Shown here: positions 1 through 64,000 of the stretch, piece by piece
Layout: each line of letters begins with the position of its first letter
How positions within the stretch are numbered: position 1 is the first letter of the stretch
Assembly (NCBI RefSeq): GCF_910592395.1
Contig: NC_088311.1
Coordinates: 6,264,501 to 6,328,500 of the forward strand
Direction: 5' to 3'
Length of the DNA: 64,000 nucleotides
Origin: Lineus longissimus
Lineage: Eukaryota; Nemertea; Pilidiophora; Heteronemertea; Lineidae
Translations under genes and position numbers: made by a program
Notes under the pieces: generated by a model
The model's input: only the letters and a program-made list of their open reading frames with translations
The model's database searches: none
What the model was told of the DNA's origin: nothing

Positions 1-3000
1 TCTAGTTACCCACATACTCTGGTTTCATCGATATAAGACCGCTTTACTCATGACTAGGGAATCAATACAAAAGCCAAGCCAGAATGACGTTATGACCGTC
101 GGTCAAATTGGTGCCGCAAACCCATTGCCAATCCAAATTAAAAATCTACCGTTACCCAAATATTAAGAGACGATCTTAGATCAGGGAAAGAAGAGGATTC
201 GTCAAAGGTGTAGGTTTTTTTCCGAGTGTTTGAACAATACCCATATTTATTGCACTAAAAAACGTATTAATCAGAACCAACTGTAGAAAAATCAGAAAAT
301 CTACGGTGCAGCAATATTTTTGAATCGCCTCTAGCCAGGAGCTGCTCGACTATGGTTTAATAAGAAATGCCTGGCGTCTGATTCAAAGGAAAATCATATA
401 TTAATATTGGTATTGGATCATGACTGGAGTTGTCATGGTGATGACCCCCTTCGATGACACCAGGGAGCCGATTATCTAGATACGATCATTTGGTGATTCT
501 CACCGAGGTATTATCACTGGTTGCGCGTTTAATAAGAAGTTGTTACGTGAATTCTTGTTAATGCAAAGACCAAAAGACCCGACTTCTTCAAAGAAGTACT
601 GTCTTCAACATGTCAGCCACACATCCTTTAAAATGCTGTAATCAGCAGGCCGGACAAAAAAGTCTGGGTGTTCATCATCATTGTAGACGGAATGCCCCCA
701 GCTCACAGTAATATCACTGCATTAATTTACTTTTTAAGTATCAAAGCCTAAGGCCAAGGTCCTTGCAAGAAAACATGTTCTGCCAATCTTCTGTTATTAT
801 CAGCAGGCCAGATAATAATATGAGTGGATCAAGAACATACTTAAGTAACCTTATGTATACAAACGATTTCATCATGACGAAAGTTTCAAAACACAAAAAT
901 GAATGTCTTTATTTCACCACAACGAGAAAAAAACGCCAATGCTACAAAAAAGCTTTAGTTCTTTGATAAGTATTAGGCCTATTCAAATTTGCCTATACTA
1001 CCCTCGACATGAAAAACGTTCACCACGTCCATCGATTCCCCTCTCTCGATGCAACTTGAAAAGATATGATGCCTCCGAAAGAGTTTCTTCTTTTCTCCTC
1101 GGACAAAGCCAAACAGACATGACAGAGGCAACTCACAGGACAAGAGTAGGCCTCTCCGCTATACGCTAATATTCCTCATTTCTTTTGTAGTAACATTCAA
1201 ACCTTGAAATGTTCTTGGCAGACTACCCCAGATCTGAAAATGTCACCCATCAGTTGACATGCAACCTGTCATAAGACATGTTCCTTTCTTCTCTTATTCC
1301 TGTCCCCGGACAAAGCCAACTCATGAAAGGGAATACGACTACCGTTGTACGCAAGATTCCGTCACGGCCATATCTTCCACACAAGAAACACAATGAGCTG
1401 CTCAGATACTGTATATCTGCCAGAGGTGATAAGCCGCTTATACCAACATCAGCACAGGAAGTGACACTGATCCTTTGATGGGGGACTTTCAAGCATCTTA
1501 GCTATAAATCATCCCATAAGCATTACATTCACCGATTGATATTATTGTGACAGGTTTGGCGGCTTCTTACTAAGGGATTTGGTGACAGATTTGATTTACG
1601 GTGATATATTTGTGTCAGAAAGAATGATATTCGGATTTGTGTTGCAAAATAACGATGACATGGCTCTGCGGGATATGACTTGTATAGTCTGAGGCTGGGG
1701 ATATAGATTGATGCTTGCTTCCTGTACGGCGTAGCAATCTTTCATACCACAGAAAAGACATCTTAAAGAAATGATTAAATAAACAGATAAAGGCATGTCA
1801 CTTGCCAGATCAGGAAGCAGTACCCACTGGAAACAAGTTCTACTTCCCTTGTCACCACAATCATGTGAGGTTGCTTTCATTCTGAGTCAAGTATTGGGCT
1901 CAACTTCGCCGTCTCGGGCTTCGTTATACCAAGTGTAGATTACATGGCCGTTTCTAACCTTTTGGTTCGGGGAGGGGGTATACAGTAGCCGTTCGATGGG
2001 AGGGGAGGGGGCAGAACGGCCCAAAACGAGGGCACCCCAACCCCCACTAAATATGACCCTGGATTAGAGATTCATTCCACACTTGGTTACACCAACATGG
2101 GGTGGAGAAGTCGGCTACGAAGTGGACTAGAATACCTGTGGAAGATCAGAATGCATTTTGACCAGAAACTAATGCATCAAGGAGCCGAGGAGACAGTCAG
2201 GTTGACCAAGCAATAAATCCACTTTTCTTTTAATGTCACACGGAAGACCTTCAAGTATGCCTGTTGTATGAAAAATATGTTGCTCCTAATTACTCCCAGA
2301 ACATGAAAAGAGGCTGAGAACACCGCCAAAGTATTGTCCGTTGGCTCGTACATAAGTCGTCATGGATACTCATACATTAGCCCCTATGTAAGACGGAACG
2401 TTCATCACCATTCCTTTTCTTTCTTCAGAGTACATCATCCCTTGGCAGAACGGTGAAAATTGGTAGATTGGAAGCCTTAGAAACAAGACCAAGAAAGGAA
2501 GGCCTCTAAGTGTATCATTGTCACACACTGATTATTCTGCGTTCTCAAGCGATGGCTCACCATCAACAGGAGGAAATTCTTAAGATAAATACTTGTTCAC
2601 GAATGAATAGCTGGGCAGGGTTTATGTGACAAGCTTCAGTTACATGGTTGGTTAGAGTCCCCTGTGCTACACCCATTCGGATATACGCCAATAGGAGTGG
2701 AAACTCTCAAATGAAATATATCGATTGTGCCCATATAGATATTTCGTTTGACTGTAAAAAGCTTTAAACGTCATAGATATCCATACATCTCTCTCTTTAT
2801 CAGACATTAGTTTTATTCTTCCCCTTTTATCTTATTTTTTACCAGTTGTTTTGACCGACAATTCACCAATAAGGAACACATCGGTTAAGTGTTAATACCT
2901 TAGAAACAAGACTATCAGCCAAGGTCTCTATCGTACAACACAGTTTCATATTGGTAATCGTGTTGAGCGAGTTCTAAGGGTTTTTACAGCGGCCGTGGAT

Positions 3001-6000
3001 ATTCTTACAAGACACTACATGGTTTCTTTTGCAAGATATTTTCTTTCGCCATGCAGGTGGTTATTGCGTTTGGGCTTCAAAGAAGGAGGGTTGAACTGGA
3101 CCACCACACACCAGGGATGATTTTAGAATAAATTTGTTGCCTGAAACTATCATAACATTTTGTGAAGATCAGCGCTTTCAACCCGGCCCTAATGGTTTCA
3201 CACCATGTATATACTTTCATCGTCAGTCTTTGTGGCTGTGCCACAGTGATTAGGGCTCCACGGTAGGGCACTCTGTAGATAAAGGTATTGTCAAGATATT
3301 TTGCAGTTGTGTCACGATCAGAGTTGGTGATGGATGGAGAAACAATGGTGTTTTAAAGGGACGAAAGGGAACCTGCTTAATGGTTAACTGATGATAAAAA
3401 AACAGGCATTGGGTTAGACTGAGCATCTACATGTAGCTATTGTCTTAAATAAATATAAGGGCCGTCAGGTATTTGGCGGGGGAAAGGGGGCAATTCGTAC
3501 CCCAGACATCTCCGAAAAACGTGTGCTTCATGCAGATTTTGGACGAAAGGTTTTCTGCACACCCACACCTCGGCCAAGGTCTGACAAGTTGATAAGATAC
3601 GGCTCTGGTAGCAAAATATGGCGTGTTGAATACTTTATGTGATATAAGAGTATAAACTATCTAATTACATGTAAATGAAACACTGATATTAGTTGCAAAA
3701 AACAAAAAGCTGGAATACCATACATGGTTAACAATTATGTATACCACTGGCCTATATTACGATAGTTATTTAATATATCAATACTGTTCTAACATGTCTA
3801 TTGTATATGTACTCAAACGCAATGACTTTCTCTCGGCCATCAATCGATCAAGCTACTGGCACCAACTCGTTAGTAAACAGTATAATTATCGATATGAAAA
3901 TAACCCTTCCAGCAATAAATCAAGAATTGGCTTGGCTACACTTTTTTGATCCAGGGTACTATTATCTGGTAAGCACTTGGCCAAATGATGATACACCATT
4001 AGGCAGGATGACAAAGGTTATTAACAAATGTTTTCCTAGTGAGCCATTGAAATATTACCAAATGCTTCTGATCGAAACAGCTTATAAACACTACTATAGC
4101 ACCACTTTGGTTTAGTACATTTGCTCCAAAGGCAAAACACTTATTACCTACTTCGCATCCATATATTTGCCAATATACCTTTTTTTATATCAGATGCCTT
4201 TCTCAAAGCAGTTTCACCATCTCTCAGTAATGTACGGTGCTTAAACACAAATATGGATTTCGCCGTCACTGCAGTAGAATCAGACTACATTAAACATAAT
4301 AGTCTGCTCCCGTTGCCAGACAGACGATCAAGAGCAGACGATAAAACCTACCTTAAAATCTCCCAGATGGTCCGTCATGGTGACAGGTCAGCCTCCAGTA
4401 TCAGTAAAACACGAGATAATCCTAGACTAGCATAGCCAGATAACACTGTCGGAATTTCTCCTCATCAGTATGGCTCAGTCGTCTTACATCACATTAACCA
4501 AATGAACTAACTAGAGTAATGAAACTCATTGACATCTCCATACGAATGCCACTGCCATCAAATAGCTAAAGCGACACAGCTCCAGTTCAATGACATATGT
4601 TGCTGCCGAGATACCAGCAAGCAGGCTAGCGGAGTGATGGGTACGATACGATGGGATGATCGCGAGAACATTCAATAGCACTTGGATCTTGAGCCTAGCG
4701 ACCTCCCCCTTCGCTGTTCGACACGACAGGAATAATTGAAAAGCTTTGGCAGCGGATTCTCCTGGTACAGAGATGCTGAACGGGTTGGCTGGTGTATGTT
4801 TTCCCCCAGCAGCTCTCGTCTCTTCAATAATTCACTCACATTTGCATTGCGAGAGGAGTGATTACCTGTTTCCGTTCATTGCTCGTTTTACCATTAGTTT
4901 GTATATGATGGTGTACGTAATTGTGTATGTATTATAGGCAAATGAGGCTGGAACCAATTATCCTACATGTAATATTTAGTGGGTCAATACTACAACATCC
5001 GCTTGCCCAATTTTGACCACAATGATGATTGAACAACTACCTTGCAAACATTTGTATTGTCAGATTTGTAATTGCATAACATGAAAATAAGAGCAGTTAT
5101 TTGGTGATGGTCTCATATTCGATATTGGTACCACAATGGGATTAACCATTTCAAGCTGGCCTTATATTCAAATGTTTGTTCTACTAACAAATCGGATCAC
5201 TTATTTGGAAATCAATTTATCAAAGGTCATCATCGGCGTCCATATTTTTTGCACACACTTAGTCAGTAACTGGCGATATGCAGCAGCAAGAGTAAAGAGA
5301 AAGTATGATTCCTGCGCATCTTCCAAAAGCAACATTTTGCCCAAAATTACAAACATGCGCAGTGAACGGTTTTTGAGTGCGTAGAGTAATTGGCATGCAA
5401 AAGAACCATAAGGAAGAGAGAAATTATTGGCAGAAATCTAGCCAAAATCTGTCATCGCAGATAAAAAAGATGACAGATTCGCTTCACCATTTGACCAGCG
5501 TGAGATGTAACTTGAACTGCCTAGTACGAAATATAAAGTTTCATCAGTTCAAAGTTTCATGTGTTTGTTAAAACACATGTTTTCCACGACTTTACAGTGT
5601 CATCTTTCTGCCCTTCACATGTGATTGATGTTCAGCTATTTGATATTTCAGAATGTCAATTCTGCTAGTAAGAAAACGACCCCCAGCAAAAATCATTAAC
5701 AACTGTGAGAAATATAGAGATAAACGAACAAGAAATATGATAGCCAGTCCAACAACAATTTCCTGGTCTTCTTGAACTTTTTTCCTGAGATGCAATGCAA
5801 CTGAATGTCAAAACCACCCCCAACTGAGATCATAGGGAAATAATGATAAGCCTCACATAAAACATGAGGAAAAAGAGGATAAACCCAAAAGAAATTGATA
5901 CCTTCTTCACGAGTGCCGATCTTTATACCATGATATTTCTGGACACAGATCGAGAAAGTGTGTTGCATTTCAATCAATATCATTCTGTCCAGTTAAGGTC

Positions 6001-6880
6001 ATCATCGATCTTTCAGTTGATTAAATTTGCGGCCAATTTGAAAAGACTGATCAGAATACGGAGAGGTCGGTCGTGTCGATTCCAGAAGCTATGACGTCAT
6101 CAGTACCGCACTCCATGTTATCCTCGTCAGTCACGCCTGATGGCCACGCCTGATGGCCACCTGATGTTGTTTGCTGTCATCGGCATTCTGTGAAAGAACA
6201 GCCACTGGTAAGTCATCGTGACGTCAGTACCTTGAGGGTCAAGGCCAAGGTCAAATTGATGGATAGGCTGAACTCTAAATAATCAATTGATCAGTAAGTC
6301 CCCGTCGTTAAACCAAGGTTCACTGGATCAACAGGTTAAACAATTTAATTGAATCAGAATCTAAAGGTCAATATCAAAATAGCCATTTTTCTGGCCGGTC
6401 TTAAGGCTGCATAAGGGCGATGGATAATCCTGATTACCCGTGGGACACGTGTAAAACAGTGTGCACGAGCGAACTGTTCCTTTAAAGTAGAAATGGTTGG
6501 CCAAGGCTCTAAATAGCTAGTTGAACTTGAGGTCATCTCAATGTCTTAACTATGATGGATCACATCTCTGAACAGGTGGTCGGCCATATATACCTTCCAT
6601 CTGGTCCCTCAATAACCATCAAACAACAACTTGAGTCATTTACAAAACGAAGCACCGGAGTTCCTCCAATGACGGATCTCTGAGCCTTACTGAATAAAGG
6701 ACTGTGATAAATTTTGCATAAGACGCAAGTTACTCCAAGTAAACTGCTCATATATTCATAGACCTGTTGGTTACAGTTAACGATGTTCGCCTTCGAGGCA
6801 TATTAATAATCATGGTTCCATCGCCAATCGTTCATACACTTAGATTATTTTCTCATTCCCATCGTTGCTGGTAGACACCT
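1..6880. other. intergenic, no gene recognised
   Basis: I see no gene here. Open frames stay near or below 105 codons, lack recognisable motifs and are not joined by convincing splice sites. The only local structure noted is a short tandem pair of a 14-bp unit (core CGCCTGATGGCCA) near 6,132-6,159. Unrecognised fast-evolving exons or non-coding RNAs cannot be excluded. Confidence 0.5.
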
Positions 6881-6884
6881 CCGG

Positions 6885-7565
6885 CACTCATCCCAATTTG
6901 TCACATATTCTCTGACAATTAACGAGAACATGATCACAAGGGTGGCAAAGCTAGTTGGCCTCAAGAAAAGCAAGTCAAGAATCAATGGTTTTCCCTTTAA
7001 TTGAGGGAAATAAGAGAGCATATGTTGAGAGGGAAAGAATGGTTCGTGTGGCACCTTTATACAAAACAGCTCCATGGGCCTATTGATGTAAAACTGATCA
7101 GCGAAGTTCTAGGTATCATTATATCAACTAATGTCAAGAGGAACAGCCGAGGAAATGAAACCGGACGAGGTACCAACGAAAAGGTCTATCATGCCGTTTC
7201 CATACCATTATTTGCCATAACCACCAAGAAACAAGCTGGATTCCGCCTGAAAATCGCCATCAATTGAAAATAACACATGTTCCACAGGGACGTGACCATG
7301 ATAAGTACTCGTCCCAGTTCATCAAATATGCTTCAGCAATTAGCCGGGAACCTGATCACAGGATGGTATATCTAGCCTCAAGAAAACCAAGTGAAGAGTC
7401 AATGGCCTTCCCTTTAATTAGGTAAAATGAGAACAAATGTTGAGAGGGAACTTGAAGTAGATGGTCCGGAGGGCACTACTACGAAATGGCTCGGGCTCAT
7501 TAAAGTTAAATTGAGTTGGACGACGAACTGTTTGTATGCCTAGGAGGAAAACCAAAAGCCCTCGG
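6885..7565. repeat. diverged tandem duplication (two copies, about 417 bp apart)
   Basis: Roughly 6,885-7,160 and 7,297-7,565 are related along their length. Anchors in the same order include CATCCCAATTTGTCA against CGTCCCAGTTCATCA, GATCACAAGGG against GATCACAGGAT, CCTCAAGAAAA in both, TTCCCTTTAATT in both, and TGTTGAGAGGGAA in both. The offset between anchors is about 417 bp. Many substitutions and small indels show that the duplication is old. No open frame is shared between the copies, so this looks like duplicated non-coding DNA. Confidence 0.65.
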
Positions 7566-10500
7566 TGCATGGAGCCAGAGGAAGTAAACCTTACATAACC
7601 TATCTATATCTTTACTTTAAACGACGACAACAACGTGATGGGCGAGGCTCATTGCGCAATAACTGGCCAGTTGTTTTGGTAGACACTCTGCACTCGGCGG
7701 CACTCGTGAAAGTCCGGAAAGCCGAGTCAAACCTTACACAGTTGTTACCTCTACTATATGGAGAAAGGCAAATGACTGTCCAGTCCAATCATTACAATTA
7801 CAACATCATTGACTGTAGCGAAGCACTCAGAATATGGTGAAAGCTTTCTTGGTAAAGTACATAATTCTATCAAACTGCCAAATACCATGTGGGTCCACAC
7901 GATAATCTTGGCTACAAACAAAGTGCAGCCCATAAATTAGCCAAGTTAACCAAGCATCATTTCTGTCCATTTGAATGAAATCATTCAGCAAGCTTGGATG
8001 ATGTTTATGGTAATTGAATGGCTAATTGTGGCGCATTGCATGAATTATGTACAGGACCAATATGATATGTACTAATTTAATCAGTCCAATAAACTGATCC
8101 ATTAGTTTACATGTACATGTAGTTCAACATTTACGATCTTTATACTGATAATAATGAAATGATACCCAAACGGCAACTTTAACCTGAAACGCGGGCACGA
8201 TTTCGGAGCAAAACAATTGTTGAAATTGTTGCGTAGTTCAGCCCGATCAGCCATGTCAACGCTGGTCTCTTCTACTCAGCAAGACGATTGTTTTAGAGCC
8301 TTCCATTATGACTGATTTTAGACAAGTATGTTCGATGGCTGATTGGTGTATCAACAGATTCATGTCAGATACTGTGGTGAAATACAGTCCAAATTGTATC
8401 AGAATGTTCAAATTGCATGACGAGGAGCATAATGTCAATCAGTCGCCTTGGCAACATGATAGTGTTCGATTATTTGATTTGCGACCATCGAAAACTTAAT
8501 TTTGATGGGCTGGTGACTCAGTATTTGTAACAACAACAATGCCGGTAGTGCCGTCGCTTCCGTGATGACAGGCCAGGCTGCAATCTGGAGCAAGCTGTGC
8601 ATTTGCCAAGGGGGGATTGCTATCGTGAATTAATACACTCCCTGGTACGATTAATAACCCACCACTCCTTATCAATATTTTGTATAGATGCTGGGTATGA
8701 CACAGGAAATGAGTGTTAGTTGTCAATACTAGTATATCATTAGCAAGGTGTTCTTTAGGAATATTCGGATAGGAATAGAGGAAACGAGGCATAGTATCTC
8801 AAAAAGCACCAAGTCTTTTTTCACTCTACCGAAAAACTTCTACGGTGTGCATATTTGTGATGGCCGAAAAACCTTTGAACATGTTTCTGAGAATTCATAC
8901 ATCACCGGATAGATTCTCTCAAAGTCTGCTGAGTACAGGCGAATGCATGCACTGCCTTCGGACGTTCAACGACGCCTCGATCTATTCCAGAGGGAGGGAT
9001 TTTCAATTTCTAGATCTGACAGACAAGAAGAGATAAGATGCAGTGATTGATGTATCTTTCCCAGGATGCCGTTCTGAATGATGGCACAAGTCATGCGGAC
9101 TGAGGCAAAGCCGGATCATGGCACAGATATCTCCGCGTCCTTGCGAGGATCATCAACAACAAAATCTTGTCAACAAAGACGAGGTCAGTTGTTTTTCCAC
9201 AAACACAACGTCATTGCTTTTCCATTTCACTCCATCAATATTTGGCCCTGTTTAAATAGTTGTATTCTGAGAGATTCATTCAAAGGTTTTAGCACTCATT
9301 TTGACTTCATGTATAATGGCATTGTGAAGTAGATAAGGCCAATATACTGCCTTAGAAATTTTGAGAATGAGCTCACGGCATGGCCACAAACGCCAACACC
9401 AACACAAATATTGAAAAGTAATAAATGTTTGTTACCGGTTTTTGAGCGTGTTTAAAACCCTTCAGGATGTGGTAATTTAAAATGCAACATTAATGTAGAC
9501 TGTGGAGGTATTCAGTTCGTCCAGAAAAGCATCCGGCAGACATTCAGACAGTTATTTCCATAGCACCTATCATGAAAATTGTACCGTCTCTTCTACAACA
9601 AGAGATAATGGCAACGACCTCATTACGCCACCTATTGGACCCTAGGGAACATTCTTATGGCGCCCATATCCATAATTGCACACACGCCACATCCATCATT
9701 GGGATGACGTCAGATAGCATCAGGTGAAGAGCCCCTTGCCTCACTCAACAGATCGTGGCGCATGTGATGCTGACAGGATGCTGCGCAGTTTGGGAACGAA
9801 GGAAGCATTTTTCAAATTTAAACTAATACATGTCTTTCATAACCTGATTATACTCATCACACAAAACATTAAACATATTTCCCTTGATACATGTAACTGA
9901 CAAAAGGCTCACATTTTTTGTCGTATCACCTTATACTCTAGGCTAAAGAGATCTCGGATGATCCATCGGCAGAATTTTACGACCTTGACCTACTTTAGTT
10001 TGAAATTAGGTCACGATGACTTTTGATCCAATTAAAACCTTGCTTCAGTTCCAAATTATCCACATTTGCAGGAGTCAGCACACTAGAATGTTCATATAAT
10101 ATCATTTTGTTGCATTATATTCAACGATATTATCTCGATACGGATTTTGCGCACGTTACAAAATGCCTGGGTAGGGATATTCCCGAAAGAAGTTGAGCAC
10201 CAGACGGTGTAAAAAATCATAAACAAACCCTGTATTACTGCAAGAACATTTCTATCATAAAAAGGACTGAAATTCAAACCTGTGATTATACATCATTAAA
10301 AATATTCGTAAAGAGATCTAAAGACGGCGATCACACAAATAGTGCCTCTGGTACAGCAGCCAGAAAAACATCATATCTTATTTCAAATCAATACTCGAGG
10401 GTGCAGTTAACACTTTACTTCCCTTTTATGGCAGCTTTTGCCAACAATATGAGGTGGTCCTATGTACGCGCTGACAGTATGTGAATCGGGTTTACATTAA

Positions 10501-11993
10501 TATTAAGGTCAGCGAGGCAGTACATGCAATGTAAAGGTAAAGTTTGTTTTAGGATGAATGTATTTCCAAAATAAGCCGGATGAACTGTCATCCTCTTTTT
10601 TATAGCCTAGCAATTAAGTACATGTATTTTTAAAAAAGCCATCGACCGTAATGGGTTTCACCGTTATCTACTGATGACGTCAAACGCGAGATGAATGTTC
10701 GACTCCGTGACTTATTCATGTGGACAAGCTATTTCTGATCGATCGCTCCAATCAATAGCGCGGTCATCTCCCCAGGGAGATCGGAGCCAATATCAAATCA
10801 TCCTCAGGGTAGACCAGCCTCTTATTGGACATACACGTTAATATAATGGAGGTTTTCTGTTTGAAAAGCCGATGGGAACTCAGGAAGACTGGCTCAATAT
10901 CCTGGTGGAGGGAGGACTTGGGTCTGCCTGCCTTATACGCAGCCAGCGGCGGTTGGGTTATCCATCACTCTACCCTTTCTTTCTTTCTCGACTAGAACAT
11001 CTCTTATTTTAGCGTAACTATTTCTAGCATCTTGTATAGTGATGAATGGCTGGGTTCTTCCTTCTGCTGAATTAAAAAAATTCAGGAAGAATAAACAACT
11101 CCAATTTGTCAGACTTTTGGTTTGACTCAGGCAATTCGCTTACTGCGGCCTTTAAACCAACCTTTAACCGAAAAACATATGAGGAAGGCTTACAGACCTT
11201 CTTTTAAAAGTCATAATTCCCCTCTCCCTGTCTATGGTGATAATCATTTAGTCTGTTCAACATCCACTATTCCAGCAGCCCATTCCACGGGCTTGTCGCC
11301 CTGATTCCAACATCAGCGATACTCAATATTAAATCTATAACCAGGCAACTAATTCTAATCAATAGTCCCATAAATCAGTTCTGCATCGCCTGGTACAGAA
11401 AGGTTGTCAGCTAAAAGCAGTCCATGGATTGAGAATAGGTTTGTTTTTACAGTAAATGGTTTCAATCCTCACCATAAACTATTGAGACTCGGTTGAGATG
11501 CGATTAAAGGTTTGGCGCTTGTCGCAACTAACTACAGTGGTTGTGCATGGTTGTAGGTTTAATTCTTGTCTTGACAGTTTGCCTCTCTCTTCCGAGGGGT
11601 AGATGGGTAGAGAAGCAGGCTAGCAAGGCTAGTGAAGGACGGATCCAAGCGATCCCAAATATCGGACTATAGCTTCCTCGCTTATCCATTACTGGTGATC
11701 GACTCGGCCAGCCCAGCATCCAGTGGTTTGTCCTAACATACATTGTGGTCTTTTTTCTCTAATGGACAAATTACTTAATAACCTCATTGGGTAAATCAAG
11801 GCGACATTATACAAACATGAACGTTTGGTGCCCATAACCCATATACCCAGTATCAAACCAATCAGATTGACTGAGTGTTAATAAGTAAGGCAATTTGGTT
11901 AACCACTATTCACCATTAGGTTCACTTGACAATTTCAAAACGTTTCTGTGCAATTAATGATATGATTGATATGGTAAAATACTCGGAATGTGC
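7566..11993. other. intergenic, no gene recognised
   Basis: No gene is supported. Open frames of 60-98 codons on both strands have no recognisable domain, and their apparent coding character is not supported by splice signals. No RNA gene was recognised by eye. Confidence 0.45.
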
Positions 11994-12001
11994 ACCGCAC
12001 T
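11994..12001. repeat. target-site duplication, left copy (ACCGCACT)
   Basis: The 8-bp word ACCGCACT lies immediately left of the foldback element and recurs immediately right of it at 14,598-14,605. The terminal inverted repeats (ACGGTGGCCC... and ...GGGCCACCGT) start exactly at its edges. An 8-bp duplication is what hAT, P and Merlin superfamily transposases leave (family knowledge). The pair shows that the palindrome inserted as a unit. Confidence 0.88.
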
Positions 12002-12061
12002 ACGGTGGCCCATTAGGGACATCATGTTTTTTTTTAGATTCAAATACGATTTTTTTTTCTC

Positions 12062-12838
12062 GAATTTTCTCCACGGAATTAAGTATTTTCTCCACGGAAT
12101 TAAGTATTTTCTCCACGGAAATAAATACTTTTCTCCACGGAAATAACATTTATCTCCACGGAAATAACATTTATCTCCACGGAAATAAATACTTTTCTCC
12201 ACGGAAATAAATACTTTTCTCCACGGAAATAACATTTATCTCCACGGAAATAAATACTTTTCTCCACGGAAATAAATACTTTTCTCCACGGAAATAACAT
12301 TTATCTCCACGGAAATAACATTTATCTCCACGGAAATAAATACTTTTCTCCACGGAAATAAATACTTTTCTCCACGGAAATAACATTTATCTCCACGGAA
12401 ATAACATTTATCTCCACGGAAATAAATACTTTTCTCCACGGAAATAAATATTTTTCTCCACGGAAATAACATTTATCTCCACGGAAATAAATACTTTTCT
12501 CCACGGAAATAAATACTTTTCTCCACGGAAATAACATTTATCTCCACGGAAATAAATACTTTTCTCCACGGAAATAAATACTTTTCTCCACGGAAATAAC
12601 ATTTATCTCCACGGAAATAAATACTTTTCTCCACGGAAATAAATACTTTTCTCCACGGAAATAACATTTATCTCCACGGAAATAAATACTTTTCTCCACG
12701 GAAATAAATACTTTTCTCCACGGAATTAAGTATTTTCTCCGCGGAAATAACATTTATCTCCACGGAAATAAATACTTTTCTCCACGGAAATAAATACTTT
12801 TCTCCACGGAATTAAGTATTTTCTCCGCGGAAATAAAT
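12062..12838. repeat. left-arm tandem array of 21/22-bp units
   Basis: Two unit types alternate. Type A is 22 bp, CTCCACGGAAAT then AAATACTTTT. Type B is 21 bp, CTCCACGGAAAT then AACATTTAT. They are ordered A-A-B or A-A-B-B, giving higher-order periods of 65 and 86 bp. Variant units with CGGAATTAAGTATTTT sit at both margins, and a CCGCGG variant marks the inner edge. The array is mirrored in the right arm with a different copy number. Confidence 0.9.
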
Positions 12839-13546
12839 AATTGATTCCGCTGATATGATTGGTCCTGCATTTTAGAGGACGAGGTCAAGGTGAAACTATT
12901 AACCCTTAAACCCCAACCTTGCGGTAGGCTCGGGAACCAAGCTGTACAGGCGCTGCCCGCTGGAACACGAGGCCGCTTGTCAATCCCGTTTGACATTGTC
13001 AGATCTGACTATACGTGTATAGTGTTGGCATGAAGACTGTGGAAGATGTAAGTAACACGATGATTGTCAGATTTGATACGTTTTGAATCATAAAAATGCA
13101 GTTGGTAGCATCTTTGTAGAGTGGCCTAGTATCAGTGAAGAAAACGGTACGTGGAGACCCACTGCCGATGTTATGTATAGCTAGCTATCGCGCGCAGTAG
13201 CTAGCTATACATAACATCGGCAGTGGGTCTCCACGTACCGTTTTCTTCACTGATACTAGGCCACTCTACAAAGATGCTACCAACTGCATTTTTATGATTC
13301 AAAACGTATCAAATCTGACAATCATCGTGTTACTTACATCTTCCACAGTCTTCATGCCAACACTATACACGTATAGTCAGATCTGACAATGTCAAACGGG
13401 ATTGACAAGCGGCCTCGTGTTCCAGCGGGCAGCGCCTGTACAGCTTGGTTCCCGAGCCTACCGCAAGGTTGGGGTTTAAGGGTTAATAGTTTCACCTTGA
13501 CCTCGTCCTCTAAAATGCAGGACCAATCATATCAGCGGAATCAATT

Positions 13547-14535
13547 ATTTATTTCCGCGGAGAAAATACTTAATTCCGTGGAGAAAAGTATTTATTTCCG
13601 TGGAGAAAAGTATTTATTTCCGTGGAGATAAATGTTATTTCCGCGGAGAAAATACTTAATTCCGTGGAGAAAAGTATTTATTTCCGTGGAGAAAAGTATT
13701 TATTTCCGTGGAGATAAATGTTATTTCCGTGGAGATAAATGTTATTTCCGTGGAGAAAAGTATTTATTTCCGTGGAGAAAAGTATTTATTTCCGTGGAGA
13801 TAAATGTTATTTCCGTGGAGATAAATGTTATTTCCGTGGAGAAAAGTATTTATTTCCGTGGAGAAAAGTATTTATTTCCGTGGAGATAAATGTTATTTCC
13901 GTGGAGATAAATGTTATTTCCGTGGAGAAAAGTATTTATTTCCGTGGAGAAAAGTATTTATTTCCGTGGAGATAAATGTTATTTCCGTGGAGAAAAATAT
14001 TTATTTCCGTGGAGAAAAGTATTTATTTCCGTGGAGATAAATGTTATTTCCGTGGAGATAAATGTTATTTCCGTGGAGAAAAGTATTTATTTCCGTGGAG
14101 AAAAGTATTTATTTCCGTGGAGATAAATGTTATTTCCGTGGAGAAAAATATTTATTTCCGTGGAGAAAAGTATTTATTTCCGTGGAGATAAATGTTATTT
14201 CCGTGGAGATAAATGTTATTTCCGTGGAGAAAAGTATTTATTTCCGTGGAGAAAAGTATTTATTTCCGTGGAGATAAATGTTATTTCCGTGGAGAAAAAT
14301 ATTTATTTCCGTGGAGAAAAGTATTTATTTCCGTGGAGATAAATGTTATTTCCGTGGAGATAAATGTTATTTCCGTGGAGAAAAGTATTTATTTCCGTGG
14401 AGAAAAGTATTTATTTCCGTGGAGATAAATGTTATTTCCGTGGAGATAAATGTTATTTCCGTGGAGAAAAGTATTTATTTCCGTGGAGAAAATACTTAAT
14501 TCCGTGGAGAAAATACTTAATTCCGTGGAGAAAAT
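13547..14535. repeat. right-arm tandem array of 21/22-bp units
   Basis: This is the reverse complement of the left array (ATTTCCGTGGAG core) and is about 210 bp longer. Rare variants such as AAAAATATTT recur here at regular higher-order spacing (about 13,991, 14,142 and 14,293) but appear only once in the left array. That pattern points to local expansion of this arm after the element formed. Confidence 0.9.
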
Positions 14536-14597
14536 TCGAGAAAAAAAAATCGTATTTGAATCTAAAAAAAAACATGATGTCCCTAATGGGCCACCGT

Positions 14598-14605
14598 ACC
14601 GCACT
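14598..14605. repeat. target-site duplication, right copy (ACCGCACT)
   Basis: An exact copy of the 8-bp word at 11,994-12,001, directly abutting the right terminus ...GGGCCACCGT. Confidence 0.88.
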
Positions 14606-17332
14606 GAGGTAATTTGCCTTTATCTATTACCAATTCTGATGAGAGAAAAAAAGATGAATGCTGTTGTGCAGCGGTGGATTTTGCTTGCTTAAACGAATGA
14701 GTTGCAAATTGTGCATATACCCTTCGATGATGCGGGGCGGAGTAACTTTACAGAGGATAATGAATTTGAATGTCATCCTAAGGGAACTGGAAGATTCCCC
14801 TTCCACGGCAGGCCTTTGGAACGCTTCATGGGAGAGTGACAAGGCCGGCCCACTGCGTCCGGAGTATCACAAAGTTCCGAATGCTCATTTATTTTACAGA
14901 GAGATGAATAGTACAAACCACTGGGAGCCTGCATGGGTATCTCGAGCGTTGGTTATCAAGAGGAGCCAACTGCGCTCCGACAGCATCGTCAGTTCACAAT
15001 GACAAGCAAAACGAACAGAGGCTGTCGTGTATATTCCTCCTAAAGAACAAGCCACTATTGTCTTATATCTTGCCTTGACATAATTCTATCATTAAATACC
15101 TCATATGGTAAATTAATGAACGCTATAGCTGTCAGACATGGCATTAAGGTTCCGGTGCTGCCATGACAAGGATTAGCCTCCGACTTCCCGCACGTAAATC
15201 ATCACGTGATAATCGGCTGAAGACAGGAAATAAATTACATAAATGACATAAGATCATAGCATCGTATTGCAGCCCTTTACTTATACAATGTATAGAAGTT
15301 GAATCCTTAAAAACTCCGTTGCTCGACTGGAATAAATCAATACAGTGGGAAAGAACCGATTTTGTTTCCTAAATATTGGATGCAAGTGCTTTTAGGATAC
15401 TGTGTTTTGGGTCACCCAAGGCTTGTTCAAGGGTAAGCAGTCATTGGCCTGTGGGGACAAATTTCCAAATTTTCTACTCCAGTATGCAGGAACTCCAGTA
15501 TGCGCAAAATAGACAAGAAGCACTGAACTGCTAGAGACCACAACTCACTAGCCTGCAGTCACTTCTGTGACACAATAAAACCACAAAGAATAATAACATC
15601 CCGTCTGCAAATGTCAGTTGTCCTCATATGAGGATGAAGTAAACGTTAACCCGATAAAAACATAATTTTAACGCCTGAAAACAGCGCATGATTTAATAAA
15701 AACGAAACCATTCGCGTTCAGCCACCCACTCTCACCGTTATCTAACACAACTTCTTTTCTCATCCGCTAATTTAACAGTATCACCTGATTTTCTTTTCAA
15801 GGCGTTTGTCTTCTTTTGGTCGTATAAGATTACTAATGACTTTTGCGGCCGGATTTAAGCTTGCCAATTTTGAACAAAGGGGATGGCCTGAGAACTTAAA
15901 AGTTTGGAAAGGTGATAGACAGGCAATATTGAATAAGTTGTTAAATCCAGACGACCTTTTCAAAATCAGGATAGGAGGGCATGTATGTGGGTCATCAAAG
16001 TGACCGAAATGTCGTTCAATTTGAAATGTAGCTGTCGAGAAGAAGTCGCTATGATAAACCACCGAAGGCCGGCTTTTACATATGGTTCACGAGCATGTTA
16101 CGCTTGAAAACATGACGTGATATAACACGATGATTAAATTGACTTCGTGAATCATATGTCGCCCGCTTTTTGGAAATTACTCGTTCGTTCTTAGAGTAAC
16201 ATCTTACAAGTGACAAGGTGAACCCATCTGTAATCCCAGCTTTCAACGTAAATATCTGATAGCACTCGGCTTAGATAGGCAATGATAAAATCAGCATACC
16301 AAGCAAGATACATTCTCGCTACTGAGGACAAGGCTGCTTATCAAATTCATGGAAACCCTCCTTGTTAGCATTGCAGATTCTATCTGGTATATCGGTTTAT
16401 GGAGATTTAAGGCGTCGTCCATAATCATTATTTTCTCTAAAGTACATTCAGTGGATTCTTTGGATACTGTGTTTCATGCAGTCTACAACTGGGAGAAAAA
16501 CTGACCTGACCAGTTTCAGCAATTTCTGCATTAGCAGTATACGCGCCGTATGACCATACGCCCTGCTTCTAACAGGCACCAAGGAACTTTAAAGGCGTTT
16601 CATCTTCAAAAGCTGTGACATGTAGTACCAAATAGACCAGGTACAAAGTACTTCTTTCTTGGTTTCACTAAAACGTACCGGCTTTTTGCTTTTTCTGACA
16701 TTCACAGCCAAAGACGGCTAATCGACTGAGAAATACTAACGGTAAATACCTTTGATCGCCACGTGACAATTAGAGTGAGCACACTCTTGCTTACTTGACT
16801 GATATTTGAGTTGTTCCCAAAGTGTTCCACTAGCTTAAGGCAACACCTTTTTATCGCTCTACTATAAAACTAAATTCCTCTCTAACATTTCTGCTAGTTT
16901 CAAAACTGAGCTGCCTCAGATGATTTCGCGGCCATCTTGGCTATGGTTCTTTTATGTCCAAGGTGGGTTTATAAAGACTGTAATTGAAAGAGTCTCAAAT
17001 ACCTGAAGTCGGTATTTGAGGAAGTCGTACTTGCATGTCGTCGCGTATGCCGTCATCATTAGTTAATAAAGATATCCTGACATTTGAGATCTCTTGATTT
17101 AATGACCTCATTATACCTCGATTTAATCAGAAAACAGAGCAGTAGCGACACCTGGTATTATACAGGGAACAAGACTCAAATACAGTTACAACCATCTCAA
17201 CCAGCACGCCATCCGTTCAGCAGACCAGTATTGATTGCCATAAAGCTTCTCGTGTTGGAACATTGGAAGGAGAGCTGCCATCTCATAAGAGAATACTGAA
17301 CCAACGATTGTCTCCATTGCTACAATTGAAGC
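14606..17332. other. intergenic, no gene recognised
   Basis: Nothing is firmly supported. A 114-codon plus frame ending at 15,002 opens with a non-ATG codon and has no recognised motif. Overlapping frames on both strands at 15,781-16,062 are equally unsupported. Confidence 0.4.
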
Positions 17333-17451
17333 ATGACTACAACCGCCACAGGAAATGATGGAGGGAGCGCCCCCCGGGTCGTCCCGGTGATTGGCATTGC
17401 CGAACTGACGAACATGCGCAAGAGAGAAATCTGTAGCGGGCGTTCTTGTCG
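17333..17451 (+). CDS. possible first coding exon, unknown gene
   Basis: An ATG with A at -3 opens a frame of 39 codons plus two bases. It reads MTTTATGNDGGSAPRVV, then PVIGIAELTNMRKREICSGR. It runs into a good donor (TGTCG|GTGAGA); without splicing the frame stops at 17,455. Base composition rises in GC over this stretch compared with its surroundings. I do not recognise the protein and found no next exon, so this is only a candidate. A chance frame is the main alternative. Confidence 0.22.
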
Positions 17452-17777
17452 GTGAGAAAAGATTGGTTAGAACCGACAATCACAAGTGGCCGCGGAATAA
17501 GATAGAATAACCACCGGTTCTTCAAGGGTGCCCGTGAAACGTTTTAGAGTGTTTCCGGTTATGAGTACTTCCACTCGCTGAAAGACAAATTTTCACGTCT
17601 TTCTGTGTTTCCCCTATATATACTGAAACGTTATGGCTTCTCTATTTCTCTATTGTATGGAAACACCGAGGTGTGTTGATCAACCAAAAACGTTACACCG
17701 GTTACCCTCGACATTACCCTCTTAAATAATGTGTAACCTCCTTTCACACACAACCAGATAAAAGAGAATTAGCTTAC

Positions 17778-17840
17778 CTCATCATTGATGCGCTTGCCCG
17801 TCGCCTTGGAGTTGGACCGTGTAGACCTGCCCGATGCCAT
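17778..17840 (-). CDS. duplicated start exon, copy 2 (unknown gene)
   Basis: On the minus strand an ATG with A at -3 (CAATCATGG) starts 21 codons, MASGRSTRSNSKATGKRINDE, then a donor (GATGAG|GTAAGC), leaving phase 0. The copy at 18,374-18,445 is clearly homologous. The two differ by whole-codon indels and by third-position changes (GGT/GGC, TCG/TCC), which suggests selection on coding sequence. Similarity continues into the intron (AGATAAA, GAGAATTAGCTTAC against GGAGTTGGCTTAC). I do not recognise the protein. Ser/Arg/Lys-rich N-termini of this kind are often disordered. The downstream exons were not found. Confidence 0.48.
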
Positions 17841-18373
17841 GATTGTAAAAACTTGAATTTAGTATCAATTTCCTCTTCTATTCAGTTTTAAGACATCCCG
17901 TATGATTTTGGTTTGAATCGAAATCGCCCGCATATTTTGAAGGAAAGGCCAAATCACTTTTACTATCATGTAACTTTTCCTGTCTGTATCGCCAGCCTGG
18001 TCGAGCTCCTGACCAGGGTTGGTTACTAGAAGCCTACCGACATGGAGCTCTGCCAAGACGAAGATACCCGTCACAGCCTCCCCAAGAATGGAAAAAGCGA
18101 GCATTGGATTAGAAAATAGAGCTGTCGGGCACTAACAAAACAGCTTAGTTTCTTAGCTGGCAGATGAAGTTGAATCTGATAGTGGCAGACCGCAGAGTTC
18201 GTTACAAATGAGGACAAATGAGGAAAAAGCTGCTTTTGATCATACACGAGTTTGTTACAACCGAGGATAAAGCTGGTACAAGTAGGAATAGACCATATCA
18301 TCCCGTGAAGCCCCTTTCAGAGACCAGCTAACGATAATGACCGACACCAACAAGATAAAGGGAGTTGGCTTAC

Positions 18374-18445
18374 CTGTATCTCAGCATTGATGCTCATCCC
18401 CGTCGTCTTGGAGTTCGACCGTCCAGACCTACCCGACGCCGCCAT
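18374..18445 (-). CDS. duplicated start exon, copy 1 (unknown gene)
   Basis: This paralogue of the exon at 17,778-17,840 encodes MAASGRSGRSNSKTTGMSIN followed by AEIQ (24 codons). Its donor is ATACAG|GTAAGC, phase 0. A plausible acceptor (GATTTTTCAG) lies about 17 bases before the ATG, so a 5' UTR exon may precede it. Two tandem start exons with the same splice phase are the usual layout for alternative first exons that give one protein two N-termini. The gene's identity is unknown. Confidence 0.48.
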
Positions 18446-18715
18446 GATTACACTTCCCAGCACTGAAAAATCGCGATAACATGTTGTTAGTCACTGTCAT
18501 CTTATGGCACCGACCCAGACTAAACATCGTCCCACGTGCATTCTCAAATTCCTAATAGCTCATCTCGATAGCCTTCGCCGCCTAAGCAGCCATCAGACAT
18601 GATTTACGGGAGTCAATCTCGCGTGAATCAGTTCGTTCCGGAGGCACATTGGTCCACTGCGTAAGTTATTGACGGGAAAGGGTGAAAACAAAAAGAAACA
18701 ATTATGAAATTACAT

Positions 18716-19015
18716 CTTTTTTACGGTAAAGGACACTGAAGAAACTGGTACTGTTACACTGGAAAAGACACCAGCACTAAATACCAGTATAGAATGTTGG
18801 TAAAAACTATTTAGAAAACAATGGTAAAGACCATTGGAAAAGAACAAGACACTGGTAAAGAACATTTGGTATCCGGTAAAGAACGTTTGTAACTGGTAAA
18901 GAAACATAGGTAAATATTGTTTGTGTAACATTGGTAAAGAATGTTGGTAAAGCAAAAGACACTGGTAAAGAACATTTGGTATAGCTCGTAAGGAATATCG
19001 GTAAAATACAAAACA
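18716..19015. repeat. degenerate minisatellite (GGTAAAGAA-type)
   Basis: The word GGTAAAGA, or a one-base variant, recurs roughly every 15-30 bp, often inside ACTGGTAAAGAACATTTGGT. The two best copies are near 18,840-18,875 and 18,960-18,990. The plus strand is strongly purine-rich, and this continues less regularly to about 19,150. The long minus-strand open frames here (up to 162 codons, rich in Phe, Tyr and Leu) are translations of this biased repeat and not a credible protein. Confidence 0.65.
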
Positions 19016-19149
19016 TAAATGAAAATATGACACGGATGAAAAAAAATTGAAAGAGAGGGTAAGAAAAGTGATCCGTTGAAAAGAAGTTTGAAAGGAGATA
19101 AGGCGTACTGGTATACACCACGAATGTGCTAAAAGAAGATGCTTCAAGA

Positions 19150-19850
19150 AAACGGGAGGCAAACAAGGAACTGGTTAACAAAACGCTCAACCTGTACCGT
19201 TGAAGACACTGACTATAAAAGACACTGAGGCTATTTAGAAAGACTGTCGCATAGTTCCATTTTCTCTCTCGAATCCCGTCTCCTGTCGTCATCACTTACC
19301 ACATGTGGTTCAGGGTCACGACGACATGAGCTAGCAATCTAAGCTATTTAATCCAAAAATTAATTGCCTTTCGCCCAGCAGACGGCTGTTCCGGAATATT
19401 GGTTGCCCTAGATCGCATGGCTTACAGTCATCTGTGGCAGCAGTGGGTCCCCCTATTGTCTGATCAGGGTTGACGGAGAAGCCGCTGGTGGTGTTACTGG
19501 TTATACAGTCACTTTTCTTATCATTCATGCCCCAAACACCCGTTTACCAGTACATATATATTGGGGCTTTTAGAGAAGGACCAACCTTGGAGACTTGTCG
19601 AGATGTGATAGAGAAATTAGACTTGATATAGACAGTGACATCATCAATTGCATATTCTAAAGAATGCCGGGGAGGCTGGAGAGTACTGTATTGCGTTGAT
19701 ATTCAAGAGGCAAGGTTTATTTTTCATGCACAGCAGTATATTTGCTGACAAGAACATCAGATTGGTATCCCTCGGATACCAATGACAATTTCAAGCTCCT
19801 GAGTCCAAGAGACTCTGTTACCTTGAGTTATCTTATTAATTTATAGAATT
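19150..19850. other. intergenic, nothing recognised
   Basis: No gene, RNA or clear repeat was seen between the minisatellite and the dispersed repeat that begins near 19,855. Confidence 0.4.
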
Positions 19851-19854
19851 GCGC

Positions 19855-20040
19855 CGGTGTAACAGTAACAAATGCCCCCCTGCAAAAAGTGTCCGGCCCT
19901 ATTGTATTCTGAAATATGGTTCTGTAGACCCTGACCATCAGTAGCTCAGAGATTGAAGCGCATAATAGAATCCTTTGTTTCCCGGGCATTCTATCCTAGG
20001 GCATTTTAAACTTCCACATCGGCCTTCTACGTCTTCTACG
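19855..20040. repeat. dispersed MITE-like repeat, family shared with 61 kb
   Basis: This stretch shares AAAAAGTGTC, GGCCCTATTGTATTCTG, CTCAGAGATTGAA, GCGCATAATAGAATCCTTTG and CATTCTATCCTAGG, in that order, with sequence at about 60,920-61,320. Fragments also occur near 59,710-59,780. A CACCGGTGTAACAG-like edge is visible in several copies. There is no coding content. Confidence 0.6.
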
Positions 20041-21782
20041 AGTCGCCCCCGTATAAAGGGGCTTTAGCAGTTGCAACCAAAGAAGACATACAGTACATTG
20101 CTTCATGATCAAACCTTACCTTGAAAGGTTCTTCACCTGCTTGCGATATCATAAAATAGCGATAAACGCCAAAATATAAAACATTACGGTTTATCACCGA
20201 TAGACACATCTAGAGAGTAATTTGGGCAATCGTGATATGTGATATCCATCGGGTGCATGCATGGCTATGACAATTCGGGGGCAAATAATGTTATTCTCAT
20301 TTTCCGTTGAAGCATTCTTGAAAGCTTATTTCAGAGACCTTGAGTTCAGGGCAACGGGAGTAAGAAAGTACCTTCAAACAGGTGTAAATGGGAATTCCAT
20401 CCTCCGGTGAGAGTGTCGAGGAACAAAAGTAAAAAGTAAAAACGCATAAAGGTGCATTTGACCTTCTGTTCTCGCTGGTCTGGTAATGTACGTTGCTCAC
20501 AAGTCTTTGTCTCTCGACCGTCCAGTAAACCTTTGTCCATCGGTTAATTTAGGAGAACTCATGAGGGGGACTCACTTCATCAACTTTTCCTAGGCTTATC
20601 GATAGTGTTCTTACCTTTAAATGGGAGTTACCATGCTATCTGTTGGCCTTTCGTCAGTCAACTCTTTTTCGTTCTCCTTCTTGTTTGTTTCCCCACTATA
20701 TAGGACTGAAATATCCGGTTAACTTTTAATGAACTTGCTGGTCAAAATCATCCGCGTCTAGTATCCTGAACCCCGATTTCTGATTGAACTTTGGAGAAAC
20801 GTCCAAATATTACGTCATTGGTACAGGTTTACTTGTACAATTTCTCCTAGTCTATTTGCTCGAATTACCCAATTCTGATATTTGTTTTGTTGCATATACA
20901 TTATGCCTAACTAGGTTTCCAAACTTCTTCCGAATTGCACCGTCAGATCAATACCCAATCGTAAATAGTTAATGAATTATGTACTTAAGCCTTAGGGAAG
21001 CATGTTATGTTTTCGCGAGCGACCGACGGCCGAATCCAACAAAATGTTTCCGCAAAAATAGCTGCTCCTAAGCCAGATAAAATTGACGTTGAAACCCGAA
21101 AATACCTTCAACTGCTCTGAACCAAAGAAAACGTTTAGTTAATGAGTTGCCTCCTAGGTGGCAGGACTAAAGGGACCAGGTACGTCCCCCTAGGAGTGAA
21201 ATGATGTACTCAAAAACGGCTCCCAGAGTTGCATGGTATGCTCATGATTTAGGTTTGTATGTCCGATTAAAGTGCCACTTTTTTGTGAGAATATATAATT
21301 ATGCGATGTCACCACCTAATTCATTTTTACTTTGTCCCCTGAAATGTTGTGACGATTAACAGCTTTTTGGAAAGCCCACGGCCAGCCTCAGTTTCACCCG
21401 GGAAGAAACCCACGAAAAAGAAAATTGTCTTCAAAATAATTTAAGTGTAGAAAACAAAACGCATGTACATGTATCGGTCACTGCAGAAAATGGACTGCTC
21501 TCAGCGCAACAAGGTCAGGATATCAGTATATCAACCAATAGTAATGTATGTTTTGGGTTTTCCGTCGAGTCAAGGAGTCACAATGAGTTGACTTTGATAT
21601 CGGTATGATCTGTTCATGTGCCATTGGTGAATGTCAATTAGGCCAGTTGTTGGACTATAACATGTCGGTATAGTTCAGTTCTGATAGTATTTGATATCTA
21701 CGGCAGCGTCTTATCAATCAGCTGTGTCTGGCTTCGGGCAGGTTGGTCACACAGTGACACCTTGAAGACAAGAGTGGCGAAA
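20041..21782. other. intergenic and upstream region of the Mab-21-like gene
   Basis: No gene is recognised. The last few hundred bases presumably contain the promoter and 5' UTR of the gene starting at 21,783. I see no convincing TATA box and did not find an upstream exon. A word matching the kappa-B consensus (GGGAATTCC) occurs near 20,390, but a single such word is expected by chance. Confidence 0.4.
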
Positions 21783-24700
21783 ATGGCGGGGGGACGGGAT
21801 GTCCATCTTGTCCCGATGATGAACACGGATTTCAAGGAGTTGGAACGCAGGCATCTCAACCGCGTGAAGTTCTCACCAATGGAGGAAGAGTATCTCTCCA
21901 AGTACTTACTCTATGTGGACGAAACGCAGCGCGTGTCGCGTGAGAAGTGCGATCCGATTGTTGCCGCAGTCGAAAGGACCATGCTGTCGATGCAGGCCCG
22001 GCTACAGGAAACTCCCGCATTCTCCAACGGCTGGTTGACGGAGTGTGGTAGTTTCTTTGAGGACACGAAAGTCGGTGAGGCGAATGAGTTTGATTACATT
22101 TATTTGGTATCCCGACAGGATTTTGTGGCGGAAAATGTTCAAATCAAACTGACAAAGCCTGCAAAATCAGACATAACAGCAAAGGCGTTTTATAAACTCT
22201 ACATGAACCACGGGCTGAATTCTGGTAGCTTTACGCGCAACGTGAGTGCTGTTGGTGGGCCACCTTCACCATTTTTAGCAGCTGCTGGGGCTCCGGTAGA
22301 CGACACTGAGATCCACGCTTGGAAACTTCACCACGACTTCTACAAAGTAATTGAAGAAATTATCAGGGACATGTTTGACTTGAAAGACGACACGAGGACA
22401 GTGGTGTTAAAAAAGGCTGGACCTGCTGTGAAATTGGTTTTATTGATTCACGAAGGTGATAAAAAGAGCGAGATCAGCCCGAGGTTTGTAAAAATTGACA
22501 TAAGCCTTGCCCTGGAAGCGAACGCAAGGAAGCTATTGGACGACAAGACTCTTCGTTCGTACGCCTCGTTCCTCCATTCAATGGACCAGCTGAAATGCCA
22601 CTTCGTGCCCGCCCACGACTACTGGAAACTCTCCTTTGCCGCTATGGAGAGGGACCTCATGAACAAGACATCGGCCAAGGACTATAAGGGAGTTTGTTAT
22701 CGTGCCATTAAGGTAAAATGTGTTGCTTTTCATTCTTATAGGGGGTATAGCCAGCTGGAGCTAGGTGGTCAGATTTGTAGTCCACAGTATGCTTAGCTAA
22801 GATGACTCGTATGCTCAGGGGCCTGGCCAGGGGTTTCGTTTGATTCTATACGCCGTATTATCATATTCCTCCCGCAAACGTAAATAGTTGCCGTGATGTA
22901 CTGTAAGATAGGAGAGACCCCTATCTGTGACTTCTCAAAACTTGATTTGAACTACCTGGCTCGCACATAGTGTCTCTCTTTTAAACTAAATTTATGACAA
23001 AAATGAAATACTGCACATTGCCAAAATGACAACAACCAAACCCTACGATTTACATTGTATTTGGTGAAAATCACATTTTGTTAATTATGCATTACAAACA
23101 AAAATACGTGATATATATTGTAGGATCTCCTCCAAGTGTGACACACTTTGAGGAAATCACACGACACAAGTGGTAATTGGTTTTCCACTAATTGGCGTAG
23201 AATTAACAAACTTCCATCCTTTGTTTCTAGTCCATTGACCTGGTGTGCGGATCTCGGGTTTCCGAATGTCGCAATACAGTATTTTCGAACAGTATATGGT
23301 TGAGGCATATCTTGGCATATCCGTTCTTGGCTCTGGGCCACTCTCAGATCACCAGAAACCCTGATGATATCATGAGCAAAATGATCGTATGAGTTCTTAT
23401 GTGTTCATTCACAATTGGGAAAGGGCAAATCAATGGTGGTCAAGATGAGTGAGACGTAAAACTGAGATCCCTTGCACCTGGTGTCTGTGCTAGAGGTCAG
23501 GCAAATTACCCCATGCAGGCGGAAAGTAGCTTGCTTGCGATTGACTCTTTCCTCTGCAATGGCCGGAACCGCGGTTGCACACGAAGACGTTCCGCCCGCC
23601 TTTGATGAGGAATTCTCTCTGCAGAAAACCTCCTCCAAGTGCAGAGCGAACGCTGAAGAATACACCAGGCTCAGAAAAGATACTGATGTGAAAGCAATGG
23701 ATGTCTCAGTTACAGAATGCCTCTATAATATGCTAGCGGTTGGGTTAGTGATATCAGAAAATGCCATTGGATTGGGACCTGTCTGCAATCCTGGCTGACA
23801 TGCGTTTCCGTCACATGCCTGGGAAATCATCGGCCGGGTCAAAATAACAATATTTCCGTTCATTTTTTTAGATTCTCCGGGACCAAGTTGACGTGAAGGA
23901 TACACTGGGAGATGGCATCCTCTCCTCCTACCCTCTTAAAGTCACACACCTGAAGAAGACCCTCTCGGCGTATATCAAAGACGAAAAAGACACTTGGACC
24001 AGAGACAATATCGGGAGGAACGTTGTGGCAATCGCGCGCGCGGTTGACAAGGACGGCGAAAGAAACAAGCTGAGTGGCCTGTTCCTGCGTAACGACAACA
24101 TCATCTCGGAATCTGATAGGTCGTACTTGGAGAGTAGGCGTATTTTGACAGAGTTGAAAAACTTGGCGACTGACTACAAAGTACATGGTTGTCTTCATAC
24201 TGTTTCTTGGTTGATTCTGTTGTTGTGTTCTATTGGAATCATCAGTATTGAGACAGTGACTTGGAATGTGGTTGACTGGGATCAATTTCACAATGATTGC
24301 GAGGCGTACTGGCACAACAAAACTGACTTTGCGATAGTTCCTCACGATCCTATAGATGTAACCTTCCTCTTCGTCTACTCCATCCTTAGCTGGCTGTTAC
24401 TCCTAACCAATCTTATCTCGCTAAGCTTGGTGCACATCTTGGCGTTCAAAATGGACAAACCTCTATTTAGAGTACTGCCAAACCTGAGGGCAATTTACGT
24501 CGTGACGACACTCGCAGCTGCAGCGCTGTGCGCATTCGACATTTTCATCATCATCGATTTCATCAAAGACAATGGATGCATCCACCTTGGAGAACCACTA
24601 ACCTTGACGATTTCTGCTTGGACGATCCGCTTTCTTGCAAGCGTTCCCATTTTTCTGTTACTGATTTCTTTCGTTGTCAATGCGATATACTACAGAGACA

Positions 24701-24921
24701 GACGGACATGCACGGGCTATGATGTCATTTTCTTCTCGTGTCCATGCTGTGCGAAAGGAGGCTCCACCTGTACCAGCAGTGAAACTGACGCAAGAGAGGA
24801 CCCTTACGTCGATGTGAATGGGAGATCCTTTCGGTCCCGCGCCTTTTCATTTCCTTCCATCCTCAATGTACATGTGATTCCCACCGATACACTTAATCCC
24901 CCTGACACGGACGAGGAGTGA
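21783..24921 (+). CDS. Mab-21/cGAS-like nucleotidyltransferase fused to four transmembrane helices
   Basis: Two exons, 21,783-22,712 and 23,872-24,921, join in phase 0 (ATTAAG|GTAAAA ... TTTTTTAG|ATT) to encode 659 residues. The ATG has the context AAAATGG. Residues 1-345 are a Mab-21 domain. The cGAS-type motif GSFFEDTKVGEANEFD spans 89-104 (G89-S90, E102-x-D104), the third acidic ligand is probably D239 in VKIDIS, and the family's WKLSF (281-285) and LSSYPLK (327-333) motifs are present. Family knowledge: such proteins bind nucleic acid and make cyclic dinucleotides, though many Mab-21 members are inactive. No cGAS zinc ribbon is visible. Residues about 416-438, 472-500, 517-541 and 555-583 are strongly hydrophobic. 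They predict a four-helix membrane module with both ends cytosolic. The loops hold C453, sequon N459-K-T and C546, and the tail holds CPCC (600-603). Activity and ligand are unknown. Confidence 0.88.
23559..23798 (+). CDS. doubtful ORF inside the Mab-21-like intron (possible alternative start exon)
   Basis: An ATG in good context (GCAATGG) starts 79 codons within the intron at 22,713-23,871. The first 45 or so are charged and look protein-like (MAGTAVAHEDVPPAFDEEF...). An alternative first exon spliced to the membrane exon would yield a membrane module without the enzyme. However, no strong donor follows in frame, and chance is the more likely explanation. Confidence 0.15.
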   Translation: MAGTAVAHEDVPPAFDEEFSLQKTSSKCRANAEEYTRLRKDTDVKAMDVSVTECLYNMLAVGLVISENAIGLGPVCNPG

Positions 24922-25210
24922 GTGGGAGAAAAGAGGCACGTCCTCGGCTGTCGTGCCTATCACTCTGGGCTGGGTCGTTCTAAATAGTGTTAGTGCTAAT
25001 GTCGGTGTACGTGTTAAATCTAGTGCTTTTAGTAAGTGTAACGACTTGGTAGATTGGTGACGAACAGTTCGACTCCACATTTTGAGCCTGGGTTCGTGGC
25101 AAGTTCAGCGCTTTTATAATAGACGGCGACTGTCGAAGTATTGAAGTGGTACTTCGTTAAGTGACGCGTGCATAACTGGGGGTGTGTAGCAAACCTCAGC
25201 CAAATCATTT

Positions 25211-25216
25211 AATAAA
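25211..25216 (+). terminator. poly(A) signal AATAAA of the Mab-21-like gene
   Basis: This is the first AATAAA after the stop codon at 24,919-24,921. It would give a 3' UTR of about 300 bases. Assignment is by position only. Confidence 0.55.
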
Positions 25217-28200
25217 AAAATTTAAAGAAATAAGTACTCGGTCACCTCCCAGATTTTATTTCAAATGCTGAGCTGAAAAGACTCTTTGGGCTTAGGAGAC
25301 CTCTGCCCGTTACATTAAATTGAGTCCTGTATCAAGATTTTTACAGTTTGGCATAAAATGACAAAACGGCGTATACATGTACTTCTTCATCAATGTCATC
25401 GGCATCATCGGAATCATCGTCATTAACCATACATCTTGTCATGAACCAAATATCGAATACCTTCCAATGCCAATTTATTATTGACGCTTGCACGGGAAGA
25501 TTAGGCTTTGTGCATACCAACAGTAACCCGAACCTGAAAGCCTGCATTTTATGCAGTGAATGGTCCTCAAATATTGAAATACCCCAGTAAAGGAAATCTC
25601 AAAGTGTAAATCTGAGGATAGTTTACTTAGTTAATAAATATTGGCCATGGTGTTGTTCAAAATTTCGGCTATTCCACTGGCGCGGGTGTGTTGTGGTGTT
25701 CCTTCTGTATGTGCTCTGGCCTGGGACCTAGTCCAAGTTGTGTTCGATTTGGATGTACTTTGCAATCCTATCCGAGGAATTTTCATGAGTTCCTCAACCG
25801 AAATAGCAAACTAGGGAACCTTAAACTGCTTGTAGTTCAAGCTATGGTAGGTTAAAGATGCTGTCCTCTCGGTAGTTAAAGCGTTATCATCCCGCAATGC
25901 GAACATTACACCGTTGCCGCCATGTGGTCATTGCTACCTCCCACGAAGAGAGATTCTGAGGTGTTAGAGGCAAAACCGCGGCCTGCCAATTCTGCTCATC
26001 CACCTTACACGGTCACCAAGATCCAGCCAAGATATACGGGCATTTTATGCTGGTGATGATTCGAGGAAAGGTGCGGCCCCTTCCCATGCCGTACCCGACA
26101 TGCATCTCACTTAACCATCTCTTGAAAGGTTTCAAGGACACTTTTACCTTCCCCTCAAAGTAAAATGATGTCAAGATGGTGCAGAATGGTCGGGCGGGGA
26201 TATTGGGTACACACATCTCTGTGCATTTTGGCATCGCGTTTGAAAATACGTTACACATACATGTACATTATTCAAGTGTAGCGATTGGCACAGCCTGGTT
26301 TTTCAAGTCTAATAGCTGCCTGCGGGCTTATGCTCGGCCATCATGAAAGAATCCCCCATTTGCTTGAAAACGGCATGGCACCTGTCAGTGTGTCGAAGCA
26401 GCGGTCCTATGTCTTCGCAAGTAGTGTCTTAAGTCAGGATAACTCCTGATTTAGCCTGGGTTTCTCATCGCATCTTTTCTAAAGTACTTATTGTATGACA
26501 CCCAACAATTCCAGGTTCTAACTTGATGAATTACAAATCTTCATTGCGCAATTGCATACATACTAAGTTCCCAGGTTAGATTGATTAACATCAATATTTA
26601 TCCCGTTTGTTCATCTTTCTGACATGGATTTGCCCGAACCCTGATGGAACCTTGGCACGGGCCTTGACATCCTACCAATCAGCCTTCGACACGCCTTCAT
26701 CCGCCGTGCGAGCGCTGCAGGCTACATCGATCCAACGGGAAATGAAGAACTATAGCCTACAATCTGATTTATCATACATTTACAGACCGATGATGCTTTA
26801 GGAAAGTTGCAAAAAGTAAGCCTATACAAAGCAGTCTGGGAGATTTGCTGTAATGATGCAGAATAGCCAAGAGGAGGGCGGAATGTGCGCTCCTTGATTT
26901 CAACAGAAAGATTTCTGAATTTGGATTTCCATGAAAAGGAGACCGAGTTTGATGCCTGATGGACCATTTGCCAGCAGATATGGTATTATAAGCCAGCCGT
27001 GCCTGCTTGAACTGTGATGTGCGCTTATTGGCATAACGAATCCACGGTTCTCACTCCTCTTGAACGATCTGCTTGCATTGCTAATCGAAAGCTAATAGAG
27101 AAGAGGCAATGTTTATTCACATTACAATAAGAACAGGCAATTTAATGCCTGCTAAATGATGCTCACTTTGTCCGAATTCATGTCGGGTAGATCCCTATTG
27201 TGGCGGGAACAAGAGGAGACATGAGACGGGATAATATCGCACGGCTCCGGGCAGGATGGGCGGACATTTTCCCAGTTCAGAACATCGGGACGCTTTCTGG
27301 TGTAGCCTGGTGTGGAGGAGACGAAGATACGCCCAAACAATTTTCTAGGAATAAATGCGGTGTTTGATTTTATTTTAAAGTATGGGTAAGTCCCATGGGG
27401 CGAGTCCCATGTTACCATTCTGCGTACATCAAAAACCTAATACCTCCGACAGTTGACATCATCATCAATCATTTCCAATAAAACACAAGCTTTGAAAGCA
27501 ATATGTACATAGATACATGTATTGATCAAAGCGTTTCAAATCTTTGAAAAACAGTACCAATAATAATGTTAATTTGTCATCATGATACATGTGTCTAAGG
27601 AAGACTAGCCAGGTTGATAGCAACAAACTCAAATAACGGCCAAAATTTTGAAATCATTTGTACGTTTCCGATTCACAAATTTCAAGGGTTATCATTGAGG
27701 GTGAAGATGGTGATCACTAACAGTAACACCTCGGGAAAACTGGCTTTGTTGGCTATCAATTCGAGTGTCTGATCGACTCATTTGTTATGCTTTTAAAACA
27801 AACTATCGTCAACGATCAAACCATAGCCCCTTTTCTACTACTCACGAAACTTGGAACAGTTTTAGAATAATCAATCGAATTGATCAATACGCTTTATAAA
27901 AATACTATGAGGAGTAGAATATTCAAAACATCAAACGCTTTGAAGAATTAATCTACACAAAGCTTCTATCCACATAGGATGGGCTGAGTTACATCTAGGC
28001 CTAGACAAAGAGCCGGGAGCTACATGTAGGCATCGATTTTCACTTCAGAGTGAATGTTACAAAACCGAACACGTGGGGTGTGACACAAAATGGGGAATGC
28101 CGAAGATAATTTAATTTGGTGATACATGTATTTGTGTAATATTTGTGGTGATTGGATGAGACCGTTCCTAAATTTCAAAGTGGTTTGAAAATTAATTGCT

Positions 28201-31200
28201 GAAATGTCTTTTGGTATTTGAGTTTGTGTTTAAATCTATTTCATATAGATGAATCGTTTCTCTACTTGAACGATTTTACCAGGTGATATATAGTGTGTAG
28301 ACCGACTGACCTTACTGAGAGCCATTACGAGCACTTTCGCAGGCCTATGGGAGACATTCACGCATCTGCACTGCGCATATCAAGAGCACTCCAAAATATG
28401 AACGACGGCCGCCATTTGAAAATAAATCTTGTACAAGATGGAGACTATGATGTGGAACTTGCCGGATGGTGGGTGGTAGGTTGAATTTGCACGGATACGG
28501 GTTACACAAAATATGCCAAAGGAAGATAGGCTACCGTAAAACGTGCTAATCTCTGCGGCTAAAAAGTTAACTTTGCCAACTCTTGAAATATCTCCAAAAC
28601 GACTAGTATGTTTTGCGGTATGTAACGCCAAAGGGTTCACCCCTTACATCGAGCATTTCTGGAAAGATTCCTCAAACGGTTCTGAACTTAATGAAACAAA
28701 ACGAACGCCATCAATTAGGAAAAAGCAACATCTAGTAACTGATACTAAAATAAGAAAATGTCGTCCGTTGTGCTTTGACCAATTACTTTACAATCTTCAA
28801 TGAAAAATTACGTTATTCTAAGTGAGACCTTTATGTTTATTCCTGTATGGTACTGAGAAGGTAGGCTACTGGCGTATTTCTTCCACACTTTTTTATTTGC
28901 GAAAAGGCACGATTCTGTCTTGTGTAAGTATATACATGTACATGTAACTGCTGAAATAATTATTTCATACACCTATACATGCACACTCAGTGTTAAATTC
29001 TCGCGTCACATAATGTCAGGCCACTGTCACAACTACAAAAATACCTTTTACGTCAAAAGAACAACTATTGGAGTTACATATATGTATATTTTAGAGGTTA
29101 CTGACAATTTACAACAAAGGACGCAATTTTAGAACAAACTGACTTGACCTCACTTAACATGCAGGTACAAGGAAAACTATGGCGACCCTGTCTCCTCCAA
29201 AGCGCCGCCTCTCATTATCATAAACGGTCGGCGTTCTCATTCGTCCTCAACCTCATTCAAATATTGATGCCAACTTGTTGAGCAACCATAACGAGGCTGG
29301 CATATACAAATAATACACCAATTATAATCAGTCTGGCCCCAAATTGTGATGTGTACGGACTTTCATTAGTACAACTACGTATGTAGTTTGAATATCAAGT
29401 TGTGTCTCTTCTCACTATCACGAAACCACCGATGGATATTGTCTCAGGTTGTGTAGGAATCTTGCATGAGCTGTTATTTGCGCATGCGCAGTTGTCTCCA
29501 CTTACAGCGTTCCTGATTGAGATGGAGGTGTTCAAAATTAGCTGCATCATGCATTAATCTCAAACCTGGGTGAAACTACGTACGCAGCTCAGGATAAGGG
29601 TGTTACATTCAGAAGACGCATCAATCTGTCTCCACTAAAGACATCGAGAAAGACGGAGACGTTAGGAAGGTGACTGTTACAGTTGATTCTGTTATCAAAC
29701 TCTTTTGTCTTCCACTCACCTGTTGCGAAAAATAGTGAAATGGTATCTAGAAGTTATCGTGATCTTTAAAATGGACTTGTAATGGATATACAAGGCAACG
29801 TTTTGTACGCTTTGCCATCTTTCTTGACATAGGAGAGATGTCCACGACGAAACTGAGAACGAAGACATTAGCATTCGTTTATAGGGGAAAATCCTCAGAA
29901 TATTCTTTTTCTTTTTCTTCGCAGGCCGGGATATTTCAATGAAGGATGCTGCTCATTGGCGACCCAACTATGTAGGACCTTTCACCAAAACGGACCAACG
30001 GAGTATCTGACGTGACCGTCCTTCGACCAGGCGAGAGCTGCGGATAACGATGCAACGTATAGTGATATTCCGTTCCCAGAAGTCAAACAAATATCCAGAC
30101 ATTGCCTGTCTCAAGAGGGTGGTAAGTATGATAGCTTTCTAGCACAGACATGACAGAACCGCCAAACATATGGGCAACTCTAGAACCGGTCGCTAATACA
30201 GAAAGACGACCTGCGTAAGGACATTCGGGCGTTTCTCTAAAGTTACTTCTATATTGTAAAGTAATTCTGGACCCTACTGATGCCAATAATATTAAAGTTG
30301 ATTACACCATTCAGTTCATTGCGGAATAGATCTTCGTAATGAACCGCGTCGTTCTTTATTTTTAAAATGGCTGCGCAATTTGATATATACGACGGTATAT
30401 CTTCGCGTTTTTTCATCAACAATTACCAAAAATTTTATTTCAAACCAACATTCGTATTGCTTTAAAGATTCTTGATAATGCCAATACTATATGTCTTTTC
30501 GAGTAATGTTTCGTGTTTTACTGTGGAAGTCCACGGACAATACTGAAAGAAATGTTGTAATTCCTATTAATATAATGGAAGAACATGTAGTGGGGTATTT
30601 TGTTGACGGTATTTTGTCTTTATCCATTGGTCAGTCATGTTGTTGGTCTTCCCTACAGAACACGGCAACATTCCTCCGTACTGCGATTTGATGAGGGCTG
30701 CAAGTCCAGCAACACGTTTAAAGGCAATAAAGTGAATATTATCAAAAGGTCGAAATTCTGCCCTTAATGTCAATCTGATGGTTCAACGATCCTTGGTCGT
30801 TCGCCTTCTGAAAGCAACATAGCTTAGCCAGGTTGTATCATTTGAAATGCATCACAACCGCCTTTATTTTCAGAAAGCAATAATTGTGTACCTATGACTG
30901 TTTCTAGATATCATTTTGCAGTACAACCAAACTAATCAAAAGTAAAACCATTGGAACTACTAAGTACTGTTCGAGCCAAATATAAAAATCGGGTCTATTT
31001 CGTGTCTAGCCTATAAGTTATGATTGCACTAAATTGTTGTTTCTAATTACATTTTTGTACACTCAATCACAGTTCTGTCAGTCGATAGTTAGGTTGTGCT
31101 GCACAGATTATTCCTAAGGTTAACCATGAACTTTCATTACAGTTGGGGAAAAATGCAGGCAACGTGAATATACGGTATCGTATTCTAGCGCACGATTTTC

Positions 31201-33950
31201 GTTTTGAAACGGTTCTCAATTCAGGTCAGTTGATCTTACCATCATGTCTACATCAACGTCCATAACCATAGAAATAAAGGTTTTTAGCTTTTAAAAACAT
31301 GCAAACCCATACAGGTATTTAGGTAAAACGAAAAACTCCGAATGGTTCTTGAGATGCCAAAAACTTCTTGGGGTTTTTCATTTTACTGGCTCTACCTACA
31401 TGTAAGCTCAAAATTCTATTTAAAAGGTTTACACAAATTCTTTGTACGTTCATGGACCTTTCGTCAAAGTGAAGATTTCAAAATTATTTTAAAGTTGTAA
31501 AAAGGATAAAGTGCTTTAAACTAAAGCATTGATAATGGCAGCATGCGATATTCCAGCAACATTTGAGGTACACACACCGTATTTGGAAACCAGACTGATA
31601 GAAGTTAGTGACTTATTTTAGTTTTAATAGAACTGACTTTATTCCGAGGCTGGAAAAGTTAATTAGTACTTTGATTGAGCTTCCACACCAGTCATCACGT
31701 CAGTGTTGGAGGTGACTGTCCTATTTCTTAGAATGTTCACATTGAAATTCGTCGTAAATATCGTCATCTATCATTATGCTGTAACCTGGAAACGCTGAAT
31801 AACAGAAATTCGCACAGAGACGGCGGTAGATGCTCTTATTGTGTTCCAAGTAATTTAAAAAAAGTAAATCTGTCAAACTGAAGGAAAAATGCATCGATTT
31901 GATATGAAAAAGTACATCGCATCGTATTCAATGTTTCGCACTCCCCAATATTTTCAACTATTCGCACTCTCAAATATTTATGGTGTACATGTATAAAACG
32001 CCATATATATATTTTTTAAAGAAATTTACAATACTGGATAAATACAGTAATCCAAGGGACAGGTGACTGGTCTTATTTGCTTTCAAGTGTACACTGGCTG
32101 TACAAGACTCCGTGGATTACACAGGCCTACATTGTCGAATGATGGCATGAATAAACTAGGCATTTGGTTGCCATGAAGACCATCTAGCCAAAGTTGTTGA
32201 AAGACAATCGATAATGGCGTATTTTTATAAAAATGTGTATTTGTGTCGTCGCCGTGCCGTAGGCCTTGTCATTGTCCTTGAATATACGGCTCACACTCGC
32301 ACGCCCTGGGCACCTATATTGCAGTGTATATACAATGCCATTAAATTTACCCCTGAGTATCAGTGATGCACGGTTTGGAGACTAGACAAAAACCTAGAGT
32401 GGTGCGGACACAAGTCCCTTGTCTGCCATGTTGATCCTAACGCCGACCCGGACTTTTTGGGAGGCTACGGACTGAGCACGCGATAGTTCTGATTGTTGTC
32501 TCTGTCCTCATCCTCATCCAGGCTTGTGCATTCGGCGACACGAAACCCGATTTTTTTTTTACCACGAGATTTTCAAAAAGAGTCGCGGTACTACTGATGA
32601 TAGAAATCACTTTCAATACAGTTGTTGACTTTCAAATGTTTTTGTGCATCGAACATATAGAATTTGCCTTGTGAAAGCCTGGATTCTTTTCTACCAGTAA
32701 TAAAGGAAAATGTCGCCGTTTATAGTTTGGCGTTCACCAAGTAGCTGTTGTTATTGGCGTTGATTGCCATCGTTTAGCAGCGACCATAATCTGTGAAGAC
32801 GAAAGTGTCATTGCGTTGCTGTTCATGAACAATTTGACCTCAGATGAAACAGAGTCTTTCAATAAAATTGGAAGACTCTGGATGAAATAAGAAAATTCCT
32901 TTTGTGGGTGGCGCTCAGAGAAACCTTTTTTGGATGGCTTAAGTGTAGGAGCTACACAATCGATACGTTTCTTTTACATTCCGCACGAAAGCTTCGAGCG
33001 AAATCACTGACTACGTGCAGACCTTCTCGACCCCTATCGTTAAGTTGACTGATACCAACGCCGACATTAGTGATAACAGTGTTTGGACAACTCTCTTTTG
33101 TGGTTGAGCCATTTCTTGACAATCCGTCACATATTTTTTTCAGATCTCAACCGGCCCTCAAAGCCATTTTGGAATATCTGCTCTCGACAAGCCTGGAGTT
33201 TGAGTGTCATTTATTCTGGACACGTCCGTACATAGTGAATAATACAGGAATATTTATGTAGAAGATAAGTAAACTATTTGAGACTATATTTGACCTGGGA
33301 ATGGGCGTCGCCCGTGGCATGAGTTGTTACTAAGATACCGCGGTAATGGCACAGACGCCGTGCTTTAAAACCGGTGTGGCTCTGTTAGTTTTTGCCAATG
33401 GCGAATTCAAATGCGATCGTCTTGTTGGTTTGGGAGTGTTTGCCGAAACAATACGTCATGTACCATAACGATATCGAAATGGAAAAAAGCATTTTCGAGG
33501 TCTGTTTCTACTATTTAGGTGGTGAAGGCTGATGAAAAAAAGGATTTGTTGTTTATAGGATAGGCTTTACACGCATATGCGGGCGTCTCTTCTTTCCTCT
33601 TTTATTATACTTTTCAGGATAACTTACCGTCAATACCAAGCTACAAGTGTCCATCACAAGTGAGTTGTTTTTCGTAGGTCTTTGGCATCTCCAGGCTTAA
33701 TTTCATTCGGGAGGGTATCAAAATTAACAAAAATACAGAAATTTCCTTTGATTTTGTAATACATGTATAAACTTCGTTCTCTCAGTAATCGTTTGTTGCG
33801 AAGCGAAACCTGAATATCATTGTCCAGGCAGTTTGTTGTAGTGGAGTGGATTCAGCAGCCTCTTCACGCCAGACCAGTCTGTCTTTGGTCGTGTTATCTG
33901 GCTTGCCACCTTCTGTTGTGAAAGCGCCAACGCCCAATAATTAGAATTGA
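25217..33950. other. gene-poor stretch, only weak exon candidates
   Basis: No gene is recognised. Frames of 60-90 codons occur on both strands (for example minus at 26,013-26,258 and 27,152-27,418) without motifs or splice support. Exon-like segments with strong splice signals at 29,925-30,121 and 33,618-33,659 (plus) are described under findings. A hydrophobic run near 32,475-32,515 (plus) lacks an ATG. Confidence 0.4.
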
Positions 33951-34023
33951 GGGGCTGGGTGGGACGCGAGGAAACCTGTTCCACTTATTTGAAATTAAAA
34001 TGAAGACTGAACATGTAAAGCCC

Positions 34024-34308
34024 TTATGTTTGCAGATGGATCAGCATGATATCTGACAACGTGGCATCCATGATTTGCTGCCATGTTGAATCTCGTTGAC
34101 ACGTGATTTCATAACTGAGCATTCGCGCCTTTTGTATGGTATCAGCCGGCGGGGCAACACGACATTCAAGTTGCTTCAGTGACCTTTCCTTTCCGATTTC
34201 AATTTGGATTTGAGCTGCTTTTCCTTTTCTTCTGTTTCTTAATGCTATTGGAATCGTTACTTTAGTAAATGGGATCGCTTTTGGGAGATCATCGTCGGAG
34301 ATCATCCT
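34024..34308 (-). CDS. possible terminal exon, unknown protein
   Basis: After a splice-acceptor-like CCTTTAG, an open frame of 94 codons plus stop reads RMISDDDLPKAIPFTKVTIP, continues with a basic segment (NRRKGKAAQIQIEIGKER) and ends IMLIHLQT. Amino-acid composition looks protein-like, with alternating charged and beta-type residues. No family is recognised. The small ORF at 35,018-35,200 could be its upstream exon if a weak phase-0 donor (CTATG|GTGACG) is used; the better donor (GTGAC|GTGAGT) gives the wrong phase. It may be chance. Confidence 0.28.
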   Translation of the reverse strand, partial: RMISDDDLPKAIPFTKVTIPIALRNRRKGKAAQIQIEIGKERSLKQLECRVAPPADTIQKARMLSYEITCQRDSTWQQIMDATLSDIMLIHLQT

Positions 34309-35017
34309 CTAAAGGTTAGGTTGAGAAACTGTTAAGGTCTATCATACTGTTAAACATCATTTTTAATATTTTCGTCAGTAGAAAGCGTTATGAGTATAAT
34401 GATAAAGTCCAAACTGCATCAACCATACGGCTGGTGTCATCTTTTGGTTAAGCATGCCAAGGTATCTTGATACCATAGGACGAGTCCTAAGTTGACTATA
34501 GTTTCGTCAATTTTGTGTCGCTCAAATGTGTAGAGCTTAAATGTCTCTATGTTGGGTTCATAAAGTTAGGAATGGGCTCTGTAGGCCTACACCCAAGCAA
34601 TAGTAGTTGCAGGCAAAGAAGCGGCTGCTTTCACGTACACGGGCGTTAAGTGTTCGGTAGGTCCATGTCAGTTACTAGGTGCCCATGTAAGTTCTGGAAA
34701 GTACTGCCAAACAAACAGAATTTTACGAAGGAATAGTTTTTAGTTCGAATACTGTTGTGTCAGTTGGACTACAGGAACGTTGCGGCATCCGACTCTGCAT
34801 TCTCGAAACCATCGCGGATAGGGATCTTTTAGCCGACATTTGGATAGGCCCTTTTTATCAAAGATTTAGGCAAGACTTGGCTACTTGGTAAACTGAATTT
34901 TCGAGGATGATATAGTTTGGACGGTTAATAGCTTAAAATTGTCACCAGACCACTTTCAAGTGAAGGATTATACTCCATATATATGAGCGTGATGGAGCTA
35001 AGAGAACAGTCGGGAAC

Positions 35018-35200
35018 TCACGTCACCATAGCAGGAGGGCTGGTTCTCACTTGATGTAGGATTGCTGTGACCAGGACAGGAACGCAGTTGTAAAGGATTA
35101 GGGAAAGGAGCGCAACAACCTCAGCTACAAAACTTGTCAGTGAAGAAAAGGGATTCTCAGCCAAGATACGGTTATAATCAGAGACTGCTGTGCAACCCAT
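35018..35200 (-). CDS. possible small membrane ORF or first exon, unknown
   Basis: An ATG in strong context (GAGATGG), with an in-frame TGA just upstream, starts 60 codons: MGCTAVSDYNRILAENPF, then a hydrophobic helix-like run (residues about 24-49, VAEVVALLSLILYNCVPVLV). It either stops at 35,018 or splices at one of two overlapping donors. It lies about 0.7 kb upstream of the candidate exon at 34,024-34,308 on the same strand. No homology is recognised. Confidence 0.27.
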   Translation of the reverse strand: MGCTAVSDYNRILAENPFSSLTSFVAEVVALLSLILYNCVPVLVTAILHQVRTSPPAMVT

Positions 35201-38200
35201 CTCTCATTTACTTCCCAATACCAAACCAGGAAAAACTCGTTGGCTCCTTGTCACATGAACATATGCTTTATGACACTGCTGTGAAGCCCTTCCTTAGATG
35301 ACGAAAAAGTTCAAATCACCATCAGACACCATGCTCCAGGAATAATTCACTCGCCGAAGGCAATGGAAGGCAAGAAAGCTGTCCACCCACTTCTGCCCAC
35401 GGTTGCCGCTTTACCGTCATTCCGTTAGACATGAACTCAGATTAGGCAAGATGTTGGCATAGCTGAGCCGGTTTTCATAACCTCAGCTGTACCCCATATT
35501 GCCACCTTTGGGTTTATAAATTCAACATATAATTCCTCTCCACTGAAGCTTGAAGGGTCATCGTCTCACCAAGGAGGAAAGGATCGGAATACACCATGCT
35601 ACCCTCATAACTTTGTGGCGGATTTTATGGATTTTCGTAATTCAGTAGACTGATATTTAGGCTTTAATGGAACACTTTATAGGGTGTTTTTTCTCTCAAA
35701 ATACAAGCAGATACATAAGGCCCATAATCGTGATGACTTACAAGGCTTAAAGTGGTCTCGCTGTCCTCAGATCTCAGAAAGTGTAGGCCATTTTATCAAT
35801 ATTATAGAAGTCGATGTGTTTCTTTCTCGGTTGTAGACCAGATTCTGAACCAGGCTTTGGCCGGCGTGCAGGACTATATTATTGCAACTTCCATGTTCTC
35901 TGTCTTTTTCTGCCTGCAGAGACCACTTCGCAGATTCAGTCGATTGGAGAATCATTAGGCTGTATTTGAAGAGGCGGATGAAGGCCGTGTTATCGCCTAG
36001 CGACCACGAAACACAATATGGCTGTTCCTCTCGGAGCAAACATTTTGTGTTTTCCAAATTTGCACAGGGTTGAGTGTCCCTCTAAGCAACGTCTGCTAGG
36101 CTACATGTAGGCTCAAAACTCGGTTTTATGTTGAAGGTTACTTCAGTTTGTGAACAGAGCTCTGCATAATCAGCTAATGAAAGTGTGTCAGTCTTGTAAA
36201 CTTAACCTGTCCAAAGTTGTTGCCTATGTGAAATGGCGCCGATACTCACCTCATTGTCCACGGTGACCTCCCAAGAATAATGTGCAATGATGACACCTTT
36301 AAATCCAGAGTGCATTTCAAAATACATGTATAATTTGCTAGATTATTGCTATAGTTATTGCAGGAATGAAAACGACCAAATCCCATCAGATACTAAGACT
36401 CAGTGACAGTAAAAGTCATTTGAAAATATCCTAAAAAACTTGGAGCAGTGTTGACTGTGAACATAATGAGACATACCGCTACTCTCACTCACAGTGCAAC
36501 ACAGTAAACAACAGAACTAAATGAAAAAGACTTAACACTTGTTTTACAAACATGAAGTTTAATTTGTCAGTGGAGTATGTAAAGGGAAGCAAAAAGTTGC
36601 AGAACAGGACAAGAGAAGAGTTTAGATGCAAAATGTTCAAACCACCAAAGGTAACATATTTAGGTTAACATCCCTTTCTGATTACTTTTTGTAAGTAACC
36701 AAAGTTATTTGAATTTCCACTTAAAGCAGACAAACATGTAAACCCACATTGGGGACACTTGAAAATATTACTTTTTTACAAAAGTCCAGAAGTCTGAATG
36801 GTTTGCTGCCCTTCTCAAAATTGTGCTATATGAATGTGTTGTTTATCATTTTTTATCATTATTGAGCATTTTGCATTTAATGTTCTCACCTCAACTGTGA
36901 TGAGCATTTAGTTAGGAATAAGCCGCATAGTCACACACAGTGAACATCTAGAGAAATGTTGAAGGGACTCTTATGTCAGTCAGGCCATGAAATACTTTGC
37001 CTGACCAACTCCAGGGGTGCCAGAATCTTACCCAATATACAGAATGCAAATCACCCAACAACATTACGATAATTGTAAATCTATACCAGGTTAGATGCTT
37101 GTCTTGACATAAGAGTCCCTTTGAGACGAATTGTGTAATACTTTGTGTTATTAAAGAAAATACAGCATCATTTGTTTTATTTCACAAAAAATAGTGATCC
37201 TGAGTAACGAGTTCACATATAGTGTACCATGTTCACAACAACATGATTTTTCTTAGGTCAGGGGTCAATATTTATTCTAGAAAATGTCCGATAGTAAAAA
37301 TGTGAAAAAGATTTCCATTAAAAAAGGCCAAATACACACATCTCACACATTTAAAATTCTTCTTTTACTTCACTAATATCATGATATAAATCAAATGAAA
37401 GAATCTGGCCCAAAAAACACCAAAATCAGAATTTGACAAACCAACACCTTAAAACAGACACTTTTCAATTGTTTTATTCATTTCAGTTCACTACACTAAA
37501 TATCATTGCTCAAGGTAACCAGTCAGTCAGAACCTGCTGCAGTTTAACAAATGTTATTATGCATTTGATATAATGCAAAGAAATAAACTGAGATCATGAA
37601 ATAAAACCAGTACAGCCTAAACCAAGTTAAAAAGTCTATGGTACTATTTCCTACCTTTTTTTTGACAGTGTGACACCAATACATCACCATGTATTTCAAG
37701 TTATTGTGTCTCTTTAATATGATCAAGACTGTACATGCAAGATATCAAAAACAATATCACAGACAGATATGAACATGTTTCTGGAATGATTGGGGATTGA
37801 ATTTTAAAACACTTGCAGCCCTCATACACTATCTGCTTAATCACCTGTCAGTATATAGTACTTTTCTATATCTATCTATCAACTGTGAACCCTTCAATAC
37901 TAATGGCCCTTAGTGTGGACCTTCATGTTAGTACCGGTAGTAATATAAGTCGTAAGCCCTCTAGCAAGAAATCATGAAAACAAATGAGTTTACAGTACCT
38001 GTTAATCTATCAATTCTTCATTATCAGTCTTCACCAAATACATGGCCAAAAATCAACTCTTTTTCAACACAATACAAATGCTTCGTTGATCCGAATAAAA
38101 CATTTAAAACATAAAATAAAGCACATACATTAATACATTGTACAAAAAACTTACATTGTTCTTGGTTATCTCAAGGATTTCACATGCAGGCATACTCATG

Positions 38201-38750
38201 CTACAAGTCCTAGTTTACACAATGGGAATTGGAATATATTGAAGTTTACCTTCTGTGCATATAATTTACACAACTAAAATTTGTTCAAATTCAAATTCAA
38301 ATTCAATTTTTTTTGACAAATGAAGTAGGCCTTAAAGAGATATAAGGGAAAGGAGTGAAACACCTTCAACTTATGGAGGTTTACTAACCTAATGCTGCCA
38401 GTCTCCATGAAGTGAGGCTAAAGTTTGGTTTTATGATGTCTAATGACGCAAGAAGTTGCTAACCCCTCTTACCTAATGACTACCGGGGTGACACATATGC
38501 ATATATATGGAACCAGTGGACTTACTGCTAAAAGCACTCGGGAGTTCGGACTTAGGAAAGCTGTCTACCTGGATGTCAAATCGTCATGAAGTAACTCCTA
38601 ACCATGGATAAATGATCACAGTAGTTATTATTTTCATCATAATTGTTTAATACTTTAAGAGTGAAACAGGCAGCCTTGGGAGTGTAACATTGTTCGTGCA
38701 AGAAGAAATGCAGAAATTCAGAAGTATGCCTAGTCAGGTGAATAATACTG
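35201..38750. other. intergenic, AT-rich; probably includes ERMP1 3' UTR
   Basis: No gene is recognised. The right part may be transcribed as the 3' UTR of the minus-strand ERMP1 gene, whose stop is at 38,889. Candidate minus-strand poly(A) signals are ATTAAA at 38,756-38,761 and AATAAA at 37,473-37,478. Confidence 0.4.
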
Positions 38751-38888
38751 TATACTTTAATATAAAAGTGTTCCTGAAATTCAGGTGTGAATTTTGCAAC
38801 AATACGTCTAAAGTACTATAAACAGTCTAAGTATGATAAACTGGGGTGAAACTTTTCAATTGAAAATAAAATTGCCCCTTTTCCATGT

Positions 38889-41800
38889 CTAGTAGGTGTA
38901 AACATCATATGTTGAAGACCAGAACAATGGGCTGACCCATTTTGGAATTCGGTCTTCAAAGGTTTTGTGGAAGTCGGTCACCTCGTATTCACCGTGTAGG
39001 AATTGGCCAGAGAAAGATATCTCCATCACTGGTTCATCCTTGCTGCTTGATGTTGTCTGAAAAATACAAGAAACAAACCACATTTTCAAAAAAAAGTAGC
39101 TTTGACAGCCTGCATGACTGTTTTATACTTGGATGTTTCTTGCTTTGTGAAAGTAGTTCTTTGAACTTAGAGAATTTAGAGGGGGCAGGGAGGCGTGCCT
39201 GGTCCTCCAAACATCGCAGAAAAACTAGTTTCTCATGCAGATTTGGTACAAGAAATGGCCAACAGTTGCGTCCTCCCCACCACCAATGATCAAAATCCTA
39301 TAAACCACCCTGATTAAATGACATCCACTAGATGAACCAACATTTTCTCTTCTGTGCGTGGGCGGGAAATATTTGAAGAGAAGTGTCTGAACTATGTTTG
39401 ACCAGTGGTCCTGATGATTATATTCAACATACAACCCAAGTAGTTTTATTATAAGGCGAAATGAAAATTCAGTTTATAAGGAACCACACTCTAAGTATAT
39501 CTGAGGAGAGGGATGAGAATTTTGAAAGGGGTCAGTTACATATACCTGTACATTTCATTTTGAACCTATTTTGGCATAAAGTGGGAGAGGGGGGAATGTG
39601 TGTCCGCCAGTGCCTGATGTACGACCCCGAACGAAAACCTAATCAGAGGCCCAAGACCCAATAAATCAAAGACTGAAAAGTTGAGCCTATAGCTTCTAGC
39701 AAAGGAACAGCAGTACAACTGACAATCAATAAAAATTGTGCAACAAAGTAAACTCTACTGTAGATTGGGTGTTTACTTTCAATTAGAAGCGAGTTTACAG
39801 AGCTGATGAATAATCCGACTCTGGAGTAGGGATTTTTACCAAATAATGCAGAACCATATACACGGATAAAGACTTCTAAGTTATCAGGAAGTCATAATTG
39901 ACCAACTGATGCAGAAGTTAACTTGAGATCAGATTCGATTGCAATAACCATCAGGTGACTACAAACCACAAAACAATTTGTGTCATTTAGTTTGTCAATT
40001 GAGCCAAATTCAAGATGGCCGACAATGCCACCATTTGGATGCAGTACTGGTCATGAAAAATCCTCCTCTTGTTGAGCCAAATACTGCAGAATACCAAGGT
40101 GGACAGCAGAAACTAGTTCAAGTTGGCCATCATTTGTTTTGTCCCTGGCTGTCGCTTCTAGCAACTTCAAGGACAGAACTGATGTTAGCGCAGATTTGCA
40201 GTCGGCTCTATGACGAGACCAATGCTAGGAGTGCTCAAGAGGCTGTTGTACATACAGACGTTTGGGACAGACAGCAGAATACACAGCATAGGACATCCGA
40301 CATGTCCAATGGTTGGCACGAGTTCAGATCAGTTCAAACCAACTCAAGGAGGAAGTCGTAGACACAATCAATATGCAAAAGTACAGACCCAACGCATGCA
40401 CTTCTCTGATAAGTAGTTTTGAGTCAAGGCGACACAAGACTAGAGATACCAAAGGTCAAGACATGCAAGAACTTGGCGAAAATGCATCATGATGCTGATG
40501 ATGATGGTTCAATGTGGTGCTATTGATGATGATGCCCTAGTGTGGAGAAAAGACATGGCCAAACTAGCAAACAGTTGTGAGTCAACTGGTGTCTCAATTT
40601 TGGCAATTTAGGGCCAATCCTACTTGCGAAAACCTTCAACTTTCAGAAGTTTGCCTTACTTATTTTTGGTTCTACCTTGCGATATCAATCATCTGATTGA
40701 TCATTTTCGAAACCTTAATTTCCCTTCTTTAGCACCAGGTTAATCTATTGTTCTGCCCCACAGTATATCCCAGTGAAATGGTTACCCAGGCAACCCGATA
40801 AACATTCACTTCATTTTAAACATTCTATTTGTTAATGCCATTATTCTATATTCAGAACAGTTCTCAGCAAGAAATATGAAACTTGATAAATATTTATTAT
40901 TCCTATATTCACTTTCACTGTCATGCATTTGATGAATGAACTGCGGGTATTTATACTCTCAGACAAAGCGAAGCTCAATCTTACTTCAATTGTGATCAGA
41001 CTAATTCAATTTCTAATGTAACAGGCCAAGAAAACTTGTGACCCTGGGCATGTCACTTTGTCGATACCTGTGCCAGCCAGGGCAAGCCAGATGCATCTTA
41101 GTGAAAATGACTCCTCCTTTCTTGACGACTGGCCCGGGTCAAAGTTTCAGAAAAAGTCTATTATGGTAGTACAGGCCAAAAATAAGTCACACACAACTAC
41201 AAATGAATGAAAAAGATAACTTTTTGGGTCTTAAATCGAGATTGCATGTGCTATCATTTTGGGATGAACTCTGAGTCTGACCCCTGAATAGGAGGGTCAG
41301 TGAGGCAAAAATCGCAATTGGCATCCTACTACTGGTATTTTGGCATGCAACACTGGGTGAATGCATTAGAAGAAGAATTAACCCCAACAAACATTTGCGC
41401 CATTTCCGATAAGATTTCATGCTAGTCGGCCTGATCCTTCATAGTGTACAGATAGGATCAAGTAGTATTATGGTTAAGGCAACCTCTTGGCCATGCCATC
41501 AAACCTTGCTGGACATGATTGATCATGTTGACTTACAATATTGACCTGAAGGTAACATCAACATTCTAATGCCTTGATCAGCAAGGAGTTGACAAGTGGA
41601 TTTGCGCTTGCTGTTGCAGTGGTAATGGATTACTAGGCCCAAAAACTGCATTTCAGATGGTCAGCGTTTGTCCTGCCAACCTTTTCTCATGATACTTTTG
41701 GTCTAGTTTTTTTTTGTCCAATAACCTCCAGTTCAGATTACAAATCTGAAGAACAGGGTTGGCTCTACTGCCACGACATAACTGGCCAATTTCGAATTGG

Positions 41801-44800
41801 AAAATGATTTGGCTGCAATATTCAACTGGGAATTGTAAGAGAAATTATTACCAGAATCACTGTCACCAGAATTTTTCTTTTTTTCAAAGTGTTCTGACTT
41901 ACATTGCACAAACCATGCAGGTTTTCTTCATAAAAAAATTGCCAATACTTCTTTCTCGAAAGAAAGTTTCAAAAAGGCACCAAATGTTCATTCTGGCCGA
42001 CAGATTTCTGCAGTATGCTGGTAAAGGAACACCCCCCCTGGGGTGGTTTCAACTTTCCATTTAGGTCACCTCAATGAAGCGCAAACGAATATTCGGCAGA
42101 TCCATATTTGTTCTCCGAAAATATCTTTTGTATAAGGTGGCTTGTTTACATTAGAGGAAAGTGATCTGCATTTTGATGAATTGGCTTGAAAGAGGCAGAT
42201 ATAGCGCAGAATAAGTGGGTTTGGGTATTTTAGGTTTTGAGAGAGCGAGGTCAGACTAAATAAATGTTGCATGTGAAGAGGGTCAAGCTGTATACAGTTG
42301 AGGTGGGAGGCCCTAATTGTATTGGAAGAGAGGACCAAGGTGCCTTCTCGAGTCCTTTCTCTGCTGATGTTAATAAGGCAAGGCAAGACAAGGCTGGACA
42401 AAAATGGTTTATAATCTCCTTTCTTTAGAGCTAAAATTGTTCCTTAATGACGCTCAACTCAATACTCAAAATATCTGTAAAAAGACCACGCCATAAGCGT
42501 AACTGCAAATTTATCATATTCATAATCAGAAACCCTTAAACATTTTGTTTAAGGTAAGTGTACATGTTTGTGCAATCGAGTTTCAGACACCTGGGGAATA
42601 CTGCATTAATAAACGGCCTAAGTGGCCGATTGTCATGAATTCCAGCAATGCAGAGTCAATAGACAAAGCGAAATGCGTACATCCTAGAGTATACTCGACA
42701 AAATCTGTTCTCACTTGTCTCTACTCGAGCTGGCACTACTTCCAGCTTACCCCTATACCTGGGGCTCATTAAAGCTTACCAATTCAGGAATATGTACACG
42801 TTTCGCTCGGATGGTGCAGCTACAATCGTGAGTGGGCGCATGTAAATATTCAGGAACCCAGCACATCGATGAATCAATGCACATGTGCGACTGTCATTCT
42901 GATCCACCCATTTTCTTTGGATATTCCCGGCTTCAAAGTTACAAGACACTACATCTTTATAATATTCAGCACTTTGAAAAACGACATAAAGTGGTATTAT
43001 CAGAATCTAATACGAAACAAATGCGGTTTTTTTTATTGTAGGAAGAAGCAGGACCCCCAGATTGGCTCACAGTGCCACCTACTATAGGAACCGAGCTTAT
43101 GAGGAATACTATTTCAGCATAAATGAGGCGCTGCAGCTGCCCAAGTTTGCTTATGAATAGAACTGGAACTGGAACAATCTGGAATTGTCCTGAATGTTTG
43201 GGATAATTTTATATATGTCTGCTTGGCAACAGTAAACAGCAACATTGCGTATTCTGCACAGAAAGAAAAAAATCCATTATTCGTGTACTTTAAGATATCT
43301 TTTTCACACGTTATTTGCACTTTTTTTCAGATGAACTTTAACGTTCTGTTCGACTGCTGCAGTTTCTGCGTGAAATCACCAAAAATACGAGTGACATTTT
43401 CTCGTGAAAAAGACTATAGAAGAGGGGTGAAACGTTTTATTCATGCTATTATTAGTATTTTGGTCTATTTTCCAGCAGTGCAAATTGGACAACTGTAGTT
43501 CAAACTCTTTCACTTATGCGCACTGGAAAGCATTTACACTTTTTTAGGCCACATCAGAAATGGCAAATATTCAGGACCCATTTCAATAAAACGTAAAAAT
43601 TGTAACACAAATTGAAATATCTGAATATGGTATGAAGTGGACCAATTGAGGCTAAGTGCAGCTTTTTAGCAACCTCATTTTCAAAACCACTTATTTGCAT
43701 GCATAAGCAATGGAGACCGTCATTTAAAGACAACCCGAAGTTTCCATAAAATTGAAAAGATCAAACTGCATTCTTTTTGGGACACTCTCTACAGCATTTT
43801 GTCCCAAATGATGTAGAAATTATCAAACAGATGGAAAGCAGCATGTTATGAATCATTAGAATTCTTGTACGAGATGAACTCGCTGCATAACGACTAATTG
43901 AGAGGAGCTAATGAAGGGTCACCAAGCATACAAACACGAAAACAATAGCAATGGAATATTTTAATGACTAGTTGATGATTGGTGCACTGAGCTGAAGTTG
44001 TAATCGATACTTTTAGGGGGTTGGGGAACAATGCATTTGGTATCCCATGCACACTCTCTGCCAGATTTGCAGGTTCTTGGAGAATCCTAATGAGTTATTT
44101 GATGAACGCACGAAATGGAACTAACAGATCTCAAGTGCAATTTCCATGGTGATATTAACCCTACAGGTTGTAAGTCTGCCTTTTTTATCATCAAATATGG
44201 AATTTTCATTCTTCCAGATCTGGTGCAAATGCACAGTGGCTCAAACAGTATTGAAATTTATACCCTTCAATTACCCAATATTTTACGAAAGTACATGTAG
44301 ATGGTGGAATTTCTGGACCACGATCGAGTAATTGCAGCTATGTACTAAACACTATGGAAGAAAGGTGATATTCTCAAGGGGTCTGGCTTACTCTCTGGAG
44401 TTCTTGTTAACATGCAATTACCCTTGTTTAACCTAACAGTTGCTGCGGTCGACCACCAACCATTTCATGATATTCTACATCTAGCAATCAGACAAGAATA
44501 GGCTGGGTTTGTAAGAGGCAAAATATTTCTGAACGAAACCTCATGACAACCAGGCATTGCCATTGAGCACTGTACTCGCCATAAATGGCCCCCACAATTT
44601 GCTTCTCACCTGCAGTTCGACCCAAAACTCCCAAGGTTTGGAGGGCTTCGTTCCATAGGAATAGTAAACCCAGTAGGTGTCTCTCTTGATCTCGGCAGGA
44701 ACTTTGGTTGGATGCGGGTGGCCATTCCCGATAGACCACTTGGTGATATTCACGCCTTCTCTAACCTCGAAAACTATGCCGATGTGATCAGGGCCTGGAA

Positions 44801-47800
44801 GAAGACAAAATATGACAATGTCTTTATCAACTATTTGACCAACTATTATTTTTCTGTTAATAGGGGCTTTATCATATCAAATTACAAATGTGCTTAGTGT
44901 TGGGCTTGGTGTGATGATAGGTTGCATAGATTTTACCACTGAGCATACCTCAATAGATTCAGCTTAAGCAACCTGTCTCCAAAACTGCTCAGAATACGTG
45001 GCCAGTTACAGTATGGCTCACATTCAGGCTTTTCTGATGACTTGGTGCCACAAAAAGACCATTTGTGGAACCAAACTTCAGGACTCCTGCTAATTGAAAC
45101 TCCCAGGTTCGCTGCATCAAGTGCACATGTGAGTGTGCAGATCTGTTACAAGATGACCCATTTTTTCTAATTTTTCCTTCAAGCACAACACACTTAGCTC
45201 ATGCATCACACCGTATCGAGTACTGTATAGAACCTCTCTATTACAGACACCCATGGGACTAAATATGCTGTCCTTAAAGGAGGTGTCCTGATTACAGAGG
45301 TCAAATAGTATAGAAACAACCCATTTAGGACAGCCACAGTCTTTTTAATAGAGAAGGTGTCCTGCCAACAAAAGTGTCCGCCATTGGATGTTCAATTGTA
45401 CCGCATGTACACTAACAGTGGCCGACAAGCCGAGAAGAATTAAAGTGGCACTACAACACACACGGGCGACATGTAAATTAATATCATAATAAATTTCGAT
45501 TCCAAACGACAAGCATACTTGACAACGCTTGAAGATAGGCGTGAACGGAATGCGAAATTTACATATGATGACATGCACATATACTGCCATCTATTGTGTG
45601 TCGTAAAACTATATGTGTCGTCTGCGCTACCAGTATTCATTACTGAAGAGTGATTACGGACTACATCTATGAATCTGAATGGGAACTACACGTACACCTG
45701 TCGGATTGAAATGTCAGACATCAAAAATAACGTAGATGTTTATCCAACCTACCTGTAACTGCCAACTTGAGTAGCTGCTTATTGCCTTCCAAGAATTTTC
45801 TATCGGTGAGTTTGACAATAACGCGTTTTTCTGGAGGGATGGTTAATTTTGGACCAGGAACATACCAAGTTTTCCTAGAAAAAGAGAAATTCAATGTGAA
45901 AAACAAGAAGTGTAGAGTAAAGGAAAACAATAACAAGGATAAAACCTTCTTAAGTTATGTAATATACTATCACTCCAAAGCCTCTTCATCATTTTTTAAA
46001 TCACCACAAGCATTATTGAATTCATAAAGGGTCATCAAAGGAAATGGTTGTTAATTTCTATTCTAAAAATGTTAATTGGGCATAGTCAATAACTTCAGAG
46101 GGATATGGACCTACCTCATCATTGTGAGCATTGGTAATAAATATGGCATTCCACAATAAGGGCCATCACATTCATGTGGTTTTGCACCCTCCAACTCTTT
46201 GAGGTATGGAATTAATGCCTCTGTGCCGACAGCATCAAACGGGATGAACCACATGCCCGAATCTGTCTTCGTCACCTCTCCTTCTTTGTTGTAGAAGTGA
46301 CGTTCAATATGCTGAAAAATAAGAAAAGGACTGATAAACAATATAATAATAAATAAATTATTATTTGTAAAGCGCCTGTATCACTTGAAAACAAATGTTC
46401 ACCGGCGCTGGTGAGCTCTATTGAAAAGAAGGGTCTTGAGTTCTTTGCGAAAGGTTGAGACATCCGATGTAGCTCTCAGGGTGGGGGAAAGAGAGTTCCA
46501 CAGTTGAGGTGCTAAAGTGGCGAATGTTCGACCAAGGACTAAGGAGTTTGTTTCGAGAGATGTTTGAATATGACACAAGAGTTTGTTTAGATCATCTACA
46601 TCCTATAGACATAGTTTCGGAAAGGAGGAGTTCCCTGCTAGTGGTGTTTCTAAGTTCTTATTGAAAGTCTACAATAGTCAGACCTATAAAGGCCCATGAG
46701 GTGCAAGCTCTACGAAGAGTAAATGAGGGCGTTTATGATGTGTGCTACAGTATGATAAACAAGCAATTGCAACGAAACCGGCCAGGTTTACCCACATAGA
46801 AACCCAACAGTGTGACCGTTATACTCACTGAAACAACATGTCGCTGGGTTGTTGGACCGGCCAGGTCGTACCGGTACGGAAAGCCCAACGGTGTGAATAA
46901 GACAACAATGAATGTTGCCAAGAAGATGCTACCAAGACACAAAAGGGTGCGCTTCATGGACCTTGTGACGTACACGACACTTGACTGGAAAAAATACATA
47001 ATATGTTAATGAAAAAAAACCCTGAAAATAATACACCAGTCTACGAAAGTATGAGCTGATTAAAGGAGCTGAGCTGTTATTTTTTCTCTCCTACTTATTC
47101 TGGACGAATTTGGTTCCAGTCAGCTTTTAATCAAATTTTAGGGTTATATCATGTGTGCTGGTGCATCTAGTTTGGAGACAGTCACAACCCTGGAGAAACA
47201 CCACAAAGAAAAACAGCTTTCCTTACCTGATAACTCATATGAATGATAACCACACCAGCATTGACCAACCCTATGAATATATCTGTGTTGATCTCTGTAC
47301 CAACCCGACCCATCAGTGGGACAAATAACACATAGACATTATAGATGAGATATGAGATGGCGAGGCTTGGGAATGCTTGAGATAGGAGATGAATCACTAT
47401 GTACATGACCCTTGCATCTGAAAATATAGATGAGACCAACTGAAAAGTGATGATAAGGACCCTGATTAGAGACTGTAATTTCAAAGTGCCAACAGAATCA
47501 AACTTATGTCTGAGATGAGTACCAATGCTGGATTCAAAATGTCAAAACGTAGTCCTAGAGAACTGCTTTATCATATATCAGCAGGTACACGTTCCACCAG
47601 AATGAAGAGAACCCCTATGATTGCAATAATCTGTTTCAAATTAATAGGTAAAGTATATTTCTAAGTTTTGTATTGGCAAAAATTTGAAAATTCAATCGAT
47701 TCTGCAAAAGTGATGTCGCACATCTGTCAACAACATCTTGACTTATCATTTGATCAACAGTACCAAAGGACAAATCAAGGAAAATTTAGCGCAAAAGTTG

Positions 47801-50800
47801 CACAAGATGCCCTTAGTTAAGGCCTTAAAGTACCTACCCTGATATCGTAAACCCCAAATCTTGACACCCCTGTCTTTTATCATTAATGGAAGGAGTACAA
47901 GGAGAAGCACAAGAAAAGCTGAACCAATCTCTGCATATGTCATCACAGTCATTATGGTTGCCATGATCACCAAATTAGCATCGAAGTATAATCCCTCTAT
48001 ATGCCACATATTACCAAATCTCTGAAAGAAAATACATACACATGTAAAGGGCAATGATCTGTTCTCTATTACTTGCAATTGCAAAATATTTCTTAATTTT
48101 CAATTCTGAAAATATCATGTCACTTGTGACTATGAGCAGGTCACTTCACTGATAGGCAAAATCTGATTCTTTCCAACTGGGTCTGTGTAAAAACCAAAGC
48201 GTTCAACGGTTCAGGGAAAGCAAGTAAACCAAAGTGGGAAATGGATGCCTTAGGCCATAATTAGTACTTAAATGAAGTGATACCATCCAAGCCTAAAGCA
48301 GATGATGAAGAAGGTGACTAAAGCCTGAAGATAAAGTTTCTCACCTTATAAAGATATTTTTTGGCGACTATATGTACCGTGAGATTTGCCATGACAGCAG
48401 GGATGATGTACAGACCAATGACATTGAAAGTATGCGTATACCAAGACATTCGCCTCCCCATTGCGATCAGAAGTAGTGCCACCAAAACCACGCCAAGTAA
48501 CGTAGCAATCCAAGCAATGAACATTACAACAACGGCTTTTACGAGATTGCTGAGGTACGTGGTTCCTGTCAGGCCTGGAGGAAAAGCAGACGGACAAAAC
48601 AATCATTTGATGTTGATTGGAATACGAAATGTTTTCCTGATACAAAGACAAAATAATGGCACTTTATAGTATCCTTGATATCTCAATGATGGACTGATTG
48701 AAATCTAACAATGGAAAGTGATTTTCATTGAAAATAGAAGCAGATGTATTGATCAAAGATAAAAGAAGAGAAAGTAGATCCCATCATGAGTTTTTTTAAT
48801 ACTGTTTACCTATGAGACACCATCAAGATAAATTACAACTTGCCAAATTTATGTGCTGAAATATTGCCACATGAAATTCATCCGGCATTTAAATTGGCCG
48901 TTCAAGGGGTGAACATCTCGGCACCAAAAATCACCTCGGCCATGTTGGAAGAAATGATGTCACATTATGGGGAGATTTCTTCATCTGGGAAAAAAGGGTC
49001 TATACAGAAAACAGATTTGAATAAAAAAATTCAGCCACTCTTACCGTTTGTCCTAAATCCAGCTGTTTTTTTAGCAATGCCAATGAAAACGATGATCGCG
49101 GTGATGTAATTGACGAATCGGCCAACTCTGTCTGGGTACATAATGAGGAACTTGCCAAGGATATCATAGAACACCATATTTCCCTTTGCCTCATTTTTGG
49201 GGTCTTCCAGCTTGGGAGAGCTTGCAAGTCTTTTGACCAAAGCCAAGAGATTTTCACCTAAATAGAGAAAAGTGCAATGGAGTTTGTTTTTTGAAATATT
49301 TTGTTCACATGTCCCAAATGTGTGATTTGTGAGGTTCAGCATTGTTCCTCTAGTTCACAAATACAACAAAAATGGCTTGGTAGTACACACTACCATCATA
49401 ATACTCTGTAACCATACAGAGAAAACTCGACTGGCATCAAGGCATACTGCCTGGTGTACATCATTTTAGAATAGAAGTAATGGCTTCATGACCCGATTGT
49501 GTCTTTTCCCAAATTTGCCTTTTCATGATTAAGGCTACAAATTTGGTCTCAATGCCAGTTAATTTTACCTGAGGCAAACCATCATAGAGAGGTTCTAATA
49601 AATGGTTGTGGAGATATAGCAGATTTAGTCGCAACTTCAAGGTGAACTCTAGTCTAAGTTTGAAAGATTAGTTATTGTTTCATTACTCTTTACCTCCTCG
49701 TTGAAGGCATCCTTTAGGAATCCTGTCAGCGGTATCGAATTCTGTATGATAAACATAACCATTGTTGATGTAGGCTATGTCAATACCTGTAATTATAAGG
49801 GCACTTTGAGCTGCTATCCAGTGGAAATGTATAACTGATGCTGAGCATTTACTGGTCACACTCAGTGCAGACACAAACTAACTGAGCTTCGTTGAGGAGT
49901 ATACACTGTAGTGTATAGAACGGAAAATTTTCGCAGCATAAAATTTTCGAATGATATATATATATATCTGCGACAGAATATTTTTGCGAATCAAGAGATT
50001 TTCTTCTGATGAAATTTAAATTGTCTACATTGACATAGCGCTCTTAGTGAATAGGCGCTGTAGTGCATTGATGGCTATATCAGAATCCTCAAATCCACTG
50101 TCAACAGGTCTCCTTGTGACCAGTGATTGATTAGGCCATAGACTGACATCTGGGCAGTCATTGACGCATTGAGACATTTCAACTTCAAAAGCTATTTTTT
50201 TAGAGGTCCAAATCTGAGACGGTCATATATCACCCTCTAATAGAAATCCACCAGATTCTTATAAAAAGTGGCTCTTAACAAGTCATAAACATCATACAAG
50301 TCATGTATTTCAAAGAGTTGAATCACAAAACATATTCATCCTTTGGTTTATGGCTTCACATACAACCGGTCGATATATAGGCCTACTTGTTATTATCTCC
50401 AGTCACGAAGGCTGTCTACGGGAGATAAAACAGTCTTTCCTCCAATTTGTTTAATCGGATTCAGGAATGACCTCTTGTCCAACGGCAACGCTGACAGTTT
50501 CTCTGGAGGTACCAATCATTCAGTTTTACACTTTTGATAATCGTCTTTTGATTGAGACATGAATGAAACAGAATGTCCTCCAAGACTGAGAGTCAAGGCA
50601 AGAGCAGGGCAATGTTTCCATACATGTATGAGCTAAGTATGAAACCTGCAATGAACACAGAGACACCAGGCACCAAAAACGTCATAAGCCTTTAAAGTGG
50701 GTGCCAACAAGAAGAAATCACAGCTATGCATAAAAAGAACTCTACCCTCACCTGGAATGTTGCCAAAATCTCTATAGATTCTGAAGTCCGTATCGGAGGG

Positions 50801-52816
50801 GATGAAGCCACTCTGAAATATCTCCTGGCCAACGATTGAGGCATACGGATAGACGGCGGCTTCAGCATATGCTTTGACAAGCCAAGGGTTCTCTGGACCT
50901 TTAACAAGAGGATACACATTAAGAAGGATGAGCCAGGTTAAACACATACCCGGTATTATCAATATGATAACACAACATTTAATTTTGTTTAATTCTAGTT
51001 GGCAAAATCTAGCCACATTGAGACAGCAGATTTGAAGTTATCTATCATTATAGTAGGACTTCAGATGATTCAGGGCCGATCTTCATCCCATTTTGATGGA
51101 TCACTCACTTATTACTTTGAATCGGCAGAAAATTCCAGATTTTATGTCTGGTTATGCATCCAATGAGAATCTGGGAATATATTTCATTTTCTGTTGATTG
51201 TGGTAATTTGAAGTCCTAAAACGAGCATGTGACACTGTCCTGATGGTATTCCCAGTGAGTCAATACAGGGATCGTTCACTTCTTCCTATCACTCACCAGT
51301 TTGAAAGACAAGTTCTCTGCCTCCTGACCCCGCAGAATCCAAATTAACAAAAGCCCTGATATTCTTAGCCCATTTGTGCTTGGTAATGAATCCATGGCTA
51401 GCCTGTCAGAATAAAGTAAAAAAATTATCATCAGGGAGACCCTCTCTTATAAAGACACCGCATTTCGTACCAATTTGGTCATTTCCAATGAATTTGACCT
51501 CTGTAATCTGGACAGCATGTGTCGTACATGAATTCAACATGAAGTCAGAAATCTTATTCTTACATGAAAAATGTGGATTTTTTATAGCACTTTTCAGAGT
51601 ACACAGCCCAGTATGCCTCAATTCCTAGCCAGCTCAAAGCTTTTCATCCTTCACAATTTGTCCACTCTTATCCAGGACAATATGACTGCAAACGACGACA
51701 TTCTACTCTAAGCACCAATCTGTAAATCATCATTACCTGCAATATATTTTCTTCCGCACCATTGAAATTAAAAACAATGTTATACTTGAATGGTCGCTCA
51801 TCTTGAGATAATATCCGCAGTGCTTCTAGCATGAGTGCACAGCTAACAGCATCATCGCTGGCACCTGAAAAAAACAAGAGTGTCATTGTGTAGGTGGTTC
51901 CTGCAGCATGTCTTTGACTGTTCCCAGATTGTGATTCTACATGAGGTGTGTCTTATGCTGTAATCAACCAACAGACCTAACCAGGGAGTTGCTTTCAACT
52001 CTTGACATGATGATGTTCCTAATAAGTAAATTGGTGCCACACATGTCTTCCAGGCTTGGTTGTGACTGATGGTTGTGACCATCTTGATCATTTCAAGTTC
52101 ATGAGTCTTCTGTAAACATGATATTTCACTGTATTACATGAGTTCTGTGGGCAAAGGCATGATTATAATCCCCCCCCCCCCAAACTGCAGATCTGCAGAT
52201 CTGCAGAAGGAAATTATTTGGGCCAACTTCATTGGCCTCCCATCAAAATATATCAACTCAACTCACCTGGGCTTCCAACAATAGAATCAAAGTGACAACT
52301 GACAAGCAGGGCATGTTCAGCTCCAGTCTTTGGTCCAAACCTCACCACAACATTCTTAACCAGGTCATAATAACTAGAAAACTCGCCGAGGAACTGCAAC
52401 GTGAACGTCCCTGAAACTGTCTGAAGATCGCTCTCAATCCAATGAACAGATTGTGCCTTTTTCTGAATATCGGCAATTTGGTCCATCAGGTACTTAACAG
52501 TGTTCTTTTCATTTGCAGGTGAGCCAACGATTCGTTTGCCCCATTTTGTGATGGCCAACAAATCTTGATATGCCCTCTCAGCAACAAACATGCCGGGTTT
52601 GGCGCTCCGTAGATCAAGTGGTTCGGGCAATTTTCCATTTTCGTGGTGCACTATGCAAAAAAGCATAGCAAAGAAGGCAAAGATAACGATCCACATATAT
52701 TCCCTGACCAAAGCAGAATCCTTGGTCGCTTTCTTGCTGTCATTTGATTCATTTTGAGCTGACAGCCCATCGTCATGTTTAGGCAAATTCGGCCGGTGTC
52801 GAACAGTGGAGGCCAT
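38889..52816 (-). CDS. ERMP1: endoplasmic reticulum metallopeptidase 1 (M28 family), complete
   Basis: Fourteen exons join without a frame break into 889 codons (human protein about 904): 52267-52816, 51737-51864, 51297-51402, 50752-50898, 49694-49786, 49045-49257, 48345-48574, 47838-48021, 47227-47417, 46829-46984, 46115-46311, 45753-45874, 44610-44794, 38889-39056. All introns are GT-AG. The product is an ER-membrane zinc aminopeptidase-like enzyme. TM1 is at about 41-57. The lumenal M28 domain has its ligands: H175-x-D177, D187-D188, catalytic pair E221-E222, D248 and H324. [14 protein letters not shown] and FGNIPG are family signatures. Multiple helices lie in exons 6-10, then a lumenal C-terminal domain ending [11 protein letters not shown]...STYDVYTY. 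I chose ATG 52,816 (AAAATGG) over 52,840 (T at -3). It lies directly downstream of the lectin gene on the same strand. The last intron is 5.5 kb. Confidence 0.97.
45222..45385. mobile_element. diverged Tigger-like MITE fragment in an ERMP1 intron
   Basis: TACTGTATAGAACCTCTCTA, ATGCTGTCCTTAAAGGA, GGTGTCCTGATTACAGAGG and TTAATAGAGAAGGTGTCCT recall, in diverged form, the MITEs at 62.1 and 62.8 kb. It lies in the intron between ERMP1 exons 12 and 13. It is too decayed for termini or a target duplication to be placed. Confidence 0.5.
46335..46740. repeat. probable dispersed repeat in an ERMP1 intron
   Basis: The stretch beginning AATAATAAATAAATTATTAT, then TTTGTAAAGCGCCTG...GGCGCTGGTGAG, has the look of the TAAAGCGCC-type interspersed repeats common in marine invertebrate genomes. 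It fills the intron between ERMP1 exons 10 and 11. No full open frame is present. The classification rests on recognition of the pattern, and a repeat-library search would be needed to confirm it. Confidence 0.4.
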
Positions 52817-53241
52817 TTTTATGGGAAGCAGTATCAGCATAAAATCCTACGGCGATATCGCCTAATTGACCACGTGACGTCGATTTTATTACACGTGACC
52901 TTGTCAATCAGCGGGACTTTCAAATGGCAGATTTCTCAGTGACATCACGCCCAGTGTGAACTGGATGCTAATAAGTAGTTTTAAAAATACCAGATAGAGT
53001 GTCCACTCCTCTTATTCATAGTCCTACGATAAATCAAGTGTTTCGTAGAATACACACGTAACAAAGGCCAGATGCCAATCGTACATACACCGCGACATTC
53101 AAATTAGGGACGGACGGCACTGCTCGCTGTAGTATCAGTCATATTCGGGACGGCTCCTGGTTTTGCAGTAGTTAGCTAATTGAAAATGCGGCCCCGCGAC
53201 CTTCGCATCAAGACAATCGTTTGCACTCTTGAGCCGTATGT

Positions 53242-53247
53242 TTTATT
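53242..53247 (-). terminator. poly(A) signal of the trefoil-lectin gene
   Basis: AATAAA on the minus strand, about 535 bases after the stop codon at 53,781. It is upstream of the ERMP1 start at 52,816 on the same strand, so the lectin transcript could end before ERMP1 begins. Assignment is by position only. Confidence 0.45.
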
Positions 53248-53780
53248 CGTGAAGAATATCGAAAACAAAACTGATGAAAACAATGTATTCTAAGTTAAGT
53301 CCATACGCACCCTGTGGTGAGGGGAGGGGATGGGGCTATTGTGAATCATTGAGAATAAATGATAAGGAGTAGGCCCTTGGATCGGGAGTGAAATCAAAAT
53401 CACGATGATAGGTCTCATCACGACGCTCAAGGGTTGCGGAACCTGTCAATGACATAATATATACATGTAGACAGTAGTGGAACATGCGAATGCAAAAACA
53501 AACACGTGGAGACGCATCCGCAAAGTCTTTGACATTGCAAGTCTGCTCATACTGGGATCCCGGGACTGGGATATTAGCTATTACAAGCCACAGGGAGGAC
53601 ACGAGACGACAATAAAATCATTTTCGTAAAAATTACATTCGAAATCAAATCAAATCGAAATACAAAAACTGCCCCAAAATCCATACAGTCGGGGGAACTG
53701 CCATATAAGAGAAACAAACGCTTCACCGATCACCCAGAATTTAGGAATGTTTGTTAGAGTACCGGCTTTTAATTAGTGAT

Positions 53781-56700
53781 TTAGCCTTCGTTGAAAAATT
53801 TCACCGGGTCATCTAATTCACCGTCCGCTGCGTCTACTGGGTCGTAACCAGCATTAGAGAATTCATTCGAATGATCGAGTCCCTCGTACTCCTTTTTCTG
53901 CAACATTCTGAAAAGTTCAAGAGTATACATAACGTATTAAGACAAACGATTGGAGACAGTGAGTTTTCTCCAAAATTACACACCAATATTGTGAGAGGTG
54001 CAGTGGTTAATAGTGTCCAGGTGGGGGAAGACTTGTGTTTGAACGTCAGTAGTGCCGCTCACGTTTGCTTCTCTCAAAATGATTTCGCCCCGAAATAAGA
54101 GATCCATATAACTGAGTATAGAAGTTACTGGGCCGAGAGGACAATATTGATTGTCCTATCAAAAACGAAAGTGGTGGCAGCAAGTGCGTGCAAAGTGGTT
54201 TTACAATTTACCTTCGCCTGACCATATAGATTACTGCAAACAGACCGACGGCAATCAGGAATATAACCAACACGGAGATACCAATTGTGACACCTGCAAG
54301 AATTATCATGTTCAAGAGCAATTCAATTCAATAAAAACCGGTTATCTTATCTCATTCTGGTGTAGTAGTAGAAAACGTCCCCCAATACACCGGCTTTTTC
54401 TTCTTAAAGGGACAATATAGGCAGTGCAGCTAAACAGGCAAGATAAAGTTACACAAAGTCACAAATAGGGGTCTCTCACATCTCACAGTACGTCGAAATG
54501 ATTCACGATTGTGCGAGGAATATATTTAGTGCCGAGTCTGCATGGCCAAGGCCCTTTACTGTGTTTACTAGGCACTTGAAGATGGCCAAATTAGCCCCTC
54601 TGCTGCTGCCTATCTATAGTGCCCCTATGACTGAGACTGTCAAATAAGAAAAGAGCCAGGTGGGCGGCCGAGATTATGTTACTCTAAGTCGCCGGTGGGG
54701 GTCTCCACACCTCACGCTTGTTCCAGGAATATTTTCTGATTACTCTACTTCTTCACTACCGGACCCAGGTCTTTTTAAGTGTGCATAATTATAAGGTCAT
54801 TAATTGGCCCATGACCCTGCCTCTGTTTCCATGCCAAAGTTATGTTCATATGCTACCCTTATGAACTTTACCTTAAAGCGGTCAATGATTTTACTTTACC
54901 TTGTGACAACAGCGCCTGCGGCTCATCAACGACAGTTCCGTTTGCGGGGGTTGTTTTAATTTGGAACGATCCATTCGTCGACCCTTGATCAGTTGGTGGC
55001 GTATGCGTCTGTGGTGTCATGGTTACACTGAATGTCGAACTGTCATTACCACCTTCTGTTTGGCTTGGAGTTACGCTTGCTGTTTGGCTTGGAAAGGTAC
55101 TAGTAGCACTTCCTGTTGGAATACTTGCTGTCATGCTTGGAGTTAGAACACCAGTTGTATGGCCGGTTGAAGCTGCAGTACTCGGTGTTTGATTTGAAGT
55201 TGTAACACTTGGCGTTAGGCTTGACGTTTGACTTGGTGTAAGAGTTGGAGTTGTTATACCTTTCGTTTGGCTCGGAGTTTGAACAATATTGCTGCTTGGC
55301 CTTGTAGCACTTGGTTTCAGACTTGGACTCATTGCCGCACTTTGTGTTGCGCTTGAAGTTGTAGCACTACGACTGGGGGATGATTCACTTGAACCTTGGA
55401 TAGCGCTTGGTGTTTGGACAAGAGTATGACTTGGTGTTTTGTCCAGAACTGCAACACTTGATATTTGGCTCGGTACTGTACCAATTATTGTTTGGCTCGG
55501 TGCAATGACACCTGTTGTTTGACTTTTGGTCGTGGCACTCGTGGTTAAAACACCCGGCGTTAGACTTGACGTTTGACTTGGGGTTAGACTTGGTGTAAGA
55601 GTTGGAGTTGTAATACCTTCCGTTTGGCTCGGAGTTTGAACAATATTGCTGCTTGGCCTTGTAGCGCTTAGTGTTTGGACAATAGTATGACTTGGTGTTT
55701 TGTCCAGAACTGTAACACTTGATATTTGGCTCGACACTGTACCAATTACTGTTTGGCTCGTTGTTATAATACCTGCCGTTTGACTTGTGGTCGTTGCACT
55801 CGTGGTTAAAATACCCGCCGGGGAGGACATCTCCGTACTCGCAACAACTGTCGGCGGCAGATTAGTAACATCTTTCTTCACAAACTCGCAAATATACCCT
55901 TTGGTATTGCCACAGTCCTGGTCATCCCATGTCCAGCTGGCGGGGGACCACAACAGCACACAGAATTCCGTGATATTGTGATCCTTTGATGGTTGGTCCG
56001 TTGCCCAAGCAGCAAACGGAAGTTGTCCTGAAAGCAGAGTCGTGACAACATGACTTGGTACCGAGTTGATGCCTTACTCATCACCAAGGTTGATATTTTG
56101 TAGTTTATACTGTAAAATTAGGGAGCATAAAACCAGGAGAGTCAGACGAGTGGATGTCTGTTCCACTAAAGAGAGATTTTCAAAGGGTATTCTTCGTATT
56201 TCTTTTCAAAGTTTTTGAGTTGTCACAACAAAGTTTTTTAGCTGTAACTAAAAGTTAATTTCTGTGCCTCCCAAAGCAATATGTTCGATTTGGTCAATCT
56301 TTGCCCAATATAATTTACGAAGACGAATATTTCATTCAGATACCGTTATTGACGCTGGGGTAGTAACACCAGGGTCCAGTTTCGTTTTTCGATAATGTCT
56401 TCCAGCAGCATCCTAGGTTTGTACAGCTCTGTTCGTCGGCATTGTCATGCTTATGACAGTCGACCCGCATGGTGCTGGCAAGATCTGGGCTGCACTGTGT
56501 TGGCCCTACAAGAAAGGCTGATAGTTGTAGCTTACATTCTACAAAGCGGACATAATATTCAATTCGTTGAATCGCCTCACAACACTATAATGTCACAGCA
56601 CCGGAGTATGATAGATGTATGATATCTTAGCCTCGTTGGGCTATTTCCGACGGTGTTGTGCATAGACTCTCACAGTTAGTCACAACGAAACAATCTCCTT

Positions 56701-59700
56701 TAGTCGGATGACATTTCCACGGTGACACTTTTCGTGCAGTGGGCAAAAATGAGCTTTCGGGGTATTTTATTCATATGGTCGGATATCACAAGACAGCAGG
56801 ACGAAAAGATGGAACGCTTAGTCGTCAGTCTTACCGTCTGCCCAAGTAAAGTATTCCTGCTCATGGTTGTACGGGTAGAGTCCAACCCAAAAGTCCGAGT
56901 TCTTAGCAGCGGGAATTGTACCAAGTTCTTGAACCAATGTCTTCTGCGTAATGTTGTCTTTTATGGCTACCAGACTTCCTCCTGCTGTCCGGCATTTCTC
57001 GTACGCGGCATTCCATGACAATGCATTGAGGACAACATCATAGCAGTATGATTTGCCTTCGATTACATCGACGGCCGTGGAGATTTGTTTCTCACATGAA
57101 ACTGAAATAAACCGAAAAAAGGTTGGGATAAAGACAAGGAAGTGAGTTACATAATAGAGAGGTTCAGATTTTGATTCGAGAATGAGAATGCGAAAACGCA
57201 GGCATTTTGGCGATGGATATCGCGTTGCCTGAAATGATAACTTTGAAAAGATCAAATGATTTGAAATCGCTCAGAAGTTTTGTGTTCTACTCAAACGCTT
57301 AAGACGACGGCGACTCCCCACAGACGGACAATTTCTTTTCGCATTGATTCCATGAAACTTGCTGCTGTGCTCTTTTGTGGCGTCTGTGACAGTGATTGCG
57401 AATCAACACAAATACCATATCGGCATGACCAAAGATTTTTCACTGCCGGAAGACTTACCACCGGTCGTTGGTCTTGTCGTCGGAGAGACGGCCAGGGCAG
57501 TCGTTGTCTCCGCCGTCGAGATGGTGGGCGGAATAACTGCAAAGGTAAACCGAATCAAATTATTTTCACTGTTTTCTTGAAGCAACTTACAAAGTTTAGA
57601 GTTTTTACCAGCGAATCCGTTTATCGAGAAAAATCCTTCTTCCGAATCATGTCGCAGCATAAAGGGAATAAACATCTACTCATTAGGTGCCCAGAGGCTG
57701 TTCATGTTCAGCTGGGTAGAATGAAAAAAAAGTGTTAGTACTCCTGTTTTATCTTACCAAACTGGCAGATGTAGCCAATATCGCTGTGGAAATGTGCCAC
57801 ATCACAATTCTGATCATCCCACTTCCAACCATGGTCATGCCACAACAGAGCACATGAGTTTTCCGCGTCTCTACTGGGTTCATCGGGAGCCCAATCATCA
57901 AACGGGAGACGTCCTAGAAGTAAAGGTTGCAAGTCTTTCCTGTCACCATGGATTAGAAGCGGGTGTAAATTTCCTTCTGACAAAACCGTCTGCATACCCA
58001 GGTTCAAGTGTAAAAAGACTCGCAAGCACAAGTGCCATTGCGAAAGATCGGAGTGTGATATATCATGTGATGGGGGCAGACGAGGAGTAAACAAAAACTA
58101 AGGAAGATTCTCCTACAACTGGATAAACTTGTTAGCCATTGTCACATTTTTGTCATCAGGTGGCGCATTCACAAGAGGTTCCTAAATATTCGGTGGTGTT
58201 GCAATTGTGACTTTGCCTATACTTAGCGGTTGAGAGATACGTCAGAGAGGTTAATCTTGTGATGTGAGAAAAGACCAGTACGAGTGTGAAAGAGTATTCT
58301 GTCATCGTTGTCTTCGTTCCGCTCACCTCTCTCTACGGTCGGGTAGTAACACCAAGGTACGCCTTCAGTTTTCGATTCTTGATAGCAGCATCGTGAGGTG
58401 TTAGTGCAGTAAGCTTCGCCGTTGTCAGGTTCGCAGTCAACCTTCCGCGTATCTTGCAGCTTGAATGAACAATCGCCACCTGTGAAAATGAACTGTCGTT
58501 TTCAATGCACTGTCGTTTTCAATGTAGATATTGATAGGCGCAACCTTCCATGTTCGCTCGGACATGTCCATCCCATTTTTAAACCTTGATATTTGATAGG
58601 CACAACTTACCGTGTTCGCCTCGGACATGTCTATCGTATTTTTAAACCCTGATAACATACTACATGTATATAGTTAAAGTCTAGGCGTATGTGTGGGCTG
58701 TTTGAGGTCAGATTGACTCGTGGAAGGTTGTCTGGTTGATAAGTTTGATGGATCAATAATTTTCCCGTCAGTCACACCCAATCAAGACAGATTGACGATT
58801 GTGCTTGTAAATTGTACGATACGACTACTGATAAATCGGCTCTGACTGACTGAACTGCCAAAGACTGCATGATAGTCTGTCCACCCGCCATGTATAAATG
58901 TACAGACTGGTTATTGTTTAAGCTCGGATGTCGAGTGGATATAGGCATACCGCTGCAATTCATGTAATCAAACCACCAGATTTGGCAGTTGGTTGAGATA
59001 TAGCCGAGTTTACAGCAATCGAATAGGCTTACCATCTACCCAAGTAAAGTGATTGTTGTCAGAAGATTGCTTTAAGGGGTAAAGCCCTATCCAGAAATTC
59101 CAGCTCGAAGCAGCATTGATGTTACCAAGTTGTCCTAACAGCATTGCCTGGGTACTGTTATCATGGATGGTTACCAAGTTCCCGCCGGCCACACGGCAGA
59201 CAGAATGCGCAGTCTGCCATTTCGTCTTTTCCAGCACCGTGTTGTAACATAGAGATGAGCTTGAGAATGTATGGACGAGATCTGGTTTAGATGCAGTCAG
59301 GTAATTTGGACAAGGAGCTGAAAAAAGACGCGGGGCTGAAGTTGACAATGATAACGCTATTTGTTTTACTCACGATCCATCAGCGAAGACAATTGTGATT
59401 GAGTCACCACCTAGCGACACCCAGTCTTGTAATCAACCAAAACACTAAACTGAGCTACATAGCTTTTCCAACACGAACATGGAGCAAATGATCTGCTTGA
59501 CACGAGAACGTGTGGACACGGTTTGGTGTTGTTTGTAGGTGATTTGGACTCGGAAGCAGACGTGAAGACGACAGATCTTACTTATGAAGAGTTGACAATG
59601 ATAATGTGTTATTAACAACAGTTTTAAGTTTCCCCTTGAAAAGATACGTCTACTATCGAAGGGTGAAGGCTTATTGTATAATTCTAAAGAAACCCAAGAC

Positions 59701-60022
59701 CTTCAATACCTCAGAGATTGAAAGTGTATTATAATAGAATCTCTTATAATATCCCAGGACATTCAAAACTGTTACACCGGTGTGCTGGAGACGTACAACT
59801 GTCTTATGATAGAGTGAAGCCTCATTTGAGTTCTACAGAAAGGTTCTCGCGATAGACCGCGGGTTAAGTTGTGAAGTCGAATGATAACCTTTGCCATATT
59901 TATATCAGACCATAAATTCCAATTCAAAATAGTGGGCAAGACATACCTGATGGGTCCGCAGCGGAAGAGACGCCGGCGAAGACAAGAAGAACGACGACAT
60001 AACTCGGCATCATCATGGTCAT
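53781..60022 (-). CDS. membrane C-type lectin with two trefoil-interrupted CTLDs and a mucin-like stalk
   Basis: Ten exons give 837 residues: 59947-60022, 59033-59317, 58327-58479, 57758-57913, 57459-57536, 56835-57101, 56344-56505, 54900-56027, 54212-54293, 53781-53907. All junctions are phase 1 except the last (phase 2). In order: signal peptide (1-22); first part of CTLD1 (26-120, WIGLYP, FTWVDG); trefoil 1 (121-172; Cys 124, 136, 145, 151, 152, 164; PWCYYP); rest of CTLD1 (173-223, LPFDDWAPDEPS, WKWDDQNC); Thr-rich linker (224-249); CTLD2 first part (250-338); trefoil 2 (339-392; Cys 343, 355, 366, 371, 372, 385); CTLD2 rest (393-450); Ser/Thr/Pro stalk to 768; TM helix 770-791; tail with YEGL. 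The sugar-binding EPN/QPD motif is EPS and QPS, so calcium-dependent binding is uncertain. It is probably a mucosal or immune surface receptor (inference). Confidence 0.9.
55235..55785. repeat. in-frame internal duplications in the mucin-like stalk exon
   Basis: The block starting GGTGTAAGAGTTGGAGTTGT at 55,235 recurs at 55,592 (offset 357 bp, 119 codons). The block starting TGTTTGGACAA at 55,411 recurs at 55,672 (offset 261 bp, 87 codons). The offset changes by 96 bp, which is 32 codons, so both the duplication and the later indel kept the reading frame. The encoded stalk repeats phrases such as SSNIVQTPSQT and LDKTPSHT. Length variation between alleles is likely. Confidence 0.8.
58533..58657. 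repeat. tandem duplication of a 62-bp unit in a lectin-gene intron
   Basis: GATAGGCGCAACCTTCC...TCGGACATGTCCATC...TTTTTAAACC is followed directly by GATAGGCACAACTTACC...TCGGACATGTCTATC...TTTTTAAACC. It is intronic and has no coding role. Confidence 0.75.
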
Positions 60023-61425
60023 TTTATTAAGTCTATCCTTTTACATTCTTTGCCAGCATTTTTTTGTTTAAAGTGCTCTCGATAACAGCCAGGGAAATCA
60101 TTTTGAAAACGTACTTGACACAATGGCCTTCTTTCCAGTCACAATTGATTATTGCTCAAGTGGGATTTTCTGGTGATATCCATAATAAACATGAATAGGC
60201 CTATCTATCTTGGCAGAAGCGACAAGACCACAATTGATTTTTTAAGCCTTTTAGCAGTTAAATTGTCAATGTTTGACCGCGACGCATCAAAGAATGCGTG
60301 GTGTTGTGAATCTGAAATTTAGATTATGTTATTCCGGACAGTCGGGCAAGTAAATGGTGAAAAATAAACTGGTGATTGACCACGGAAATTTTTTGATAAT
60401 CGACAATTAGACAGACTTTGATATTTCCACTCTTTTCAGCCAACTGACAGAAAAAACTCAAAACACGCCCCCTATTACCCAATTAGCAAAATTCGAAATT
60501 AATTTTTTCATCAAATAATTTCTTTATATCTGTAGACTTGCCACAACAAATATTTTTTCAATACCTCTCCAAATATGTACTTGAGAGTAAAAAAAATGCA
60601 CTCGTCTAATAGATAGGCCTCCAACCTATGAATATTCATTAGTGGTCTTGTCTCAGAACAAAGACTGGTGTGGAGGACGACATGACGACCCTCACCCAGT
60701 GGTTGTGACATTGTCTTGTCCTGGAGGAGACACGGCCGGGGGCAAGGGCCACCCAGGAGTGCAGTTAGCTAGTCAGGGTGTCGGCTTACGATCAATGGTG
60801 GTGCTAACCTTGACAAATACCCTTTCTCACTTGGAGCTCAATTGGATAAGCCAGGCGGAAAACCGTATGTGCCGATGTAGAGGCAGAAAACTCCCCCTGG
60901 TAAAAGTGTCCGGTGTTGCAGTCGTAATCTTTCCCCTTGAAAAAGTGTCAGGCCCTATTGTATTCTGACGGATTATGGGTCATTGTTCTGTTGAGACCAT
61001 GACCAGCATTACCTCAGAGAATAAAAGCGCATAATCCTTTGTTCCCCGGACATTTCAGACTTTTACGCCGATGCAGAAGTTTGAAATGTCCTAGGATAGG
61101 ATGTGGGAAAAGGATTCTTACTATGAGCTTTGGTCTCTACTGAGGTACTGACGGGCCGGCATGGCCTCTCTGGAGCCATATCCCTTAGTCTGACAGATTA
61201 CACCGGTTCTATAAAGAGGCCATAATGACTGTCAATAGCTCAGAGAATAAAGCGCCTGATAGAATCTTTTGTTCCCCGGACATTCTATCCTTGGACATTT
61301 TACACTGGGGACACCTGAGCTACTTGTCGTCATGATAGGTGGCAGCAGCGCACAGTACTCCGTTAGTCTATTGCGAGACGGTCCGATTGATAAGGTGATA
61401 CCGATTTGTTAAGGTCGTGGCAGGC
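60023..61425. other. divergent intergenic region between the lectin gene and DPYD
   Basis: The lectin gene is transcribed leftward from about 60,022 and DPYD rightward from about 61,426, so both promoters must lie here or in unseen 5' exons. The right half is largely filled by copies of the dispersed repeat at 60,920-61,320. The 108-codon plus frame at 60,642-60,968 runs into that repeat and is not a credible gene. No TATA box was recognised. Confidence 0.45.
60920..61320. mobile_element. MITE-like dispersed repeat with internal inverted copy
   Basis: One copy (about 60,930-61,075: GGCCCTATTGTATTCTG, CTCAGAGAATAAAAGCGCAT, TTTGTTCCCCGGACATTTC) is followed by its partial reverse complement (about 61,078-61,155: GAAATGTCCTAGGATAGGAT, AAAAGGATTCTTACTATGAG, CTACTGAGGTACTG). 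A second direct copy lies at 61,190-61,310. The same family occurs at 19,855-20,040. The inverted pair could fold into a hairpin. No coding capacity. Confidence 0.6.
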
Positions 61426-63439
61426 ATGGCGCTCAGTAAAGATCTTCCCGATATAGAGGTACGTTGAGGGTTTTCTTTAAAAATCATTGGCTAGCACATA
61501 CCGCAGCTGATTTAGAGCAGTGCATTATGCTGTAGCATGTATCATAATCATGGTCAGCACCAGGGACAGGGACCCGTGGGCCGTTAGCCCTACTCTAAGC
61601 AGAGACTGACGGTACTGGTCGATAGCGTTCTTTCTTGATATCTAATATACAAAGTCATTATATATGTGTCTTCATATATGCTACCATGTCAAACACGCTG
61701 GCTGTGTACGGGTGCATTTCGCGCTATAGGGCCTAGTAGGGCCGGGAAAGCACAAATGACTGATACGGTGCGATGACAAAATGATAACCAAATTCAAATT
61801 CAAATTCAAATTATTTATTTGCACAACTATCACAAGTACAGACAGTATGGCATAAACATGCATGAATATTACACAATAAAAGACATTACATTAAAACAGC
61901 TGGAAGAGTGGTAAGCCGGATGGATAAATGATAACCAACTGGAGGAGTTTTTGGTGACCTATTTTAGAAAAGATGTGTTTTATTGTCTCTTTGTAGCATA
62001 GATGGCTAGTATTTCGTGACTTGAATTAAAGGGTATAGCCTATAGGCCTAGGCATATTGCAAAGGGGCGGTTTTATTATCAAAAAGTGCCATTTTGCTCA
62101 ACATTTTGACTAAGAGTAAGAGATGTGCTTATAATAGTATATACAGTAGAACCTCCCTTAGCGGACACCTCTCTATTAAGGACAACCTCTCTATTAAGGA
62201 CAACCTCTCTATTAAGGACAACCTCTCTATTAAGGACAACCTCTCTATTAAGGACAACCTCTCTATTAAGGACAACCTCTCTATTAAGGACAACCTCTCT
62301 ATTAAGGACAACCTCTCTATTAAGGACGTTAGTTTTGGTCCCAAATCGGTTGTTTCTATTAAATTTGACCTCTCTAATCACGACACCTCTCTATTAAGGA
62401 CAACACTTGTCAGTCTCGAAGGTGTCCTTAATAGAGAGGTTCTACTGTTTTAGTTTTTAAGTCCCCCCACCCAAAGAAAAACCCAAATAGGTTTAAACTA
62501 CATGTAAAGGTACTTAGAGGGCCTTAAAGTACCTCTATGCTTGGAAAGAGTACAATGTACTTTCCCCTTTAAGGACTGCAGGTCACAGGACATGGTGAAA
62601 TAAGAACTGATTTCTAAACTTTGCTCAGCATTACATGAATGGTTATTTGCCACTTAGGATTATATGAATTTATTGGTTATTTGCCAAGTTCAGAAATTAG
62701 CTTCAAATAGTTTATGTTGAAAGAAAAAGTGTCTCCTTAAATTTGATAGAAGATGTGGTACAGTGGAACCTCCCTTAGGGGACACCTCTCTATTAAAGAC
62801 ACTAGTTTTGGTCCCAAATTGGTAGTTTCCTTTCAATTTGACCTCTCTAATCAAGACACCTCTCTATAAAGGACAGTACTTGTCAGTCCCGTGGGTGTCC
62901 TTAATAGAGAGGTTCTTCTGTACTTCTACTAGTGTCTCAGATTTGCTATGCCATGTGAACTGTACCAAAGCTCCACCTCCCCCCCCCACACAAATTCATT
63001 CTGACAATTTTGTAGTTGTTGTTGATGTTGTGGTGGTGTTGACGGGGGGGGCTTATACGTTCTTTTTCAAGACGCAAAGGTGATTCATCAATGTGAACGA
63101 GTTCTGGTACGCAGTTGATTTCAAGATATCACTAGATGACAGTAACTGATAATCAAAGGCAAGTCGGAGTCCGAGTAGTAAATTTCATCTTAACCTCAAA
63201 AATAGTTTCTTGTCATAAGAGGCTCATCTTCGTTTGAGGTGATATCTAATAATTTTTCTCTGTACTACAGTCCGAAATAAACATATATATATATAATAAC
63301 CCTGACCTTGTCCCAACTATCTTTTCAGAATTTGCTTGCTCTAAACCCTAGGCCCCTGCAACATGCAAGCCTCGTTCCAACTGCCACGACTAAGAAAAGC
63401 AGGCAGCATTGGAAGAGAAATGCTGACAAAGGATGCTCG
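61426..63439 (+). CDS. DPYD: dihydropyrimidine dehydrogenase, first two coding exons (gene runs off the right edge)
   Basis: Exon 1 (61,426-61,458) encodes MALSKDLPDIE and ends GAG|GTACGT. Exon 2 (63,329-63,439, after CTTTTCAG) continues in phase 0 for 37 codons, NLLALNPRPLQHASLVPTAT then KKSRQHWKRNADKGCS, ending TCG|GTAAGA. The pattern SKD..DIE..LALNPR...HA.L...KK...HWKRN.DK.C is the characteristic N-terminus of animal DPYD, the NADPH-dependent flavin/iron-sulfur enzyme that starts uracil and thymine breakdown in the cytosol. Only 48 of roughly 1,000 residues are present; the iron-sulfur cysteines lie further on, outside the window. The ATG follows GGC (G at -3). The first intron holds two MITEs. 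Both exons are short. Confidence 0.9.
61790..61860. repeat. (AATTCA)n run, possible 3' tail of a non-LTR retrotransposon
   Basis: AAATTCAAATTCAAATTCAA is followed by ATTATTTATTTGCACAACTA. On the minus strand this reads as a short unique sequence ending in a TTGAAT microsatellite, a common 3'-end layout of non-LTR elements. A similar CAAATTCAAATTCAAATTCA run occurs near 38,287. No reverse-transcriptase frame is nearby. Confidence 0.4.
62144..62447. mobile_element. Tigger/pogo-like MITE with internal 18-bp expansion, copy 1
   Basis: The element starts CAGTAGAACCTCCCTTAGCG and ends GAGAGGTTCTACTG, giving inverted termini CAGTAGAACC. TA precedes it at 62,142, though the right flank is TT. It lies in DPYD intron 1. 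Inside, nine tandem copies of ACCTCTCTATTAAGGACA (62,166-62,329) replace the single unit in the neighbour at 62,761-62,920. Family knowledge: short elements with CAG-type termini and a TA target are Tc1/mariner-superfamily MITEs. Confidence 0.82.
62166..62329. repeat. 18-bp minisatellite, nine units
   Basis: Nine nearly perfect units of ACCTCTCTATTAAGGACA lie head to tail. Because 18 is a multiple of three, all six frames stay open as hexapeptide repeats (for example NLSIKD). These are not genes. Confidence 0.92.
62448..62758. other. intron sequence between the two MITEs
   Basis: AT-rich intronic DNA of DPYD. No feature is recognised. Confidence 0.4.
62761..62920. mobile_element. Tigger/pogo-like MITE, copy 2 (single internal unit)
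   Basis: CAGTGGAACCTCCCTTAGGG ... GAGAGGTTCTTCTG, 160 bp, is flanked on both sides by TA (62,759-62,760 and 62,921-62,922), the target duplication of Tc1/mariner-type elements. It is collinear with copy 1 (TAGTTTTGGTCCCAAAT, TTTGACCTCTCTAATCA, GGTGTCCTTAATAGAGAGGT) but holds only one 18-bp unit. Confidence 0.82.
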
Positions 63440-64000
63440 GTAAGAAAATTATGTCAGTCCTAATACATGATCCATAAACCTATTTATTTTTGCGAGCCTA
63501 ATATTTTTTTGGAAAGGGGGTACAGTGGCAAACTTCTGGGGCGTGAATACCCTTTTTATCACAATTGTGCACAAATTCTGTTCATGCAGAATCTATGAAC
63601 TGTATGAGTACAGTTGTGACTTACTCTAGCCTTGCTGAAAGCCTGATGGATTGGACTCTGTGAGTAGTAGTTGAACGAATATATTGTGTCCACTCCGATT
63701 GAACATATCTCACTGTCTCTGGCCTTTGAAAACCTTTACGCACACTTGGATAACAATGGCCATTGAATTGATTTTCGATAAGAACATTTGTAGAACTTGA
63801 TAGAGTTGTAAAAGTACATGCCCATAAGCCCACTGGTTTAGTTATTGTTATGTTGACTTCTTCTTTTATGACAGCCTGAGCCCTTAATTATTCATTCTTT
63901 TGAATACTGCGAGATTTGCAATAGCCAATGTCACAAGATTGCTTTCATCTTTTTAAAAATATGAGCTCAACATCCAGGCCATAGTGGTGAAACCGTCCTT
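63440..64000 (+). other. DPYD intron 2, incomplete
   Basis: This is intronic sequence after the donor at 63,440 up to the window edge. The next DPYD exon is not in view. No other feature is recognised. Confidence 0.6.

Follow-up and report, generated by a model that had tools for sequence, protein, structure and literature searches.

Few recognition domains of animals are commoner than the C-type lectin domain (CTLD), and the locus examined here raises the question of whether a second lectin fold, the trefoil, can be encoded inside one, and what a receptor built in this way might do. A receptor gene occupies 53,781-60,022 (minus strand) of the window (the whole stretch of 64,000 nucleotides of Lineus longissimus DNA that was analysed). 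Ten exons were predicted, with phases consistent across all ten and a complete reading frame, yielding a protein of 837 residues:

59,947-60,022, minus strand: exon 1, start codon and predicted signal peptide (hydrophobic residues 1-22)
59,033-59,317, minus strand: exon 2, N-terminal half of CTLD1, ending W-V-D-G in phase 1
58,327-58,479, minus strand: exon 3, nested trefoil 1, phase 1-1 (Pfam PF00088, 7.3e-7)
57,758-57,913, minus strand: exon 4, C-terminal half of CTLD1 with LPFDDW, EPS and WDD
57,459-57,536, minus strand: exon 5, Thr/Pro-rich linker joining CTLD1 to CTLD2
56,835-57,101, minus strand: exon 6, N-terminal half of CTLD2, ending W-A-D-G in phase 1
56,344-56,505, minus strand: exon 7, nested trefoil 2, phase 1-1 (Pfam PF00088, 3.1e-9), with the weakest donor of the gene
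54,900-56,027, minus strand: exon 8, C-terminal half of CTLD2 (LPFAAW, QPS, WDD) and most of the stalk
54,212-54,293, minus strand: exon 9, transmembrane segment (Kyte-Doolittle maximum 3.07 over 19 residues)
53,781-53,907, minus strand: exon 10, cytoplasmic tail with YEGL (YxxΦ) and NAGYDPV

The product is a predicted type I membrane receptor, in the order signal peptide, two CTLDs, Ser/Thr-rich stalk, one transmembrane segment and a short tail with a YxxΦ motif. The stalk is 328 residues long in whole, 42% of them Ser or Thr, and contains no cysteine. Tail signals of the YxxΦ type are typical of endocytic receptors, and the YEGL motif suggests that this receptor is endocytic. The segment at 59,503-59,553 may be a relic of exon 2 (E = 0.28), although it is not claimed as one.

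The sequence-only reading had proposed that each CTLD is split by a separate exon encoding a complete trefoil, and two minus-strand exons at exactly the positions given (58,327-58,479 and 56,344-56,505) do encode trefoils recognized by Pfam. In the spliced sequence, trefoil 1 lies between WVDG and LPFDDW and trefoil 2 between WADG and LPFAAW, and both carry the six cysteines, the adjacent CC and the PWCYYP that had been described. Their scores of 29.4 and 37.0 bits exceed the PF00088 cut-off of 21 bits. The six cysteines are standard, but their spacing is not entirely so, the gap between Cys3 and Cys4 of trefoil 1 being five residues rather than four. A strict PROSITE-style trefoil pattern matched nowhere in the window protein, and both trefoils nonetheless pass Pfam. 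An AlphaFold2 two-sequence model of the trefoil pair alone was uninformative (pLDDT 50.7, pTM 0.26).

The host domains are recognizable with the trefoils in place: CTLD1 scored 42.4 bits and CTLD2 52.9 bits against Lectin_C (PF00059, cut-off 22.6 bits). When the trefoils were skipped in silico, these scores rose to 52.7 bits (profile positions 2-101 of 107) and 62.2 bits (positions 2-107 of 107), respectively. The four core cysteines are found in each domain (C66, C192, C208 and C221 in CTLD1; C286, C415, C431 and C439 in CTLD2) and are probably paired as is usual for the family. The insertion had been assigned to the long loop, and this holds for the N-terminal border of the loop but not for the EPN-type motif within it; the insertion point is 11 residues ahead of EPS or QPS, and the alignment with mannose-binding protein A starts at the glycine of the junction with the insert.

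Trefoil matches were then sought across the whole genome, and 17 were found. One of these, 5.9 Mb away, interrupts the CTLD of another receptor gene (C4:427,832-431,819) at the same phase-1 point, bringing the total to three nested units in two genes. The predicted order of this second product is signal peptide, CTLD half, trefoil, CTLD half, stalk and transmembrane segment; all introns are phase 1 as far as the transmembrane exon, which is left in phase 2. Its trefoil has six cysteines and scores 29.8 bits in the context of the whole protein or 35.2 bits when the exon is taken by itself (PF00088), and the split codons at its borders encode Gln and Ala, versus Gly in the window gene. With another gene arranged like the first, the nested design looks inherited. 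Its threefold occurrence, in two genes, speaks against an isolated artefact of gene prediction, and the nesting of trefoils in CTLDs is supported as real at the gene level in these predicted genes. Trefoils at C4:1.80 Mb were considered as further nested genes and rejected: there is no CTLD half there, and glycoside hydrolase (GH31) frames adjoin, three of the four frames scanned matching Glyco_hydro_31_2nd. Tandem trefoils on the C17 stretch and in one of three C19 groups had no CTLD match below E = 2, and a scan of viral contigs gave 27 pattern matches and no relative.

The intron that houses the trefoils recurs among CTLDs: six other CTLD exons of the genome end in a phase-1 donor near the W-x(2-4)-G turn. 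The contigs bearing those exons (C13 and C2) had no trefoil match. In agreement with this, the accessible part of a study of fish CTLD genes places an intron ‘downstream of the WIGL motif’ (PMC514892).

It had also been proposed that the nested unit arose once and was then duplicated together with its CTLD. Duplication of the whole unit is supported by the identities between the two window units (44% for the trefoil, 42% for the CTLD N-terminal half and 53% for the C-terminal half) and by the existence of the third unit. In a comparison of 71 loci and the window, the three CTLD C-terminal halves were mutual best matches at 45.4-54.7 bits, and no other locus matched them at more than 38.1 bits. 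These matches, together with the shared intron position and phase, suggest a single origin, although the trefoil tree did not recover one: no branch was starred, and 5% of 200 bootstrap trees set the nested trefoils apart from the others by a branch. Trefoil 2 matched trefoil 1 and a C19 tandem trefoil equally, at 44.7 bits. The third CTLD N-terminal half did not find the other two in tblastn, its best matches being other CTLDs of C13; in blastp among the nested parts alone it matched the N-terminal half of CTLD1 at 44.3 bits.

The influence of the insert on sugar recognition was considered from the residues at both sites. The EPN/QPD motif is indeed altered to EPS in CTLD1 and QPS in CTLD2; all three nested units have Ser at its third position and carry WDD. 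Of the three, CTLD2 alone retains the Glu two residues ahead of the second core cysteine, and none has the complete canonical calcium and sugar site, which combines EPN or QPD with this Glu and WND. With Ser at the third position, and Glu only in CTLD2, calcium and sugar binding may be weak. However, EPS-bearing CTLD proteins are described as glycan-binding in the accessible parts of two reports (PMC3679074, PMC10341498), so that EPS does not by itself signify loss of the site, and such loss was not accepted. The suggestion that the trefoil may extend or replace the sugar site is therefore better read as extension, the case for replacement being weak. The sugar contacts of human TFF3, Asp20 and Trp47, are present in all three nested trefoils and in three of the eight other distinct trefoils examined; the two GH31-adjacent trefoils of this genome have Asn and Ala at these positions. 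Human trefoil factors read mucin glycans (PMC7221086).

The preferred reading of these observations, to which we give a little better than an even chance, is that the receptor is a two-site lectin of the cell surface, made by exon insertion and spread by duplication. A trefoil exon with a phase-1 intron on either side would have entered an older phase-1 CTLD intron near the W-x-D-G turn, and the nested unit would have been duplicated inside the window gene and into the second gene. Each lectin unit would have two sugar-reading sites, one in the CTLD (EPS or QPS with WDD) and one in the trefoil cleft (Asp and Trp), which may be held adjacent because the trefoil is set in the surface turn that starts the long loop. 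The receptor, with its Ser/Thr-rich stalk, would be taken up by endocytosis through its tail signal. A more tentative proposal, for which the chances are distinctly lower, is that the trefoil exon in its CTLD intron is a splice-selectable second site, with which a lectin of one site would come to read mucin-type glycans through two, and that the nested unit is inherited as a single module copied across receptor genes.

It is very improbable that the trefoil exons instead form a gene or transcript of their own within the introns, or that the arrangement is an error of assembly or gene modelling. A fused Lectin_C gene model has been documented in lancelets (accessible part of PMC4967905), but the trefoil exons here are on the same strand as their neighbours, have AG/GT ends and match in phase at every junction. 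Only the in-phase frame of the three is open in each, the other two holding 1-4 stops; upstream of either exon there is no in-frame ATG before a stop, with only 8 and 27 open codons. The second gene is arranged alike, and on phase, frame and that gene the separate transcript was rejected.

It is possible, though we consider it unlikely, that the trefoils are cassette exons which most transcripts skip, leaving an ordinary CTLD receptor to which regulated inclusion adds, or in which it switches, a ligand; two cassettes would allow up to four isoforms. Skipping either trefoil exon in silico preserves the frame and a Gly codon at the junction, as the 1-1 phase allows, the second gene likewise stays in frame, and the gain in Lectin_C score fits the same idea. 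Donor strength, in an approximate scoring table, is divided: the trefoil 2 donor is the lowest of nine at 3.27 (the other eight score 7.39-9.94), but that of trefoil 1 is the highest at 9.94. The similar divergence of trefoil and CTLD also speaks against predominant skipping and suggests that both are in use. Less likely again is an off switch controlled by splicing, in which inclusion breaks the CTLD and the nested form is inactive or reads through the trefoil only. An insertion of this size (~50 residues) into a turn can upset folding, but all three units retain the core cysteines, the WIGL-like motif (WIGL, WVGL and WFGM) and WDD, and the nesting has persisted after at least two duplications.

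Among solved structures, the CTLDs closest in sequence are those of the mannose receptor family (PLA2R, DEC-205, MR, MRC2 and the yolk sac IgY receptor), which the window protein also resembles as a predicted type I membrane protein with a YxxΦ-type tail signal. In that family, eight to ten CTLDs come after ricin-B and FNII domains. The window protein does not show this order, having two CTLDs only, each with its trefoil, and a long Ser/Thr stalk; with the gene start as predicted, Pfam found Lectin_C and Trefoil in residues 1-464 and no match to ricin-B or FNII. The nested trefoils share six cysteines, and the Asp and Trp of TFF3, with the secreted TFF1-3, but sit within a different domain of a membrane-bound receptor, whereas TFF1-3 are free or tandem peptides. 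Proteins of the GH31 maltase-glucoamylase type likewise carry a trefoil within a multidomain protein, where it stands ahead of the catalytic domain.

No description of a trefoil inside a CTLD was found in the open-access literature searched, as far as its accessible text goes. The fish antifreeze-like lectins have an intron in the region of the CTLD where the insertion lies, and the accessible part of that report mentions no domain-coding exon inside it (PMC514892). Trefoil is among the Pfam domains by which a cnidarian survey called CTLD proteins extracellular, which suggests that the two domains may share proteins elsewhere (accessible part of PMC8260672). If one lectin fold is indeed nested at the loop border of another, this would be a direct instance of an exon shuffled into an intron within a domain, not between domains, and the arrangement would permit a simple comparison of an identical CTLD with and without its trefoil.

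The predicted minus-strand gene runs from 60,022 to 53,781, and its ten predicted exons join into a stop-free reading frame of 837 residues. The encoded protein consists of a hydrophobic start, two C-type lectin-like domains (CTLD1 and CTLD2), a stalk, one transmembrane segment and a tail. Its introns are in phase 1 throughout before the transmembrane exon, and only the last is in phase 2. The sequence-only reading had placed a trefoil inside each CTLD, between W-V-D-G or W-A-D-G and L-P-F, and this was borne out by overlapping Pfam Lectin_C and Trefoil matches in both units (42.4 and 29.4 bits in the first, 52.9 and 37.0 bits in the second).

Residues 1-22: signal-like hydrophobic N-terminus of the protein
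Residues 122-171: trefoil 1, between W118-V-D-G and L174-P-F of CTLD1
Residues 340-392: trefoil 2, between W336-A-D-G and L395-P-F of CTLD2

In silico omission of the trefoil exons preserved the frame, and the resulting CTLD1 and CTLD2 matched Lectin_C at 52.7 bits (positions 2-101 of 107) and 62.2 bits (2-107 of 107). Glycine is encoded at all six split codons around the trefoils, whether these are included or skipped. Regulated skipping of the trefoils as cassette exons is rather unlikely. Scored with an approximate table, the nine donors of the gene range from that of trefoil 2 as the weakest to that of trefoil 1 as the strongest. Each trefoil exon has only one of three frames open and the in-frame stretches upstream (8 and 27 codons) contain no ATG, so neither exon could be read alone. 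The mature protein very probably has the nested architecture, of which no account was found in the open-access literature searched; annotated relatives may exist in other species.

The stalk comprises 328 residues, is free of cysteine and is 42% Ser plus Thr. The cytoplasmic tail (44 residues from its first Arg) contains YEGL and NAGYDPV, and receptor uptake via this YxxΦ tail is plausible. Inside the stalk exon, at window 55207-55820 on the minus strand, DNA stretches of 166 and 109 bases are duplicated at 89-91% identity, and stalk length may therefore vary.

The window corresponds to C4:6,264,501-6,328,500 of a genome of 391 Mb in 30 contigs. A trefoil search of this genome (30 of 30 candidates scored, E up to 0.1) returned 17 matches, two of which are the window-gene exons. 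Twelve of the other 15 are grouped on contigs C17 (4) and C19 (8), and two at C4:1.80-1.81 Mb adjoin GH31-matching frames. The remaining match, C4:430,575-430,688, falls in a second receptor gene, modelled on the minus strand of locus L034. It encodes, in order, a signal peptide, a first CTLD half that closes on W-I-N, a trefoil, the second CTLD half, which carries EPS and WDD, a Ser/Thr/Pro stalk, a transmembrane segment and a long tail. The intron phases are those of the window gene (1 up to the transmembrane exon, 2 on leaving it). Lectin_C and Trefoil matched at 37.7 and 29.8 bits, and with the trefoil skipped Lectin_C rose to 47.7 bits over 2-107 of 107. Unlike in the window gene, no split codon encodes Gly; they encode Gln and Ala, or Pro on skipping. 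The trefoil acceptor (...TTTCAAG), chosen so that the frame holds, does not appear strong. The long predicted tail (L034 2333-2972, minus strand) carries the Tyr motifs YDEI, YTEV, YDVP and YDVM; the window-gene tail is short. Upstream (L034 6679-7749, minus strand), two frames match 7tm_1 at 29.7 and 30.3 bits, just below the cut-off of 30.5, and are probably a rhodopsin-like receptor gene.

The two window-gene units share 42% identity in the CTLD N half, 44% in the trefoil and 53% in the CTLD C half; the third unit, that of the second gene, shares 25-29%, 37-39% and 41-51% with them. Among the 71 loci and the window compared, the three C halves are mutual best matches. The simplest reading of these comparisons would be a single insertion followed by duplication. 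Against a single origin, trefoil 2 scores 44.7 bits to a C19 trefoil and 44.7 bits to trefoil 1, the third N half fails to find the other two by tblastn across the same 71 loci and window, and the branching order of the nested trefoils is without support in the trefoil tree.

The intron that hosts the trefoil, in phase 1 near the W-x-D-G turn, was also sought in other CTLDs. A genome search with Lectin_C gave at least 63 matches (150 of 174 candidates scored), two being the window gene; neither half of the second-gene CTLD is among them, so 63 is a lower bound. Of the 61 others, 60 were fetched together with six larger stretches, and the eight of these 60 whose match starts or ends near the cut point were inspected individually, as were tblastn-found stretches in loci L009-L012. 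In six CTLD exons, four on C13 within about 8 kb and two on C2, the exon stops just past a W-x(2-4)-G turn and the donor GT supplies bases 2-3 of the Gly codon, i.e., phase 1 as read from the upstream halves. Three belong to the inspected eight, and three were also recovered by a pattern script. Of the five others in the eight, four lack a phase-1 donor at the cut point and one was seen from its 3' half; in L038/L012 the CTLD exon continues beyond W-E-D-G. The host intron is thus recurrent, not universal. Neither C13 nor C2 has a trefoil match at E up to 0.1. A fish survey (PMC514892) reports that the CTLD is interrupted by an intron located 3' of the WIGL motif. A symmetrical 1-1 exon entering a pre-existing phase-1 intron would need no frame change.

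The proposed alteration of EPN/QPD to EPS in CTLD1 and QPS in CTLD2 was read in the protein; the third unit has EPS, and all three have WDD. EPS or QPS begins 11 residues past the insertion point, and alignment to mannose-binding protein A begins at the glycine joining the insert. DC-SIGN F313 presumably lies just after W-x-D-G, so the trefoil would adjoin an extended sugar site of the DC-SIGN type. F313 is part of that site in DC-SIGN (PMC7618208). Among EPS-bearing proteins, glycan binding is reported for DCIR and a shrimp mannose receptor (PMC3679074 and PMC10341498). In human TFF3, only Asp20 and Trp47 contact GlcNAc-α-1,4-Gal directly by side chain (PMC7221086); these align to the residues preceding Cys2 and Cys6 of the trefoils. 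Both Asp and Trp are present in all three nested trefoils and in three of eight distinct non-nested ones, the latter from nine of 14 matches translated (L018 is identical to L019), excluding L016 and L020, which score the same as rows used, and the partial or stop-bearing L029-L031. We give about even weight to a surface receptor with two sugar sites acting side by side.

Two further genes were recognized in the window; they mark the source as an animal and nothing narrower.

Window 21642-22793 and 23872-24918, plus strand: Mab-21 nucleotidyltransferase ORF (PF03281, 8.8e-10) and the ORF downstream of it
Window about 44544-52846, minus strand: gene for an endoplasmic reticulum metallopeptidase of the ERMP1 type (matches to Peptidase_M28, ERMP1-TM and ERMP1_C), downstream of the CTLD gene

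Across residues 92-156, the Mab-21 ORF weakly matches cGAS entries of the PDB (best 0.0021). The ORF downstream of it has several hydrophobic stretches, judged by eye, and no Pfam match; it may belong with the Mab-21 ORF, and the locus might encode a cGAS-like receptor that has membrane segments. At about 62129-62390, a short tandem repeat of TTGTCCTTAATAGAGAGG-like units adjoins a dispersed repeat of like sequence, as judged by eye.
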